Assembly: GCF_001747105.1 (NCBI RefSeq)
Contig: NZ_MDGQ01000003.1
Coordinates: 1,240,001 to 1,304,000 of the forward strand
DNA from: Roseivirga misakiensis
GTDB taxonomy: Bacteria; Bacteroidota; Bacteroidia; Cytophagales; Cyclobacteriaceae
DNA: 64,000 bases
Reading direction: 5' to 3'
Of this stretch, positions 1 to 64,000 are shown piece after piece. The notes under the pieces are model-generated. The model made no database searches. It saw only the letters and a program-made list of their open reading frames with translations, and was not told the DNA's origin. Position 1 is the first letter of the stretch. Each line of letters opens with the position of its first letter. Position numbers and translations under genes: made by a program.

Positions 1-348
1 TTCATTTATCATGCTGGTGGCGAAAGAACAAGAAGCATTGAAAACATGGGGTTCATTGTGGAGGTAGGAGATAAAAGGGTATTGCATTTAGGAGACTCGG
101 ATATGAATCCTGATCGGTTTAAAGAAGTCGATTTAGCGAAATATGAAATTGATGTGGCTTTGGTGCCTTATTGGTATATGACCAGCGATGCAGGAATTGA
201 TATCATCAATAATTCTATCAAAGCCAAACAGCTAATCGGTATTCATTACCCTAAGGCACCTTCTAAAACGGCGTTAGAGCAGATAGAAAAGAACTATCCT
301 CAGGCGAAAGTTTTCCAAAAGGCCATGGAAACCTTTATCTCAAATTGA
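1..348 (+). CDS. Metallo-beta-lactamase-fold hydrolase, C-terminal part (5' end outside window)
   Basis: The reading frame is open from base 1, so this is the last ~115 residues of a longer gene and the first internal ATG (46) is not a true start. The fragment has the late part of a metallo-beta-lactamase fold of the UlaG/YtnP type: a hydrophobic strand, then LHLGDSDM (metal-site Asp), then DVALVPYW and a final GIHYP His, which in this fold supplies a late metal ligand. The N-terminal HxHxDH motif would lie outside the window. It ends 9 bp from the convergent LytTR regulator. The family assignment is fairly safe; the substrate cannot be inferred. Confidence 0.75.
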   Translation, partial: FIYHAGGERTRSIENMGFIVEVGDKRVLHLGDSDMNPDRFKEVDLAKYEIDVALVPYWYMTSDAGIDIINNSIKAKQLIGIHYPKAPSKTALEQIEKNYPQAKVFQKAMETFISN

Positions 349-357
349 TTGGGCAAA

Positions 358-1137
358 TTACTCCCCGTCGAACCACTGCTTGAAGGCGTTTACCTTTTCA
401 CGACTTACAATAATCTCGCGATCGAAATCTTGGTTTAAGATGATCTTTAAGCGACTGTTTGAATAGACGAGTACGTCTTTGATCGCATTTATTTCAATGA
501 TAAAGGTTCTATTGACGCGAAAGAACTTTTTAGGGTCGAGCATTTCCTCCAAAGTCTCCAATTTGTAGTCAATAATCAGCCTTCTCTTTTGATCGGTTAC
601 TATGTAAGCATTTCGACCTTCTGCATAAAATAGTTCAATCTGATCGGTCGTCACTGACTTTATGTGTTCGCCAATTTTCACCATAAAACGAGTCTTATAC
701 TCTCTTTTACTCAGCATTTGTAAGGCGCTTTGCAAATCAATCACTGAACTTGCCTCAGATTGTCCAGGTTCTGAGAGTTTCGTTTTTAGGTTCTTAAACT
801 TATCTAAACTATCGGTGAGGGCCTCAAAAGTGATTGGTTTCAGGAGGTAATCTATACCGTTAGCCTTGAAGGCTTCAATGGCGTATTCGTTAAAGGCGGT
901 TGTAAATATGACTGGAATATCCAGAGAGACTTCTTTAAAGATGTCAAAGCTAAGGCCATCGGTAAGCTGGATATCCATCAAAAGAAGGTCAGCGTTTCCA
1001 TCTGTTTGAACCCAATTCACGGTTTCCTTTACACTCATAGCACGCCCAACGATGGTAATATTTTCATCGTATCGATGTAAAAAACGCTCTATTTTTTCAG
1101 CAGCAGGGATTTCATCTTCTATAATAAAGACTCTCAT
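358..1137 (-). CDS. LytTR-family DNA-binding response regulator
   Basis: A 259-residue two-domain regulator. The receiver (1-115) has all key residues: acidic pair E7/D8, phosphoacceptor D55 in LLLMD, T79/T80 and K100 in LLKP. The LytTR DNA-binding domain (about 155-257) contains the usual FxRVNRTFIIEINAIK-like segment. In the LytS/LytTR scheme a membrane 5TM-type or simple kinase phosphorylates the Asp, and the LytTR domain then binds direct repeats upstream of its targets. Its start overlaps the stop of the preceding kinase-like gene by 4 bp (ATGA), so it is the last gene of a three-gene operon. Its targets are not visible; the NDHY-repeat gene just upstream is one candidate (inference). 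Confidence 0.93.
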   Translation of the reverse strand: MRVFIIEDEIPAAEKIERFLHRYDENITIVGRAMSVKETVNWVQTDGNADLLLMDIQLTDGLSFDIFKEVSLDIPVIFTTAFNEYAIEAFKANGIDYLLKPITFEALTDSLDKFKNLKTKLSEPGQSEASSVIDLQSALQMLSKREYKTRFMVKIGEHIKSVTTDQIELFYAEGRNAYIVTDQKRRLIIDYKLETLEEMLDPKKFFRVNRTFIIEINAIKDVLVYSNSRLKIILNQDFDREIIVSREKVNAFKQWFDGE

Positions 1138-2192
1138 AGGTTATCGTTAATCTCAAGTATTGGCATCTTTATAAATACATCGCCATAAGCTTTAATCTGT
1201 ATTACAGGTTTATCTGTAAAAAAGGCGAAGGTTTCATGCAGGTTCTGAAAACGGTTTTTAATGTACTTATTATTGCTCAGTTTGTCATTCCCTTTGTGTT
1301 GAACCACCACATAATCGTCTTCTCCGGCACAGTCGATGATGATGTTCATGGGTTGCCAAGGTGAAATAATACTACCATTGATCATGCAGTCCAAAACCAT
1401 AGGAATGGTGTTTGGCACCAGGTATTTACTAGACGTTTGAACCTCGTTTTTGATAGTAAGTGTGACTTGATCAGGGAATTTTTCTTTGAATAAGTAAACG
1501 AGATTTTTTGCGGCCCTAAGTTCGTCCTCCAAGGCAACGACTTCTTTCTTTCTATTATCTAGAATATACCGATAGACTAGGGCCAAGCGATCGACAAAAT
1601 CTTCGGCAGAATTCAGGTTATGGTGGACTAAGGAAATCAGTGTTTCTAAACTCTGAAATAAGAGGTCTGGGTTAATCTCGTTGTTGAAAATTTCTAACTG
1701 GTGCTCAAGGTTTTGCCGCTTTAAGTCTTCCTTCTTTAATTCAGATTCATTTTTAATCGAGAGTAAGTGAATACTTAAAAAGAAGAGGGTATAAAACATG
1801 GCATTTATGCCGTATATCGTCGTGATTTTGTAGAGTATGGAGGAGAAGGTAGAAAAGTATTCTGCTTCTTCGATTTCCCGATAATAACCGTAAACGATCA
1901 AGTAGGTTACTACCGACCCTATCACTAAACTGCCGACGAATAGATAAATAATGTTGACAGTTTTTCGAAGGTTTTCCTGAACTCTTCTTTCAAAAATTAC
2001 GATAAGTAATCGAACGGACTCTGCTACCATATAGGCCAAAACGATGCATAAAAGCAACTCATTGGTCAATACCGTTTCGCTTAATTGCCCTAAGCTATTG
2101 TTGATCAATAGGATCAGAAAATACATCATAATCCCATAAACCGAAGGGACTAAGAGTCTAAAGAGTGGCTGGTTGAGGAGGTTCTTCTTCAT
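1134..2192 (-). CDS. Degenerate LytS-like sensor histidine kinase (probable pseudokinase)
   Basis: A 352-residue membrane protein with four to five hydrophobic segments in residues 10-160, then a coiled coil and a region aligning with the His_kinase (LytS/YehU) domain. The motif that normally reads NPHFLFN is NPDLLFQ here, so the phosphoacceptor His is Asp (D176). The N-box, normally LVENAxKH, is LDCMINGSI, and no glycine-rich ATP-lid motif follows. The overall length and the AEDFV..LA..YRYIL segment still match the family, so the fold is likely kept without catalysis. It overlaps both neighbours by 4 bp. A role as co-receptor or partner of the intact kinase next door is an inference. Confidence 0.85.
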   Translation of the reverse strand: MKKNLLNQPLFRLLVPSVYGIMMYFLILLINNSLGQLSETVLTNELLLCIVLAYMVAESVRLLIVIFERRVQENLRKTVNIIYLFVGSLVIGSVVTYLIVYGYYREIEEAEYFSTFSSILYKITTIYGINAMFYTLFFLSIHLLSIKNESELKKEDLKRQNLEHQLEIFNNEINPDLLFQSLETLISLVHHNLNSAEDFVDRLALVYRYILDNRKKEVVALEDELRAAKNLVYLFKEKFPDQVTLTIKNEVQTSSKYLVPNTIPMVLDCMINGSIISPWQPMNIIIDCAGEDDYVVVQHKGNDKLSNNKYIKNRFQNLHETFAFFTDKPVIQIKAYGDVFIKMPILEINDNL

Positions 2193-3217
2193 GCGTTGAT
2201 CATTGGGAGTTTTACTTCGAAATAATCATTGTCTATCAGCTGCACTTCTTGCGCTGTAAAGAAGGAATAACGCTTCCTTATATTGTCCAAACCTACTCTG
2301 TGGCTTGCTGTTTTTGATGGGGTTCCGGTTTTATTGTTAAGGACGATGATCTCTTCATCGGTCGCCCTGATATTAATCTTTAAGGGGTTGTCGTTACTGA
2401 CAATGTTGTGTTTTACGGCATTTTCAACCAATAGCTGTAAGGTCAGTGGTGGAATACTTCTATCTAAATACTCGTGATTAATTTCGATTTTCAGATCAAC
2501 AGCCGTTGCGTAACGAATATTCAGTAAGTAACCGTAATCTTTCAAAGCTTCGATCTCCTCACTCAGACTGACCACCGTTGTTTCCTTGGTATACAAGACA
2601 TAATTGAAGGTATCGGCTAGGTTTCTGATAAAGTTTTCGGCCACATGGGGATCGCGATAGACTAGCGAAGAGATCGTGTTCATACTGTTGAACAAATAAT
2701 GTGGACTTAATTGACTTTTTAAGGCCTCGAATTGCAGTTCGAGTTGTTTCCTTTCGGATCTCAACTTTCTTATTTGGCCTACCGAATATTCATTGTAGCT
2801 GAAGGTGTTAAATTCTACCAGCGTGAGCACGAACATGGTTAAGAATGACAGCACAATTAGTTTGATTTCAATTTGCCTGATGAACATGTCCTCAGGGAAC
2901 ATTTCATAATTGATAACGCCAGTAATGTTGGCAAGCCAACCCATTAAAATCAATAAGCTGCCAAGAAAGAGGAAGTCAAGAAATAGGCCTGTTGAAAATC
3001 GGCTTAGAATACTTTTTCGCCAAGGGAGTTTCTGATTGAGCCAACGGTTAATAGCATAAATACCGAAGCCTGAAATAATAGAAATTATAATGGTAAAGGC
3101 GTATAGATTAAAATCCTGAATTAAGTTCGGAAGCGAATCAAATTCTGCATAGTACAGATAGAATAAGAAAAGGAGCCCGACTATAATAAACAGGGGTAAC
3201 CTCAGCAACTTCGACAT
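2189..3217 (-). CDS. LytS-like sensor histidine kinase
   Basis: A 342-residue membrane sensor kinase with four hydrophobic segments (about 5-25, 37-57, 75-100, 118-138), a short coiled coil, then the His_kinase domain with phosphoacceptor H173 in SPHYLFNSMN, followed by the ATPase part with the N-box LLVENAVKHN and VGLDNIRKRY. This is the intact kinase of the operon; it should phosphorylate the LytTR regulator two genes downstream. It overlaps the pseudokinase gene by 4 bp, which suggests translational coupling and roughly equal amounts. No extracytoplasmic sensing domain is visible, so the signal may be sensed in the membrane. The signal is unknown. Confidence 0.92.
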   Translation of the reverse strand: MSKLLRLPLFIIVGLLFLFYLYYAEFDSLPNLIQDFNLYAFTIIISIISGFGIYAINRWLNQKLPWRKSILSRFSTGLFLDFLFLGSLLILMGWLANITGVINYEMFPEDMFIRQIEIKLIVLSFLTMFVLTLVEFNTFSYNEYSVGQIRKLRSERKQLELQFEALKSQLSPHYLFNSMNTISSLVYRDPHVAENFIRNLADTFNYVLYTKETTVVSLSEEIEALKDYGYLLNIRYATAVDLKIEINHEYLDRSIPPLTLQLLVENAVKHNIVSNDNPLKINIRATDEEIIVLNNKTGTPSKTASHRVGLDNIRKRYSFFTAQEVQLIDNDYFEVKLPMINA

Positions 3218-3242
3218 GGATTAGCGAGTTTGTATGAAGATA

Positions 3243-3278
3243 AGAAAAAAGTGATGCCCATGGACATAGGCATCACTT
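3243..3278 (-). terminator. Rho-independent terminator after the NDHY-repeat gene
   Basis: A perfect 10-bp stem (AAGTGATGCC / GGCATCACTT) with a 10-nt loop. On the minus strand it is followed by a run of T. It separates the repeat-protein gene from the LytS/LytTR operon, so these are separate transcripts unless there is read-through. Confidence 0.85.
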
Positions 3279-3292
3279 CTGGATAGAAAACA

Positions 3293-4852
3293 TTAGTCTA
3301 TGCAACGTGCTACTCTTCCGTAGTACGTGTCATTCTTAATTTGTCTCGCTACTTTTTTAAATTCTTTTTTAACCTCTTCATCGCCATCAGCTACAGCGTC
3401 GCAGGCACGTTTTAGCACTTCAGATTTGTAGTAATCGTTTCCGATTGAAGCCGTAGTTTTTAGGGCACTAATCAAGTGTACTTTTTTCAACTCTCGCTGA
3501 TCGAGAATCTTTTTAAGGATATTCACTTTGTAGTGGTCAGAGTCAATATCTGCTACACGATCTAGCACTTTTGCATAATCGGAATCACTTAAATCTTGGC
3601 CTCTTAAAATTTCTGTTAAGATTTGGCTGGCATAGTTGTCCGACTTCATGTCTTCAACCGTACCTAAAATTGAATCGAAATACTTTTCAGAAACGTCTCG
3701 GTTTTCGAATAAGTCTTTCACGATCATGTTCTTGTAGTGATCGTTATTCATGTACTTTAATTTTTCCATGATCGCCTCCACCACTTTGTCGGAAACTTCT
3801 CTGTTGTTTAACATAGAACGGAAAGTCTCTGTTACGTAGTGGTCATTTCCAATGTTAGAAACAGCACCCATTAAATTTTCGAAGGCCTTATCTGACAAGT
3901 TTGGACGATCCAAAGCTTCTTTTAGAACTGTAGTAGCGTAGTGATCATTTCTGATGTCAGCTGCCGACTTCACAATCTCATTGATCAAGTTGTCGTTCAA
4001 ATCTCTTCTATCTAAAAGGTCTTTGTACACACTTACCTTGTAATGATCGTTGCCCATTTGATCGGCTGCCTGTAAAACTCTGATAGTAGCAGTTTCACTA
4101 AGGTCTTCTCTCATGGCTTCTTTTAGAATCTGTGAGATGTAATGATCGTTTTTCATTCGTCTAGTGGCTGCCAAAAAGGCTTCTGTAGACTTTTCTGTCT
4201 TCAAGAATTTGTCACTGTGATCTTTGAAAACTTCAGAGATGTAGTGATCGTTGCTCAATTCTCTTGGAACATACGCCGCTACTTTTTCAAGCTCGCTGTC
4301 AGTTAAATCTCTGTTCCCAATTAATAATTTGAGGTATATATGGCTTACGTGATCATTTTTGATTTCACTTATTTCGTCCAAAACAGCGTTTAGCCCACCT
4401 TTTTTGTAGAATCTATCAATTCTAGCATCAGCACCGATAGCAGTCGTTCTGATTACTTGAATTAACATATCAGCCAGGAACTCTTCAGCTTCTTTGTCCC
4501 ACTCTTGAACTCTACGGCCTACGCGGTACTCGTAAGAAATGGTACCATCAGAATTTGGCTCAGCAAGAATTTCTCTTCGTTTTCCGAAAGAAGTCTTTCT
4601 AAAAAACATATAACCTCTTCTGGAAATAGACTTAATGGCTTTATCGTCATCCGTAAACTCTATATCACCTTCATATTCAACATTGAGGCTTTGTGAGCCA
4701 GACTTGTAAGTATAGCTTGATGATCCGTTTTTGACCGAAACGGTTGTTGAGTTACGCTGTGCCTTCGCCTCTTGTGCAATCATGAAAAGGGCCAAAAATG
4801 CGATGGCAATTCCCATAATAATGCTTCTGTTTTTTATTTTCTGAGCTTTCAT
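3293..4852 (-). CDS. Secreted/periplasmic alpha-solenoid protein with ~11 NDHY repeats
   Basis: 519 residues with a signal peptide (basic N-terminus, hydrophobic core, cleavage near AKA-QR). Residues ~35-110 form a beta-rich N-terminal domain. From ~165 to the end, the protein is made of 33-34-residue units, each beginning with a (N/S)DHY-like motif (NDHY, SDNY, SDHY, NDYY, NDTY) followed by two predicted helices, with a conserved KxxL(K/R) pattern after the motif. The repeat length is like TPR/PPR, but the NDHY signature is not the TPR consensus, and I do not recognise a named family. It is flanked by its own terminator and a structured 5' leader. A protein-interaction scaffold in the envelope is the likely role (inference). 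Confidence 0.85.
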   Translation of the reverse strand: MKAQKIKNRSIIMGIAIAFLALFMIAQEAKAQRNSTTVSVKNGSSSYTYKSGSQSLNVEYEGDIEFTDDDKAIKSISRRGYMFFRKTSFGKRREILAEPNSDGTISYEYRVGRRVQEWDKEAEEFLADMLIQVIRTTAIGADARIDRFYKKGGLNAVLDEISEIKNDHVSHIYLKLLIGNRDLTDSELEKVAAYVPRELSNDHYISEVFKDHSDKFLKTEKSTEAFLAATRRMKNDHYISQILKEAMREDLSETATIRVLQAADQMGNDHYKVSVYKDLLDRRDLNDNLINEIVKSAADIRNDHYATTVLKEALDRPNLSDKAFENLMGAVSNIGNDHYVTETFRSMLNNREVSDKVVEAIMEKLKYMNNDHYKNMIVKDLFENRDVSEKYFDSILGTVEDMKSDNYASQILTEILRGQDLSDSDYAKVLDRVADIDSDHYKVNILKKILDQRELKKVHLISALKTTASIGNDYYKSEVLKRACDAVADGDEEVKKEFKKVARQIKNDTYYGRVARCID

Positions 4853-4870
4853 AATGTCATTCTTTTGTTT

Positions 4871-4915
4871 AGTGTTTTCCTGCTGAGCGGGCGACCAACC
4901 CGCTACAGGAACACT
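4871..4915 (-). promoter_or_regulatory. Long imperfect stem-loop in the 5' leader of the NDHY-repeat gene
   Basis: The 45-nt segment folds on itself: AGTGTT/AACACT, then CCTG/CAGG, then AGCGGG/CCCGCT, with small bulges, about 16 pairs in all. It lies ~20 bp before the start codon and has no following T run on the coding (minus) strand, so it is unlikely to be a terminator. It could stabilise the mRNA or control translation. Confidence 0.4.
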
Positions 4916-5074
4916 TGAGTTTTTGATCTTTGATAAATCTGCTTTGTTGTTTTGACAGATCTACAATACAATGATCATAAGATTACAAACAACAAAAAAC
5001 CATTGTGCAATGAACTGTCAGGTTTCTGGACTGAACTGTAGAAAGTCTGTTAGTTTCTGTTTTTCGACTAAAAG

Positions 5075-6022
5075 CTAGAAGGGCAATTTCGCTAGATCTA
5101 CGTTTCCTCCGGTGAGTATTACCCCCACCTTTTTGCCCTGAAAAGGGGCTCTGTATTTGAGTAATGCAGCAACAGGAACGGCACAGGAAGGCTCTATTAT
5201 GATTTTCATACGCTCCCAAATCAAGCGCATGGCTTCGACGATCTCTTCGTCGGTAACCACTAAAATGTCTTTAACAAGTGGTTTTATGATCCCGAAGTTT
5301 TTGTATCCCATGCTGGCCAAAAGGCCATCGGCAATAGATGAGGGCTTATCCACTTTCGTAATTTCTCCTGCCTGCATTGAAAGATAGGTGTCTTTGGCGC
5401 CCTCTGGTTCGCCCGCGTAGACCTCAAGAGTAGGATTCATATAATGGCAACTTAAGGCTGTACCAGCCAAAAGCCCCCCACCACCTACAGGTGCAATGAC
5501 AATATCTAGGTTAGGGTGATCTTCCAACAACTCTTTAGCACAAGTCGCTTGGCCTGCGATTACGGTATAGTCATTATATGGTGAAATAAATGTAGCCCCG
5601 GTTTCTTGCTGTATTCTTGCTGCATTTTCTTCCCGAGATTGTTGAGTTGGCTCACAAAAAGTGATTTGTGCTCCATAGCCTGCTACAGCTTTCTTTTTTA
5701 CCTCAGGTGCTGTTTTTGGCATCACAATATAAGCTGGCACTCCAGCCATTTTTGCCGCTAAAGCGATGGCTTGCGCATGATTTCCAGAGCTGTGGGTGAC
5801 TACTCCGTTTTTCTGCTGTTCTTTCGGCAGTGACATGACGGCATTTACACCGCCACGCGCTTTGAAAGCACCGATTTTTTGAAAGTTTTCGCACTTGAAA
5901 TAAAGCTCGGCTCCCGCGATTTCATTGACACTTTCCGAAGTTAATACGGGTGTTCTGTGAACAAATGGCGAGATTAAATCGTGCGCAGCTTGAATGTCTT
6001 GAAACGAAAGGGGCAAATTCAT
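5075..6022 (-). CDS. PLP-dependent threonine/serine dehydratase-like enzyme (serine racemase / TdcB type)
   Basis: 315 residues, the length of the single-domain catabolic threonine dehydratase/serine racemase group, with no C-terminal ACT regulatory domain. Visible motifs are the PLP-lysine segment ending in FKARGG (K54), the SSGNHAQ phosphate/substrate loop (S78-Q84) and the GGGGL PLP-phosphate loop near 180. The expected reaction is deamination of L-threonine or L-serine to the 2-oxoacid, or serine racemisation; sequence alone does not separate these. The start codon lies 2 bp after the polA stop, so it is probably co-transcribed with polA. No feedback domain implies a catabolic role. Confidence 0.88.
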   Translation of the reverse strand: MNLPLSFQDIQAAHDLISPFVHRTPVLTSESVNEIAGAELYFKCENFQKIGAFKARGGVNAVMSLPKEQQKNGVVTHSSGNHAQAIALAAKMAGVPAYIVMPKTAPEVKKKAVAGYGAQITFCEPTQQSREENAARIQQETGATFISPYNDYTVIAGQATCAKELLEDHPNLDIVIAPVGGGGLLAGTALSCHYMNPTLEVYAGEPEGAKDTYLSMQAGEITKVDKPSSIADGLLASMGYKNFGIIKPLVKDILVVTDEEIVEAMRLIWERMKIIIEPSCAVPVAALLKYRAPFQGKKVGVILTGGNVDLAKLPF

Positions 6023-6024
6023 TT

Positions 6025-8841
6025 TTAGTGAGCAATTAGCCAGTTTTCACCTATTCCTACTTCTACATCCATTGGAATATCCATTGGGATGGCATTTCTC
6101 ATCAATTCTGGAATCTCTGATTTCATTAAATCCAACTCCGTTTTATGTACATCGAAAACCAGTTCATCATGAACTTGCATAATCATTTTAGACTTAAGCT
6201 TCTCTGCCTTCATCCAGCTATGAATATTAATCATAGCGACTTTAATCATATCCGCAGCACTACCTTGGATTGGTGCGTTAATGGCATTTCTTTCTGCATG
6301 CCCGCGCACTGTCATGTTTTTAGAGTGGATATCTCTTAAGTACCTCCTTCGGCCTAAAATTGTCTCCACATAAGTGAATTCGCGTGCTTTGTTCACTTGG
6401 CTATCCATATACCGTTTTACTCCTGGGAATTCGTTGAAGTAAGCCGTTATCATTTGCTGCGCTTCAGTTCTTGAGATACCGATGTTTTGAGCAAGTCCAA
6501 ATGCCGAAATACCATAGATTAAACCAAAGTTTACCTCTTTAGCCTTTCTCCTCATATCTCGATCGACTTCTTCTAAAGGCACGCCAAAGACTTTTGAAGC
6601 AGTAGTGGAGTGAATATCTCGACCGGATCGGAAGGCATCCATCATACTTTCATCTTCTGCCAGTGCGGCTACGATCCTCAATTCTATTTGAGAGTAATCC
6701 GCGGCCATTAAAACATGATCTTCCGTTCGGGGTATGAATGCTTTTCGGATTTCCCTTCCCTTGCTCGTTCTAATCGGAATGTTTTGCAAGTTGGGATTAT
6801 TGGAGCTTAAACGACCTGTAGCAGCTACTGCCTGTCTGTAATCTGTATGCACTAGGCCGTCTATAGGGCTGATCATAGTTGGCAGAGCATCTACATAAGT
6901 AGACTTGAGCTTCTGGTATTCTCTAAACTCCAGTATTCTCTTAGCGATATCGTGTTCTAAGGCCAGTTTTGAAAGAATTTCTTCTCCTGTTGCGTACTGA
7001 CCCGTTTTTGTCTTTTTAGGTTTATCAACCAGCTTCAACTTTTCAAAAAGTATCACCCCAAGCTGCTTTGGTGAGGCTACATTAAATTCTTCACCAGCCA
7101 TTGAGAATATTTCGTCTCGTGCCACTCGGCTTTCCTCCTCTAGCTCCTTCGACATAGCGGCAAGCACTTCGGTATCTATTTTTACACCATTATATTCTAC
7201 ATCGGCGAGCACATGCATCAAAGGAATCTCCACCTCATTGAAAAGTTTCTTTAAGTCCCCTTCTGTTAAAAGCGGCGCTAAACTCTTCTTGAGTTGTAGC
7301 GTGATGTCGGCATCCTCTCCTGCATATTCCACAACTTGATGTACGGGCACATCTCTCATATTTCCCTGTTTGCTTCCTTTTTTACCGATGAGTTCAGTAA
7401 TCGAGACGGGAGTATAATTCAGATAGTTTTCGGCCAGAACGTCCATATTATGCCTTGTATCTGGATCAATCAGATAATGGGCGAGCATGGTATCGAAAAT
7501 TGGGCCGCGGACTTCTACCTGATAGTTCTTAAGAATCTGGACATCGTATTTCGCGTTCTGAGCAATTTTTGTAATGGTTTCACTTTCAAAAACCGGCCTA
7601 AATTCCTCTACTATTCTTAAGGTCTCTTCCTTATCATCGGGTGGTGTTGGCACGTAATAAGCTTCACCGCTTTGGTAGGAAAAAGAGAGACCGACAAGAT
7701 TTGCCTCAATAGGTTCTAAGCTATCCGTTTCTGTATCAAAGCAGATTTCATCTTGCCTTAAAAGGAACTTTATAAGTCGTTTTCTTAGTGCAGGTGAATC
7801 TGTTAAATGGTAACTGTGCTCCGTATTAGTGATCGTTTTTCTCTCTTCTACTGCGTTTTCTTGAGTATCGCTCGGGGCGATCGTTGCGGGGTTATCTCCA
7901 AAAAGACCCATTTGCTCTGAGGCCACGGCTTTGGGCTTAGGAGTCGTTGCTGGAGCACTCGCTTGGCCTAGAATTCTTTTTAAGGTGGTTCTAAATTCTA
8001 GCTCCTCGAAGATAGCGGTCAGTTTTTCTACATCCGGACCTGTATATTTCATGTCTTCTTCGACAAATTCGAGCGGTACGTTGATTTCTATTCGCGCTAA
8101 TTCTTTCGATAAAATGCCTTGAGCACCGAATTCGGCCACTTTCTCGCCCATTTTACCTTTTAGTTCGTGCGCGTGGGCCACTATATTTTCAACTGTTCCA
8201 TATTGCTTTAGCAACTTGGAAGCGGTTTTTGGCCCTACGCTCGGTATGCCGGGGATATTATCGACGGAATCGCCTTGTAATCCAAGCATATCAACCACTT
8301 GGTCTATTCGTTCGATGTCCCATTTGGCCAGAATTTCCGGTACGCCCATTACATCTACAGAATTACCCATAAACGCTGGTTTGTATAGGTAGATGTTCTC
8401 TTCTACTAATTGACCATAATCCTTATCTGGGGTCATCATAAAAACCTCAAACCCTTGTCTTGCTGCTTTTTTAGCAAACGTACCGATCACGTCATCGGCT
8501 TCGTAGCCGTCGAGTTCTAAAACAGGAATGTTAAAGGCGCGAACAATGTCTTTGATGATCGGTGTCCCAATTTTAATGTCTTCCGGCGTCTCTTCTCGAT
8601 TGGCTTTATAGGGTTCGTATTGCTCATGCCTAAATGTTGGCGCACTTGTATCAAAGGCTACGGCAATATGCGTTGGCTTTTTCTTATCTATGATTTCATA
8701 AAGACTATTGGTAAACCCAAACGGGGCACCAGTATTAAGTCCTTTTGAATTGATTCTTGGGTTTTTACTAAAGGCAAAATGCGCACGATAAATCAGCGCC
8801 ATTGCGTCAAGAAGAAAAAGAGATTTTTCCGGTTTACTCAT
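6025..8841 (-). CDS. polA: DNA polymerase I
   Basis: 938 residues with three domains in order. The 5'-3' exonuclease (1-290) has the GYEADDVIG and GDSVDNIPGIPSVGPKTA motifs. The 3'-5' proofreading exonuclease (~345-530) has an intact DTET motif. The family A polymerase domain has motif A DYSQIELRI, motif B with RRKAKEVNFGLIYG and motif C VHDELV. The enzyme removes RNA primers, fills gaps and works in excision repair. All catalytic acids appear intact. It is the first gene of a two-gene run with the PLP enzyme. Confidence 0.98.
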   Translation of the reverse strand: MSKPEKSLFLLDAMALIYRAHFAFSKNPRINSKGLNTGAPFGFTNSLYEIIDKKKPTHIAVAFDTSAPTFRHEQYEPYKANREETPEDIKIGTPIIKDIVRAFNIPVLELDGYEADDVIGTFAKKAARQGFEVFMMTPDKDYGQLVEENIYLYKPAFMGNSVDVMGVPEILAKWDIERIDQVVDMLGLQGDSVDNIPGIPSVGPKTASKLLKQYGTVENIVAHAHELKGKMGEKVAEFGAQGILSKELARIEINVPLEFVEEDMKYTGPDVEKLTAIFEELEFRTTLKRILGQASAPATTPKPKAVASEQMGLFGDNPATIAPSDTQENAVEERKTITNTEHSYHLTDSPALRKRLIKFLLRQDEICFDTETDSLEPIEANLVGLSFSYQSGEAYYVPTPPDDKEETLRIVEEFRPVFESETITKIAQNAKYDVQILKNYQVEVRGPIFDTMLAHYLIDPDTRHNMDVLAENYLNYTPVSITELIGKKGSKQGNMRDVPVHQVVEYAGEDADITLQLKKSLAPLLTEGDLKKLFNEVEIPLMHVLADVEYNGVKIDTEVLAAMSKELEEESRVARDEIFSMAGEEFNVASPKQLGVILFEKLKLVDKPKKTKTGQYATGEEILSKLALEHDIAKRILEFREYQKLKSTYVDALPTMISPIDGLVHTDYRQAVAATGRLSSNNPNLQNIPIRTSKGREIRKAFIPRTEDHVLMAADYSQIELRIVAALAEDESMMDAFRSGRDIHSTTASKVFGVPLEEVDRDMRRKAKEVNFGLIYGISAFGLAQNIGISRTEAQQMITAYFNEFPGVKRYMDSQVNKAREFTYVETILGRRRYLRDIHSKNMTVRGHAERNAINAPIQGSAADMIKVAMINIHSWMKAEKLKSKMIMQVHDELVFDVHKTELDLMKSEIPELMRNAIPMDIPMDVEVGIGENWLIAH

Positions 8842-8886
8842 ACTATAAAGGTAAGTATTCCCGAAAATTCGAAAAGAGGAATTTTG

Positions 8887-10413
8887 TTAATTAGAACCGT
8901 AATTAGAGTTCTGACTAATTAAGTCTAGCGTATACTCTAAAACGGCATCTTTCTTCGCCATTAAATCATCTAGATTTGGCTGAACTAGATAGTCTGGGAA
9001 AGTCCCACGGCCAACATTTCCGTCCGATACATTGATAAACTCTTCATAAATAACAGGTACCTGAAGGGACGTTTGTGTGTGCGGTAGGCTGTAGTTCACA
9101 ATCATATTAGCAGCTCGGCCTACGTGTGCTCCACCCGTTTCTTCTCCCACAAGCACTACATTAGCCATCTGACCTAGGATTCTGGCTAAGTCGGCGGCAG
9201 CAGAAAATGTTTTCCCAGAGATCAGCACGTAGATTTTCCCACCGAATTTAGCGCCATTCCAATTTTTCGCTTCCCCACCTTCGAATTCGTCATACCAGTT
9301 CAATACAGGTGCTTCAAAGTGGTCTTCTTTTTCTGTTTTAAAGTACTTCTGCAAATAGTCATTTGCATGAGAAAACGCTTCATCTGATTTTAGACGACCA
9401 TTAATAGAAGATACATATTCTTCCATCTGAATTTGCTGTGCCCTAGTGTAGGTTTTGGAAGGGTCGTTGAGCTTATCTCCAGTCAAGAATTGATAGAGAA
9501 TGTTTAATAATCTGCGATCGCCCCCTTCATTGATTCTCAGATCGATAACGAGATTTTCAAAGTCGAACTCTTTGGTTTCCTCATCATAACGTGACGTAAC
9601 TTTTTCATGGAACCAGTCAGGGTTTGCCCGGAACGTATTCAAAGTCAAAATGAGAGTCTGAAGAGAGTCGATCGCATCAAGGTGTGTAAATCGATTATAC
9701 CGCTCGTGAGAGAGGTTAATCGGTCTGTAGTAGTTGTTGGCCAGCATGCTGTTGCCAGCAGTTGCTTCAATTTGAATATCTTTTATCTGGCCTTCTGCTG
9801 TTTTGAATTGTACATCAAAACGGTTAGCAGCACCGTATTTAAGAAAGAAGTAGTAACCGAACTTACTTTCGATTTCCCTCAAAGGTTTGGTAGGGCTAAA
9901 GCCATCGGTCACGGTAATCTTGGATAGCTCAGCCACTAAATTTTCTGTACTGACCTTATTGATAGAAAGGAGTTGGGCACCGTGGGGGATAATTGATTTT
10001 TCAAAATCAACAAATAACTGATCGTTGATGATTTTGATGGGAAGAGGAAAGAATTGTGTTTGAGAGATTGTGGATTTGAGGAGTTTCGACTCCATTTTAA
10101 CCACGGTATGGCCACAAAGCAGTTGATTGTTAAGTTCTGAAAGGATTACTTCAAACTGTTTCAGGGAAATAGCTTCAGGAAGCGCTTCAATTTGATCATT
10201 TACAAAGTTTTGAAACGCTTCCCGGCTAATGTATTGGTATGGGTTGCCATGTTGTTGGTCAATAATCTTAAAGTATACCTCCAGATCATTGGCCGCCTCT
10301 TGGCGGGTAATAGTTCGATTGCTGTTGTTAGCAAAAAGGGAGACGGTCATCGACAGTGCCAAGGCACTGAAAACAACTATCCTGTTGATTGTACTTTTTA
10401 ATTCCGATGTCAT
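8887..10413 (-). CDS. S41 family (C-terminal-processing-like) peptidase
   Basis: 508 residues with an N-terminal signal peptide (hydrophobic stretch at ~13-28). The C-terminal half is the S41 fold: NLVIDLRINEGGD, then GKIYVLISGKTFSAAADLA with the catalytic Ser in KTFSAA, then VGEETGGAHVG. A distinct PDZ core is not obvious. In this clade such proteins are periplasmic or cell-surface serine peptidases. It is transcribed alone, behind a ~290-nt leader with several palindromes and a candidate promoter at 10708-10738. The substrate is unknown. Confidence 0.88.
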   Translation of the reverse strand: MTSELKSTINRIVVFSALALSMTVSLFANNSNRTITRQEAANDLEVYFKIIDQQHGNPYQYISREAFQNFVNDQIEALPEAISLKQFEVILSELNNQLLCGHTVVKMESKLLKSTISQTQFFPLPIKIINDQLFVDFEKSIIPHGAQLLSINKVSTENLVAELSKITVTDGFSPTKPLREIESKFGYYFFLKYGAANRFDVQFKTAEGQIKDIQIEATAGNSMLANNYYRPINLSHERYNRFTHLDAIDSLQTLILTLNTFRANPDWFHEKVTSRYDEETKEFDFENLVIDLRINEGGDRRLLNILYQFLTGDKLNDPSKTYTRAQQIQMEEYVSSINGRLKSDEAFSHANDYLQKYFKTEKEDHFEAPVLNWYDEFEGGEAKNWNGAKFGGKIYVLISGKTFSAAADLARILGQMANVVLVGEETGGAHVGRAANMIVNYSLPHTQTSLQVPVIYEEFINVSDGNVGRGTFPDYLVQPNLDDLMAKKDAVLEYTLDLISQNSNYGSN

Positions 10414-10494
10414 AACCCTGTTGATTGGTATTCAGGGCGATGACTCATTCCACTATATTCATTGAACATAGTGACAAGATCCAGCTAAGTTTTG

Positions 10495-10616
10495 CCTGAT
10501 ATATCAGGTCAATACCTAGTTCAGAAATTGGGTAATTTGCGTAGTTCGATCGGCAAATCACTTCATCTCCACCCTGAAATCAGGGCATAGGAATTATGAG
10601 TACGTTATAAAACGTA
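10495..10616. promoter_or_regulatory. Cluster of three palindromes upstream of the S41 peptidase
   Basis: CCTGATATATCAGG is a perfect 14-bp palindrome. 77 bp on, CCCTGAAATCAGGG repeats the same CCTGA...TCAGG half-sites with a shorter centre. TACGTT-ATAA-AACGTA follows 15 bp later. If the candidate promoter at 10708-10738 is used, all three lie in the transcribed leader, so they could be operators or RNA hairpins. Confidence 0.35.
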
Positions 10617-10707
10617 TCAGTTAAGTTCGATACAGGTTGTTTGGTTAAAGTACCTGAGTGGAGTAATAAATAGAATAGAAACTGTTGGTGTTCGTGGGAA
10701 AGTGACA

Positions 10708-10738
10708 CAAACATACAAAAAAAAGTCGTTTATCACAA
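10708..10738 (-). promoter_or_regulatory. Candidate Bacteroidota promoter for the S41 peptidase
   Basis: On the minus strand, TTG (10738-10736) is followed after 20 bp by TATGTTTG (10715-10708), matching the Bacteroidota -33 TTG / -7 TAnnTTTG consensus. It implies a leader of about 290 nt before the start at 10413. Confidence 0.4.
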
Positions 10739-11064
10739 TTTTACTGTCGTTTGACATACAATAATGTGTGGCTCACACATATTTTTAGGCTCTTTGCATA
10801 AGGGGAAATTTTGAGAAATACAGGTTTTGCCATCTAATATTTTGTCTTTAATCGATTGGGAGGCTGCTTTTCTGGGCGAGTCGTAGTATTAGGGAAATCA
10901 TGTTGGATATTAAAATATTCTTGATTTATGGACGTATTTTTAATAAGAATTAATCGAACTAAGTCATTTATAGCCGCAATCTCATACTCATTTTTGCCAT
11001 TACCTATAGCCTTGCCGCACAAGGTCAGCAGTTCAATGGCTTTATAGATTCTGACTTTTCAGGC

Positions 11065-12438
11065 GTGCTAAGTAGTAGGGTTCAGCCCGCAGCAATTGCG
11101 GACTCTCCCTATAAGTTTGATTTCAACTTAGTAAATGGCAATTACTACCTCACCAATAATATTGGATTTACTCAGAGGGGGGCAGAAGGAACGGAGTTGA
11201 TCCGCTTTTTGGATCGAGATCCGCGGTTCCTTCAAACTAATCTTGGCTTGGGCGGGATGTCAGTTCTTTTCTCTCTGCCGCGAAAGCAAGGGCTCGCTAT
11301 ACAATTTCAACTGCGTGCCGCGGGCTCTACTCAAGATTTAACGGCGGATTTTATCACACAAATTAATCGTTTTAGCGACCAAAGGTTCATTGATAGTAAT
11401 GTAACCAACCAAACCGGTGAATTTGCCTTCGCTGCTTGGCAAGAACTAGCATTGACCTATGCATTCGTGCAAAAGGATGACGGTTTCCACCGTTGGAAAG
11501 TGGGAGGTACTCTAAAATTTGTCAACCCCATGGGAAGCGTTTGGTTGGATATGCAAGACATAGACTATTCTGTGGACAATGTGGGTATCGTGAATTTTAC
11601 CGAGTTTAGAAGCCGTTTTGGTTATTCTGCCAATCTGGATCGCTACCAACAATTTGATGGCACTGATGCCTTTAATGGCTTGCCGAAAGGTACAGGTTTT
11701 CGGCCTGCTGTAGATTTTGGGGTAGTTTACGAACGTGTTGCTTATCGACGAGACCCAAGGGCAGCAAACAGAACGGCTTTAGAAAGAGATATTACTTATG
11801 AGTTTAAGCTAGCCGCCTCCATTACTGATTTGGGTATAATGAATTTTGATCAAGGAAGTGCCGCTTTTGCTACATTAGGGGTTAACCCAGGAGTACCAAC
11901 CCCGGGCGACATTCTTGATAACATCAATAGCTTTCAAGAATTAAGGGATTCGCTGGATACGTTTCTACAAATAGAGGGTATAGACGGAACCTATTCTGTT
12001 AGTTTGCCCACATCTCTAAATTTGAGCTATGATTACAATGTTGGTAACAACTTATACTTCGGTGCTTCGGCGCGAATAGATTTGACTGGTTTGTTACCTG
12101 CAGATTTTAGAGTGGCATATCCAAATAGCATCACTTTAAACCCTCGTTATGAAACAGGCAATTATGGCTTTTATATGCCGATCTTCTATAACTTTTCTGG
12201 GGATACGGATCTTGGAATGGCTCTCAGGTATGGGGCTTTTACCGTGGGAACACCAAGTTTTGGATCGTTTGTTTCCAAGCAGAAAAAGTCTGGTGGCGTA
12301 TATTTTAGTGTTAGCATAAATAAGTTAAAAGCTAATTCTAAGAAGCCATACTGTTTTGGTCGGTCAACCACAGGCAGTGGTTTTACAAGGACACAACGTA
12401 CGCCACTTTATAAAAGGAAAAGATTTCTCTTCTTCTAA
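11065..12438 (+). CDS. DUF5723-like outer-membrane beta-barrel protein; normal start lost
   Basis: The 457-residue frame begins at a GTG that is not the natural N-terminus. Upstream, the same frame (from 10963, just after an in-frame TAA) encodes a clear signal peptide ending SLAAQGQQ, but there is no ATG, GTG or TTG between that stop and 11065. An ATG at 10928 in another frame encodes a basic leader (MDVFLIRINRTK) that would join the signal peptide perfectly if one base were restored near 10962. The mature part is rich in alternating aromatic strands, SLNLSYDYN and NPRYETGNYGFYMP, typical of Bacteroidota barrel proteins with no known substrate. It overlaps the convergent 12435 gene by 4 bp. 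It may be a pseudogene or carry an assembly error. Confidence 0.7.
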   Translation: MLSSRVQPAAIADSPYKFDFNLVNGNYYLTNNIGFTQRGAEGTELIRFLDRDPRFLQTNLGLGGMSVLFSLPRKQGLAIQFQLRAAGSTQDLTADFITQINRFSDQRFIDSNVTNQTGEFAFAAWQELALTYAFVQKDDGFHRWKVGGTLKFVNPMGSVWLDMQDIDYSVDNVGIVNFTEFRSRFGYSANLDRYQQFDGTDAFNGLPKGTGFRPAVDFGVVYERVAYRRDPRAANRTALERDITYEFKLAASITDLGIMNFDQGSAAFATLGVNPGVPTPGDILDNINSFQELRDSLDTFLQIEGIDGTYSVSLPTSLNLSYDYNVGNNLYFGASARIDLTGLLPADFRVAYPNSITLNPRYETGNYGFYMPIFYNFSGDTDLGMALRYGAFTVGTPSFGSFVSKQKKSGGVYFSVSINKLKANSKKPYCFGRSTTGSGFTRTQRTPLYKRKRFLFF

Positions 12439-12881
12439 GCGGGCTCTTCAGGGGGCATTTCACGCTTAGCTTTTTTATACGCTAAAGCCCTGAACCCGAT
12501 GAATACAAAGAACGGAATCCAGATGGCATCATTCATTAATAAGTGAAAAATGCCCTTTTTGCCTACTTCTTGTTCCAGAATAGTATAATAGAACCAGATG
12601 CCTCCACCAAGTTTGGTGAGCGCTCCAAAGAAAGCCAGATACCAGAATTTTCCAGGGTGTATTGCACAGGCCAGATAGGCCGCCGCCATGGCTAAAACCG
12701 CCTTGCCTTGCCATTCGATAATACTAGGAGCGGCATTTTTTGTTTCTGTCACCCATTGGTAGAAAGTCTCTGGAAACCACCCAATCAAAATACCCCATAG
12801 TATGTTGTAAGCAGTCGCGGCTAAGAGCAACCCACGTATCCAATTAGGAAATATGTTTTGCGGTGTCTGGGGGGAATTCAT
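12435..12881 (-). CDS. Small integral membrane protein, four predicted TM helices
   Basis: 148 residues with hydrophobic segments around 15-35, 55-75, 80-100 and 110-130, a short cytosolic N-terminus and a basic, proline-rich C-terminus (KKAKREMPPEEPA). I recognise no catalytic motif and cannot name the family. The gene stands alone: divergent from coaX, and convergent with a 4-bp overlap with the barrel-protein gene. The compact four-helix layout resembles DoxX- or DUF4345-type small membrane proteins, but this is only a resemblance. Confidence 0.75.
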   Translation of the reverse strand: MNSPQTPQNIFPNWIRGLLLAATAYNILWGILIGWFPETFYQWVTETKNAAPSIIEWQGKAVLAMAAAYLACAIHPGKFWYLAFFGALTKLGGGIWFYYTILEQEVGKKGIFHLLMNDAIWIPFFVFIGFRALAYKKAKREMPPEEPA

Positions 12882-13009
12882 AACTTATCGGACTATATGA
12901 TTAACGAAAAAGTTTTTTCGATTTTCAAATCTATGAAAAACTAACGGACCTGATTTTCAAACGTACTTGAATTTGAAATTTTGATCCAATTAACTTGATG
13001 AATTAGCTC

Positions 13010-13783
13010 ATGCTCTTAGCGATCGATACCGGGAATACGAATATTGTTTTTGGTATTCATGATGGAAATTCATGGATTCATGAATGGCGGTTTGAAACCT
13101 TCCCTGTCAAGAACCAAATAGAATATGAGATGTTTTTAAGGCTTAACTTTCTAGAGGCAAACCTTAAAGTTCAACAGGTAAAAGGGGTTGTTATTTCTTC
13201 AGTGGTGCCTGAGTTAAACGACATCCTCTCTCAGTTTACCCTAGGTTTGATTAGCGAAAAGCCAGTTTTTGTAGGCCCCAAAATTTATAACCAGCTGCCG
13301 ATAAGTACGCAAAACCCGTATGAAATCGGTACGGATTTAATTGCGAACGCCATGGCGGGTTACACGCTTTATCAACAAGATATAGTGATAGTAGATTTCG
13401 GTACGGCACTTACTTTTACCGTGGTCGATAGTGAAGGAAATATCAAAGGGGTAAACATTGCGCCTGGCTTAAAGACTGCCATAAAAGCACTAGTTGGCAA
13501 TACGGCACAGTTACCTGAAGTACCCTTAGAACTTCCTGACTCTGTAATTGGCACAAATACCACTACCGCCATTCAAAACGGAGTTTTGTGGGGGTATGTA
13601 GCGATGGTGGAGGGTATGCTCGATCGTATTCAAACTGAACTGAAAAAGGATATCAAAGTAGTAGCAACAGGTGGGCTATCGGCTATTTTGCACCCTTTGC
13701 ACGAGCGGTTCGATCAAGTCAACAGGCACCTCACTTTAGAGGGCCTTCGTTTTATTCATAAAGCAGTAACTAAAGAGGTATGA
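13010..13783 (+). CDS. coaX: Type III pantothenate kinase
   Basis: 257 residues, typical of CoaX. Visible ASKHA-fold motifs are AIDTGNTN at the N-terminus (phosphate 1), GTDLIANAMAGY, DFGTALTFTVVD (phosphate 2) and VVATGG near the C-terminus. It phosphorylates pantothenate in the first step of coenzyme A synthesis and needs a monovalent cation. A 4-bp overlap couples it to the small membrane protein downstream. Confidence 0.96.
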   Translation: MLLAIDTGNTNIVFGIHDGNSWIHEWRFETFPVKNQIEYEMFLRLNFLEANLKVQQVKGVVISSVVPELNDILSQFTLGLISEKPVFVGPKIYNQLPISTQNPYEIGTDLIANAMAGYTLYQQDIVIVDFGTALTFTVVDSEGNIKGVNIAPGLKTAIKALVGNTAQLPEVPLELPDSVIGTNTTTAIQNGVLWGYVAMVEGMLDRIQTELKKDIKVVATGGLSAILHPLHERFDQVNRHLTLEGLRFIHKAVTKEV

Positions 13784-14004
13784 AAAACTACGGATGGTTA
13801 ATTAAAGGCCTAATTTTTGGTCTCCTAATGTGGGTAATGGTGTATGTGGTATTCCCTCGCTTTAGTGAAGGCGAAGTTGTAGAACCCGAAAAGCATTTAA
13901 TGGAATTGCTTTTTGCCTTCCCTGCAGGTATTCTTTGGGGCTATTATCGCTTTAAAGTCCTTCCGAAAAGGATGAATAAGGGCAAAAAGGATTCGGATGA
14001 CTAA
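13780..14004 (+). CDS. Small two-helix membrane protein coupled to coaX
   Basis: 74 residues with a hydrophobic helix at ~8-26, an acidic linker (SEGEVVEPEKH) and a second helix at ~40-58, ending in a basic tail. Its ATG overlaps the coaX stop, so it is almost surely co-translated. I do not recognise a family. No link to CoA synthesis can be read from the sequence; many Bacteroidota carry small membrane proteins in such positions. Confidence 0.75.
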   Translation: MKNYGWLIKGLIFGLLMWVMVYVVFPRFSEGEVVEPEKHLMELLFAFPAGILWGYYRFKVLPKRMNKGKKDSDD

Positions 14005-14165
14005 CCAATTAATACCTCAGTTTACTCAAGGCTTATTTTTTTCAGAAAATTTATTTTTTGGCCAACAAAATTTAATTCTGCCAATTTAGAATTTTGATTC
14101 AAATTGTTCTTAAAGGATCAAGAACCTAACTAGAAAATTCAAAATAATATTTTGTTTCGTCTATT

Positions 14166-14193
14166 TAACAACAACAACAACAACAATAACAAC
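14166..14193. repeat. AAC trinucleotide repeat
   Basis: Seven or so AAC units with one AAT interruption, in the gap between the coaX operon and the 35-residue ORF. It is non-coding in context and could be a slippage-prone microsatellite in a leader. Confidence 0.8.
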
Positions 14194-14268
14194 TGCCTTG
14201 TTTGCTGAAAGCAAAATTTTGTTTCGTGAAATTATTCCATATCTTCATATAACTAAAGTGAAGATGAC

Positions 14269-14376
14269 ATGCAGGGAAGTTTAGTAATTGAGGTGCCTTG
14301 GCCAATCGTAGGTAGCCTTTTAACTGCTGGAGCAATAATACTCGCAGCGCTGATTGGTAGAGTGAAAAAGCAATAA
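14269..14376 (+). CDS. Possible 35-residue single-helix membrane peptide
   Basis: The ORF starts with ATG and encodes a short acidic N-terminus (MQGSLVIEVPWP), one hydrophobic helix (about residues 13-29, rich in A, L, I and G) and a basic end (GRVKKQ), with the orientation expected of a single-pass inner-membrane peptide. Its stop is directly followed by a strong intrinsic terminator, which supports a real transcript ending here. No family is recognised; it is too short for homology by eye. It could be a small protein-complex subunit or regulator. Confidence 0.45.
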   Translation: MQGSLVIEVPWPIVGSLLTAGAIILAALIGRVKKQ

Positions 14377-14412
14377 AAAAAGGCCTGCGGGATCAGGCCT
14401 ATTACTTTTTCT
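14377..14412 (+). terminator. Intrinsic terminator after the 35-residue ORF
   Basis: AGGCCTG-CGGGAT-CAGGCCT forms a perfect 7-bp stem preceded by A7 and followed by a T-rich tract (ATTACTTTTTCTTG). It points to a plus-strand transcript ending here. Confidence 0.8.
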
Positions 14413-14478
14413 TGTATTGGTACTAGTGATAATTCACACTAGGAAAACGTTGACAATTTAAGTCAATTACATCTAATA

Positions 14479-14511
14479 ATAAAAAGCCGGGAACTTTCCA
14501 GGCTTTTTTAT
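14479..14511 (-). terminator. Intrinsic terminator of the M28 peptidase transcript
   Basis: AAAAAGCC/GGCTTTTT arms with an inner GGAA/TTCC pairing. It lies just after the M28 peptidase stop on the minus strand, with a T run on that strand. Confidence 0.75.
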
Positions 14512-14517
14512 TAGCTT

Positions 14518-16008
14518 TTAATTCATCCCATAAAGTTTCTTACCTGTGTCGTAGTACTTGTCTCCTTCAACCCAGAAAGGTCTTTCTGGAGCATTACCGA
14601 TCATTCTAGAAGCTAAAACATAGCTTTTGAAGAATTTCTCCAAGTAATCGTAATCTACAGTTTCAGGATTATCTCCAGCCTGATGATAATACTTCATGAT
14701 TTCTGCGTCGAAAGCCCTGAAACCTAAACTATAAGTAGGCGCTGGGATTCCTTTTCTGGCAAAACTCACATTATCCGATCGATCAAAAAGTCCTTGCTCT
14801 CCGGCTGGATCATCAATGGCCTCTAAACCGACGGCTTCATTCGCATCTTTGATGAATTGTGACGCGGTTGTACGCTCTAAACCGACAATTGTAGAAATGG
14901 TCGTGTCGTTATAGCCACCATTGTCGCTATTCCAGCAAAAAACAATCTCTTCATTTGGGACAATTGGGTTATCGGCTAAATATCTACTACCCAAAAGGCC
15001 CTTTTCTTCGCCAGTGAAAAGCACAAATAGTGCAGATCTTTTCATTGGATATTTGGCAATATTTTCTGCTGCTGATAAAACGGTTACTGTACCAATAGCA
15101 TTGTCTCTGGTACCATTGTAAATGGAATCACCTTCGGCATTTGGTCTTCCAACACCAATGTGATCGTAATGCGCCGAGAACATTATGACCTCTTTTTTCA
15201 ATTCAGGATCTGTACCTTCAACCATAGCCAAAATGTTCTTGTCTTTGGTCATTTCGTTTACCATTCCTTCAATTGTTAGGCTAGCACGCTTTAGACTTCT
15301 AGTCATCATAAACCTCTGATTGGCATTGTTGAGGTCTTTTAGCCATAAATGTGGGATTATCTCTTTATCGTCTCCTTCAGGGTCAAGCGTTATGTTCACT
15401 CTATTAAAAGTAAAGCCTAATTGTGCCCAAGGAGTGGCAGGAGAATTATAGAATTCTACTAAACCTGCAGCGCCATTTTGTCTGGCCAATTCGTATTTCG
15501 CCCTACTCAACCTTAAGATTGCTCTTCGGTCCGAAGTATTGCCATCTCCAGCTTTAGCGAAAACGATTTTACCTTTTACGTCAGCTCCTTCATAATCTTC
15601 GGCTTGCCCATACTCTAAGTAGACAACTTCGCCTTCATAAGTACCGCTTTTACCATCAACGATTAGGAAATCATCGTTTAGGTTAAAGTTTTTTCCTGCA
15701 TATGAGAAGCTACCCGATGTTGCAGGGCTTTTCTTCCGTAAGGGTACAGATTGGAAATAACCATCGGCACCTTCGACAGGTTTGGCACCATAAGTTTCCA
15801 GTTGCGTAGCAATATAATCTGCCGCTTCGAGTATTTCTGGAGAACCAGTGTTACGTCCTTTCAACTCATCTGAGGCAATGAAGTAGATATGATCTTTTAT
15901 GGTTTGCTGATTTACCGTATCCATCATTTTTTCCATGTCAGTCTTTTCTGTGCAGGCAGAAACAATGATGAGCCCGATAAGGCTTAATGACTTAATAAAT
16001 TTTTTCAT
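14518..16008 (-). CDS. Secreted M28-family zinc aminopeptidase lipoprotein
   Basis: I chose the start at 16008 because the resulting N-terminus (MKKFIKSLSLIGLIIVSAC) is a lipoprotein signal with a lipobox Cys; the longer frame from 16089 lacks one. It begins 1 bp after the stop of the M14 peptidase gene, so the two form an operon. The ~496-residue protein has an inserted PA-like domain (KGKIVFAKAGDG...) and the M28 metal site: SAHYDHIG, RDNAIG, FTGEEKGLLGS, NSDNGGYND and a final His in YYHQAGD. It probably trims peptides in the periplasm or at the outer membrane, for use as nutrients. Confidence 0.9.
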   Translation of the reverse strand: MKKFIKSLSLIGLIIVSACTEKTDMEKMMDTVNQQTIKDHIYFIASDELKGRNTGSPEILEAADYIATQLETYGAKPVEGADGYFQSVPLRKKSPATSGSFSYAGKNFNLNDDFLIVDGKSGTYEGEVVYLEYGQAEDYEGADVKGKIVFAKAGDGNTSDRRAILRLSRAKYELARQNGAAGLVEFYNSPATPWAQLGFTFNRVNITLDPEGDDKEIIPHLWLKDLNNANQRFMMTRSLKRASLTIEGMVNEMTKDKNILAMVEGTDPELKKEVIMFSAHYDHIGVGRPNAEGDSIYNGTRDNAIGTVTVLSAAENIAKYPMKRSALFVLFTGEEKGLLGSRYLADNPIVPNEEIVFCWNSDNGGYNDTTISTIVGLERTTASQFIKDANEAVGLEAIDDPAGEQGLFDRSDNVSFARKGIPAPTYSLGFRAFDAEIMKYYHQAGDNPETVDYDYLEKFFKSYVLASRMIGNAPERPFWVEGDKYYDTGKKLYGMN

Positions 16009-16009
16009 C

Positions 16010-17638
16010 TTACTTAACTTCAAAGTATTTAAAAATAGGATACTCGACGACTTTGCTAGCAATGCCAGCATCGTCGAAGTATTGGTCAAAGAAGTTCCAA
16101 GTTACTAAACCATCATCAGATTCTGGTTCTAGGAGGTAAAAGATTAGGTTGGCCAGGGGTTGGGCCAAGTCAATCCAATAGTCTCCTTTTCCAAATTTCT
16201 TGTTCGCTGCCTGAAAAGAACCTTCAATTGTTGCCATCTTGTGTTTTTCAAATGGACGCGCCGCTCGGTTTAATTTAGTAGCGGTGTATACTTCGCCTTT
16301 CGCGCGGGTATTCTTTGTTAATTCTACCACTTCCACTCCATGGTTTTTTAAGTGTTGGGCAATGTCCGCAAACTCCTTCGGAATGATGTATCCTTTGGGT
16401 AAAGTAGCTGTTTGCGTAGCTTCAAAGGCGCTGTAGTTGATAATGTTCTTTAATTCTACGATCTCTGGTTTTCTGAGGTAGGTTTTTTGTCCCCGTTGAT
16501 TGGTAGTTTCCATGTGATTGTAGGTTCTATAAGACGGGATAGGTTTATCCAATGGCACTTTTTTGAATCTCACACCTTTTTGAACTTTTCCTCCTTCGTT
16601 TTTTACCAGAGCTATGGCGTCTGCTTCTGCCTTCGCATTGATTTTTAGCATTTCCTGACCATTCTTGTTGGTAAACTCAAGTATCTCGGCTACAAATGAA
16701 TGCGTTGAATTAATCCTTTGGTAAAGGCGTTCGTGCGCGAATGCTTCACTTAAAATGGCCATTCTATTTCTAAGCCCAAATTGATTCACAAGGTATCTTG
16801 GATGGTGATTATAAGTGGAAATTGACTTGATGGGCCAGCCTTCTTGTCTGGTATAGTAATAACCGTATGGCCCAAGGTGTACATCGTTCTTTTCAAGCAC
16901 GTTTTCGGTTACTTCTGGCAGAAGTTTATCCCAAGTAAAGTCATAAGGCGCTTTTTCACCTGCCGTATGATAACTCGGTGCCCAAGTCAGAGAATAACCA
17001 TGCCATGTACCATTTGTAGTGTGTAGGTCAACGAATAATGTCGGGTCCCAAGGCACAATGATGTTCTGAATAAGGCCATTAGTTTCTAAGGTTTCCATTT
17101 TCATACCATCACGATTTAGATCCCAGCCTTGGCTATTTGATCTTTTACCTGTTTTTAGTGGGCTTCCCTCCTGCGATCGCCTTACCTCTTCGTCCATTTT
17201 ATCATTACTATCGGTATTGTAAATGGGAACGAACAAGATGATTTGGTTGTCTATGAGGTGTTTTTTATTGCCCGTCAAAATATCGCGCATGAGAATTTGT
17301 ACCGCTTCTTTTCCTTCTACCTCACCAGAGTGAATATTACCCTGCACGTAAATGATCGGTTTACCACTCGCCTTTGCTTCTTCGGCAGTCTCAATTTTTG
17401 GATTGGCCAGAACAAAGACAGGAATATCTCGCCCTTCCAAACTGGTGCCCAAGCTAATTTTAGTCACGTAAGGGCTATTTTTAGTAACCAATGTTGTGAA
17501 GTCGATCACATCTTGATAAGTAGACGTTTGGGTGTAATTGGTTTTTTCCGGCGTAATCAATAATTCTCGATCTACAGCTTGACCGAATAATTGTGCGGAT
17601 AAAATGCAGAAGACTGCTAAGAAGGTATACCTTTTCAT
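16010..17638 (-). CDS. Secreted M14-family zinc carboxypeptidase
   Basis: 542 residues with a signal peptide (TFLAVFCILSAQLFG). The M14 fold shows HSGEVEGKEA (HxxE zinc ligands), PIYNTDSNDKM, a GWDLNRDGMK segment (Asn-Arg substrate binding), DLHTTNG (third zinc His) and SEAFAHER toward the end of the catalytic domain. A C-terminal ~190-residue extension follows. It is the first gene of a pair with the M28 aminopeptidase, so the two enzymes could digest peptides from both ends (inference). Confidence 0.9.
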   Translation of the reverse strand: MKRYTFLAVFCILSAQLFGQAVDRELLITPEKTNYTQTSTYQDVIDFTTLVTKNSPYVTKISLGTSLEGRDIPVFVLANPKIETAEEAKASGKPIIYVQGNIHSGEVEGKEAVQILMRDILTGNKKHLIDNQIILFVPIYNTDSNDKMDEEVRRSQEGSPLKTGKRSNSQGWDLNRDGMKMETLETNGLIQNIIVPWDPTLFVDLHTTNGTWHGYSLTWAPSYHTAGEKAPYDFTWDKLLPEVTENVLEKNDVHLGPYGYYYTRQEGWPIKSISTYNHHPRYLVNQFGLRNRMAILSEAFAHERLYQRINSTHSFVAEILEFTNKNGQEMLKINAKAEADAIALVKNEGGKVQKGVRFKKVPLDKPIPSYRTYNHMETTNQRGQKTYLRKPEIVELKNIINYSAFEATQTATLPKGYIIPKEFADIAQHLKNHGVEVVELTKNTRAKGEVYTATKLNRAARPFEKHKMATIEGSFQAANKKFGKGDYWIDLAQPLANLIFYLLEPESDDGLVTWNFFDQYFDDAGIASKVVEYPIFKYFEVK

Positions 17639-17761
17639 GACATAAAACTTTGTCGACCAAATTACAAAAAGCCGATATAAAGGAGGTAGAATGAACTTTC
17701 AATTACATGATTGGTTAGTAGTTTTTTAGCAAGCCACTTAACTTTCATTAAAATATACATT

Positions 17762-18664
17762 ATGACTAACCGCAGATCCTTTATCAAACAAAGCACCGCA
17801 CTTAGTGCGCTTTCACTTTTACCATCATCTTTTCTTTATGAATCCCTTTTCCAAAATGGCTACAAAATGCAGGCGTTGAGAAACAATGTGGGCATTTTTA
17901 GTGAAAGAGGAGGAACTATTGGTTGGATGATTTCGGATGATGGATTAGTGGTTGTCGACTCGCAGTTTCCACCGCAAGCCGAGCATATGGTGCAGGAAAT
18001 TCGAAAACAATCGGATCGAAAAATTGATTTGTTGGTGAATACGCATCACCATGGAGATCATAGCGCTGGAAACATAGCCTTTAAAGGAATAGTAGAAAAG
18101 GTGATGGCGCATGAAAACTCCTTGAAGAATCAAAAAGCTAATGCGGAAAGGGCTAATTCTGTAGATAAACAACTATTTCCTGATACCACTTACAAAAAGG
18201 GGAAATTCAGTGAAAAGGTCGGTAAAGAGAAGGTTTCCTTACACTATTTCGGTGCAGCGCACACCGATGGTGACTCTTTTGTGCACTTTGAAAATGCAAA
18301 TATTGTTCACTGTGGCGACTTAGTTTTTAATAGAAGGGCGCCGTTTGTCGATAAGTCCGCTGGGGCTAATATGGAAAATTGGCAACGTGTAATGGAAAGA
18401 GGATATAAGGCTTTCGATAAGGATACACTCTTCGTTTTTGGTCACTCAGGAAGTGGATACGAAGTGACTGGTACGCGAGACGATTTAAGGGCTTTTCAGA
18501 ACTATTTGGCTAAGGTGATGGAGTTTGTGAAGAAAGGTGCAGCCGCTGGTAAAACAAAAGAAGAGCTGGCTGCGGCAACAGAAATTCCTGGTGCACCAGA
18601 ATGGAAAGGCAGACAAACAAGACCTGTAAACGCGGCTTGGACTGAGCTTTTTGACGAGAAATAG
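17762..18664 (+). CDS. Tat-exported metallo-beta-lactamase-fold hydrolase
   Basis: The start at 17762 gives a twin-arginine signal (NRRSFIKQS plus a hydrophobic core); the longer frame from 17711 would bury it. The ~300-residue protein has the zinc motif THHHGDHSAG (HxHxDH), a second-shell AAHTDGD His/Asp and HCGDLVF. This arrangement suits the quinoprotein-hydrolase/SoxH-like and subclass B metallo-hydrolases, not classical beta-lactamases. A bidirectional terminator separates it from lysC. The substrate is unknown. Confidence 0.88.
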   Translation: MTNRRSFIKQSTALSALSLLPSSFLYESLFQNGYKMQALRNNVGIFSERGGTIGWMISDDGLVVVDSQFPPQAEHMVQEIRKQSDRKIDLLVNTHHHGDHSAGNIAFKGIVEKVMAHENSLKNQKANAERANSVDKQLFPDTTYKKGKFSEKVGKEKVSLHYFGAAHTDGDSFVHFENANIVHCGDLVFNRRAPFVDKSAGANMENWQRVMERGYKAFDKDTLFVFGHSGSGYEVTGTRDDLRAFQNYLAKVMEFVKKGAAAGKTKEELAAATEIPGAPEWKGRQTRPVNAAWTELFDEK

Positions 18665-18679
18665 GCTCTCATAAAAAAT

Positions 18680-18721
18680 CAAAGGCGTATTGAGGTGAAA
18701 ACCATTCAATACGCCTTTTTT
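18680..18721. terminator. Bidirectional terminator between the MBL-fold gene and lysC
   Basis: AAGGCGTATTGA pairs with TCAATACGCCTT across an ~11-nt loop. An A run on one side and a T run on the other let it serve both convergent transcripts. Confidence 0.88.
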
Positions 18722-18738
18722 ATGCCGTTCAGGAATTC

Positions 18739-20058
18739 TTATAAGCCGAAGAGGTGCTCGTTTAGCCGTCTTAAAGAATGTTCTTTATTGGCGCTATCCG
18801 TCAATAAGGAAATATTATGGCGACTTCCACCGTAAGATATCATACGAATCGGCACTTCTTCTAGGGCTTCAAATATCTTATTGACGATACCTTTTCGTTC
18901 AGCTACAAAATTACCTACAACGCAGATAATCGTCTGACCATTGTCCACTTCTACCTGACCAAATTGGCTCAATTCGGATACGATTTTCTCCAAATGCTCC
19001 GCTTCATCTATGGTCACCGAAACCGCCACCTCTGAAGTGGTAATCATATCAATTGGCGTTTTATATTTCTCGAAAATCTCGAAAATCTTTCTTAGGAAAC
19101 CATAGGCTAAAAGCATTCGAGAAGACTTCACTTTGATGGCAATAATGCCATCTTTTGCCGCTAGGGCTTTCACATCATCTGAATTTGTCGACTTGCTGAT
19201 CACTGTGCCCTTTGCCTCGGGTTGCATGGTATTCAATAGTTTTACGGGGATGCTGTATTTCTGCGCTGGCCAAATAGAAGCAGGGTGAAGGATTTTCGCT
19301 CCGAAATAGGCTAACTCGGCAGCTTCATCGAACGACAACTCCGCGATTGGGAAGGTTTTATCTACTACGCGCGGGTCGTTGTTATGCATTCCATCAATAT
19401 CCGTCCAAATTTGGATTTCCGAGGCATTGATTGCGGCTCCAATAAGTGAGGCGGTATAGTCGCTTCCTCCTCGCTGCAAATTGTCAATTTCTCCCCTATG
19501 GTTTTTACAGATGAAGCCTTGCGTTATCAGCAAGGGTACATTTTCAAAATGTTTTAGTTTTTCCGTGATATCGGCTGATATGCGCTCAAGGTCTGGCTCG
19601 CCCTCTTCATTGGTTCGCATAAAATCTAAAGCAGGCAATAGCGCAGCGTTGATTCCTGCTTCTTGCAAGTAAAGCGTAAAGAGTTTGGTAGACATGAGTT
19701 CTCCTTGGGCCAGAATATCTCTATTCAGGGCTTCATTAAAGGAGATTTTTAAAGTGATACTGAAGAACTCGAAATGTTCCTTGATAATCGCTAAAGCTTC
19801 CGAGCGTTTTTCATCACTAGCAAGAAGCGCCTCAATAAACACCTCATAATGGGCCTTCAATGCTGCAATTTGCTCGCTTGCTGCTTCCTTTTTATCCTTA
19901 GCTAATGCCTCTCCAATACTCACTAGTGCGTTGGTGGTACCTGAAAGGGCGGAGAGTACCACAATTTTCGGTTCATCATTTCTCGTAATGATTTCAGCAA
20001 CCGCTTTCATGCGCTCCGGTTTACCAACCGAAGTTCCTCCAAATTTTAATACTTGCAT
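18739..20058 (-). CDS. lysC: Aspartate kinase (monofunctional, with ACT domains)
   Basis: 439 residues. It starts with KFGGTSVG (ATP binding) and has RGGSDYTASLIGA, WTDIDGMHNNDPR (Asp substrate site) and two C-terminal ACT repeats (~300-437), the site of feedback control, usually by lysine in this monofunctional length class. It phosphorylates L-aspartate at the entry to lysine, threonine, methionine and diaminopimelate synthesis. It follows ribH by 12 bp on the same strand and is probably co-transcribed with it. Confidence 0.95.
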   Translation of the reverse strand: MQVLKFGGTSVGKPERMKAVAEIITRNDEPKIVVLSALSGTTNALVSIGEALAKDKKEAASEQIAALKAHYEVFIEALLASDEKRSEALAIIKEHFEFFSITLKISFNEALNRDILAQGELMSTKLFTLYLQEAGINAALLPALDFMRTNEEGEPDLERISADITEKLKHFENVPLLITQGFICKNHRGEIDNLQRGGSDYTASLIGAAINASEIQIWTDIDGMHNNDPRVVDKTFPIAELSFDEAAELAYFGAKILHPASIWPAQKYSIPVKLLNTMQPEAKGTVISKSTNSDDVKALAAKDGIIAIKVKSSRMLLAYGFLRKIFEIFEKYKTPIDMITTSEVAVSVTIDEAEHLEKIVSELSQFGQVEVDNGQTIICVVGNFVAERKGIVNKIFEALEEVPIRMISYGGSRHNISLLTDSANKEHSLRRLNEHLFGL

Positions 20059-20070
20059 GGTTTTGTATAA

Positions 20071-20547
20071 TTAGAAGCCCAACATTTTGATGGCCGTAAT
20101 GGCGGCTTCGTCTCCTTTGTTTCCGTGTTTTCCTCCTGCTCTGTCTAAAGCCTGCTTTTGCGTGTTTGGGGTAAGTACACCAAAAATCACCGGCTTATTA
20201 TACTTCAGCGATACATTCGTAATACCATGCGCCACAGCGTCGCAGATAAAGTCGAAGTGCTTGGTTTCACCCTGAACCACACAGCCGATACAAATAACAG
20301 CGTCAATAGCTTCTTCTTGGGCCATCCACTGGGCCGCTAGAGATAGCTCGAAGCTACCGGGTACATTTTTTCGAACAATGTTTTTCTTATCTGCACCATG
20401 GCTGATTAATGTTTCCATTGCGCCCTCATAAAGAGCTTCGGTTACTTCCTCATTCCATTCGGAAACAACAATGGCAAAAGTGCTGTCTTTGATATCCTTT
20501 ACATTCTTGCTGCTATAATCGCTGAGGTTTTTAATACTTGAAGCCAT
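20071..20547 (-). CDS. ribH: 6,7-dimethyl-8-ribityllumazine synthase
   Basis: 158 residues, the normal length of lumazine synthase. It contains the WNEEVTEALYEGA substrate loop, the VPGSFELSLAAQW segment, GCVVQGETKHFDF with the catalytic His, and GVLTPNTQKQALDRAGG. It joins 5-amino-6-ribitylamino-uracil with 3,4-dihydroxybutanone phosphate in the last-but-one step of riboflavin synthesis. The other rib genes are not in the window. No FMN riboswitch is evident upstream. Confidence 0.96.
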   Translation of the reverse strand: MASSIKNLSDYSSKNVKDIKDSTFAIVVSEWNEEVTEALYEGAMETLISHGADKKNIVRKNVPGSFELSLAAQWMAQEEAIDAVICIGCVVQGETKHFDFICDAVAHGITNVSLKYNKPVIFGVLTPNTQKQALDRAGGKHGNKGDEAAITAIKMLGF

Positions 20548-20603
20548 AGTTCTATTATTCGATTTCTTAAGTAAATGAGCCAGTGGTCTGTCTCGGTTTA
20601 AAC

Positions 20604-20636
20604 AAAAAAAGGTAAGACGATCGCCTTACCTTTTAA
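20604..20636 (-). terminator. Intrinsic terminator after the TPR protein gene
   Basis: GGTAAG-ACGATCGC-CTTACC stem with a run of seven T on the minus strand; it stops the TPR transcript before ribH. Confidence 0.75.
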
Positions 20637-20654
20637 ATTCAATTTTTTCAAAAT

Positions 20655-21344
20655 TTAATTTCCGGCAAGGGCTTCTAGCCTTGCTTTATGTTTTCGAGCA
20701 TCATTGTACTCTGCTGAATCTTCATATTTATTGATCACCTGATCGATTGCATCAATCGCAGCTGTTAAATCAGAAGCTCGCTCAAACGCAAGTGCTGCTT
20801 TCATTAAATAACCAGGTGAAAAGAACTGATCATTAACTGTTTTGGCTGCCTTCATGTAGTTTTTAGAAGCATCAGTAAAGTTACCTAGCTCCATGTAGGC
20901 ATCACCGAGCAGTTTTTCAGCTCTTGCCATTACGATCTCTTCAGAAGTACTGAACTTTTGAAGGTAATCGACCGCTTTTTGATATTCTCTTTTCTTTAGG
21001 TAAGAAGCACCAGCGTAAAAGTGCGCTAAGTTTGCCACTTCAGTACCGCTATAAATATCGATGATATCGATAAAACCTAGGTTTCGGCCATCACCTAAAA
21101 GACCTGCATCAATACTGTCTTTTTCGTAATAGTATTGAGCCTGAAAAATCTCGTTTTGGGCAGTAGCGTTCTTCTTTTGTTTCTGAATATCTAAATAGAA
21201 GTATAAACTAGTACCTAAAAGAATAGCTACACCAATGATAGCGCCGATATAGCCAACTGGCCCCGCCTCATTCTTGAACCTTTGAAGGGTATTCGGCTCA
21301 GAATTGCTTGATTTTGTTTCCTCTGAAGAAGTGTTCTTCGTCAT
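20655..21344 (-). CDS. Membrane-anchored TPR protein (YfgM/Tol-Pal-type)
   Basis: The ATG at 21344 was chosen over an in-frame TTG at 21365. The ~229-residue protein has a short polar N-terminus, one TM helix (GPVGYIGAIIGVAILLGTSL) and then TPR-like helical pairs (ANLAHFYAGASYLKKREYQKAVDYL, KLLGDAYMELGNFTDASKNY and others). This matches the inner-membrane tetratricopeptide proteins of the YfgM/DUF2133 type, which assist envelope protein folding. A TATATTTG promoter-like element lies just upstream. Confidence 0.85.
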   Translation of the reverse strand: MTKNTSSEETKSSNSEPNTLQRFKNEAGPVGYIGAIIGVAILLGTSLYFYLDIQKQKKNATAQNEIFQAQYYYEKDSIDAGLLGDGRNLGFIDIIDIYSGTEVANLAHFYAGASYLKKREYQKAVDYLQKFSTSEEIVMARAEKLLGDAYMELGNFTDASKNYMKAAKTVNDQFFSPGYLMKAALAFERASDLTAAIDAIDQVINKYEDSAEYNDARKHKARLEALAGN

Positions 21345-21362
21345 CTCTTGAAAATTAGGTCG

Positions 21363-21391
21363 CAAATATAAGGAAAATGTTGAAAAACAAT
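21363..21391 (-). promoter_or_regulatory. Candidate promoter for the TPR gene
   Basis: On the minus strand, TTG is followed after ~17 bp by TATATTTG (21370-21363), matching TAnnTTTG. The predicted leader before the ATG at 21344 is only ~12 nt. Confidence 0.35.
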
Positions 21392-21401
21392 GCGTTAAAA
21401 C

Positions 21402-22433
21402 CTATTCTGTTATATAAGGATAGTCTTCTTGAACGTATACATCTTTGAAAGCCTCAGAAGGGTCTGGGTAAGGAGACTCCTCTGCAAATTTCACCGTAGC
21501 TTCTACCTCAGATTTGATACGTGTATCGATCGCTTTTAGCTCATCTTCAGTAGCCCATTTGCTACTCAAAATCTTTTCTCTTACCTGCTCAATAGGGTCT
21601 TTGCCTTTGTATTCAGCAACTTCTTCCTTACTTCTATATTTCGCAGGGTCAGACATTGAATGTCCTTTAAATCTATAAGTTCTAAACTCAAGAAGCGTAG
21701 GGCCATCGCCTCTTCGTGCTCTTTCAGCAGCTTCCTCAACGGCAACATGCACATTTTCTGGATGCATGGCATCTACTGGTGCTGAAGGCATATCAAAAGC
21801 TTCAGCTAAGGTATAAAGCTCTCTCACGTTAGAGGTTCTTTCAACCGAAGTTCCCATGGCGTAACCATTGTTTTCAATCACAAAGATTACTGGAAGTTTC
21901 CAAGTCATGGCCATGTTTAGTGCTTCGTGGAAGGCACCCTGTCTTACCGCACCGTCACCCATCATACAGATGCATAGGTTATCGGTTTTGTTGAATTTTT
22001 CAGCAAAGGCAATTCCTGCTCCCAATGGTACTTGGCCACCGACGATACCATGTCCACCAAAGAAGCCTTTTTCTTTGTCGAACATATGCATTGAACCACC
22101 TTTTCCTTTAGAAACACCAGTGGCTTTAGCCATAAGTTCAGCCATTACAGCGTTCGGGTCGGTTCCTAGTGCCAGCGGCTGACCGTGATCACGATAAGCG
22201 GTGATCCATTTGTCACCTTCTTTCAAAGCACTTACCGATCCGCTTGAACAAGCTTCTTGCCCGATGTATAGGTGGCAAAAGCCTTTGATTTTTTGCTGGC
22301 CATAAAGTTGTCCAGCTTTTTCTTCGAACCTTCTCTGTAACAACATATTCTCAAACCAGAACATGTAATCGTCTTTACCGAATTTAGGTTTCTTGGTAGC
22401 CTTAGTTTTGCGCGTCGTTTTTGTTGCAGCCAT
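21402..22433 (-). CDS. pdhA: Pyruvate dehydrogenase E1 component, alpha subunit
   Basis: 343 residues; the ~20-residue Lys/Thr-rich N-terminal tail is followed by the canonical E1-alpha core. The thiamine diphosphate motif (GDGAVRQGAFHEALN ... NN) is intact, as are GGSMHMFDKEKGFFGGHGIVG and FRTYRFKGHSMSDPA (phosphorylation-loop region). With the beta subunit, which is not in this window, it decarboxylates pyruvate and passes the acetyl unit to lipoyl-E2. It stands as a single gene here, divergent from recF. Confidence 0.95.
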   Translation of the reverse strand: MAATKTTRKTKATKKPKFGKDDYMFWFENMLLQRRFEEKAGQLYGQQKIKGFCHLYIGQEACSSGSVSALKEGDKWITAYRDHGQPLALGTDPNAVMAELMAKATGVSKGKGGSMHMFDKEKGFFGGHGIVGGQVPLGAGIAFAEKFNKTDNLCICMMGDGAVRQGAFHEALNMAMTWKLPVIFVIENNGYAMGTSVERTSNVRELYTLAEAFDMPSAPVDAMHPENVHVAVEEAAERARRGDGPTLLEFRTYRFKGHSMSDPAKYRSKEEVAEYKGKDPIEQVREKILSSKWATEDELKAIDTRIKSEVEATVKFAEESPYPDPSEAFKDVYVQEDYPYITE

Positions 22434-22522
22434 AGCCTATAATTTGAAAGGGTAAACCCTCGATATTCATTTATTAAATCAGGACTGCGAAAATAAGACA
22501 AAAACCCCCAACTTTGAAATTA

Positions 22523-23626
22523 ATGCACCTCGAATCCATTCGGCTCGCCAATTTCAAAAATTACCCTGAGGCAAACCTTGAGTTTTCTCAGGAAATCAAT
22601 TGCTTTTTGGGGAAGAATGGTTCGGGTAAAACCAACCTCTTAGATGCGATTTTTTACCTGTCATTCACAAAGAGTGCTGGTCCATCGCTCGACGGTCAAT
22701 GCATTCGGCACGAAGAGCAGTTTTTCTCTATAAAAGGGGCTTTTAGGCAAGAAGAAAAGCAAAAAATGGTGCTTTGTGGTTTGCAGACAGGCAAGAAGAA
22801 GTTGGTGAAACTCGACGACAAACCGTACAAAAAAGCGAGCGAGCATGTGGGTAAATTTCCTGTGGTGATGATTGCCCCGAACGACACGGATGTTATACGG
22901 GGGTCAAGTGAAGATCGGCGGAAGTTCTTCGATGCAATTATTGCTCAAGTGGATCAAATCTACTTACAAAATTTAATTCAGTACAATCATACCTTAAAAC
23001 AGCGCAATAGCCTTTTAAAGCAATTTGCCGAAAGGGACTTTTTTGACAGAGATTTATTGGATGCTTTCACAGATAAACTGATTGATCTGGGACAGCAAAT
23101 TTTTCAAGTGCGACAAAAATTTTTGGAGTCATTTCGAGTGTTGGTCAATGATCACTACCAAAACCTCTCGGAAGCAAGTGAGGCGGTAGACTTGCAATAT
23201 GAGTCTCAATTTGCTGGTGATATACGATCGGCTTTCCAGGAAAGTGAACGGAAAGATCTGATTCTGAAAAGGACAAATGTCGGGATTCATAAAGATGAGT
23301 TTCCTTTTTTAATGGAAGATAAACCAATCAAAAAGTTTGGATCGCAAGGTCAGCAGAAGTCATATTTGATCGCGCTGAAACTTGCCAATTTTGATTATCT
23401 GTATCAAGAAAAAGAGGTTAAGCCACTACTGCTGTTAGACGATATTTTCGATAAGCTGGATGATTTTAGAATTACGAAACTCGTCGAAATGGTTGCTTCA
23501 GAAACATTTGGGCAGATTTTTGTCACCGATGCCCGACCAGAACGAACTTTGGGAATCTTCGAGAAAATGGATCAGGAAGTGAAGATGTTTGCAATAGAAT
23601 CAGGGCAGGTTGAGCAGATGGGCTGA
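22523..23626 (+). CDS. recF: DNA replication and repair protein RecF
   Basis: The ATG at 22523 gives MHLESIRLANFKNY, the standard RecF N-terminus; an upstream in-frame TTG is less likely. 367 residues with Walker A GKNGSGKTN, the signature region FGSQGQQKS and Walker B LLLLDDIFDKLD. RecF loads RecA onto gapped DNA with RecO and RecR. The gene is divergent from pdhA, and its 3' end lies 5 bp from that of the macroglobulin gene. dnaA/dnaN neighbours, common elsewhere, are absent. Confidence 0.95.
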   Translation: MHLESIRLANFKNYPEANLEFSQEINCFLGKNGSGKTNLLDAIFYLSFTKSAGPSLDGQCIRHEEQFFSIKGAFRQEEKQKMVLCGLQTGKKKLVKLDDKPYKKASEHVGKFPVVMIAPNDTDVIRGSSEDRRKFFDAIIAQVDQIYLQNLIQYNHTLKQRNSLLKQFAERDFFDRDLLDAFTDKLIDLGQQIFQVRQKFLESFRVLVNDHYQNLSEASEAVDLQYESQFAGDIRSAFQESERKDLILKRTNVGIHKDEFPFLMEDKPIKKFGSQGQQKSYLIALKLANFDYLYQEKEVKPLLLLDDIFDKLDDFRITKLVEMVASETFGQIFVTDARPERTLGIFEKMDQEVKMFAIESGQVEQMG

Positions 23627-23631
23627 ACCCT

Positions 23632-26600
23632 CTAATTCTTCTCTAACTTAACGGCAATTGCTTTTGCCTTAGCATTAAATTCAGGGGCATACATACTTTC
23701 TATTGTCGCGATTCCCGTCGAAAAGCTCCCGGCGTTATTTACGATAAGCTCGTATTCCACAACGTATTTTCCTTTCTTCAGTTCATCAAAGAAGAAGTGG
23801 ATGCTCGTATCGTCAATCGCCTGATAGGCATAAGCATTTCCAAAGCGTTTATAGCCAGATAAAACATCCATTGGCTCGAAACCAGCTGCACGGAGGTCTT
23901 TTAAATGTAAAAATTCCATGTCCTGATCTGCCGATAACGATAATCTAACTTTAACACGATCTCCTACTTTATAGGTGTGATTTGTTTGTTCCTGATAAGG
24001 TTCGTTAGCACCAATTTTAAATACCTCTTTTCGAACTTGAAGCGATCCACCACGCTGAGCTACATTTTCTAAGGATTCGAAATATTGGTAGTGCATAGCA
24101 CCCCAAGACGGGTTTGCTCCTTCATTTTTTACTTGAATTTGGGCTAAATCTGGTTGAATCTCCTCAGCCTTCCAGTCTTTCTGGGTGAATAGATCGGTTT
24201 TTTCATCTGTGGCAGTACTTATTTTATCATTCCCTACCTCGATAAACACGGCATTTTGCTCATTGACTACAGCGCCTTTCGAGTTCAACAGTGTGTAGAT
24301 CGCATCGGCTGTAGCTTTTGTGCTCGCCCAGGCATTGGCTCTTTTATTTTGAATCAACCATTGCATTAATTTTTGATGTCTTTTTTCATCAGGCAAGATT
24401 TCCGCAAAAGCTTCCATTATTCTGGCGTGTGTTTCAATTGGCATTTGGTACCAGTCAAAACTCGATTCATTTTCGAGCCAGTACATGCCGCGATCATTTT
24501 TAGTAGCATTCTCTTCTAAAGAGTTCATGATCTTTTTAGCCATTACAATATTTCCAGCGCGGTAATAAACGAGTGCAAGCATGGCTTTAGATTGCAAGTT
24601 TTGCTGTAGCCACTGATCTTCACCCATCTTCAAGAAATAAGCCTCGGCGTTTTTAATGTCCACGTTTGTCTTCAAGCTGTCATAGAAACTTTTTGCATAC
24701 AGTAAGTGAATTTGAGCTGTTTGTAGGTCTGCTTGCCTACTAGTGTCATTGGCCAGCTGTTTGTAGTCACTCACCAATACTCTGTCTAAATAACCTAGTG
24801 CTGAACCTATGATATCTTCAACTTTATAATTGTCGATGTCAACGCTTAGTTTTTTCATCTGCCCAAATCCAGCCACTACATGCATGGTTATGGTTTTATT
24901 CGGGTAACTACTTCCACTAAACCAAGGGAAAGCGCCACTAACCATTTGCATTTGGGATAGCTTATTTATGGCAATGTTAAGTCCCTCATCAACGGACGCT
25001 TTATTCAAAAGTCTTGATAGGTTTTTAAGCCGATCATCTTTGTTTTTGGCGTTTAAAAGCCATGGTGTTTCCTTTAATGCAATTGATTTAAGATTTTCAT
25101 TAGCAAACAAAGGCCCTTGTTTTTCGTCCTTCGACCACTTGGATATTAATTCCGATAGCGTTGGATGCTGCTCTACGAGTTTTCTGCCTATTGCATTTGC
25201 AAAGATTCGAGAGAAAGTCTGTTCACTGCATTCGTAAGGAAATTCGATCATGTAGGGCAGAGATTGCACCACATTCCATAAGGAGTTATTGGTGAAACCT
25301 AGGCTTAAGCTGTAATTCTCTTTAGTTTCTGAGGCTTTTTCAAGAGCATCGAGTTTGAATGCTTTTTCTTCGTTAGCGTTTACCCACATCGGCAAACTTT
25401 CAGTGATCATGACTTTGTTAGATAGTACAGGAAGGTAGTTTTCTTCGCCATCGCTGAAGCCGCCAGCAGTAGCTAAAACACGATATTTTATACCACTAAG
25501 CCCCGCTGGTACGCTAATTTTCCATTCCATTGCAGCATTTCCATTAGGTGCTATCTCGAAAGCCTTATCCATTCGATCACCTTTGATCAGAAGGTCAATT
25601 GGTTCGTTATTTTCAGGGTTGAGCCATTCTATTCTTGATACACCACTCGCTTTTTTTGAAAAAAGGCTAGCCACTTTTACAGAGACTATTAGTGTGTCTT
25701 TTTCTCTCACAAAGCGAGGAAAATTAGGCAAAACCATCAGTTTTTTCTGCGTTTGGACAGTGCTAACCAATTTATCCGTTAGCATTGATTTTGTGTGAGC
25801 CAGTAACTGTAAATTCCATTTGGTAAGTGACTCAGGCGTAGTAAAACTAAAGCTGAGTTCGCCATTTTTACTAGTTCTAAGCTGTGGATAGAAAAAGGCG
25901 GTTTCTTTGAAGTTTGTCCTACTTTTTACTTGGCCGAGTAAGGCTTCATTATCTTGTTGTGCTGCGGCCATACCCCCTTTGGTGCTAATGACAATGACTC
26001 CATTGGCTGCTCTTGAACCATAAAGTGAGGCCGCTGAAGCTCCTTTAAGCACTTCATAGCTTGCCGCCTCCTGAAGATTAACTTGGCTTAAGCCGCCTTC
26101 TACAATTACACCATCTACAATAATGAGTGGACTATCCGAGCCAGCCAGCGTTGATGCTCCTCTTATTTGAATTGGCGATCTAAAGCCAATTTGATTGCTT
26201 GGTTGAACTTGTACTCCTGCCACCTTGCCGGCTAATGCTTGATTGGTTACAGGAACCTCCATTAATGTTTCAAACTCTTCGTCATCGGCAACACTTATTA
26301 TTTCTTTGTTTTGTGGACTAAATGAAATATTCTGGTAGTTATTTTGACCTTCCCTAGGGTTAACAAAATTGTATCCAAAAAGCTCAAGCTTATAGAATGA
26401 TTTGTTGGGTATTCGGTATGGTTGGTAACGGCGAGATAATAAGGATTGAAGTATGTTTTTAGAATAACTTTGATTCAAATCAATATTGGCGCTACTATAG
26501 TTAGTCCTTGTCGGGCTGGATGGCAAATACCAATCATGTGTGACAAATTGATCAAGTGAGGCATCGTACATAGAGGCTAAGAGTTCAGCTTCGATTCGCT

Positions 26601-29600
26601 CACTTTCATCACCCTTTATTTTAAAACTCCACTCTTCCTTTTGCCCGGGCTCTAGTTTGCTTCGAAAAGATGTCGTTTCAATTTTGATAGTATGTTCTTC
26701 ATCAGGGACATTGATATCGAGTTTTCCATACTTGGCCATGCCTTCAGCTTGTGCTAAATAGTGGATTGTATAACCTCCAACATCTCTTGGCTTTATGGGT
26801 AAAGAAAGTAATCGTTCACCTTTACTAAGGTTAAAAATATACTCTTTGTTAATCTCCCCTCCTTGGTCTAAAAACAGGGTAACTGTTAGGAAATCGAGGC
26901 TTGAATACAGGCTAATCACCAAATTATCCTTATGTTGATAAGTATTTTTGTTCTGATTGATTTCGAAAACTGAATGACGATCCTTTTCAGGCTCTTTAGA
27001 TTTAATAAATAAGCTAAGAGAGGATTTTTGGATACTTTGGTCTGTAGTTTCGAAGATAATTTTATATGATCCTTTGCCCCATTGCTTACTTTCTTCGATT
27101 TTATAAATGTCGTCTATACTTGACAAAATGATTTTTGAGATCAATTTCTGATTTACCTCTGGATCTATTTGTTCATAAGGCTCATATGGGAAGCGTTTGG
27201 CAAAGTCCTCTTTACTGATTATTGGCAAATCTGGAGCTTTCCAGAGCCGTTCTTTGAGGTATTTCTCTTCGTCATCCAACTTATAGACAGATAGAATTCC
27301 AGGTCTCGAAATTTGTTGACCATTTAAGTTGGTTACTGATACCTTAAGAGAGATTTCTTTACCCTCTTCCACTTCGACTGGTGCCGATATGCTGGAACGG
27401 CCCTCATGATAACCTATGTACAGAGATTCCTCAAGGTTTCGCGTTTCACCATTGATATCTGTCACACTAGCACGCAGATCATACGAGAAAATAGGAAGCT
27501 TTTCGCGGTCTTCTGAGGCATTGCCACTAGCCTTAAATTTGATTTTGAACTGGCCCTTGTTATCAGTTTTAGTTTCGCCTTCGGCAAGTAGATATTCTTC
27601 CTGACTAGGATAAGAATAACCGAAAAAACCTTCATTAAGGCCAAGTCTATACCCGGTCCTTGTAATAGTATACTTTACTGTTGCGTTAGAAACATTGCTA
27701 CCCGCTAGGGCAACTGCACTTCCAGTAAATTCTACCGAATCACCTAACACATAGGCCTCCTTTATAGGATCACTTCGTAATTCGAACTTTGGTCTTTTAT
27801 AATTCTCAACACGGAAATATTTATCTGCGGCATTTAAATAAACGTTGGGTTGGTCGAAGAATTCACTCTCATTATCTGGCTCTTCCACCTCTATAGAAAA
27901 GTCACCAGTTAAAACGGACTTTGGAATCCTCAATGAGTCAGTAAAGGACCCAAACTCATTCGATCGAAGGTATTTTTCATAGATTTCGTCATAATTTTCA
28001 TCATAAACAGTAACTAAGACTTCCTCATTTGTTACTGTCGCCTGCTTTTCACTTTCGGTTTTGTAAAGGATGCCTTTAAAGTACATCATTTGCCCAGGCC
28101 TATAAATGGCCCGGTCTGTAAATAGATGAGCAGAAACAGTAATTCTACCGCTTTTCTGCGGTTTCGAAACCCTTGAAAGCCTTATATTTTGGAAGTAGGC
28201 GGTATCCAAAGCCGTCATTACTTTGGCCGTTAAGCCATAGCGATAATCATTAGAATTGTACCTGATTCTACCATTGTTGTTGGATTTGAATCGTCGATGG
28301 AATGGCTTTTGGTAACTATTATTGGTCGACTGAATAATTATGTCTGCGTTCGGTTCAGGTTGGCCTGTTTCGCGATCTGAAATGAGAAATTCATTAGTTG
28401 AAGTTGTCGGTAAACTGATGAATGTAAGATTGCTTACCTGAAAGATTCCAAAATGTAGTGGCTCTTCGCTACCTTCCTGTTTTACAACTAATAAGTATTG
28501 TCCATTTTCCGCCAAAGGGTCTATTAAGACTTCTGTGGCATGTCTTTGATAGTCTGAGACTTGTGGTAGGTCAATAGCCCACTTTCTGATAAGCTCTAAG
28601 GCTTCGAACTTTTTAGAGAACGGAGTTTTAGTGGGGACAATAAGCTGTTTCAGCTTGTCCATATTGCCCTTATATATCGAAAGTTCTAAGGACTTTAGGT
28701 TGGCAAATTCTACCAGTACTCTTGAATAGTTTGAAGGTATAATGAAGTCTTCATGGGTTAGCATAAGACTCGACTGCTCAATTGATTCTTTTAAGACATC
28801 TGCCTGTTTTGCTTCAAATGAATTCGGCTTGAGTCTAATGATATCATCGCAAATGTCGTGAGCAGATTTCTTTGCCCATCTAAACTGATCACCCTTGCGC
28901 TGGAAATTATACCTAGAACCAAGCATATTCAGCGTTTGCGCTTTTTCGAATAGGACTGTGACTTTGGTGGCGTCATCCAAGTCCTCCATCAACCTGTCCA
29001 AAGCTTCTAAATAGGCCGAAAGATCATTATTAGCTCTATTTTTAAGGAGCTTAAGCCTAAAAAGCTCCCAATTGACATACCTTTTTGTGTTTCCATTTGC
29101 CTTTTGGCGCAACAGTATTTTTTGGAGTTGTTTAAAACCGTGGTCAATGAAAGACTGACCTACCGGGGGATCGATTTTTAGATTTAGAAAGGCGATCGAG
29201 TTCCAATAATTTTCCAAAGTCGGAAGCCATGATCTTGATTTAAAGTCGCTGAGTTGTAAGTTGTAGAAGTAAAAACGAAAAGCCTGTTCAGCGATAAAGT
29301 CAGAAACCAATTCAATTTTCGGCTCTTCCACACCGACCCTTCGGAAAAATCCTCTGTAGGTATCGAGTCTTAGCGTATCGACTTTATCATAGTCGGCCAA
29401 GGCATTTTGATAGTATCGATGGATTTCGCTTTGAAATCTAGTTTTATTCCAAAAGTTGAAATCAACAGTATCAACTTTCGCTTCATCTCTTTGGTTGATA
29501 TCGTAGCTGTTCCTCAGGTAGAAGTCAAAAAGAGATTTAGCCGCAACCAGTTGATAAATACTTTTTTCAGGAGCACTTGCAGCACTTATTCGCTTCTGCA

Positions 29601-29874
29601 GGTTGTCCATAACCTTCAATCGGGCATTTTCTTCAAGCAATAACCAAAACTTACTTTGATAAATTGTCGCTTTCAGCAATTCTTCGGCGTCGGATTCTTC
29701 CGCTGCATTATTCAGTATTTCAAGGACTTTTTCTTGAGCAGATTTCGTCAAACCTTCTTTTTCGAAACGATAAACTTCTTGCCAGAGAGTATCATTCTTT
29801 TCAGCCTGAGCCCAGCCAATCATCGGTACGAAAAGGGCGATAATGAGAAGAAAAATTGGCTTGGTTGAAATCAT
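23632..29874 (-). CDS. Giant alpha-2-macroglobulin-family protein with an inserted TonB-receptor plug domain
   Basis: 2080 residues with a signal peptide ending at WAQA. Residues ~30-450 are helical and unassigned. MG-type beta-sandwich domains follow, including an MG2 signature (FTDRAIYRPGQMMYFKG, ~580-600). At ~1205-1300 there is a complete TonB-receptor plug of SusC/RagA type: KVAGVQV, IQIRGASTLAG, PLIIVDGV, VLKGASAASLYGSRAANGVIVISTKGG in pieces. The A2M core then continues with a thioester-type ECSEQ (C1549, Q1552; CxEQ as in bacterial macroglobulins), a helical TED domain and a C-terminal receptor-like domain. Bacterial A2Ms trap proteases in the periplasm, usually beside PBP1C; no such gene is adjacent here. 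The plug could dock to an outer-membrane partner (inference). Confidence 0.9.
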   Translation of the reverse strand: MISTKPIFLLIIALFVPMIGWAQAEKNDTLWQEVYRFEKEGLTKSAQEKVLEILNNAAEESDAEELLKATIYQSKFWLLLEENARLKVMDNLQKRISAASAPEKSIYQLVAAKSLFDFYLRNSYDINQRDEAKVDTVDFNFWNKTRFQSEIHRYYQNALADYDKVDTLRLDTYRGFFRRVGVEEPKIELVSDFIAEQAFRFYFYNLQLSDFKSRSWLPTLENYWNSIAFLNLKIDPPVGQSFIDHGFKQLQKILLRQKANGNTKRYVNWELFRLKLLKNRANNDLSAYLEALDRLMEDLDDATKVTVLFEKAQTLNMLGSRYNFQRKGDQFRWAKKSAHDICDDIIRLKPNSFEAKQADVLKESIEQSSLMLTHEDFIIPSNYSRVLVEFANLKSLELSIYKGNMDKLKQLIVPTKTPFSKKFEALELIRKWAIDLPQVSDYQRHATEVLIDPLAENGQYLLVVKQEGSEEPLHFGIFQVSNLTFISLPTTSTNEFLISDRETGQPEPNADIIIQSTNNSYQKPFHRRFKSNNNGRIRYNSNDYRYGLTAKVMTALDTAYFQNIRLSRVSKPQKSGRITVSAHLFTDRAIYRPGQMMYFKGILYKTESEKQATVTNEEVLVTVYDENYDEIYEKYLRSNEFGSFTDSLRIPKSVLTGDFSIEVEEPDNESEFFDQPNVYLNAADKYFRVENYKRPKFELRSDPIKEAYVLGDSVEFTGSAVALAGSNVSNATVKYTITRTGYRLGLNEGFFGYSYPSQEEYLLAEGETKTDNKGQFKIKFKASGNASEDREKLPIFSYDLRASVTDINGETRNLEESLYIGYHEGRSSISAPVEVEEGKEISLKVSVTNLNGQQISRPGILSVYKLDDEEKYLKERLWKAPDLPIISKEDFAKRFPYEPYEQIDPEVNQKLISKIILSSIDDIYKIEESKQWGKGSYKIIFETTDQSIQKSSLSLFIKSKEPEKDRHSVFEINQNKNTYQHKDNLVISLYSSLDFLTVTLFLDQGGEINKEYIFNLSKGERLLSLPIKPRDVGGYTIHYLAQAEGMAKYGKLDINVPDEEHTIKIETTSFRSKLEPGQKEEWSFKIKGDESERIEAELLASMYDASLDQFVTHDWYLPSSPTRTNYSSANIDLNQSYSKNILQSLLSRRYQPYRIPNKSFYKLELFGYNFVNPREGQNNYQNISFSPQNKEIISVADDEEFETLMEVPVTNQALAGKVAGVQVQPSNQIGFRSPIQIRGASTLAGSDSPLIIVDGVIVEGGLSQVNLQEAASYEVLKGASAASLYGSRAANGVIVISTKGGMAAAQQDNEALLGQVKSRTNFKETAFFYPQLRTSKNGELSFSFTTPESLTKWNLQLLAHTKSMLTDKLVSTVQTQKKLMVLPNFPRFVREKDTLIVSVKVASLFSKKASGVSRIEWLNPENNEPIDLLIKGDRMDKAFEIAPNGNAAMEWKISVPAGLSGIKYRVLATAGGFSDGEENYLPVLSNKVMITESLPMWVNANEEKAFKLDALEKASETKENYSLSLGFTNNSLWNVVQSLPYMIEFPYECSEQTFSRIFANAIGRKLVEQHPTLSELISKWSKDEKQGPLFANENLKSIALKETPWLLNAKNKDDRLKNLSRLLNKASVDEGLNIAINKLSQMQMVSGAFPWFSGSSYPNKTITMHVVAGFGQMKKLSVDIDNYKVEDIIGSALGYLDRVLVSDYKQLANDTSRQADLQTAQIHLLYAKSFYDSLKTNVDIKNAEAYFLKMGEDQWLQQNLQSKAMLALVYYRAGNIVMAKKIMNSLEENATKNDRGMYWLENESSFDWYQMPIETHARIMEAFAEILPDEKRHQKLMQWLIQNKRANAWASTKATADAIYTLLNSKGAVVNEQNAVFIEVGNDKISTATDEKTDLFTQKDWKAEEIQPDLAQIQVKNEGANPSWGAMHYQYFESLENVAQRGGSLQVRKEVFKIGANEPYQEQTNHTYKVGDRVKVRLSLSADQDMEFLHLKDLRAAGFEPMDVLSGYKRFGNAYAYQAIDDTSIHFFFDELKKGKYVVEYELIVNNAGSFSTGIATIESMYAPEFNAKAKAIAVKLEKN

Positions 29875-29916
29875 GTTTTAATTAAAGGTTCTACAATATA
29901 AACAGGTGGAAGTCTG

Positions 29917-29979
29917 ATTGACCACTAGTCAATAGGTTTTTAATCTGCTTAGAAAACGAAGTGCTAACCAATAATTGGT
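29917..29979. promoter_or_regulatory. Two dyads in the divergent A2M/DinB control region
   Basis: ATTGAC-CACTA-GTCAAT (29917-29933) and ACCAATAATTGGT (29967-29979) lie in the ~207-bp gap between the two divergent genes. Both are near-perfect palindromes of operator size. No clear TAnnTTTG element accompanies them. Confidence 0.3.
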
Positions 29980-30081
29980 CCAGTAATTTTAACCCTCTTT
30001 GGAATGTTTAATTGGTCATAGGCGACAACTAAAGAAGATTTACCCCGTAATAGACTCTGTTAAACCAACAAAACTACTTAT

Positions 30082-30582
30082 ATGAGAATTAGCACGAAAT
30101 TTTCGGTGGCTGGAGCAGTGCTACTACTAGCTTCCGTAACTTTTTTGACCTCCATGAAGCCTGTTGAGGATAAGGGCGGATATGATTGGATGAAAGGCCG
30201 GCTCGATGCTGCCAAGGCTTTCACAATTGAGGTATTGAAGGCAATGCCAGAAGATGATTATGACTTCAAGCCAAACGATGAGCAAAGAACCTTTGCAGCA
30301 CAAGCTTACCATATTGCCTATAGCGTAGAATATTTTCAGAAAGCATTTTCACAACCAAATGCAGCTTGGCAGCCAGGAGATGAGAATTCAAAATCAAGAG
30401 AAGAACTGATTAAGTGGGCGGAAACTAAATTTGACGAAATGCACACATTCATCTTAGCAGCTGACGCTAATGACCAGCTAACAGCAGGTATTATGTACTA
30501 TCTGGATCATAATTCGCATCATAGAGGACAATTAGTTACTTACCTAAGAATGAAGGGAATTAAGCCGCCAGTTTACAGGTAG
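30082..30582 (+). CDS. Exported DinB-family protein
   Basis: 166 residues. The N-terminus (MRISTKFSVAGAVLLLASVTFL) is a signal peptide, so this DinB four-helix protein is exported, unlike the cytosolic Bacillus prototypes. DinB metal ligands appear as His residues in QAYHIAYSVEYF and DHNSHHRGQL. DinB/YfiT folds act as metal-dependent thiol transferases or hydrolases; the substrate here is unknown. A strong terminator follows, so it is monocistronic. Confidence 0.88.
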   Translation: MRISTKFSVAGAVLLLASVTFLTSMKPVEDKGGYDWMKGRLDAAKAFTIEVLKAMPEDDYDFKPNDEQRTFAAQAYHIAYSVEYFQKAFSQPNAAWQPGDENSKSREELIKWAETKFDEMHTFILAADANDQLTAGIMYYLDHNSHHRGQLVTYLRMKGIKPPVYR

Positions 30583-30603
30583 CCTCTTTTAATCGAACGT
30601 ATT

Positions 30604-30650
30604 GAAACGTCGCTATAAGGTCTTTTTGGCCTGTAGCGACGTTTTTTTAT
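30604..30650 (+). terminator. Intrinsic terminator after the DinB gene
   Basis: AACGTCGCTA pairs perfectly with TAGCGACGTT (10 bp), with a small inner AGG/CCT stem in the loop and T7 after it. Confidence 0.9.
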
Positions 30651-30662
30651 AAACAAATTTCA

Positions 30663-30700
30663 TATTTGTAGTTTTTGTTTATATGTTTGTTCTACAAATA
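30663..30700 (+). promoter_or_regulatory. Candidate promoter and PadR operator upstream of PadR-1
   Basis: TATTTGTAG (30663-30671) and CTACAAATA (30692-30700) form a perfect 9-bp inverted repeat, 29 bp centre to centre. Between them lies TATGTTTG (30682-30689), a match to the Bacteroidota -7 element TAnnTTTG. A dimeric PadR protein bound here would cover the promoter, giving autoregulation (inference). No good -33 TTG is visible at the standard spacing. Confidence 0.45.
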
Positions 30701-30716
30701 CGAAAATTGATAGATA

Positions 30717-31064
30717 ATGAAAGGAACACAATTAGGAGAATTTGAAGAGCTAGTCCTATTGATTGTAGGTGTGCTCTTTCCCGAAGCCTATGGCCTAAGT
30801 ATTCGTGAAGAGATTATCTCGCAGACTAAAAGAAAAGTAGCTATTGGTGCGGTACATTCATCGCTAAGTCGGCTTCAAGAAAAGGGTTTTTTGAAATCAG
30901 AACTCGCGGAAGCTACCCATGAAAGAGGAGGTCGAAGAAAACGTCTTTTTACCATCACCGCCAATGGTAAACGAGCGCTAGAACGAAACCATGAGTTGCG
31001 CAATGAGCTATTTAATCAAATTCCAAAGATCGCATTAAAAGGACTCAACTTCGGTGGCATCTAG
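30717..31064 (+). CDS. PadR-family transcriptional regulator (PadR-1)
   Basis: 115 residues forming a PadR winged helix: GEFEELVLLIVGVL (helix 1), EAYGLSIREEI, VHSSLSRLQEKGFLKSE (recognition helix and wing) and RGGRRKRLFTITANGK. It lacks the long C-terminal coiled coil of the PadR-s1 type. It overlaps the following permease by 11 bp, so it is the first gene of the operon and probably represses it through the inverted repeat at 30663-30700. A second, closely similar PadR (36582) heads the next permease pair. Confidence 0.92.
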   Translation: MKGTQLGEFEELVLLIVGVLFPEAYGLSIREEIISQTKRKVAIGAVHSSLSRLQEKGFLKSELAEATHERGGRRKRLFTITANGKRALERNHELRNELFNQIPKIALKGLNFGGI

Positions 31065-33702
31065 TAAACTATACCACCCTCCAAAATTCGCTGATTGGAT
31101 TCTGAGGCGAGTCTGTAAAGGTAACCTGCTTGAGGAAATTGAGGGTGACTTATTCGAGCACTATCAAGTGCTGCGACAAGATTATCCAAAATGGAGGTCC
31201 AATGTCCTCTATTGGTTCCATATAATACATTTTTTAAGACCCTTTGCTTTAAAAAGGGTCGCTCAAATATCTAACAACACAATGATGTTCAAAAACTATT
31301 TAACAATCGCCCTGAGAAACTTTAAAAAGTATTCTCTCTATTCGTTCCTCAACCTTTCTGGTCTAGTGGTGGGGATCACTTCTTGCCTACTTATTTTTCT
31401 TTATGTCAGACAGGAATACAATGTAGATAGGAATTTTCCTAATGCTGAAAATATCTACAGAGTCGTTACCGACATGAAATTGGGAGACAGAGAGATTCAC
31501 ACTCCTACTGCTCCTGTAGTATTAGCGGAGCATATGATAAAAACTGTGCCTGAGGTAGAAAATGCAGCTCGTCTGATGCTTGGTCAATTTAATACGGTGG
31601 TCGACCTAGAAGAAAAGCAGATGCGGGTTTTTAATGTGACCTATGCTACCAGTGAATTACTCGATCTATTTTCCTTCTCTTTTGTGTCAGGAAATCCAGA
31701 AGGTGCTTTAGACGAACCCAAGACAATGGTCATGTCTGAAACTATGTCTGAACACCTTTTCCCAGGAGAAGATGCCTTTGGGAAAATAGTTACTTATAAC
31801 AGTGCTGACTTTATCGTAAAAGGGGTTTACAAAGACATGAGTGATAACGCACATTTCAAGTTTGATCTCATTATGTCTCATGCTTACCAGACAAGTAGAT
31901 ATGATTATGGATGGAACAACCTTAATTCCTATACCTATTTGAAGCTAAAGCCTGGAACAGACCCACTGCAAATAGAGTCAAAATTAAATGCAGCCCTCGA
32001 AACGCATATGAAGCCCCTGATGGAAGGTTGGTTTCAGGTACCTGCCGATGAGATCAATTCTGAGGGTAACCACGCACGATTTTATCTTCAACCTCTGGTT
32101 GATATTCACTTAAAATCTAACCTGCCCCGAGAGTTTCAGGCCAATGGAAGTATCGAAAATGTAAGAACAATCTCACTGATTGGCATCATCATTTTGCTTA
32201 TCGCAAGCATCAACTTTATTAACCTTAGTACCGCGCGTGCAGCGCTCAGAGCAAAAGAAGTAGGTGTTAGAAAGGTGATGGGCTCAGAACGCCGACAGCT
32301 TGTTACACAATTCTTGTTTGAATCAAGTCTCTACAGCTTTGTTGCATTTGTGCTTTCTGGTCTGCTGGCCTTTGTCACATTACCATACTTTAACCATTTA
32401 GCAGGTACCGATATGACGTTTAGCCTGGGAGGTACGACACCACTCTGGCTTGTCATGCTAATAGGTGCCCTGGTAATCGGCATAGTCGCGGGTTTTTACC
32501 CAGCCATTGTTCTTTCTTCATTTAATCCTGTCAAGAGTTTAAAAGGACAAGAAGTTAGAAGCGGTGGTAAAGCTTGGTTAAGAAGTGGGCTCGTTATTTT
32601 ACAGTTCTCCGTTTCAACGTTTCTGGCCATCTGTACCATTGTGATCAACAATCAATTGGATTACGTTTTGGACAAATCATTAGGTTTTGAACAGGATGAT
32701 TTGATCATTTTAGAGGTTATGGATTTAAATCGGTACGACCGAGGAGAAACTGCCATAATAAATGAGCTAGAATCAAGTCCAAATATCATTAGCTATAGCC
32801 GAACAGACTACATTCCAATTAATGGTTCCAGAGGGGAATATTATGTCGACAAGATTGACGAACAAGGAGAAATACAAACGGTGAATGCGCAAAGCTGGCC
32901 AATTAATGAAGCTTACATTCCTACCATGGGCATGGAAGTCATCAGAGGAAGAAATTATGAAAATGAACTGGCTTCGGATAGCAACGCAGTGATCATTAAT
33001 CAAAGTATGGCCCAGGCCTTACAAATGGAAGACCCAATTGGTCAAAGCTTACAATGGAAGGTCAACGGTAAAGTATATAATATGAGTGTGGTGGGGGTTG
33101 TGAAGGATTTCCATTACGGTTCTATGAAAGAGACCATCAAGCCACTCATGTTCTATAAAGGTTATGATCCATGGACCTTATCAGTAAAATTTTCTGGAAG
33201 CCCTTCTGAAGCCTTGTCAACATTGGAAGGCATATGGAGCGACCACTCTGGAGGGCAACCATTTATAGCACGACTAGCCAGCGAGGATTATAGAATGCTA
33301 TATCAAAAAGAGGGTCAACTGAAAGGGTTAGTCAATGCCTTCTCTACATTAGCAGTTCTCGTGGCCATTTTAGGACTAGTTGGTTTGGCATCTTTCATGG
33401 CGGAGCAACGCCAAAAAGAAATGGGTATTAGAAAGGTACTCGGAGCTAAGTCCATTCAGCTTTTTAGAAAAATGATTGCAGGTTTTACGGTATTAGTCGG
33501 CATAGCCTGTTTAATCGCTATACCTGTGGCAAATTGGGTAAGTAGCCAATGGTTAAGTGATTATGCGTATCGCATAGAAATAAGCCCAATGATCTATGTC
33601 ATGGCTTGCTTGATAATGCTAGTGCTGTCTTGGATAACGGTAAGCTTTCAATCGCTCAAAGTAGCAAATACTAACCCAATAGATAATTTAAGAACGGAAT
33701 AG
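31054..33702 (+). CDS. Orphan FtsX/MacB-like permease 1 with N-terminal permease-prefix domain
   Basis: 882 residues from a GTG inside the PadR-1 gene. Residues ~4-66 are a soluble prefix domain (YHPPKFADW, KGNLLEEIEGDLFEHY) seen in Bacteroidota and Acidobacteria permeases. Then come TM1 (~92-112), a MacB-type periplasmic domain, a three-TM FtsX block (~372-490; STARAALRAKEVGVRKVMGS), a second periplasmic domain and a second three-TM FtsX block (~755-870; EQRQKEMGIRKVLGA). Thus it is an internally duplicated FtsX protein. No ATPase gene is adjacent, as in the duplicated orphan permeases (ADOP) of Acidobacteria. Confidence 0.92.
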   Translation: MASSKLYHPPKFADWILRRVCKGNLLEEIEGDLFEHYQVLRQDYPKWRSNVLYWFHIIHFLRPFALKRVAQISNNTMMFKNYLTIALRNFKKYSLYSFLNLSGLVVGITSCLLIFLYVRQEYNVDRNFPNAENIYRVVTDMKLGDREIHTPTAPVVLAEHMIKTVPEVENAARLMLGQFNTVVDLEEKQMRVFNVTYATSELLDLFSFSFVSGNPEGALDEPKTMVMSETMSEHLFPGEDAFGKIVTYNSADFIVKGVYKDMSDNAHFKFDLIMSHAYQTSRYDYGWNNLNSYTYLKLKPGTDPLQIESKLNAALETHMKPLMEGWFQVPADEINSEGNHARFYLQPLVDIHLKSNLPREFQANGSIENVRTISLIGIIILLIASINFINLSTARAALRAKEVGVRKVMGSERRQLVTQFLFESSLYSFVAFVLSGLLAFVTLPYFNHLAGTDMTFSLGGTTPLWLVMLIGALVIGIVAGFYPAIVLSSFNPVKSLKGQEVRSGGKAWLRSGLVILQFSVSTFLAICTIVINNQLDYVLDKSLGFEQDDLIILEVMDLNRYDRGETAIINELESSPNIISYSRTDYIPINGSRGEYYVDKIDEQGEIQTVNAQSWPINEAYIPTMGMEVIRGRNYENELASDSNAVIINQSMAQALQMEDPIGQSLQWKVNGKVYNMSVVGVVKDFHYGSMKETIKPLMFYKGYDPWTLSVKFSGSPSEALSTLEGIWSDHSGGQPFIARLASEDYRMLYQKEGQLKGLVNAFSTLAVLVAILGLVGLASFMAEQRQKEMGIRKVLGAKSIQLFRKMIAGFTVLVGIACLIAIPVANWVSSQWLSDYAYRIEISPMIYVMACLIMLVLSWITVSFQSLKVANTNPIDNLRTE

Positions 33703-33713
33703 ACTGAACCTTA

Positions 33714-36362
33714 GTGGCATATAATCAACTATATCACCCGCCCAAATTCGCCGATTGGTTTCTGAGGCAAGTCTGTAAAGGCAACCTGCTTGAGGAAATT
33801 GAAGGGGACTTATTTGAGCACTATCAAGTCATTCGGGAAATGCATCCAAAATGGCGGGCAGATTTAGCCTATTGGTTTCATATGGTCAATTTTCTGAGAC
33901 CCTTTGCGCTGAAAAAAATCGGTCAAAACTCATCAACAATTATTATGTACAGAAGCTATTTTAAATTCACCCTACGTCACATGTGGCGTAAAAAATTAAG
34001 TACAAGCTTTAACCTAATTGGCTTAGTGTTGGCCTTTATGGTTTGCGGTTTTATTTACCTGCATTTACAGCAAGAATTGTCTTTTGACAAGTTTCATGCA
34101 AACTCAGAAGACATGTATCGAGTGGCATGGATGAATGATAATCCTCAAACACGAACGCCGCATCCTTTGGCCCAGGCAATGGTCAATGACCTGCCAGAGG
34201 TTGAATCCGCGGTAAGTCTTTCTCCGATCTATGGTGCTGGTCTCACCAAACAGTCAGTTACACTAACACTGGAAAAGGAGAATATCAGCTTTGCTGAGCC
34301 CAATGGTTACTTTGTTGACAGCACCTTCTTCGATGTTTTTGATTTTAAATTTCTAGAAGGAAACCCTGAAACTGCCTTGAAAAGTCCGTTCGGGGTGCTG
34401 CTATCAAAGTCCACAGCCAAACGCTATTTCGGTGATAAACCTGCTGTGGGGAGCAGGCTATCTTTTGACGTCAATACCGATATGTTGGAAGTTGTCGGTG
34501 TGGTAGAAGATGCGCCAAAGACGTCCCATTTTCATTACAATTTCCTTATCTCATATGTGACATTAAAATCACTCAATTTCAACGATCCTTGGATGTCTTG
34601 GGATGATTTTGGACACTTTAACTATGTAAAACTTAAAGCAGGTTCTGATCCAAAAGCCTTGGAAAACAAGATTCCTACATGGGTTCAAAATTATTTAGAT
34701 TGGTCTGATGAAGGTATCGAGTCACTAATCGCTGGAGAATATAAATTCGAATTACAGCCTATTGAAGATATTCATCTGCACTCCAATATTCGATGGGAAT
34801 TGGAGTCAAATTCGAGCTTCTCCTACTTAATTATTTATGGCGTATCTGGACTATTTATCTTATTGATTTCAATTATAAATTTTGTCAATCTCAGTACGGC
34901 CAGATCTGCAGAAAGGCTCAAGGAAGTCGGTGTAAAAAAGACATTAGGGGCTTACCGAGGCCAATTGCTATCTCAGTTTGTTTTCGAATCACTGTTCTCA
35001 TCATTACTTGCTTTGGCCATGGGCATATTTGCCATGTATGCGCTCCAAGATGCTTTTAACCAACTTGTTAATGGCCAAATCTTAGCCCAAGACATTTGGG
35101 AAACCAATTCCCTATTATTCATGCTTGGCGTTACGGTGATCACGGCAATTTTTGCGGCAGCCTACCCCGCCATCTATTTGAATGCATTGCATCCTGGTCA
35201 AATTTTGAAAGGAACTACTCAGAAGAAAATTGGTGGTGCTTTTGTGAGAAATACACTACTATCCGTACAACTGATTGCGGCCATTCTGATGGTCACAGGA
35301 AGTCTTATCATCAATGGACAGATCTCATTTTTGAAAAATAAAGATCTTGGATTTCAGCAAGATAATCTGATGGTTGTTGAACTTAGTAACTACGTCAATA
35401 AGTCCGAATTAATTAAAGAAGCATTCAGTAAACTTTCAGGTATAGCGTCAGTAGCGACCGTTTCTAACGTTCCAGGAGGGCAGTTCAATCAGCACAGTAT
35501 TTATGCCGAAAAAGACCCTTCTGTAAGAACTGATGCAGCGGAGGCTTTTATAGATGATGATGCACTTTCGGTTTTGGGCATAGAACTTCTAGAAGGTCGA
35601 ATGTTGGACGAAACTATTGCCTCAGACTCCTCTGGAACATCCTTTCTGATCAACGAAACCGCTGCGAAACAACTGAATTTATCGGATCCTGTGGGAGAAA
35701 CCCTTTTCTGGGAAGACAATGAGAATCTGGTAAAGGGCCGAATTGTTGGGCTAGTGAAAGACTTTCATTATAAATCTTTACATGTCCCGATCAGGCCGAT
35801 CATCATGATGGTTCAACCTCGTCGTTTGAATTACTTAATCGCTCAGGCCGATACCAAAGCCTTATCAACGTTGATTCCACAAATGGAGCAAACTTTTGGA
35901 GAGATTTATCCAGAAGATGATTTCAGGCTGACCTTCTTAGATGAGCAAATCGCCGAACTCTATAAAGAAGAGTCTAGAACGCTCTTACTCACTTCAATTC
36001 TTTCCGGTATTTCGATTTTTTTAGCAATCGCTGGATTAGTTGGCATTGTGTCGATAGCGATTAAGCAACGCGTCAAGGAGATCGGCATACGAAAAATCCT
36101 AGGGGCATCAGTGAAGGAAATTCTCATGTTGATCAACGGTCGATATGTCATCATCACACTGATGGCCTTAGCACTTGCACTTCCAGTATCTTATCTATCG
36201 ATGAATAGCTGGATGGAAAATTTTACTTATCAGCATGCCATAAACCCAATGGTATACTTGCTTACAGGCATGTGTGCATTGGTATTGATATTTATAACGA
36301 TTAGTGCAATCTCACTAAGAACAGTAAGGAGCAATCCTGCTGACGCGCTAAGAATCGAATAG
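33714..36362 (+). CDS. Orphan FtsX/MacB-like permease 2 with N-terminal permease-prefix domain
   Basis: 882 residues starting at GTG, 11 bp after permease 1. The prefix domain (~5-67) is almost identical to that of permease 1, while the rest has diverged considerably, which points to tandem duplication followed by divergence or prefix-domain conversion. It has the same layout of TM1, periplasmic domain, FtsX block (LSTARSAERLKEVGVKKTLGA at ~385-405), periplasmic domain and final FtsX block (VKEIGIRKILGA). It may form a heterodimer with permease 1 (inference). Confidence 0.92.
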   Translation: MAYNQLYHPPKFADWFLRQVCKGNLLEEIEGDLFEHYQVIREMHPKWRADLAYWFHMVNFLRPFALKKIGQNSSTIIMYRSYFKFTLRHMWRKKLSTSFNLIGLVLAFMVCGFIYLHLQQELSFDKFHANSEDMYRVAWMNDNPQTRTPHPLAQAMVNDLPEVESAVSLSPIYGAGLTKQSVTLTLEKENISFAEPNGYFVDSTFFDVFDFKFLEGNPETALKSPFGVLLSKSTAKRYFGDKPAVGSRLSFDVNTDMLEVVGVVEDAPKTSHFHYNFLISYVTLKSLNFNDPWMSWDDFGHFNYVKLKAGSDPKALENKIPTWVQNYLDWSDEGIESLIAGEYKFELQPIEDIHLHSNIRWELESNSSFSYLIIYGVSGLFILLISIINFVNLSTARSAERLKEVGVKKTLGAYRGQLLSQFVFESLFSSLLALAMGIFAMYALQDAFNQLVNGQILAQDIWETNSLLFMLGVTVITAIFAAAYPAIYLNALHPGQILKGTTQKKIGGAFVRNTLLSVQLIAAILMVTGSLIINGQISFLKNKDLGFQQDNLMVVELSNYVNKSELIKEAFSKLSGIASVATVSNVPGGQFNQHSIYAEKDPSVRTDAAEAFIDDDALSVLGIELLEGRMLDETIASDSSGTSFLINETAAKQLNLSDPVGETLFWEDNENLVKGRIVGLVKDFHYKSLHVPIRPIIMMVQPRRLNYLIAQADTKALSTLIPQMEQTFGEIYPEDDFRLTFLDEQIAELYKEESRTLLLTSILSGISIFLAIAGLVGIVSIAIKQRVKEIGIRKILGASVKEILMLINGRYVIITLMALALALPVSYLSMNSWMENFTYQHAINPMVYLLTGMCALVLIFITISAISLRTVRSNPADALRIE

Positions 36363-36458
36363 GGTAATATCTCAAACATATCAAACCCCAAGGTTTGCTG
36401 ATCCCCTGTTAAATCGGTGCCATAGATCCCCTGCTCTAGTGTTATTCTAAAATTTTTA

Positions 36459-36502
36459 ATCGCAGTGTAATGATTTCAATTTGAGATCGTCTACACTGCG
36501 AT
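36459..36502. promoter_or_regulatory. 11-bp inverted repeat upstream of PadR-2
   Basis: ATCGCAGTGTA (36459-36469) and TACACTGCGAT (36492-36502) are perfect inverted copies separated by 22 nt. It lies just upstream of the CTACATTTAG direct repeats. No T run follows, so a terminator is unlikely; an operator is more likely. Confidence 0.4.
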
Positions 36503-36507
36503 GTATT

Positions 36508-36568
36508 AAAACTACATTTAGGAATTTTTAATTTGACTTTCAATTATTAAAAACTACATTTAGGAATT
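36508..36568 (+). promoter_or_regulatory. Promoter with two direct operator-like repeats upstream of PadR-2
   Basis: AAAACTACATTTAGGAATT occurs at 36508-36526 and again at 36550-36568, exactly 42 bp apart (four helical turns). The second copy contains TACATTTA, 19 bp after TTTG (36532-36535): a near-consensus Bacteroidota promoter. The first copy sits just upstream of the -33. The CTACA core also occurs in the PadR-1 dyad. Repression by PadR-2 through these sites is an inference. Confidence 0.55.
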
Positions 36569-36581
36569 AAATCTTATTTGT

Positions 36582-36920
36582 ATGAAGAAATATCAGCTAG
36601 GAGAGTTTGAAGAACTGGTTCTTCTTACGGTGGGTGTACTTTACGGAGAGGCTTATGGTGTGGCCATAAAAGAAGAAATAGAGCAGCGCCATAACCGTAA
36701 AGTCTCCGTGGGAGCATTGCAATCTGCTTTGCGCCGAATGGAGGATAAGGGTTTTCTAGAGTCTGAATTTGGAGAAGCCACTAAGGCACGTGGCGGTAAA
36801 AGAAAACGCTATTTCAAAATCACGGCACACGGTAAAAATGCGCTAGATCATAATATTCAGACGAGGCTAGAATTATGGAATCAGATCCCAGATGTAGCCT
36901 TTCAATTTAAATTATGCTAA
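36582..36920 (+). CDS. PadR-family transcriptional regulator (PadR-2)
   Basis: 112 residues, clearly paralogous to PadR-1: the same GEFEELVLLTVGVL N-terminus, EAYGVAIKEEI, a recognition helix in VGALQSALRRMEDKGFLESEFGEA and the wing RGGKRKRYFKITAHGK. It overlaps the next permease by 7 bp. The two PadR proteins likely control separate permease pairs; whether they cross-regulate cannot be told from the sequence. Confidence 0.92.
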   Translation: MKKYQLGEFEELVLLTVGVLYGEAYGVAIKEEIEQRHNRKVSVGALQSALRRMEDKGFLESEFGEATKARGGKRKRYFKITAHGKNALDHNIQTRLELWNQIPDVAFQFKLC

Positions 36921-39496
36921 AAAAGTTTGGTCAAAAACTTATCCGCTTTTACTGCCACCCCGATTATCAAGAAGATATTATCGGGGATTTGGAAGAGTAT
37001 TTCGAGGTTCACAGCCAAGAAAGAGGGTTTCAGTATGCAAATCGAAAATTCTTTTGGGACGCACTATTGCTCTTCAGACTCTCACTACTCAAGGACAAGT
37101 GGTTTTCACAACAACTAATCAACATTCCAATGGTCAAAAACATATTTAAAACAGCATTTCGAGTATTCTGGAGAGAAAAGGGGTATTCCCTGATGAACAT
37201 TTTTGGGCTTACCGTAGGCATAGCAGCCAGTATGCTCTTATTACTATATGTCGAATCAGAAAAATCAGTTAACCAATTCCATCGAGATATTGATAATATT
37301 TTTCAAGTCATGGAGCATCAAACTTACCCGAACAGTGTGCGGACTTTTGATGATAATCCAGGGCCTTTAGTCACAGTTTTTAGTGATGAAATGCCCGAGG
37401 TAGAATATATGGCTGCTTTTACAAGGTCTCAGGAAATTCTGCTCAGCATAGACGATAAAGGCTATAAGGAGACCGGAATGTGGGCGAGTGAAGATTTCTT
37501 CGAAATATTCGATGTTGATTTCATCGAAGGTCAAAAGGAAAACTCGTTGACCGACCCATCGATGGTTTATATTTCAAGAAGTGTCAAGGAAAGAATTTTT
37601 GGATCGGAAACCGCCCTTACAAAAACGATAAATTTTGATGGCTGGGGTGATTATCAAGTTGCAGGTGTATTTGAAGATGTCCCTAGTGCTACGACTATCG
37701 ATTTCGATTTTATTCTACCATACCAAGTCTGGCGAGAAGTATTTACATGGGTGGAGTCATGGGACAATAGTGGCGTAAAAGGTCTTGCAAAACTTTCTCC
37801 AGGAACGGACGTCGATGCTTTTAACCAAAAGATTGCTGGATATATAAATGAAAAGATTCCAGGCCGAGATCACAACGTAACCATATTCTTACAACCGCTC
37901 AAGGACAGGTATCTTTATAACAATTTCGAAAACGGCTTTATTTCAGGCGGCCGAATTACTTACGCTAAACTACTTACGGCAGTAGCCTATTTTATCTTAC
38001 TCATCGCCATCATCAACTTTGTAAATCTGGCCACGGCTAGATCTACTAAACGGGCCAAGGAAGTAGGCGTAAAGAAGATAGTTGGTTCTACAAGAGGGTT
38101 ACTTCGGGCTCAATTTATGACGGAGTCTTTATTGTTAGCCCTAATTTCCACGGCTTTGGCAGGGCTGATTATCATGAGTGTGATTACACCGCTGAATATG
38201 CTAGTCGGGAAGAGTATGAGCTTCTCCGTTTCATCCATAGATCAAATGTCAAAGCTTTTGATTATTGGGCTGGGTGTTGGGCTATTGGCGGGCATATACC
38301 CAGCTCTTATCCTTTCAAGCTTTAAGCCCCTAAGCGTGGTAAAAGGGTCTTTTAAGTCTTCCGGTTGGTCTAATGGTATTCGTAAAGGCTTAGTCGTATT
38401 TCAATTCACTATTTCAACGCTACTGATTATTTCAACGCTAGTAGTTCGAAACCAGATGGACTACATTAAGAGTAAGAATTTGGGTTATAATAAAGAGCAC
38501 TTGGTGACGATTCCTGTTGAAGGAGCACTTCGCGATCAAGTAGTTCAAGCGCAATTCAAGTCCACAGTGCTTTCAAATAGCAATTTCAAAAATGTAAGCT
38601 TTTCTGGAGGAACACCCCTCAGCTTTTTCTCTTCGACCGATGCAGGCTTTTCTTGGGAAGGAAAAGTAGGAGAACTTAGTAATAAATTCCGCATCATCAA
38701 TACTGATGTTGACTTCTTCGATACCTATGGAATTGAGATTGTAAAAGGAAGGGGTTTTGACCCAGAACTAGCCACAGATACTCTGAATTATATTATCAAT
38801 GAGCAAGCGGCTGAAGCAATGAATGTGGAAGACCCTATTTTGCTGCCAGTTTCCCTATGGGGTAGCCCAGGTCGCATTATAGGCGTCGTAAAAGACTTTC
38901 ATTATAGTTCTTTACATGAAAAAATAGGGCCTATGGTAATGCCTTATCGACCAAACTACCCAACGGATCTTACGATTAAAATGACGGGCCAAAATGTGGT
39001 AGAGAGTATAGCCTATTTAGAAAAAGTAATGGCTGACATTAACCCAAGCTATCCGTTTGAATACAGTTTTGTCGATGTAGAATACGAGCAACTCTATCAA
39101 AACGAAGCTACAATTGGCACTTTGGCTAATTACTTCTCAGCCATCGCTATTTTTATTTCCCTGCTTGGACTGTTCGGCCTGTCCAGTTTTTCAGCTGATC
39201 AGCGAAGTAAAGAGATTGGGATTAGAAAGGTCCTTGGCGCAAGAGTATCTGATATTACCTTTCAGATATCTAAAGGCTTTTTAGTCTTGGTGGGTGTCGG
39301 CTTTGTGCTTGCTGCTCCACTTGGTTATGGTTTCATGAATAATTGGCTCCAGACTTTCGAGTATAGGACGCAAATTGGAGTCACTGTTTTTATCCTTTCC
39401 GCCTTTATTTCAATGTTTATAACACTTTTAGCGGTTAGCTACCATGCGCTCAAAGCAGCTTACACCAATCCAATTCAAAGTTTAAGGTCTGAATAG
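36914..39496 (+). CDS. Orphan FtsX/MacB-like permease 3
   Basis: 860 residues. The prefix domain (~1-70; QEDIIGDLEEYFEVH, corresponding to the LLEEIEGDLFEHY of permeases 1 and 2) is followed by TM1 (~97-117), a MacB-like periplasmic domain, an FtsX block at ~350-470 (LATARSTKRAKEVGVKKIVGS), a second periplasmic domain and a C-terminal FtsX block (DQRSKEIGIRKVLGA). It is closely similar to permease 4 along its whole length. No ABC ATPase gene is near. Confidence 0.92.
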   Translation: MLKKFGQKLIRFYCHPDYQEDIIGDLEEYFEVHSQERGFQYANRKFFWDALLLFRLSLLKDKWFSQQLINIPMVKNIFKTAFRVFWREKGYSLMNIFGLTVGIAASMLLLLYVESEKSVNQFHRDIDNIFQVMEHQTYPNSVRTFDDNPGPLVTVFSDEMPEVEYMAAFTRSQEILLSIDDKGYKETGMWASEDFFEIFDVDFIEGQKENSLTDPSMVYISRSVKERIFGSETALTKTINFDGWGDYQVAGVFEDVPSATTIDFDFILPYQVWREVFTWVESWDNSGVKGLAKLSPGTDVDAFNQKIAGYINEKIPGRDHNVTIFLQPLKDRYLYNNFENGFISGGRITYAKLLTAVAYFILLIAIINFVNLATARSTKRAKEVGVKKIVGSTRGLLRAQFMTESLLLALISTALAGLIIMSVITPLNMLVGKSMSFSVSSIDQMSKLLIIGLGVGLLAGIYPALILSSFKPLSVVKGSFKSSGWSNGIRKGLVVFQFTISTLLIISTLVVRNQMDYIKSKNLGYNKEHLVTIPVEGALRDQVVQAQFKSTVLSNSNFKNVSFSGGTPLSFFSSTDAGFSWEGKVGELSNKFRIINTDVDFFDTYGIEIVKGRGFDPELATDTLNYIINEQAAEAMNVEDPILLPVSLWGSPGRIIGVVKDFHYSSLHEKIGPMVMPYRPNYPTDLTIKMTGQNVVESIAYLEKVMADINPSYPFEYSFVDVEYEQLYQNEATIGTLANYFSAIAIFISLLGLFGLSSFSADQRSKEIGIRKVLGARVSDITFQISKGFLVLVGVGFVLAAPLGYGFMNNWLQTFEYRTQIGVTVFILSAFISMFITLLAVSYHALKAAYTNPIQSLRSE

Positions 39497-39570
39497 AGTA
39501 GCGTGCAGAAAGGGATTCAACATATCGCGTCAGAGATAATAAGTCAGGTGAAATCACTAGAAATCGATCT

Positions 39571-42153
39571 ATGCTAAAAAAAGTTGGTCAAAAGCTTATC
39601 GGTTTCTACTGTCATCCAGATTATCAAGAAGATATCATCGGCGATTTAGAAGAATACTATGAACTCCATAGTAAGGAGAGAGGAATTCGCTATGCCAATA
39701 GAAAGTTCTTTTTGGATGCGCTATTACTCTTCAGGCTCTCTCTTCTCAGAGATAAATGGTTTAGTCAACAATTAATCAATATACCCATGGTCAAAAACAT
39801 TTTTAAAACAGCATTTCGTGTATTCTGGAAACAAAGGGGATATGCTGCACTCAACATTTTAGGGCTCACTATTGGCATAACAGCCAGTATGCTTTTGTTA
39901 CTTTTTGTTCAATCGGAAAGATCCATAAATCAGTTCCATACCGATATAGATAACATCTATCAAGTGATGGAACACCAGACTTACTCTGGCTATAGTTACA
40001 CTTACGAGTCGAACCCGGGCCCTTTAAGCGACCATTTCAAACAAGATATGGCCGAGGTAGAATACATGGCCGCGTTTACTTGGGTAGAAGAGCGCCTGTT
40101 TAGAATAAATGGTCAAAGTTATAAAGAGGGAGGTCGCATGGCGAGCGAAGACTTTTTCAAAATTTTTGATGTCAAATTCATCGAAGGGGTAAAAGAAGGT
40201 TCGCTAACAGACCCAACGAAGCTTTACCTTTCTAGAAGTACCAAAGAACGAATTTTTGGAGACGAACCAGCCTTGGCAAAAACGCTACAAGTCGATGGAT
40301 GGGGAGAGTATCAAGTGGCAGGTGTTTTCGAAGATGTTCCGGAAGAAACCACCATCAACTTTAACTTTATAATGCCATATGAACCATGGAAAGCCCGTAA
40401 TGATTGGCTCCTGGACTGGAGTAACAATGGAATTAGAGGGATTGCCAAATTACAGGCTGGCGTTGATTTCGAGGCCTTCAATAAGAAAATCGAGAACTAT
40501 GTGTCAGAGAAACAAGATGGTGAGGAGTCGGTAGTAACACTCTTTGTACAACCCTTTGGCGATCGGTATTTATACAATAATTATGAAGATGGAAAGCTAG
40601 CAGGCGGGAGGATAAGTTATGTTCGGTTACTCACAGTAGTTGCATTTTTTATCTTGATGATTGCAGCCATTAATTTCATGAATTTAGCCACGGCCAGGTC
40701 TACAAAGCGTGCGAAAGAAGTTGGGATTAAAAAGGTCGTTGGTTCATCTAAATTTTATCTATTGCTCCAGTTTATGGCCGAATCCATACTTCTGGCGACG
40801 GTTTCAACGATTATTGCGGGCCTATTAATCATGTTGGTTTTACCACCGCTTAATACGCTCGTAGATAGATCGATGACTTTCTCATTTACCCAACTAAATC
40901 ATGTTGGACTGCTACTAAGCATTGGAGTCGGTATCGGGTTTTTATCAGGTCTATATCCATCATTTGTATTATCAGGATTTAATGCCCTAAGTGTGTTAAA
41001 AGGCACATTTAAAACTTCTGGTTGGTCAAATGGACTCAGAAAGGGGCTGGTAGTTTTTCAGTTTGTTATTTCTACCATTCTGATTATTTCTACCCTGGTG
41101 ATTCATAATCAAATGACCTTTATTAGAAATAAGAACCTGGGTTATAATAAAGAAAACGTCGTCTATTTTAGCGTGGAGGGAGCGCTTTCGGATTTAAATA
41201 CACGAGAAATGCTCAAACAGAGAATTCTTGATAATCCGAACTTTTTATCGGCAACTTATTCAAATGGATCTCCATTAAGTGTTGGTTCATCAACATCAGG
41301 TGGGTTTTCTTGGGAAGGCAAGGTCGATCAAAACCAAACCAATTTTTATATCATTCGAGCGGGTCACGATTTTGTGGAAACTTATGGTCTAGATGTTATC
41401 CAAGGCAGGTCGTTTGACAAAGCCTTGTCCACCGACACTATGAACGTGCTGATCAATGAGCAAACAGCAAAATTGATGAATGTGGAAGACCCACTGGGCG
41501 TACCCATCACTTTTTGGAACCGTACGGGTAGAGTCGTCGGTATCGTAAAAGACTTTCACTTTAGTTCGTTGCATCAAAGCATAGAACCGCTTGTTATAGG
41601 CCTAAGGCCTGAAGATAGCCAAGTATTTAGTGTAAAAATGACAGGCCAAAATGTGAAAGAGAACGTAGCATTTTTGGAAAAGACGGTAAAAGAAATCAAT
41701 CCAAATTACCCGTTTGAGTATAGCTTTTTGGACGAAAGTTTCGAACGATTATACAGAAGCGAAAACACGATTGGTACCCTAGCCGATTACTTCTCATTAA
41801 TTGCCATATTCATTTCGCTATTGGGGCTTTTCGGTTTGGCTAGTTTTGCTGCTGAACAGCGCATCAAAGAAATTGGTGTGAGAAAAGTGCTCGGTGCAAG
41901 TATTGGAAACCTTTTGATGCTCATGACCAAAGGCTTTATGGTGCTGGTCGGTTTGGGTTTTCTCATTGCCGCGCCAATCGGATACTATTTCATGGATAAC
42001 TGGTTGAATGCTTTTGAATATAGAGTGGATATAGGGCCTTCAGTTTTCATCATAGCGGGCTTGGCATCTCTCATCATTACGGTGTTAACTGTAAGCTATC
42101 ACTCTTTGAAGGCGGTTCATGCTAATCCTGTAAACAGCCTTAAATACGAGTAA
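39571..42153 (+). CDS. Orphan FtsX/MacB-like permease 4 (tandem paralogue of permease 3)
   Basis: 860 residues, the same length as permease 3 with long shared stretches (for example the prefix domain, LATARSTKRAKEVGIKKVVGS and GWSNGLRKGLVVFQF), so it arose by tandem gene duplication. The gap to permease 3 is 74 bp with no terminator, and it ends at a strong bidirectional terminator. All domains are intact, so both copies are probably functional. Differences are concentrated in the periplasmic domains, which may diversify ligands (inference). Confidence 0.92.
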   Translation: MLKKVGQKLIGFYCHPDYQEDIIGDLEEYYELHSKERGIRYANRKFFLDALLLFRLSLLRDKWFSQQLINIPMVKNIFKTAFRVFWKQRGYAALNILGLTIGITASMLLLLFVQSERSINQFHTDIDNIYQVMEHQTYSGYSYTYESNPGPLSDHFKQDMAEVEYMAAFTWVEERLFRINGQSYKEGGRMASEDFFKIFDVKFIEGVKEGSLTDPTKLYLSRSTKERIFGDEPALAKTLQVDGWGEYQVAGVFEDVPEETTINFNFIMPYEPWKARNDWLLDWSNNGIRGIAKLQAGVDFEAFNKKIENYVSEKQDGEESVVTLFVQPFGDRYLYNNYEDGKLAGGRISYVRLLTVVAFFILMIAAINFMNLATARSTKRAKEVGIKKVVGSSKFYLLLQFMAESILLATVSTIIAGLLIMLVLPPLNTLVDRSMTFSFTQLNHVGLLLSIGVGIGFLSGLYPSFVLSGFNALSVLKGTFKTSGWSNGLRKGLVVFQFVISTILIISTLVIHNQMTFIRNKNLGYNKENVVYFSVEGALSDLNTREMLKQRILDNPNFLSATYSNGSPLSVGSSTSGGFSWEGKVDQNQTNFYIIRAGHDFVETYGLDVIQGRSFDKALSTDTMNVLINEQTAKLMNVEDPLGVPITFWNRTGRVVGIVKDFHFSSLHQSIEPLVIGLRPEDSQVFSVKMTGQNVKENVAFLEKTVKEINPNYPFEYSFLDESFERLYRSENTIGTLADYFSLIAIFISLLGLFGLASFAAEQRIKEIGVRKVLGASIGNLLMLMTKGFMVLVGLGFLIAAPIGYYFMDNWLNAFEYRVDIGPSVFIIAGLASLIITVLTVSYHSLKAVHANPVNSLKYE

Positions 42154-42174
42154 AACGAAAATAAAATAGATATC

Positions 42175-42208
42175 AAGGCCTCAAGTATTCATTGCTTGGG
42201 GCCTTTTT
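42175..42208. terminator. Bidirectional terminator between permease 4 and the C39 ABC exporter
   Basis: AAGGCCTCAAG pairs with CTTGGGGCCTT (one G-T pair) across a ~9-nt loop, with a T run after it on the plus strand and an A-rich stretch before it. It serves both convergent genes. Confidence 0.82.
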
Positions 42209-42209
42209 A

Positions 42210-44393
42210 TTAAGCTTGATTCACAACCTCAAAATATTCTTTGAAACCGACTGGTCTCTGGCTAATATCAACCATTTCTGGGCTGCCAGAAGCCACAATT
42301 TTACCTCCTTCTATGAAGTAGACTATGTCTGAGCGGCCCGCGCATAATGTGTTGTGAGTTATCTGTAATACAGGCATATTTTCCTTCAGTTGGTCTAAAA
42401 TCGATAAGATGCGCTCGACATTTTCCTGGTCTAAAGAACTGGTCACCTCATCTAATAGAAGAACCAAAGGGTCATCGATTAAAGCCCTCAATAAGCCGAG
42501 AATCTTTTTTTGTCCACCTGATAATTGTACGCCATTTTCACCTAATTGCGTATCGATCCCCAAGGGGAGGTCTTTTAGAAAATTTTCCAGACCGTAATTT
42601 TTGATAAGGCTTTGGACTTTTACTCTATGCCGTTTGTTTGATGTTCCTAGAGAATTCAGGTCAATATTTTCCCATAGGCTCGCGTTAAATACCTTAATTT
42701 CTTGCGGTACTACACCAATTCGCTTCCGCCAGTCTACTGGGTTTTTAAATACACTGTGATCATTGAAGAGTACACGACCAGAAAGAGGTTTATAAAGGGT
42801 GCTAATGACATGCAGTAAGGTCGATTTACCGCTCCCACTTGGCCCAAATAGAGTCGTGATTTTTCCTTGTTCAACTTGCAATGAGATATTGTTTAATAAC
42901 TCGATTTGGCCTGGAAATGAAAAAGATAAATCCTGAATTGACAGTATGTTTTTCTCTGCCATTTCTATCGAGGAGGTTTGAGTAGATTCCTCAGTTTTTT
43001 GAGTCAGCAACTCGTCCATTCGCTCAAAGGCTATTTTGCCCTCCTCAAAATCTACATAAGTAAAAGCCAAGCTTGCTATATGACCGGAAGTGATGGAAGT
43101 TATCGATACGATGGCCAGCATATTGCCAATTTCTAAGGTGCCTGACATCACTTTGAGTGAGGAAATCGCAATGATAGCGACAGTGGTTAAAACTGTAAAT
43201 AACTGTATCCATAAACCAAATCGGATTGTTGCTTTGTCTGCTGTAAACACCTTCGAGCGAAATGCACGATAAAGATTCATGGCGTTTAGACTTAATTTGG
43301 ACTCTAAATGCTTGCGTTTTAATTCGTCTACACCTGAAATGGTATCCACAAAATTGGCATTGTTTTCCGCATGATAGACCATTGCCTCTTTTTGGGCTTC
43401 AATAACGGCTTTCCTCAAATAGATAATGAGACCAAAAATGAGTATCGAGCAAATCAAGTTAATAACTCCTAAATACGGTTCATAACTGAATAGTAGCACA
43501 AAAGCCACCACCACAGTAAATATGCTAATCAGCCCATCTTCGATCCATTTAGTCGTGTTTTCTTCTATGCCCTCGGTGTCCTCCAATCGAGTAATCAGGT
43601 CTCCCATTTTTTTGCTATCGAAGAAGCGTTTTGGTTGAAAAAGCAGTTGGCTAAAGAAATTGCTGAGTAAGTCGGTATTAAAGTCCCTACTAAAACTAGC
43701 CATACGGTGGTTTCTTACATAAGTCAAAAAGGTAGAAAGTACCAATATGAGCGACCAAATAACAAGGCCAGCAATGATAAGGTTTCTATCGCCTGAAGGA
43801 AGTAAGTTATCAACGAGTTTTTCGGTAAAAACTGCCGTTGCAAAAAGTAGGATAGCATGGATAATACCTAGAACCAGGATGTTAGTGAGCCTTTTTTGAT
43901 GGGGTTTGATTAAAGGAATTAACCAGCTGAGCCCATGGGAGGCTTTTTTTTGCGGTAGTTGTAAATCCCCTGAATACTTAATGTTGAGTGCTATTCCTGA
44001 AGTCCATAGTGATTGAAACTCTACATCCGTTAATCGCTGAATGCCATCGTCAGGGTCTGCAATGAGCCAGGTTTCACCGATTTTACCTAAGCAAAGAACA
44101 AAATGATTTAGGTTGCTGTGTTTTATGATATGAAGTATAAAACTCCCACGCATACTTGCGAGTTCGGCATATGAGAGTCTTATGGAAGCCGCCTGAAAGC
44201 CGAGTTCATTTGCAGCTTGTTCGAGCCCTAAAAGGGAGGTGCCCTCTTTGGTAGTACCGCTTATTAACTTCAATTGTTCCATCGAGGACTTATAGCCTAA
44301 GTACCTTACCAAAGTATACAAGCACGCAACACCACAATCTTTTTGATCGTGCTGGCGCACTAAAGCTTTCTTTAAAAGGACTTCTTTTCTCAA
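42210..44393 (-). CDS. Peptidase-domain (C39) ABC exporter for double-glycine leader peptides
   Basis: 727 residues. The N-terminal C39 cysteine peptidase (1-140) is intact: catalytic C20 in QKDCGVAC, His in NLNHFVL and Asp in ADPDDG. A six-helix ABC membrane domain (~165-450) follows, then an ABC ATPase with Walker A GPSGSGKST, signature LSGGQKK and Walker B LVLLLDEVTS. Such SunT/LagD-type proteins cut leaders after Gly-Gly and export the mature peptide. No HlyD-type adaptor or TolC gene is adjacent, so outer-membrane passage would need distant partners. A speculative precursor ORF lies upstream at 44562-44702. Confidence 0.92.
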   Translation of the reverse strand: MRKEVLLKKALVRQHDQKDCGVACLYTLVRYLGYKSSMEQLKLISGTTKEGTSLLGLEQAANELGFQAASIRLSYAELASMRGSFILHIIKHSNLNHFVLCLGKIGETWLIADPDDGIQRLTDVEFQSLWTSGIALNIKYSGDLQLPQKKASHGLSWLIPLIKPHQKRLTNILVLGIIHAILLFATAVFTEKLVDNLLPSGDRNLIIAGLVIWSLILVLSTFLTYVRNHRMASFSRDFNTDLLSNFFSQLLFQPKRFFDSKKMGDLITRLEDTEGIEENTTKWIEDGLISIFTVVVAFVLLFSYEPYLGVINLICSILIFGLIIYLRKAVIEAQKEAMVYHAENNANFVDTISGVDELKRKHLESKLSLNAMNLYRAFRSKVFTADKATIRFGLWIQLFTVLTTVAIIAISSLKVMSGTLEIGNMLAIVSITSITSGHIASLAFTYVDFEEGKIAFERMDELLTQKTEESTQTSSIEMAEKNILSIQDLSFSFPGQIELLNNISLQVEQGKITTLFGPSGSGKSTLLHVISTLYKPLSGRVLFNDHSVFKNPVDWRKRIGVVPQEIKVFNASLWENIDLNSLGTSNKRHRVKVQSLIKNYGLENFLKDLPLGIDTQLGENGVQLSGGQKKILGLLRALIDDPLVLLLDEVTSSLDQENVERILSILDQLKENMPVLQITHNTLCAGRSDIVYFIEGGKIVASGSPEMVDISQRPVGFKEYFEVVNQA

Positions 44394-44561
44394 TTTTCGA
44401 CGCTAACAAGTAAGCCGATGACTGTAAAATCACAGGCGCTATTTTGTAATAGATAAAGAAGTAGGTCGAAAGAACGATACTCGAGGACCGGGTATCTATG
44501 GCGAGGATTCTCGCGATGTTATACCGTTCTCATGGATGCTATTGAACGGTTGTAGAGGCTA

Positions 44562-44702
44562 CTAGCAAAAGTTTCTACACTTGACAAGAATACGGTAATA
44601 CCTTTTCGATAATGGGTTTAACCTTCTTCGGCGTCTGTGTAATCGGCTGCATCGATCACCCCCGATGATCTGACTTGATTCAGTTTTTTTAAGCGCTGTC
44701 AT
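44562..44702 (-). CDS. Speculative 46-residue double-glycine-leader peptide
   Basis: The ORF encodes MTALKKTESSQIIGG followed by a 31-residue basic, Cys-containing part (C18, C42, C46; a run of five Arg). Relative to the Gly-Gly site, it has Leu at -12, Glu at -8 and Ile at -4, the positions conserved in GG leaders, and it lies on the same strand ~170 bp upstream of an intact C39 exporter. Against it, the Arg run is unusual, overlapping frames also look partly coding, and a chance match in a short ORF is quite possible. Confidence 0.2.
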   Translation of the reverse strand: MTALKKTESSQIIGGDRCSRLHRRRRRLNPLSKRYYRILVKCRNFC

Positions 44703-44898
44703 ATCAATTCTGTTTAGTTAAATACTCGAAATACAGCATCAACTTAATGAATAATTTTAGCAAAAAGGTAGCCTTTTGGTGAACGACAATTTTCTAGGAA
44801 TGAACCGCTAAAATCGGCAAACCAAAATTCAGATAGCCACGCCCCGATTGATAAAATGTCAGGTAATCTCTACATCGGTCATCTCATCATAAAGAATG

Positions 44899-44945
44899 TA
44901 AATTTGCTAAATTGATATATTTATGCTAAATAAATATAGCTAAAT
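44899..44945 (+). promoter_or_regulatory. Promoter-like element and three GCTAAAT repeats upstream of the InsA-like gene
   Basis: TAAATTTG (44899-44906) matches the -7 consensus, though no clear -33 is seen. GCTAAAT occurs at 44906, 44925 and 44939, in the same orientation, between the -7 element and the start codon. These may be binding sites for the HTH protein encoded next (autoregulation, inference). Confidence 0.4.
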
Positions 44946-44957
44946 CAAAAATAGACC

Positions 44958-45377
44958 ATGAAATACCCGATCTGCCCACGCTGTAAATCAGAAAATGCTT
45001 CAAAAAGCGGTGTTATTAATGGTAGACAGCGTTTTAAATGTAAGCAATGTAGCTATTACTTTACGGTGGCCAAGCTTGGAAAACAGATTGATAGCTATCT
45101 TGTGGTTAAGGCATTACAGCTATATATAGAGGGTGTAAGTTATCGAGAGATCGAGCGGATTTTAGGAGTGAGCCATGTTTCGGTCATGAACTGGGTCAAA
45201 AAATACAACGTAAAACCACCGTTGAGCGCTGATTATCGCCCTACTTATAAAGTATTGAATCACAATGAATTAAATAATATGGTGACTTCTCCAGATTTTT
45301 TGAAAGGTGCAGGTATGATCTTAACAGAACTGGGGGATAAGTATATGATGATTAAATGGGAGCGCTTCAGAGAATAG
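44958..45377 (+). CDS. Zinc-ribbon/helix-turn-helix protein related to IS1-type InsA (domesticated)
   Basis: 139 residues. The N-terminal zinc ribbon has C6-x2-C9 ... C28-x2-C31 with the FKCKQCSYYFTV signature of IS1 InsA and IS1595-type transposases. An HTH follows (~55-85; GVSYREIERILGVSHVSVMNWVKKY). The C-terminal ~50 residues are unrelated to a DDE catalytic domain, and no InsB-like frame or terminal inverted repeats flank it. It is therefore probably a stand-alone DNA-binding regulator, derived from a transposase and now next to the acetate-type operon, which it may control (inference). Confidence 0.78.
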   Translation: MKYPICPRCKSENASKSGVINGRQRFKCKQCSYYFTVAKLGKQIDSYLVVKALQLYIEGVSYREIERILGVSHVSVMNWVKKYNVKPPLSADYRPTYKVLNHNELNNMVTSPDFLKGAGMILTELGDKYMMIKWERFRE

Positions 45378-45498
45378 TATAGTCTTAGCAAAAATATACA
45401 CCTGTTTGGGTAGTTCGCGTAGAAATCATTGAAATTTCAAAAGGCCTAAAAGTAATTTTTTTGAATAGAGTCTTTTATTAATTCAATTTTTTTTAATC

Positions 45499-46758
45499 AT
45501 GAAGCGCACTAATTTTTTGGTACTTATTGTACTGTTGCTGCTTGGGTCGAAGACTATTTATGCTCAACTCGACAATAGTTATAAGCCTTTGACACTTCAC
45601 CTCGACGAAAGCGGTCAGAAGTATATCAGATTTATCTCTTGGCATCAGATTTGGCTCGAAAACCAGAACCTAAGTAGCCAAAGCGATCAAGGAGCTACCT
45701 TTCGAGTAAGACGTTCTCGTTTTCTCGCTTATGCTCAAATTTCACCTCGATTTCTAATTGTCACACATTTCGGTTTAAACTCGTTGACCGGAGCCAATAT
45801 GGACCCCATAGGGGATGGTAGAGCCAGTGATGCCCCTCAATTATTTTTACATGGGGCATGGAATGAATTTCGTGTGACTAAGGATGAAAAACTCTACATT
45901 GGAGCGGGTTTGCATTACTGGAATGGCCTTTCACGCTTAACCAGCGGGAGTACACTGAACTTTATGACCTTAGATAATTATCGTCAAGCTTGGGCACAAC
46001 TAGGGCTAAGCGATCAGTTTGCACGTCATTTGGGAGTTTACGCCAAAGGCCGACTTGGCAAACTCAGGTATACGTTGGCTTTGAACAACCCAATTTCAAA
46101 TGCCCTAAGTTCTAATGATCTGAATCAACTGGCCGAAGGCAGTATTACTTACTCGGGCCGAAGAGTACTGGGTAAGGATGCTGGTACCGTTTTTACCGGT
46201 TATTTCGATTATCAGTTCAAGGATCAAGAGTCTAATAAATTGCCTTACCGCGTAGGAAGTTACTTAGGTAAGAAAACTGTCCTCAACATCGGGGCGGGCT
46301 TCTTTAGTCACGCTAACGGAACAGTTCTTATTGAAAATGGTGCTCCGTTGGGTCAAGATGTTCAGCATTTTTCAGCAGATGTATTCTACGACGCCCCTGT
46401 ATCGGCTGGTAGTGGTGCAATAAACTTTTATGGTGCCTTTCATCAATTCGATTATGGCGATAATTATGCGCTGGGTACTACTTATGGAACGGGTAGTTCT
46501 ATTTACGGCCAAGTAGGCTATGTGCTGCCTTTTGAATTTGCAGAGGGCCAAAGATTGATGCCCTATTTAGCTTACAGCAGCAGAGATTTTGAAGCTTTTG
46601 CCGAATCAGGCAATCGATTGCAGATTGGAGCGAACTGGTTTATCAACGGCCACAATGCTAAGATATCTGTTGAGTATATCTCTACACTTTCGAATTATAC
46701 TGGAGCAAAACCTGATCGAGTGAATGGTCTTGTATTTCAAACTCACATTTTCCTTTAA
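45499..46758 (+). CDS. Outer-membrane porin-like beta-barrel protein
   Basis: 419 residues with a signal peptide ending at IYAQ. The mature chain consists of alternating polar/aromatic beta strands with many Tyr, Phe and Gly and ends in HIFL with a C-terminal hydrophobic residue, as in outer-membrane barrels. It resembles phosphate-selective-porin-type barrels of Bacteroidota. It lies 11 bp upstream of the DUF4212 gene, so it is likely the outer-membrane port for the same solute as the symporter downstream (inference). The solute may be acetate or another short carboxylate. Confidence 0.78.
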   Translation: MKRTNFLVLIVLLLLGSKTIYAQLDNSYKPLTLHLDESGQKYIRFISWHQIWLENQNLSSQSDQGATFRVRRSRFLAYAQISPRFLIVTHFGLNSLTGANMDPIGDGRASDAPQLFLHGAWNEFRVTKDEKLYIGAGLHYWNGLSRLTSGSTLNFMTLDNYRQAWAQLGLSDQFARHLGVYAKGRLGKLRYTLALNNPISNALSSNDLNQLAEGSITYSGRRVLGKDAGTVFTGYFDYQFKDQESNKLPYRVGSYLGKKTVLNIGAGFFSHANGTVLIENGAPLGQDVQHFSADVFYDAPVSAGSGAINFYGAFHQFDYGDNYALGTTYGTGSSIYGQVGYVLPFEFAEGQRLMPYLAYSSRDFEAFAESGNRLQIGANWFINGHNAKISVEYISTLSNYTGAKPDRVNGLVFQTHIFL

Positions 46759-46769
46759 ATCAACCTATT

Positions 46770-47024
46770 ATGTCTAAAGATTTGAAAAAATATTGGAAGA
46801 AGAACCTCAGTTATTTGGCCATTCTATTGTCCATCTGGTTCTTGGTTTCTTACGGGCTGGGAATACTTTTCGCAGACGCCCTGAACGCCTATTCCATTGG
46901 CGGTTTCCCCCTTGGTTTCTGGTTTGCCCAGCAAGGTTCAATTTACTTTTTCGTGGCTCTGATTTTTGTGTATGTCTACCTCATGAACCGCCTCGACCAC
47001 AAATTTGATGTAGACGAAAAATAA
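46770..47024 (+). CDS. DUF4212 small subunit of a sodium/solute symporter
   Basis: 84 residues with two TM helices and the family features WKKNLSYLAILLSIWFLVSYG and GGFPLGFWFAQQGSIYFFVALIFVYVY. DUF4212 proteins almost always sit directly before a VC_2705-type sodium/solute symporter, as here (17 bp), and are taken to be its small subunit. Confidence 0.93.
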   Translation: MSKDLKKYWKKNLSYLAILLSIWFLVSYGLGILFADALNAYSIGGFPLGFWFAQQGSIYFFVALIFVYVYLMNRLDHKFDVDEK

Positions 47025-47041
47025 TTTAAAACAGAGAAATT

Positions 47042-48733
47042 ATGGATGCACAGGTATGGACATACATTATGGTGGGAGTTACTTTTCTCATCTATATAGG
47101 CGTAGCCGTTTGGGCTAAGGCCGGATCTACAAAAGAATTTTATGTAGCAGGTGGAGGTATTAATCCAATTGCCAACGGCATGGCAACCGCGGCCGATTGG
47201 ATGTCTGCCGCTTCATTTCTTTCCATGGCGGGAATTATATCCTTTATGGGCTATGGAGGCGCTCAGTATTTAATGGGTTGGACTGGTGGTTATGTATTGC
47301 TTGCCCTTCTTTTGGCACCTTATCTACGCAAGTTTGGCAAGTTTACGGTGCCTGATTTTATAGGTGATCGTTACTATTCAAAAAGTGCTAGAATTGTGGC
47401 GCTTGTTTGTGCACTTTTCGTGTCGTTTACTTACGTGGTAGGTCAAATGAAAGGTGTTGGCGTAGCCTTCTCTCGATTTTTCAATGTGAGTTATGATACT
47501 GGTGTAATCATAGGCATCGGGATCGTATTTTTCTATGCTGTTTTGGGAGGAATGAAAGGGATAACCTATACCCAGGTGGTACAATTTTGCGTCTTAATCT
47601 TCGCATTTACAGTTCCAGCCATCTTTATTTCATTCCAAATGACAGGAAACCCAATCCCGCAACTTGGTTTTGGTGGTCAGGTAAAAGATGGCACGTATTT
47701 ACTACAAAAACTGAACGAGCTATCGGTCGATCTGGGCTTTGCAGAGTATACCAAAGTCAATCAGGGCAACCTGACGAATATGTTCTTCATTACTGCGGCG
47801 CTCATGTTCGGAACAGCGGGTCTGCCCCACGTAATTGTTCGCTTTTTCACAGTACCGAAAGTTCGAGATGCTAGGATTTCAGCAGGTTGGGCCTTGGCCT
47901 TTATCGCTATTCTGTACACTACAGCGCCAGCAGTAGCTGCATTTGCTAAAATCAATCTGATTAACACCGTTTCGGAACAGCCATACAGTGATGTGCCAGA
48001 GTGGTTCACTAACTGGGAAGAAACAGGTTTATTGGTATTCGATGATAAAAATGCGGATGGTAAAATCCAATATGTGGCGGATGCGGAAGCCAATGAATTA
48101 AAAATCGATAATGATATCATTGTATTGGCAAACCCTGAAATTGCTAAACTTCCAGCTTGGGTTGTTGGCCTAGTCGTTGCGGGTGGTTTAGCAGCAGCAC
48201 TTTCCACAGCAGCAGGCCTGTTATTGGTTATTTCTTCGTCTATTTCACATGATTTATTGAAGAAATCACTTCGACCAAATATTTCTGAAAAAGGAGAGCT
48301 GAGAGCAGCCAGAATTAGTATTGCTGTGGCGGTCGTAGCGGCAGGGCTTGCAGGGTTAAACCCTCCAGGGTTTGTGGCACAGGTAGTGGCATTGGCATTT
48401 GGATTGGCGGCATCATCATTTTTTCCAGCAATTATCCTCGGTATTTTCGATAAGAAAATGAATAAAGAAGGAGCAGTGGCTGGGATGGTTGTCGGCATCC
48501 TGTTTACGGCCATCTATATATTCTACTTTAAACCGCAACTGGGAGGGCCGGGTACACCAGATGGTTATTGGTTTGGTATTTCTCCAGAAGGAATCGGTAC
48601 GCTAGGCATGCTCATCAACTTTGTGGTGGCGGTTACGGTGTCTAGATTTACCAAACCTACCCCGAATCACATCAAGGAACTGGTAGAGAATATTCGGTTC
48701 CCACGAGGGGCAGGAGAAGCTTCCTCGCATTAA
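47042..48733 (+). CDS. Sodium/solute symporter (acetate-permease-like, VC_2705 subfamily)
   Basis: 563 residues with ~13 TM helices of the SSF family; MATAADWMSAASFLSMAGIIS near the N-terminus and GGLAAALSTAAGLLLVISSSISHD are SSF signatures of the ActP group. It has an extra ~60-residue soluble loop (about 310-375; DDKNADGKIQYVADAEA) found in the VC_2705 subfamily. It takes up small monocarboxylates such as acetate with sodium. The operon ends in acs, which fits acetate as the substrate (inference). Confidence 0.92.
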   Translation: MDAQVWTYIMVGVTFLIYIGVAVWAKAGSTKEFYVAGGGINPIANGMATAADWMSAASFLSMAGIISFMGYGGAQYLMGWTGGYVLLALLLAPYLRKFGKFTVPDFIGDRYYSKSARIVALVCALFVSFTYVVGQMKGVGVAFSRFFNVSYDTGVIIGIGIVFFYAVLGGMKGITYTQVVQFCVLIFAFTVPAIFISFQMTGNPIPQLGFGGQVKDGTYLLQKLNELSVDLGFAEYTKVNQGNLTNMFFITAALMFGTAGLPHVIVRFFTVPKVRDARISAGWALAFIAILYTTAPAVAAFAKINLINTVSEQPYSDVPEWFTNWEETGLLVFDDKNADGKIQYVADAEANELKIDNDIIVLANPEIAKLPAWVVGLVVAGGLAAALSTAAGLLLVISSSISHDLLKKSLRPNISEKGELRAARISIAVAVVAAGLAGLNPPGFVAQVVALAFGLAASSFFPAIILGIFDKKMNKEGAVAGMVVGILFTAIYIFYFKPQLGGPGTPDGYWFGISPEGIGTLGMLINFVVAVTVSRFTKPTPNHIKELVENIRFPRGAGEASSH

Positions 48734-48786
48734 TTGAATGATGATTCAGCATTGAAATAGCCTCTGATATTTTTAAATTGGATATC

Positions 48787-48984
48787 ATGAATAGAAAGCA
48801 AAAAACCGGATTAGTACTCTCATTTGTTCTCTTCTTGTTGCTTTTAAACAAGCCCTTAATCGCCATTCCCAACGCGATTAAGGGTGGCTTACCCAATGTG
48901 ATGATTTACTTGCTGATCGTTTGGTTAGTGATCATTATCACCATGATTATCTTTTCCCTAAAGAGCAGTAAGACAGATGATTAG
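48787..48984 (+). CDS. Small two-helix membrane protein between symporter and sensor kinase
   Basis: 65 residues from ATG 48787 (an upstream in-frame TTG at 48778 is weaker). Two hydrophobic helices (~8-28 and ~38-58) are separated by a short polar loop (PNAIKGGLPN), and the C-terminus is polar. It overlaps the kinase gene by 8 bp, so the two are translationally coupled. I do not recognise a family. It could be a small partner of the SSF-like sensor, as DUF4212 is for the true symporter (inference from position and size). Confidence 0.75.
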   Translation: MNRKQKTGLVLSFVLFLLLLNKPLIAIPNAIKGGLPNVMIYLLIVWLVIIITMIIFSLKSSKTDD

Positions 48985-51700
48985 TGGATGGGTAATCATA
49001 CTGATTTCGGCCTTGTATTTGGCCTTACTTTTCTTTGTTGCCGATCGGGTAGACAGAGATAAAATTCCAGCTAGATTTAAAGTTGGCAACCGATGGATTT
49101 ATGCCCTAGCTATTCCAGTTTATTGTACTGCTTGGACCTACTATGGAAGTGTAGGAAAAGCGGTTAATGATGGTTGGGAATTCCTTACTATCTATCTCGG
49201 CCCGATTTTGACGTTACCAATTTGGTGGTTCGTAGTACGCAAAATCATCCGGATTTGCGAAGTCCAAAGAATATCAACCCTTGCGGATTTCATTTCTACA
49301 AGATTCGACAAGAGCATGACGCTCAGTATCATGACTAGTTCGTTGATTGTCGTGGGCATTATCCCTTACATTTCCATTCAGCTTAAGTCAATTTCAAATG
49401 CCTACGAGTTCTTGGTGCAGCAAGAGGTATCGGAAATTTCGCGTGGCTTTATCTGGAACGATGCTGCCCTTTACTTGTCCATCTTGCTGGGTGTTTTTAT
49501 CGTCTTTTTTGTCTTTAAGTCTATTGAAACGACCGATAAGCACAAGGGAATGATGACAGCCATTGCGCTGGATTCAATTGTAAAGCTTGTGGCATTTATG
49601 GCCGTAGGCATCTTTGTAACCTTTTATCTTTTTGATGGCTTTAGAGATGTATTTTCAAAAGCTGATGCTGACTATTTATCGACCTTATCTACAATAGATA
49701 ATAATTCCGGATATGAGTGGTTCTTTTTGCTATTGCTCTCCATGTCGGCCATCCTTTTGCTACCAAGACAGTTTCAGGTGATGGTGGCTGAAAACCAGAA
49801 AGAAGGGCATTTGAAATCAGCCATGTGGCTTTTCCCCATTTACCTTTTATTGATCAATATTTTTGTAGTGCCGATTGCCATCGGTGGATTAAACCTACTG
49901 CCCGCGGGAACCAACCCCGATACTTTCGTTTTAGCCTTACCACTTTTAACAGGCCAAGAAGGCTTGGCCCTGCTCACTTTTGTGGGTGGATTTTCTGCGG
50001 CTACTGGCATGATCATCGTATCGACGATCTCTCTCAGCTTAATGCTGAGTAATAATGTGATAGTGCCTATTCTGGTCAAAAGAGTAAGAAGCGACATCTC
50101 TTCTAGGTTACCGATCTTGGCAAGGCGGGGAGCGGTATTTATTATCTTTCTGCTCGCCTATCTCTATTACCGTTACATCGCAGATGCATTTCCACTGGTA
50201 TCCATCGGCTTAATATCATTTGCCGCTATGATCCAATTCGCGCCTACAGTGCTTAGCGCCCTTTACTGGAAAGACGCGAATAAGAAGGGTGTCATTTGGG
50301 GTCTTTCGGCAGGCTTTATCCTTTGGGCGTATACCTTAGTTATCCCCACAGCCGTTCAAGTGGGCTTAATGCCAGAAAGCTTGTTGACCGAAGGTCCTTT
50401 AGGTATTAATTGGCTTAAGCCAGAGGCCCTTTTTGGTTTGTCCATGTCATCTATTGCGCATGGTACATTTTGGAGTTTACTGTTTAACGTCATCTTCTTT
50501 TTCATAGGTACGCTAGTAGGCAAGCAGGCAGCGAGTGAACGCAATTTGGCCGAATTATATGTGAATATTTTCAAGAAGGGGGCCAAAGGCAGACAAGATA
50601 TAGTTTGGAAGGGCGAACTGGAGCTCCATGATTTAATGCGCGTTTGCGAAAACCTTTTGGGCAAACATCGAATGGATCAGGCGTTGGCCGACTACAAGAC
50701 CGTTTACGGGCCAAATGTCAATGAGTCGGGCCAAGTTACATCTGAATTTGTGGCATATAACGAACGTTTACTCACCGGGGCGGTAGGTGCTGCTTCTGCC
50801 AGACTGCTTATAGCATCTATTTCAAGAGAAGAGGAAATCGTCTTGAAAGATGTCATGGGTATGCTCAAAGAAACCACAGAAACAGTCAGACTGAACAAAG
50901 AGCTGCGTCTAAAATCTCAAGAATTAGAACGCAAAACCTTCGCCCTACAAAAAGCCAATAGTCGCTTGCTGAATATGGATAAGGAAAAGGATGACTTCAT
51001 CAGTACGGTTACTCACGAGTTAAGAACCCCACTGACTTCAATCAAAGCCTTTGTAGAAATCCTTCAGGACAACCCCGATTTAGATTCAAATGATAAACAC
51101 CGGTTCTTCCAAACCATCGATGATGAGATAGAAAGAATGACCCGACTGATCAATCAAGTGCTGGACATGGAAAAACTCGATTCTGGTGCTACCACGATCG
51201 TGAAAAAGCAGGTAATACCGCATCAGATTGTAGAAGATTCGTTAGCCAGTATGCAACACCTGCTGAAGACAAAGAATATTGAACTCTTAAAAGACTTTCC
51301 ACAAACCACCAGAGAAACGATCATAAATGGTGATACCGATCGGTTAAAGCAGGTGTTTATAAACCTCTTTTCGAACGCTGTGAAATATTCGAAAGAAGAA
51401 GGGGCAAAAATAGAAGTCAAGAGTGAATTCAATGGGAATGAATTAGTCATTGCTATCAAGGATAATGGCAAAGGAATTCATCCAGAAAATATAGATCGAA
51501 TTTTCGAAAAGTTCTTTCAAGCAAGAGATCAGACGAGCAAAAAGCCTAAAGGCTCGGGTCTTGGATTATCGATAACGAAAAAAATTGTAGAATTACATGA
51601 CGGGGATATTTTCGTAGAAAGTACCTGGCAAGAAGGATCCATTTTTACCGTCAAATTCCCAATATCAGGTACAAAAAGTAAAAAAGAGCCGGTGTTATGA
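48977..51700 (+). CDS. CbrA-like sensor: sodium/solute symporter fused to histidine kinase
   Basis: 907 residues. Residues 1-~520 form an SSF transporter domain (~13 TM helices; for example FVGGFSAATGMIIVSTISLSL). A STAC-type linker (~525-600) and a coiled coil lead to a HisKA domain with H680 in THELRTPLTS, then a HATPase_c domain with NLFSNAVKYS, DNGKGI and GSGLGLSI. Such CbrA-type proteins couple transport or binding of a small solute to phosphotransfer. Its neighbours are a real symporter upstream and acs downstream, so acetate or a similar acid is the likely signal. It overlaps the response regulator by 4 bp. Confidence 0.93.
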   Translation: MISGWVIILISALYLALLFFVADRVDRDKIPARFKVGNRWIYALAIPVYCTAWTYYGSVGKAVNDGWEFLTIYLGPILTLPIWWFVVRKIIRICEVQRISTLADFISTRFDKSMTLSIMTSSLIVVGIIPYISIQLKSISNAYEFLVQQEVSEISRGFIWNDAALYLSILLGVFIVFFVFKSIETTDKHKGMMTAIALDSIVKLVAFMAVGIFVTFYLFDGFRDVFSKADADYLSTLSTIDNNSGYEWFFLLLLSMSAILLLPRQFQVMVAENQKEGHLKSAMWLFPIYLLLINIFVVPIAIGGLNLLPAGTNPDTFVLALPLLTGQEGLALLTFVGGFSAATGMIIVSTISLSLMLSNNVIVPILVKRVRSDISSRLPILARRGAVFIIFLLAYLYYRYIADAFPLVSIGLISFAAMIQFAPTVLSALYWKDANKKGVIWGLSAGFILWAYTLVIPTAVQVGLMPESLLTEGPLGINWLKPEALFGLSMSSIAHGTFWSLLFNVIFFFIGTLVGKQAASERNLAELYVNIFKKGAKGRQDIVWKGELELHDLMRVCENLLGKHRMDQALADYKTVYGPNVNESGQVTSEFVAYNERLLTGAVGAASARLLIASISREEEIVLKDVMGMLKETTETVRLNKELRLKSQELERKTFALQKANSRLLNMDKEKDDFISTVTHELRTPLTSIKAFVEILQDNPDLDSNDKHRFFQTIDDEIERMTRLINQVLDMEKLDSGATTIVKKQVIPHQIVEDSLASMQHLLKTKNIELLKDFPQTTRETIINGDTDRLKQVFINLFSNAVKYSKEEGAKIEVKSEFNGNELVIAIKDNGKGIHPENIDRIFEKFFQARDQTSKKPKGSGLGLSITKKIVELHDGDIFVESTWQEGSIFTVKFPISGTKSKKEPVL

Positions 51701-52056
51701 AGAAGGTCTTAATAGTAGATGATGAACCGAATATTTTGATTTCGTTGGAGTTCCTGCTTCGAAAATCGAACTATGAGGTATTCGTAGCCAGAGATGGAGC
51801 TGAGGCTATAGAAATTCTTCAACTACAAAAACCTGATTTTACTATTCTGGATGTAATGATGCCCAATGTGGACGGATACGAGGTGTGTCAGTTTATTAAA
51901 AACAGTCCAGCTTTTAAACACATTAAGGTCGTTTTTTTAAGTGCTAAATCGAAAGAGGAGGATATTCAAAAAGGGTACGATTTAGGGGCAGATTTATACC
52001 TAACAAAACCGTTTTCTACCAGAACATTGGTGAAGCAAATAGAAGCAATACAGTAG
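51697..52056 (+). CDS. Single-domain response regulator (receiver only)
   Basis: 119 residues: only a receiver. D8/D9, phosphoacceptor D52 in TILDVMMP, S in VVFLSAK and K in YLTKPFS are all present. No DNA-binding domain is fused, so it must act through protein contacts or as a phosphate relay. Its ATG overlaps the stop of the kinase gene, and acs follows after 30 bp. How it controls transcription here is unknown; the upstream InsA-like HTH protein is one candidate partner (inference). Confidence 0.92.
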   Translation: MKKVLIVDDEPNILISLEFLLRKSNYEVFVARDGAEAIEILQLQKPDFTILDVMMPNVDGYEVCQFIKNSPAFKHIKVVFLSAKSKEEDIQKGYDLGADLYLTKPFSTRTLVKQIEAIQ

Positions 52057-52086
52057 ACAAAAGATTTTTATTATAAACATTCCGCC

Positions 52087-53985
52087 ATGAGCAACAAGAT
52101 TCAAACCCTGTCAGGATATTTTCATGAATACCAAAAAAGTGTACTTGACCCAGAAACCTTTTGGGCTAGAATAGGCGAATCCTTTTATTGGAGAAAGCAA
52201 TGGGATGAAACTGTCTCTTGGGATTTTGAAAAACCAGATGTTAAATGGTTTGTCAATGGAAAACTGAATATCACCGAAAACATCTTTGAAAGATATTTAC
52301 ACACAAAAGGCGATACACCGGCCATTATTTGGGAACCGAATGACCCAAATGAAGCCAATAGAATAGTCACATATCGTGAGTTGTTCGAAATGACCAACCA
52401 ATTCTGCAATGCGCTTAAAGCACAGGGCATAGAGAAGGGCGATCGTGTGATTATCTACATGCCAATGGTACCAGAAGCAGCGGTGGCCATGCTGGCGTGT
52501 GCACGTTTAGGCGCTATTCACTCTGTGGTGTTTGCAGGATTTTCATCTTCTGCCTTAGCGGACAGAATAAATGACTGCGAAGCAAAAATGGTCTTGACAT
52601 CAGACGGTAATTACCGAGGCGCAAAGCAAATTCCTGTAAAAGCAGTGGTAGATGAAGCCGTTGAAAGTACGCCGAGTATCGAAAAAGTGATCGTGCTGAA
52701 TAGAACAGGTGAAGAAGTGACCATGAAGGAAGGGCGAGACATTTGGTGGCATGATGCGATTGCTAATCAATCCACCGATTTTGCCGCCACTGAAATGGAT
52801 TCTGAAGACTTGCTTTTTATTCTTTACACCTCAGGATCTACCGGAAAACCAAAAGGCGTGGTACATACCACAGGAGGCTATATGGTGTATGCAGAATACT
52901 CCTTTTCAAATGTTTTCCAGTACACACCAGGCGATATTTATTGGTGTACGGCAGATATCGGCTGGATTACCGGCCACTCCTATATAGTTTATGGGCCTTT
53001 ATTAGCCGGGGGCACCACGCTAATGTTCGAAGGCGTGCCTACTTTCCCGCATGCGGGAAGATTTTGGGAAATTGTCGACAAGTATAAAGTCAATCAATTC
53101 TACACCGCCCCTACGGCTATTCGCGCCCTTCAAGTACACGGCTTGGAACCAATTCAGCCTTATTCATTGAATTCCCTGAAGGTGATCGGTTCGGTAGGTG
53201 AACCAATTAACGAGGAGGCTTGGCACTGGTACCACGATCATATTGGGAAGGGAAATTGTCCTTTGGTCGATACTTGGTGGCAAACTGAAACAGGAGGTAT
53301 TATGATTTCTGCGTTGGCGGGAATTACTCCGAACAAACCAGCGCATGCGTCACTACCATTACCGGGTATTCAACCCATAATAGTCGATGCTGAAGGCAAC
53401 GAATTAAAAGGCAATAATGTGGAAGGGAATCTCTGCATAAAATTCCCTTGGCCTTCTATGATCAGAACTACTTATGGCGATCATGAAAAGTGTAAAAACG
53501 TTTATTTCTCCGCCTACAAAAACATGTATTTTACCGGTGACGGTGCCAAAAGAGATCACGATGGATATTTGAGAATTTTAGGGCGGGTAGATGATGTAAT
53601 TAATGTTTCTGGACATAGAATGGGAACAGCGGAGGTTGAAAATGCCATCAACGAGCATCCTAAAGTGGTAGAATCTGCTGTTGTCGGTTACCCTCACGAT
53701 GTGAAAGGCCAAGGTATTTACGCCTATGTGATTTGCGATATGACGGGAAGAACCGAAGACAGTCTAAAAGCCGAAATCAAAGACACAGTGAGAAAGATTA
53801 TCGGGCCGATCGCTAAGCCAGATATGGTGCAAATTGTACCAGGGTTGCCTAAAACTAGATCTGGAAAAATTATGAGAAGGATTCTTAGAAAAGTGGCAAG
53901 TAAAGATATCTCCAATTTAGGAGACACATCTACGCTATTGAATCCAGAAGTGGTAGATGATATAATTAAAGGCGCTGGATTATAA
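52087..53985 (+). CDS. acs: Acetyl-CoA synthetase (AMP-forming)
   Basis: 632 residues, typical of Acs. Motifs are YTSGSTGKPKGVVHT (P-loop/A3), WWQTETGG (A5), GRVDDVINVSGHRMG (A8 hinge) and KTRSGKIMRRILR, with the conserved Lys that is acetylated in Acs regulation. It activates acetate to acetyl-CoA through acetyl-AMP. It is the last gene of the run from porin to Acs and shares its terminator with the convergent lipoprotein gene. Regulation by the symporter-kinase/receiver pair just upstream is likely by context. Confidence 0.97.
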   Translation: MSNKIQTLSGYFHEYQKSVLDPETFWARIGESFYWRKQWDETVSWDFEKPDVKWFVNGKLNITENIFERYLHTKGDTPAIIWEPNDPNEANRIVTYRELFEMTNQFCNALKAQGIEKGDRVIIYMPMVPEAAVAMLACARLGAIHSVVFAGFSSSALADRINDCEAKMVLTSDGNYRGAKQIPVKAVVDEAVESTPSIEKVIVLNRTGEEVTMKEGRDIWWHDAIANQSTDFAATEMDSEDLLFILYTSGSTGKPKGVVHTTGGYMVYAEYSFSNVFQYTPGDIYWCTADIGWITGHSYIVYGPLLAGGTTLMFEGVPTFPHAGRFWEIVDKYKVNQFYTAPTAIRALQVHGLEPIQPYSLNSLKVIGSVGEPINEEAWHWYHDHIGKGNCPLVDTWWQTETGGIMISALAGITPNKPAHASLPLPGIQPIIVDAEGNELKGNNVEGNLCIKFPWPSMIRTTYGDHEKCKNVYFSAYKNMYFTGDGAKRDHDGYLRILGRVDDVINVSGHRMGTAEVENAINEHPKVVESAVVGYPHDVKGQGIYAYVICDMTGRTEDSLKAEIKDTVRKIIGPIAKPDMVQIVPGLPKTRSGKIMRRILRKVASKDISNLGDTSTLLNPEVVDDIIKGAGL

Positions 53986-53999
53986 GCGCCTTTAATTAT
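53962..53999. terminator. Bidirectional terminator overlapping the 3' ends of acs and the YCF48-like gene
   Basis: A perfect 15-bp stem (ATAATTAAAGGCGCT / AGCGCCTTTAATTAT) with an 8-nt loop. It includes the last codons and stop of acs and reaches the stop of the convergent gene. Confidence 0.82.
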
Positions 54000-55066
54000 T
54001 GAGAACTTTCTTTTTTAAAGGCGAGGGTAGCTACTCTACCTCCTGAGCCAGAAGCCCAAGCGGATTTTCCTGTTTTTGAAACAGAAACAGCATAATATTG
54101 ACCTTCCATCGGTGTATAAGCATTATCGCCGGTGCGGTAAAAGTCACAGCTTTCACGACCCACTGCCAGCACTAAATCTTTATCGAAAATAGCAACGCCC
54201 GACCGATAACCACCCGGGTTCATCCCGGCCATCATTGGAAACCAGCTGGCCCCTCCATCGGTGGTATACGCTGCGTTAATTCTCGTCAGTGAATCACCAC
54301 GATAATCTCCACCGACCATTAAACCTTCTAGGTCGTTCTTAAAGTCAATCGAGAAAATGCCTTGTGTAGATTCGCCAGACTGAAGTGGCGTGATCGTTTT
54401 ATTCCAAGTTTCACCTTTATCAGAAGAATAGAAAAGACTCGCTTCCTCTCCACCGAGGCCAATGTAAACATGGCTATCGCCATTTACCCGAAGACAGGTA
54501 CCGCTGGCGGCAAAACCACCCTGACCATCTTTTGCCTGAGGCCTTTGCGTAAAGGGTAATTCATTCCAAGTTTCTCCGCCATCGGATGTTTTTAGAATCA
54601 ACAATCTACCATCAATCGCATCACCAAAAGCAATCCCTTCTTGGTCATTCCAGAAATCCATGGCATCATAAAAAGTGCCTTCAGCATCACTGAAATATTT
54701 TCTTTCCCAAGTGGTACCCCCATCAACGGTTTTATAGATCAGGGCAGGTAAACCAGCGCTTAAAACGATGGCAGTATTCTCATCAAAACCCTCTACGTCT
54801 CGAAAGTCAATTTTTTCATTATCTGGAATGCTTACATTTTCCCAAGTAGTACCACCGTCAATTGTTTTTAAAACTGTACCACCGCTTCCACTTGCCCAAG
54901 CTACCTGATCGGAGACGGCAGAAACACCGCGCAAACTTGCTGTGCTGCCCGTGGTTTGAGGTACCCAAATAGGTTCAGGAAGGCTTGTTTTGGCTTCTTC
55001 CGTCTCCTTCGGAGATCCACAGCCAAATAAAAGGACTACTAATGCTAAGCCTAGAAACTGTCTCAT
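53996..55066 (-). CDS. YCF48/BNR-type beta-propeller lipoprotein
   Basis: 356 residues with a lipoprotein signal (LALVVLLFGC). The chain has repeated SxDxGxTW blades (TIDGGTTWENV, TVDGGTTWERK, TSDGGETWNEL, SSDKGETWNKT, TTDGGASWFPM), the Asp-box pattern of YCF48/BNR propellers (photosystem II assembly-factor and oxidoreductase-like proteins). Such exported propellers bind proteins or sugars; no catalytic residues of sialidases are evident. Its start overlaps the upstream lipoprotein gene by 4 bp. Confidence 0.87.
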   Translation of the reverse strand: MRQFLGLALVVLLFGCGSPKETEEAKTSLPEPIWVPQTTGSTASLRGVSAVSDQVAWASGSGGTVLKTIDGGTTWENVSIPDNEKIDFRDVEGFDENTAIVLSAGLPALIYKTVDGGTTWERKYFSDAEGTFYDAMDFWNDQEGIAFGDAIDGRLLILKTSDGGETWNELPFTQRPQAKDGQGGFAASGTCLRVNGDSHVYIGLGGEEASLFYSSDKGETWNKTITPLQSGESTQGIFSIDFKNDLEGLMVGGDYRGDSLTRINAAYTTDGGASWFPMMAGMNPGGYRSGVAIFDKDLVLAVGRESCDFYRTGDNAYTPMEGQYYAVSVSKTGKSAWASGSGGRVATLAFKKESSQ

Positions 55067-55866
55067 TCTGAATCGGCAGCTGGTTTCAAGGAAGGTTTGT
55101 CAGCAGAATTATAGACACTTTCCGGAAGTTCGTCGAAGACCATGATATTAGAAAGTTGGGCCATTTCTCTTTCGCCCGAAAGCATAATATTCCCCATTTT
55201 CTGATAGTCTTTCCACGGGTTCGTAAAGCGTGGCTCTTCGGCATCGGTGGTCGGATAGTACGCCCATTGAGTCACCAATCTTGATTCCTTATCAACCCAT
55301 ACGTAATACATATTTTGAGGTGTTCGTCCCACGCCTTCAAAGGTCAAGTTCAGTTTGTCGGCCATTCTGCCATCCTCCGTCGCCTCTTCACCAGCATAAG
55401 TTAGCGTCACGCCAGAATCCTTCAGTTTGTAAGGCATCACCAGCCAGTAGGAGTCATTAATCCAAATACTCTTACCTCTATTCACCATGGTCTGTAGCGA
55501 ATCGCCTTGGAGGGTTAACTCGGTGCCATCTTGAAATATTTTTCCTGTGTCGTCATTGATGTTCAGCAGGTAAGTGCTTGTGCCCATATCAATTCTCACA
55601 TCGCCAGTCCATTTATCCCAAATGAGTTCACGCCGTCCAAAGAAGTTCCAGCAAATATGACGTGTATTATCCCAGGCTTCTCGGCCGCCCATGGCTTCCA
55701 TAACCTCATCGGCAATGGCCATAGCTTTAGCATCTGAGCCAGCTAAATTGAAGCCTTCTGCAGGTGGGTTTCCGTAAGGTTCATTCGTGTTTTCGGCTTG
55801 AGGATTACAAGCGGCAAAACCGATAATGATTGCCGAGAAAAGAATAGCTAGATACTTGGTTTTCAT
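55063..55866 (-). CDS. Hypothetical lipoprotein, LolA/LolB-like fold suspected
   Basis: 267 residues with a lipoprotein signal (LFSAIIIGFAAC). The mature part is rich in beta strands with many Trp and Tyr (CWNFFGRRELIWDKWTGDVRID, WINDSYWLVMP, YYVWVDKESRLVTQWAYYPT), a pattern like the outer-membrane-lipoprotein-sorting-protein fold, though I cannot confirm this by eye. It is translationally coupled to the propeller lipoprotein, so the two may act together at the membrane. Function unknown. Confidence 0.78.
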   Translation of the reverse strand: MKTKYLAILFSAIIIGFAACNPQAENTNEPYGNPPAEGFNLAGSDAKAMAIADEVMEAMGGREAWDNTRHICWNFFGRRELIWDKWTGDVRIDMGTSTYLLNINDDTGKIFQDGTELTLQGDSLQTMVNRGKSIWINDSYWLVMPYKLKDSGVTLTYAGEEATEDGRMADKLNLTFEGVGRTPQNMYYVWVDKESRLVTQWAYYPTTDAEEPRFTNPWKDYQKMGNIMLSGEREMAQLSNIMVFDELPESVYNSADKPSLKPAADSE

Positions 55867-55944
55867 AGGATCAAATTTTGTGTGAAGTTAGGGAGTTCCT
55901 ACTTACGGTTCAATCCATTGATCAGAAAGCCAGCTTTATGGCAC

Positions 55945-56394
55945 CTATTTTACAGGGGCATAAGGGTTTATTTCCCTCAATTTTTCCTCTAGTGCCCTTA
56001 AATCTTTTAGGCGCATCCAGCTCACTTTTATTTTATGCTGTTGCATTTTATCATCGGCATCCAGAATGTTGAGGCCTATGTGCAAATGATCCGTTTCAAA
56101 ATAACTGTCGAAATTATACTTAGTGATGAGGAGTGAGCTCTGTTTTTTAGAAAATAACTTTTGAGAATTGATTACCATGCCACCCTCAGCCTCTGATGCA
56201 TGGATGTAAATTGGCCAATTGATAAAAGAAGACATAAAACCGAAAAGAGGGGCAAATGCAGCTAACAAGATTATGCTCGGCAACTCTGGGGAAATGATGT
56301 ATTTATAAACGAAGATAAATACCACGAATATCCCATAAAAAAAGAGCAAGAACTTAAACCGATTGACTTTGCCTTTGTTGTTTATATCTTTCAT
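55945..56394 (-). CDS. Small membrane protein with C-terminal soluble domain
   Basis: 149 residues with two adjacent TM helices (~14-33 and ~38-60) and a soluble C-terminal region (~65-149) of mixed strands and a final helix (RLKDLRALEEKLREINPY). The layout resembles bacterial PH-domain (bPH2/YdbT-like) membrane proteins, but no signature is clear. Single gene with no obvious partner; function unknown. Confidence 0.72.
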   Translation of the reverse strand: MKDINNKGKVNRFKFLLFFYGIFVVFIFVYKYIISPELPSIILLAAFAPLFGFMSSFINWPIYIHASEAEGGMVINSQKLFSKKQSSLLITKYNFDSYFETDHLHIGLNILDADDKMQQHKIKVSWMRLKDLRALEEKLREINPYAPVK

Positions 56395-56435
56395 TTGACC
56401 AGCTTTGGGGGTTGAATTTAATGGATTTGAGGGAA

Positions 56436-56969
56436 TTAAGCGAGCTTCATTTTAGAGACCAAATCCCAAAGCACAATGCCCGCTGTGACAGATACATTGA
56501 GCGAATGCTTGGTACCGAATTGAGGGATTTCCAGACAACCATCGGCTAGCTCAACAATTTCATCCTCGACACCGAAAACTTCGTTGCCCAAAACGATGGC
56601 TACTTTTTGATTTTCGATAGGCTTGAAATCTTGAAGCGGAATAGAGCCCTCAGCTTGTTCCACGGCCATAATTGTATATCCCTCAGCCTTTAAAACTTCG
56701 CATGCCGATCGTGTATTTTCATAATATTTCCAGTCTACAGATTCGGTTGCGCCAAGGGCAGTTTTATGAATTTCACGATGCGGTGGCTGGGCGGTAATTC
56801 CACAAAGTGCGATGCTTGTAATTCCAAAAGCATCAGCAGATCTGAAGGCAGAACCTACATTATGCATACTCCTAACATTGTCCATCACTACCACGACAGG
56901 TAATTTATCAGTAGCCTTAAATGCTTCAATATCTGGCCGGTTGAGCTCCTCGTTTTTTAATTTTCGCAT
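56436..56969 (-). CDS. SpoU/TrmH-family RNA 2'-O-methyltransferase
   Basis: The start at 56969 (MRKLKNEELNRP) is preferred; the longer frame from 57059 would read through the terminator hairpin of the gene before. The 177-residue protein has the three SPOUT motifs: VMDNVRSMHNVGSAFRSADAFG (motif 1 Asn/Arg), VAIVLGNEVFGVEDEI (motif 2) and LEIPQFGTKHSLNVSVTAGI (motif 3), forming the knotted AdoMet site. It methylates a ribose in rRNA or tRNA; the exact target is not predictable here. Confidence 0.93.
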   Translation of the reverse strand: MRKLKNEELNRPDIEAFKATDKLPVVVVMDNVRSMHNVGSAFRSADAFGITSIALCGITAQPPHREIHKTALGATESVDWKYYENTRSACEVLKAEGYTIMAVEQAEGSIPLQDFKPIENQKVAIVLGNEVFGVEDEIVELADGCLEIPQFGTKHSLNVSVTAGIVLWDLVSKMKLA

Positions 56970-57013
56970 CGCTGCAATTTTACCAGCTTGGGTGGATTTT
57001 ACAAGGCCCATAA

Positions 57014-57048
57014 AAAGAAAGTGCCTGCCCCATCTGGGTAGACACTTT
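57014..57048 (-). terminator. Intrinsic terminator after the coiled-coil protein gene
   Basis: AAAGTG/CACTTT outer stem and CTGCCC/GGGTAG inner stem. On the minus strand it is followed by a T-rich tract. It lies within the extended upstream frame of the methyltransferase, which supports the shorter start for that gene. Confidence 0.65.
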
Positions 57049-57098
57049 AACAACACCAATCAAAAACTATCTTTATTCGCGTTTAGGCCGATTTCTGC

Positions 57099-58022
57099 CT
57101 AACGAGAGGCTCTGCTGTTTTTAGAAATTACCAAGTACTTAGAAATTTGCCAGAAAGATTCAGGATCTGTAATCTCTAGAATTTTTATCCCATCTGACTC
57201 ACCTGGTAGAATAGCGTATGAACTACTTGGATGGTCGCTGACAAGCGATAAGGAAGCAGCCTCAATCTTCAATTGATTGACACTTCTTTTATCTAGCTCC
57301 AAGAATTCAGCTTTGTCGGCATCTTCTTGTAACATTACTTTTCGCCCAATAAGACCTAGAAAACCGCCTTCTTTGTCAACAACGCCTTTGGCCTTCAAAT
57401 CTTGGAAGGTGCCAATGGCCAAGTAGCCTTTATTCAATTCGTCATTTAAAGCAGTAAGTTGAGATACCTCTAAGTCCTTTTGTTCTATGGCATCGGCTTG
57501 GGCCAAGACGGTCACATTTAGCGAGTCTTTTTGCGAATTTAGTCCAGTAATTACCGCCTCGCGGGCAACAAGCTCTGATTTCAGATCAATAATTGTGGTT
57601 TGACGCGCTTTCAAATCTGCTTGTAAAGTCTGAAGTCGCTTTTGGAAGACTCCCTGCTTGATTTCGGCACTTTTAATTTTGTCGGTGAGTGTTTTTACGT
57701 TTTCGTTAGAGCGAACGATCAAGTCATCAATCATCGCTATTTCGCGCATAATGCTCTCTTTTTTTCCTTCATTGAAAGGCTCTTGGCGTTGCCCGAATAC
57801 AAGGTTTTCCTTTTCAACGATACTCGTGATTTGCTCCTCGACTTCAATAATCAATGACATCACTTCTTCAAAGGCCGATTCTTTTTTGACAATCTCCTTT
57901 TCCAGGTTGACATACCTCTCTTCTAGTACTTCTTTTTTTTTGGAGGTAGCGGATACAGTAAACCACATAGCGATGGTAAGTGCACCCAGCAATACCATGC
58001 CGATTTTCATCGTTTGTTTCAT
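57099..58022 (-). CDS. Membrane-anchored coiled-coil protein
   Basis: 307 residues. One N-terminal TM helix (~6-25; signal anchor) is followed by a long coiled coil (~30-205) with heptads rich in Glu, Lys and Leu, and then a ~100-residue globular domain starting near YLAIGTFQDLKAKGVVDKEGGFLG, which includes VSDHPSSSYAILPGE and ends near the basic C-terminus NSRASR. I recognise no family by motif; the overall plan resembles the Cbp1-like or OmpH-anchored spacers found in Bacteroidota envelopes. It has its own terminator. Function unknown. Confidence 0.78.
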   Translation of the reverse strand: MKQTMKIGMVLLGALTIAMWFTVSATSKKKEVLEERYVNLEKEIVKKESAFEEVMSLIIEVEEQITSIVEKENLVFGQRQEPFNEGKKESIMREIAMIDDLIVRSNENVKTLTDKIKSAEIKQGVFQKRLQTLQADLKARQTTIIDLKSELVAREAVITGLNSQKDSLNVTVLAQADAIEQKDLEVSQLTALNDELNKGYLAIGTFQDLKAKGVVDKEGGFLGLIGRKVMLQEDADKAEFLELDKRSVNQLKIEAASLSLVSDHPSSSYAILPGESDGIKILEITDPESFWQISKYLVISKNSRASR

Positions 58023-58245
58023 CTTCTTAGGTTTTAATTGTTAAATGATAGATTAAATAATTCTGCGAATGCTTCAGAAGAAGCACTAATTCAGACTCGT
58101 CTAGCCTGTTGGCTGTGATGCACTGTTGGGTTTGGGTTGGTGGGTTTTGAGAATAGGTTTGTGATGATTCTCGCTAGTATAACGAAAGAATTAGTTGAAA
58201 TTGTGTGATGTAACGAAAAAAATAGTTATAAAATTTTTCGGAGGA

Positions 58246-58881
58246 TTAAAGCCCCGCCTTTTTTGGCTTTAACCAACCACGATCAACGGCGTAGATAATA
58301 AGTTCCGTTGGAGATTTGAGCCCCAATTTTTTGAGGATGTTTTTACGGTGTGAATTGACTGTATGAATACTTATACCAAGGTTATTGGCGATTTCTGACG
58401 AAGGTAAACCTCTACCGATCGATTTAATGATTTGCATCTCTCGCTCAGATAAATCACCATCAATGGCAATGTCTGAGTTGTTGACCAAATTCATTACTTC
58501 TTGACAGTAGAAACTTCCACCTTTATCAATTACATCTAGTGCCGAGTTGATTTCTTCTACTGAGCAGTTTTTAGTCAAAAAGCCTTCAACGCCGGCTCTC
58601 AATTGTTTGTTAATTGAAACGGCATCATCGTCTTCAGAAATAACCAGAACTTTTAAGTTAGGGTAAGACTCTTTTAGTTGTTTGGTCACCGTATCTTGTA
58701 GAATATAGTCACCCAAATATTCAAGAATCAGAAGTTCAGGCGTGTGTCTTTGGACTTGATCGGATAGGTTGCGATCGGTATTAAAGACGACCACCTCATT
58801 TATGCCACGATAGTTTTCTAGAATAATCTTTATTCCAGTACTGGAGAGAAACTGTGGGTCATAAATGGCTGCCTTTTTCAC
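58246..58881 (-). CDS. LuxR/NarL-type regulator with degenerate receiver (Glu at the phosphoacceptor site)
   Basis: 211 residues: a receiver-like domain (1-120) and a LuxR HTH (~145-208; LSEREMQIIKSIGRGLPSSEIANNLGISIHTVNSHRKNILKKLGLKS in short). The site that is normally Asp in a NarL receiver (LLILDY) reads LLILEY, so the acceptor is E54; the usual acidic pair is reduced to D8. Glu often mimics phospho-Asp, so it may be permanently active or use an allosteric signal. No partner kinase gene is near. A TAATTTTG motif (58922-58915) upstream could be its -7 element. Confidence 0.88.
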   Translation of the reverse strand: MKKAAIYDPQFLSSTGIKIILENYRGINEVVVFNTDRNLSDQVQRHTPELLILEYLGDYILQDTVTKQLKESYPNLKVLVISEDDDAVSINKQLRAGVEGFLTKNCSVEEINSALDVIDKGGSFYCQEVMNLVNNSDIAIDGDLSEREMQIIKSIGRGLPSSEIANNLGISIHTVNSHRKNILKKLGLKSPTELIIYAVDRGWLKPKKAGL

Positions 58882-59111
58882 AACTATTCTTATTTAGACT
58901 GATTAAAATTAAGGCAAAATTAATACTCTTATCGAAAAGGTCATCATTAATTTGACTCAGCTCATAAAACTTGCCAAATGAGGGAAAGGTTTAGCGGAAT
59001 AATGGCCCCTAGATCGTTGATTTCTAAAACTTATATCGGCACCATATTTTTCGAACCAATAATCTTTATTTTTGACCTTTATTATCAATCTAATACCGAT
59101 CAATATTTAGT

Positions 59112-61718
59112 ATGGCTAAGAAGAAAGAGGCGAAGGAAACCCCATTGATGAAGCAGTACAATGCCATCAAGGCCAGTCATCCGGGGGCACTTCTACTTTT
59201 CCGAGTTGGAGATTTCTATGAAACCTTCGGAGAAGATGCCATCACTGCTAGCAAAGTGCTAAATATTGTCTTGACAAAACGTGCCAACGGTGCCGCAAGC
59301 CATATTGAGTTGGCCGGTTTTCCACACCATTCTTTAGATACTTATTTGCCTAAACTGGTAAGAGCCGGAAATAGAGTCGCTATTTGCGATCAGTTAGAAG
59401 ATCCTAAAAGTGTAAAGGGAATTGTAAAGCGCGGGGTAACGGAATTGGTGACGCCAGGCTTGTCGTTTAACGATAATGTATTAGACCAGAAAAGGAATAA
59501 CTACTTAGCCTCTTTAAGTTTTGGGAAGGACGAAATTGGCGCAGCATTTTTGGACCTATCGACCGGGGAATTTCTCACGGCGCAAGGAAAACCAAGCTAT
59601 ATCGATAAGCTCATCCAAGGGTTGAATCCATCCGAATTCATTTACTCAAGAACACAAAGAGAAGCATTTGAAACTCATTACAGCGACGATTTCAATACTT
59701 ATCAGATTGATGATTGGGTTTATGCCTTCGATTATGCGTATGAAAAGCTCACTAACCACTTTTCTACGAGTTCTTTAAAAGGCTTCGGGATAGAAGAAAT
59801 GAATCTGGCGATTACCGCAGCCGGGGCGGTACTTTACTATCTGGAGCATACAGAACACAAAGAGATCGGTCATATCGCTGCAATCAGTAGGATAGAGGAA
59901 GATAAATACGTCTGGTTAGACAAATTCACTATCCGAAATCTTGAATTGGTTTACCCACAGCACGAAGGTGGTATTCCATTGATCCAAATTCTAGATAAAA
60001 CACAGACCCCTATGGGTGCTAGAATGCTCAAGCGCTGGATGGTATTGCCGTTAAAAGAACTAGATAAGATTCAAGAAAGGCTTTCGATCGTTGATGCTTT
60101 TCACGAAAACGGGGCATTAAGTGAGGAGATGGCCGAGGCCATGAAAGATATCGGCGACTTGGAAAGATTAATTTCTAAAGTCGCTGTCGGCAGGATTAAT
60201 CCACGCGAGTTAAACCAATTAAAAAAGGCGCTGCTGAGTATTGGGCCGATGAAGGAATCTTTGACCGCAGCTAAAAATAAGTCGCTTCAAGCACTTGCTG
60301 CACAACTTGATACCTGTGGGCCGCTGTTAGAAAAAATACAAAGTGAGCTTCAGCCAGATGCACCTATGCTTGTGCATCAAGGGGGTATCATTGCAAAAGG
60401 TGTTGACGAAGAGTTGGATGAATTGCGCGGCATAGCCTTTAGCGGAAAGGACTATTTGGTACAAATACAGCAGCGGGAGAGTGAGCGAACGGGTATTACT
60501 TCTTTAAAAATTGCCTATAACAAGGTTTTCGGATACTACCTTGAAGTAAGCAACGCCCACAAGGACAAAGTGCCAGAGGAGTGGATTCGCAAGCAAACCT
60601 TAGTCAATGCAGAGCGATACATCACGGAAGAGCTTAAGACCTACGAGGAAAAAATTATTAATGCGGAAGACCTATATAAGGTCATTGAGCAGCGACTTTT
60701 CCAAGAGCTCGTCGCTTTTGCTGCTGATTATACGTCTAAAATTCAAAAGAATGCCAAGGTGATTGCCACCTTGGACTGCCTTATCTCATTTTCAGTAATT
60801 GCAAAAGCTAACAATTATTGCCGACCTGACTTAGATGATAAGATGCTCATCGATATTCAAGATGGTAGGCACCCTGTAATCGAGCAGCAACTGCCAGTTG
60901 GTGAATCTTATGTACCGAATGATGTGTTACTAGACGATCATACGCATCAAATCTTAATTATTACCGGGCCAAATATGGCGGGTAAGTCAGCTTTGCTTCG
61001 TCAAACGGCATTAATCGTGTTGATGGCACAAATGGGTAGTTATGTACCCGCGTCTAGCGCTTCCTTGGGCATTACAGACAAAGTATTTACGCGTGTAGGG
61101 GCCTCCGATAACCTTTCGAAAGGCGAATCTACCTTTATGGTCGAAATGACTGAAACGGCTAGTATCCTTAATAACCTTTCGGAACGTAGTTTGGTCTTGA
61201 TGGATGAAATTGGTCGTGGTACGAGTACTTATGACGGTATTTCTATTGCTTGGTCGATAGTGGAGTACTTGCATAACCATGATAAGTTTAAGGCTAAAAC
61301 ACTCTTCGCGACACATTATCATGAATTGAATCAATTGGAAGAAGATTTCCCTGCGATCAAAAACTTCAATGTTTCGGTGAAAGAGGTTGAAAACAAGGTC
61401 ATCTTCATGCGAAAGCTAAAAGAAGGCGGTAGTGAGCATAGCTTTGGTATTCATGTGGCACAAATGGCGGGGATGCCCAATCCGGTTGTGATTCGTGCGG
61501 CCGAGATTATGGGGCATTTAGAACAGGACAAAATCCGAAATCAGACTGATGATAAAGTGAAAAGCATTCCGAAGAACAACTATCAATTGAGTATGTTCGA
61601 GGCTGACCCCACATTTAATGAGATTAAGGAGTTGCTTGAAAAGATCGACATTAATACGATTTCGCCCGTGGAGGCTTTATTAAAGCTGAATGAGATTAAA
61701 GGGAAGCTGAAGGACTAA
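59112..61718 (+). CDS. mutS: DNA mismatch repair protein MutS
   Basis: 868 residues, canonical MutS. The N-terminal mismatch-recognition domain has the FYE motif in [13 protein letters not shown]. Core and clamp domains follow, then the ATPase with Walker [14 protein letters not shown], Walker [17 protein letters not shown] and the helix-turn-helix dimerisation region. It binds mismatches and starts repair with MutL, not in this window. The gene is alone, followed by the tRNA pair. Confidence 0.98.
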
Positions 61719-61764
61719 TGTTCTGGCTTTAGATTTAGTTACTGCAATTTTTTTAATGTAGTCG

Positions 61765-61794
61765 TTGCATATTAAAACCCCTTCACTAAATTTG
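61765..61794 (+). promoter_or_regulatory. Promoter of the tRNA-Gly/tRNA-Leu transcript
   Basis: TTG (61765-61767), exactly 19 bp, then TAAATTTG (61787-61794): a full match to the Bacteroidota -33/-7 consensus. Transcription would start ~7 bp later, about 37 bp before tRNA-Gly. Confidence 0.65.
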
Positions 61795-61837
61795 CATTCC
61801 GTTTTGCAGCAAGTGCGAAATTTTTGTATTGAAATAA

Positions 61838-61910
<73 letters not shown>

Positions 61911-61919
61911 CAATAATTA

Positions 61920-61948
61920 AAGAAGCGCGATTTAATCACGCTTTTTTA
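61920..61948 (+). terminator. Weak hairpin with T run between the two tRNA genes
   Basis: AAGCG-C-GAT / ATC-A-CGCTT stem followed by T6. It may end part of the tRNA-Gly transcripts or act as a processing signal before tRNA-Leu. Confidence 0.5.
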
Positions 61949-61988
61949 ATTTAGAGTCATTCACAATTTCATGACTACCTAGTAGTCA

Positions 61989-62072
61989 ATGCCGGAGTGG
62001 TGGAATTGGTAGACACGCAAGACTTAAAATCTTGTGCTCTTCTGAGCGTATGGGTTCAAGTCCCATCTCTGG
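61989..62072 (+). tRNA. tRNA-Leu (anticodon UAA)
   Basis: 84 nt, class II tRNA with a long variable arm (TGCTCTTCTGAGCGT). Anticodon arm CAAGA-CTTAAAA-TCTTG gives UAA. Acceptor GCCGGAG/CTCTGGT has two G-U pairs, the discriminator is A (required for Leu), and CCA is not encoded. It reads UUA and, by wobble, UUG codons. An intrinsic terminator follows. Confidence 0.96.
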
Positions 62073-62074
62073 TA

Positions 62075-62107
62075 CATAAAAGCCCCTTGAAAAAGGGGCT
62101 TTTTTTG
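62075..62107 (+). terminator. Intrinsic terminator after tRNA-Leu
   Basis: AAAAGCCCCTT-GAAA-AAGGGGCTTTT stem followed by a long T run. With the A run on the other side, it can also serve the convergent permease gene. Confidence 0.9.
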
Positions 62108-62122
62108 TTTCTAAAACTCTGG

Positions 62123-64000
62123 TTATTCATCCCTCAGAGAATTGACTGGATTCATTTTCGATATACTTAATGTTCGTGAAGAAATAGTGGTAAGTGCCAC
62201 TAGAAACACCACAATTGCTGGCCCAGCGAAAAGCCAAAAACTAATATCAATTCTATAACTATAGCTGTTCAACCAATTGCCCACGATATAGTAGGTTATC
62301 GGTAAAGCGATAAGTGTAGCTATACCAATGAGCCAGAGAAAATCTTTAGAGATGAGCGCTATGACTTGGCTCACACTCGCACCAAGAACTTTACGGACAC
62401 CTATTTCCTTTTTACGCTTGGCTACCGTGTAAGAAGATAATCCAAGTAACCCTAAACAGGTGATCAGTAAAGCAAAAATGCTCAAAGCACTGAAAACCGT
62501 TTGAAATTGTTGGTCTGATTTGAAATGCTCATCAAATTTTTGATCTAGAAAGAAAAACTCGAATGGACTATCGAAATGCTCATTGTAAAGTGATTCTATT
62601 TGGCTGAGTTGACTTATGATATCACCAGCACCAGTTCTAATACTCACATAATCTCCAAAATTGCCGTAGCGGAAGATCATCGGTATATAGCCTTCTTTGA
62701 CACCGGTTTGGTGGAAGTTCTTTAATACCCCAATGATCGTGCGATCGTCTCCCCAGAAGTTTATTTTTTGATTAATCGCCTCGCTTGGGTCTGTAAAACC
62801 CCAAAGTTTGATCGCTTCTTCGTTTACAATAACATCCTGTTCGTAGACACCTTTTCCAAAGTTCTGACCTGCTAAAAGTTCCAATTGCATCGCTGGTATG
62901 TAGCGATCGTCCGTAAAGTAAATGAAGAAGTTAAAATTATGTTCTTCCACAGCATTGATAAGATTAATACCCGTTGTACTTCCCATCATGCTCGTCGGTT
63001 GACCAGGAACTGTAGTGGACAAGGCTACTGATTTAAACGAACTATTATTGAGTAACTCGTCTCTAAACAACTTAAAATTCACCATCTCCGATCTAGTCGG
63101 TGGGGCATGGACTACCACTACTTGTTCAGAATTGAGCCCGAGGTCTTTAGCTTGCATATACTCCAATTGTTTTGACGAGGTGAAGGTTTGAATCAATAAG
63201 AAAATAGCAATGGAGAATTGAAATACGACCAGTGACTTTCTTAAAAGGATGCCGCCACTTGAATGCGCGAACTTTCCTTTCAGAACAGCGACGGGCTTAA
63301 AAGAGCTTAGAATAAATGCTGGGAAGCTACCACCTACCAATGTACTAATAACGATTGCCCCACTAAAAACCAGCCAAAACAGCCCTTTGTCGAAAAGTGT
63401 GAAGTCTTTTGGTAGGCCTGCCATTGCTTTGAAGCCAGGTAATAATAGATAAATCGTAATGAGTGAAAAAGATGAGGCCATTCCGTTGATCACCAGTGAT
63501 TCAATGAAAAATCGAACCTTTAATTGATTGTTTGTGGAACCTATGACCTTTCGAATTCCGACTTCTTTTGCCCTATCCATTGACTTGGCTGTGGCCAGAT
63601 TGATATAATTTACTATCGCGATGATAATGACTAGAAGTGCCACTAAAAACAAGAAATAAACGATGGTGGCATTTCCACCAGCCTCTGCTTCATATGATTT
63701 ATGAGAATAAAGATGAATGTCTTGCATTTTTTGACCGATAACGCGTTCATTCTCAATCTTTTCTTCGGCTTCTAAACGTTTACTGAGCTTGTCAATCGAT
63801 GCTGAAAACGTATCGTATTTATCGGCTTCTGTGAGTAGTACATAAGTGAAAGTATCATTGCTGTTCCATGGGCTTTCGCGTTCTTCGAGTTTTTGCTTCA
63901 TGGTACTGTAAGAAAACAGTATATCAAACTTTAAGTGTGAATTGGCAGGGCTATCGGTCGTTACACCCACTACTTTCAATTCACTGTTAGTTACGGATGT
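62123..64000 (-). CDS. FtsX/MacB-like permease, C-terminal part (5' end outside window)
   Basis: The frame is open through base 64000 (the apparent start at 63979 is a TTG inside TSVTNSELKVVGV), so ~626 residues of a longer permease are present. It contains the end of the first periplasmic domain, an FtsX block (LATAKSMDRAKEVGIRKVIGS), a second periplasmic domain and a C-terminal FtsX block (AKRKKEIGVRKVLGA), ending in MNPVNSLRDE. It is a fifth member of the orphan-permease type found at 31054-42153; whether it also has a prefix domain or a neighbouring ATPase cannot be seen. Confidence 0.9.
   Translation of the reverse strand, partial: TSVTNSELKVVGVTTDSPANSHLKFDILFSYSTMKQKLEERESPWNSNDTFTYVLLTEADKYDTFSASIDKLSKRLEAEEKIENERVIGQKMQDIHLYSHKSYEAEAGGNATIVYFLFLVALLVIIIAIVNYINLATAKSMDRAKEVGIRKVIGSTNNQLKVRFFIESLVINGMASSFSLITIYLLLPGFKAMAGLPKDFTLFDKGLFWLVFSGAIVISTLVGGSFPAFILSSFKPVAVLKGKFAHSSGGILLRKSLVVFQFSIAIFLLIQTFTSSKQLEYMQAKDLGLNSEQVVVVHAPPTRSEMVNFKLFRDELLNNSSFKSVALSTTVPGQPTSMMGSTTGINLINAVEEHNFNFFIYFTDDRYIPAMQLELLAGQNFGKGVYEQDVIVNEEAIKLWGFTDPSEAINQKINFWGDDRTIIGVLKNFHQTGVKEGYIPMIFRYGNFGDYVSIRTGAGDIISQLSQIESLYNEHFDSPFEFFFLDQKFDEHFKSDQQFQTVFSALSIFALLITCLGLLGLSSYTVAKRKKEIGVRKVLGASVSQVIALISKDFLWLIGIATLIALPITYYIVGNWLNSYSYRIDISFWLFAGPAIVVFLVALTTISSRTLSISKMNPVNSLRDE

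Follow-up and report, generated by a model that had tools for sequence, protein, structure and literature searches.

The window, a 64,000-nt stretch of the Roseivirga misakiensis genome, contained an alpha-2-macroglobulin (A2M) gene at 23632..29874 on the minus strand, on which all features given below also lie; its open reading frame of 2080 aa was free of stops. The N-terminus read as a Sec-type signal peptide (about residues 1-23, 29806..29874; cleavage site inferred), and no lipobox cysteine was seen in the sequence near it. Pfam searches recovered MG2 (residues 582-669, 27868..28131; PF01835, 4.1e-16), the MG7 region as the A2M domain (residues 1325-1403, 25666..25902; PF00207, 3.4e-14) and a C-terminal bMG10 (residues 1945-2065, 23680..24042; PF17973, 1.1e-30), in that order. 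The thioester motif CSEQ (residues 1549-1552, 25219..25230), which the earlier note had correctly located at C1549, was the sole CxEQ of the protein and lay in a helical region of the predicted model; the only other cysteine was residue 342. The bMG10 domain contained ESMY (residues 2059-2062), which fits the EXMY pattern. Judged by these sequence features, the protein is a type I (thioester-type) bacterial A2M. EXMY is a motif with a role in E. coli A2M; its exact form was present in only 6 of the 90 proteins of group A, the relatives described below, some of which were incomplete. When the predicted model was searched with Foldseek, the A2Ms of Salmonella and E. coli were the top matches (4u48, 4u4j and 5a42 at ranks 1-3, 4ziq at rank 6). 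The overall A2M fold was recovered (4u48: 5.4e-37, prob 1.00); the TM of 0.29 and rmsd of 22 over the chain indicate that the domains were placed differently.

A SusC/RagA-type plug occupied residues 1193-1293 (25996..26298) according to Pfam, where PF07715 scored 48.7 bits, above its cut-off of 23.9 (1.2e-12); our own HMM matched it at 3.7e-39. TIGR04056, the NCBIfam SusC/RagA model, covered residues 1207-1307 (1.4e-32), and the TIGR04057 SusC signature at 1272-1299 scored above its cut-off. A PDB search matched residues 1202-1305 to SusC 8aa4 (2.2e-16). Since the Pfam, NCBIfam and PDB matches agreed, a chance match was rejected, and the plug is genuine. The embedded plug proposed in the earlier note, its limits of about 1205-1300 and its expected match to PF07715 were thus borne out. 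The TIGR04056 match spanned model positions 111-212 of 981, and the outer-membrane barrel was absent from the window protein, which explains why its 113 bits stayed below the whole-protein cut-off of 368. A motif search of the bait segment found no TonB box. In the AlphaFold model, pLDDT was below 50 for residues 1138-1233 and about 80 for the plug's second half. Directly before the plug, residues 1178-1192 (26299..26343) resembled the last part of an NTE (CarboxypepD_reg-like) domain when aligned with the Roseivirga relative L083; this stretch is short and suggestive only.

The plug sits in the bait segment, which alignments placed at residues 1112-1318 (25921..26541), after MG6 and before MG7; this sharpens the broad and correct earlier placement between the MG domains and the thioester region. 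In insert-free relatives, the sequences flanking the segment aligned with those before and after the bait of E. coli A2M; with human A2M, the alignment covered the stretch directly following the bait. In two relatives in which Pfam recognised the bait-region domain PF07703 (L031 and L174), that domain ended before the insert and PF00207 began after it. Among the 72 of 90 proteins examined, 67 of 68 NTE or plug matches fell in the bait segment, which makes up 10% of residues, and insertion at random A2M sites was therefore rejected; the remaining match, in L054, was weak and NTE-like. The bait region is described in an excerpt of PMC4498604 as the part of A2M that proteases cut to spring the trap.

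SusC-derived domains were present in the bait of 46 of the 90 relatives (23 with NTE and plug, 13 with plug, 10 with NTE) and always came from the pre-barrel part of SusC; TIGR04056 matched 53 of the 90 bait segments. The other 44 relatives had neither domain, which shows that the family can do without the cassette. The earlier note had taken homologues without the plug as a sign of a one-off insertion. Such homologues exist, but the insertion is not a one-off because a complete or partial plug was present in 36 of the 90, and SusC-derived bait domains also occur in two more A2M families. An assembly artefact was likewise rejected, as the same architecture recurred in many genomes. When the four cassette states were mapped over the 90 proteins, the fewest changes required were 19; after shuffling, the mean was 40.8. 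The recurring neighbour genes were the same whatever the cassette state. As a separate observation, NCBIfam BamP matched 16 of the 90 bait segments.

The window plug was 62% identical to a SusC encoded in the same genome and at best 51% identical to the 38 other A2M plugs compared, with bit scores of 122 (SusC) and 86 (best A2M plug), which suggests capture from the resident SusC pool. In the tree it grouped with four SusC plugs of its own genus (95/90); this tree held 14 of the 31 other plug matches of the genome, and its family SusC plugs had been chosen for likeness to the window plug. AU tests did not reject a grouping of the window plug with the Roseivirga plugs (p-AU 0.18) and rejected one of all group A plugs only at p 0.049. 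A recent capture is thus not firm from these sequence comparisons.

We tentatively favour, at a little short of an even chance, the reading that the insert is a changing bait or decoy cassette, derived from SusC/RagA, in the bait region of a protease trap. The bait region has been enlarged by the pre-barrel, periplasm-facing part of SusC/RagA (NTE, TonB box and plug), of which the window protein keeps the plug. The cassette would work as bait or as part of it: proteases entering the periplasm would cut the plug, which has no barrel, is partly disordered and lies in a long flexible linker, and a cut there would free the MG6-MG7 tether, expose the thioester and lead to capture of the protease. 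The retention of CSEQ and ESMY in the window protein was counted for the bait reading. The cassette reproduces the side of a major outer-membrane transporter class that faces the periplasm, and for that reason it may also be a decoy for proteases attacking these transporters. Trap bait does not explain L202, a short protein that has MG2, lacks a thioester domain and carries half a plug before an MG7-like end.

Alternatively, the inserts may be neutral hitchhikers: in this view insertions are tolerated in the bait, SusC genes in Bacteroidota genomes often act as donors, and the fragments that arrive have no function and decay. Many members contain scraps, or plugs cut down to profile positions 44-123 or 1-46, which is consistent with this, as is the frequently faster divergence of cassettes than of the A2M body (L126 and L098 were 64% identical in the body, 23% in the NTE and 29% in the plug). 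Weak constraint is also indicated by plug dN/dS values of 1.10 (L126/L098), 0.88 (L114/L119) and 0.73 (L077/L123) at dS 0.8-1.1, although these are distant pairs in which the alignment of diverged inserts is unsure. By contrast, dN/dS for NTE and plug was 0.03-0.28 in three close Tenacibaculum pairs and 0.18-0.26 in L099/L061 and L099/L058 (NTE) and L063/L068 (plug). The synonymous divergence of the Tenacibaculum cassettes was low; conversion from resident SusC was not supported as its cause, the resident SusC proteins of three Tenacibaculum genomes being at most 62% identical to the query NTE and at most 44% to the plug half. Further evidence against hitchhiking is that the recognised bait domains were nearly all SusC pre-barrel parts across three A2M families, and that RG, DG, YG and the G of NGV were invariant or nearly so in 28 aligned A2M plugs. 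This is also more conservation than a disordered bait would need. On balance, we consider neutral hitchhiking somewhat unlikely.

Docking to TonB is a little less probable still. The TonB box and plug would let the A2M bind periplasmic TonB, so that the trap is placed at the entry of foreign proteins or TonB pulls the bait. The TonB box of SusC is given as VDEVVV for Bt1763 in an excerpt of PMC7782687. Among 86 of the 90 members measured, an LxEVVV-like motif was found in 14 of 22 with NTE and plug, 8 of 10 with NTE only, 3 of 13 with plug only and 8 of 41 without either domain, compared with 0.0-0.4 per group expected from shuffles. However, it was absent from 53 of the 86 and from the window protein, and its survival may simply reflect a location between two domains that are lost. 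No SusD- or TonB-like family occurred among the 18 largest recurring neighbour families at 66 related loci, and none of the 16 other ORFs scanned in the window, out of 35 with a length of 150 aa or more, had a SusD or TonB domain; a linked SusCD or TonB operon was thus not seen among the ORFs and neighbour families examined. The docking idea may stay applicable to relatives that keep the box. The proposal of the earlier note, that the plug tethers the trap to a SusC barrel or blocks it, is very improbable for the window protein: plugs normally fit barrels and the genome has 31 other plug matches, but there was no other plug gene in the window, the first half of the plug was predicted without confidence, many members keep only part of it, and transporters have plugs of their own.

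Returning to the bait or decoy cassette, its broadest form would make these proteins integrated decoys in Bacteroidota protease traps, in which a bait copying the SusC periplasmic face is renewed from resident SusC genes and the trap is sprung by transporter-attacking proteases or imported protein toxins. We regard this form as unlikely; if it holds, bacteria would have their own equivalent of integrated-decoy immunity. In plant NLR receptors, integrated decoy domains are copies of possible targets within a defence protein and vary between relatives, and the putative decoy here resembles them by analogy only. Complement C3, C4 and C5 carry an anaphylatoxin domain close to this MG6-MG7 junction and are likewise thioester proteins with an added domain where activation takes place; the window insert differs in being an unrelated domain with no known convertase. 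The determinants of protease range and the defence targets of bacterial A2Ms are poorly known, and a transporter-part bait that differs between close relatives offers, within a single gene family, naturally occurring versions (none, NTE, plug, both) for direct tests of bait function and target. The earlier note named no studied role for an A2M with a plug, and among the matches listed in open PMC papers we found neither such a role nor the combination itself.

Compared with SusC/RagA transporters (Bt1763, RagA), the window protein shares the plug, and its relatives also share the NTE (PF13715) and TonB box, arranged as in the transporters, whereas the barrel is missing; SusC domains thus occur without a barrel inside another protein family. 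With the type I A2Ms of E. coli (ECAM/YfhM) and Salmonella (SaA2M) it shares the MG chain, the bait before MG7, the CxEQ thioester and bMG10; unlike them, it has no lipobox and no adjoining PBP1c gene and carries a SusC plug in the bait. Being an inner-membrane lipoprotein is a feature of E. coli A2M, not seen in the window protein, that we do not hold to define all A2Ms. The same genome encodes a separate classical A2M (L046), without a plug, whose gene adjoins a transglycosylase/transpeptidase gene.

The comparisons showed that the protein encoded by ORF 23632-29874 on the minus strand combines the anatomy of a thioester alpha-2-macroglobulin (A2M) with a cassette derived from SusC at its bait site, and that this cassette varies among relatives. 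MG2, TonB plug, MG7 (the Pfam A2M domain) and bMG10 were each detected over the Pfam cut-offs in its 2080 residues. The SusC/RagA signature (NCBIfam) was present and the best solved relatives of the plug in PDB were SusC chains (e.g., 8aa4 and 5t3r), bearing out an earlier note that had described an A2M with an embedded SusC/RagA plug. The only CxEQ motif lay at C1549, where the same note had put the thioester. The N-terminus looked like a signal peptide and had no lipobox. In alignments with relatives, the plug fell between the MG6 end (YDASLD) and the MG7 start (NFKETAFF). A profile of 27 insert-free relatives aligned with E. coli A2M on both sides of the insert site, weakly on the MG6 side, and with human A2M, whose bait limits we take to be 690-728, just after the site. 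PF07703, the bait-region domain, ended before the insert in the relatives L031 and L174 (at 1116 and 462), and PF00207 started after it (at 1434 and 844). Because the flank alignments and these domain borders bracket the insert, the plug is placed by sequence in the A2M bait region. According to PMC4498604, the disordered bait of E. coli A2M includes residues 923-942, within the stretch matching the insert site when chain numbering is converted to that of the paper as we infer it.

In relatives, the insert corresponded to the entire SusC portion before the barrel, namely the PF13715 N-terminal extension (NTE), TonB box and plug; PMC7782687 gives the order in SusC Bt1763 as NTE, TonB box VDEVVV, then transporter. 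Group A comprised 90 proteins, 81 from 80 named loci (the best 80 of at least 564 relatives) and nine of the window family, window included; the distant group B, pieces of two genes and shorter duplicates of genes already represented had been removed from the 106 initial ORFs. With our own HMMs (threshold 1e-4; L109 set manually to both, the L054 NTE left uncounted), 44 proteins had neither domain, 23 both, 13 the plug only and 10 the NTE only, shares that should not be read as natural frequencies, since the loci had been ordered by similarity to the window protein. The earlier note had taken plug-less homologues as a sign of a one-off insertion; such homologues were common, but the plug or part of it was found in 36/90 group A proteins and the plug also in two further families, so the insertion was not a one-off. 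Of the 90 bait segments (the MG6-MG7 stretch), 33 had a PF13715 match and 27 a PF07715 match in Pfam, independent of our HMMs, and TIGR04056 matched 53. Other domains there were NCBIfam BamP in 16 (best 5.8e-10), CooC_C in four (best 8.6e-6) and two more Pfam families in one each. The bait segment, with 10% of residues, held 67 of 68 NTE or plug matches with E < 1e-3 in the 72 of 90 proteins examined. Three group A proteins (L100, L107, L115), whose records carry the names of other phyla, had no cassette. A SusC TonB-box-like motif was seen in the bait segments of 8 of 41 measured members without NTE or plug (L064, L059, L084, L066, L078, L108, L079 and L038).

A domain-architecture search, as the earlier note had proposed, recovered the combination in at least 15 of 296 genomes of the phylum (Bacteroidota, judging by the named relatives), the window's included, where a match to a plug-plus-MG7 profile spanned its two parts within a single frame of about 2000 aa; at least 36 further A2M-size frames matched only from profile position 71-104 on. 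When the 14 non-window genomes were re-read, the plug was confirmed in all 14 and the NTE in nine. Group B consisted of seven A2M proteins of 1624-2049 aa, one of which (L045) is cut off by a contig end, with a plug at the corresponding place, and the third family, group C (L173 and L174, about 1500 aa each), carried an almost complete SusC plug in the bait region; these 9/9 plugs reflect selection, both groups having been found through plug matches. L173 and L174 had a TonB-box-like stretch ahead of the plug (EVVVVGYG and EVIVVGYG). No description of an A2M with a SusC plug was found in the top-ranked open PMC literature, and the domain pair may well have been entered in databases already.

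The four states needed at least 19 changes on a body tree (FastTree, bait columns removed), compared with a shuffled mean of 40.8, gain and loss being indistinguishable on it. Close relatives differed: Algibacter L085 carried the NTE and L066 only scraps of a plug and a TonB box, and their bodies were 90% identical. Among recurring neighbour families (66 loci, 15 kb; the 18 largest listed), the large ones at least flanked all states alike and looked like housekeeping genes (e.g., mpl, obgE and adk, named from their sequences). In 17 pairs, several with dS not computable for some part, the cassette often diverged faster than the body, except in the Tenacibaculum trio, L111/L103 and, for the plug, L001/L083. 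Close pairs had a low cassette dN/dS (0.03-0.28 in Tenacibaculum), and plug dN/dS was high in some distant pairs (0.73, 0.88 and 1.10 at dS 0.8-1.1). The NTE and plug of the trio (L114, L056, L109) had a dS of 0.12-0.27, far below the 0.48-0.82 of the body, possibly indicating cassette exchange between species.

We tentatively favor the cassette as bait or decoy in a protease trap, at slightly less than an even chance. The cassette would be cut as bait, the cut would trigger trapping as in E. coli A2M, and its likeness to transporter parts may give it a decoy role. Neutral hitchhiking, which accounts for the truncations and the fast change, is rather unlikely and fits less well with the near-exclusive use of SusC parts across several A2M families; dS was unsaturated in the pairs with high dN/dS, a point on the neutral side. 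Docking to TonB competes for members bearing a TonB box, a motif of this kind occurring in 33 of 86 measured group A members, but none was found in the window protein bait segment. The suggestion of the earlier note that the plug could tether the trap to a TonB-dependent transporter, or block one, was judged very improbable.

AlphaFold modeled window protein residues 881-2080 (83 sequences) with a mean pLDDT of 78.9 and a pTM of 0.64. The pLDDT was below 50 over residues 1138-1233, which cover the linker and the first plug half, and about 80 in the second plug half. The model of a Roseivirga relative (pTM 0.47) had a folded NTE (85-90), a disordered TonB-box stretch and a second plug half at about 75. 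The top Foldseek matches were the A2M structures of Salmonella and E. coli, their TM-scores over the whole chain being low.

In the body tree, the window protein was sister (support 100) to L083 of Roseivirga pacifica, a protein with both NTE and plug. The window plug was 62% identical to an own-genome SusC and at best 51% to 38 other A2M plugs, and joined four own-genus SusC plugs in the plug tree (95/90, bootstrap not settled). Among 39 A2M plugs, the top-scoring match was a further A2M plug for 26 and a SusC for 13, the window plug having the widest margin of the 13; AU tests were weak (0.18 and 0.049). That a resident SusC was the source, by capture or conversion, is only suggested, because the family SusC set had been selected by similarity to the window plug and no more than 14 of 31 own-genome plug genes passed our HMM. 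A scrap resembling an NTE end precedes the plug; therefore, two histories are equally likely, a new insertion and an older cassette that has lost its NTE. In G057, a genome of the same genus, the plug occurred only in SusC-size frames, among the matches listed.

The own genome gave 32 plug matches, one being the window gene, and two A2M matches. The second A2M, L046 (C5:2472000-2481000), was of the classical E. coli type (bMG3, bMG5, bMG6 and bait-region domain) with a lipobox-like start as read from sequence, no plug by our HMM, and a PBP1c-like transglycosylase/transpeptidase gene placed after it. In the own genome, short MG2 proteins with an MG7-like end and no thioester domain occurred at L202 (4199-6775 and 1800-4193), one with half a plug before that end (4.7e-9) and its neighbor with a weak plug trace (0.006), and as a plug-less tandem of three at L201 (10896-19302). 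The SusC with the plug closest to that of the window protein lies in L201 as well. In the window, four consecutive ORFs of 860-882 aa (31054-42153), of which all three tested were MacB/FtsX-type permeases, were followed by a C39-peptidase ABC exporter (42210-44393).
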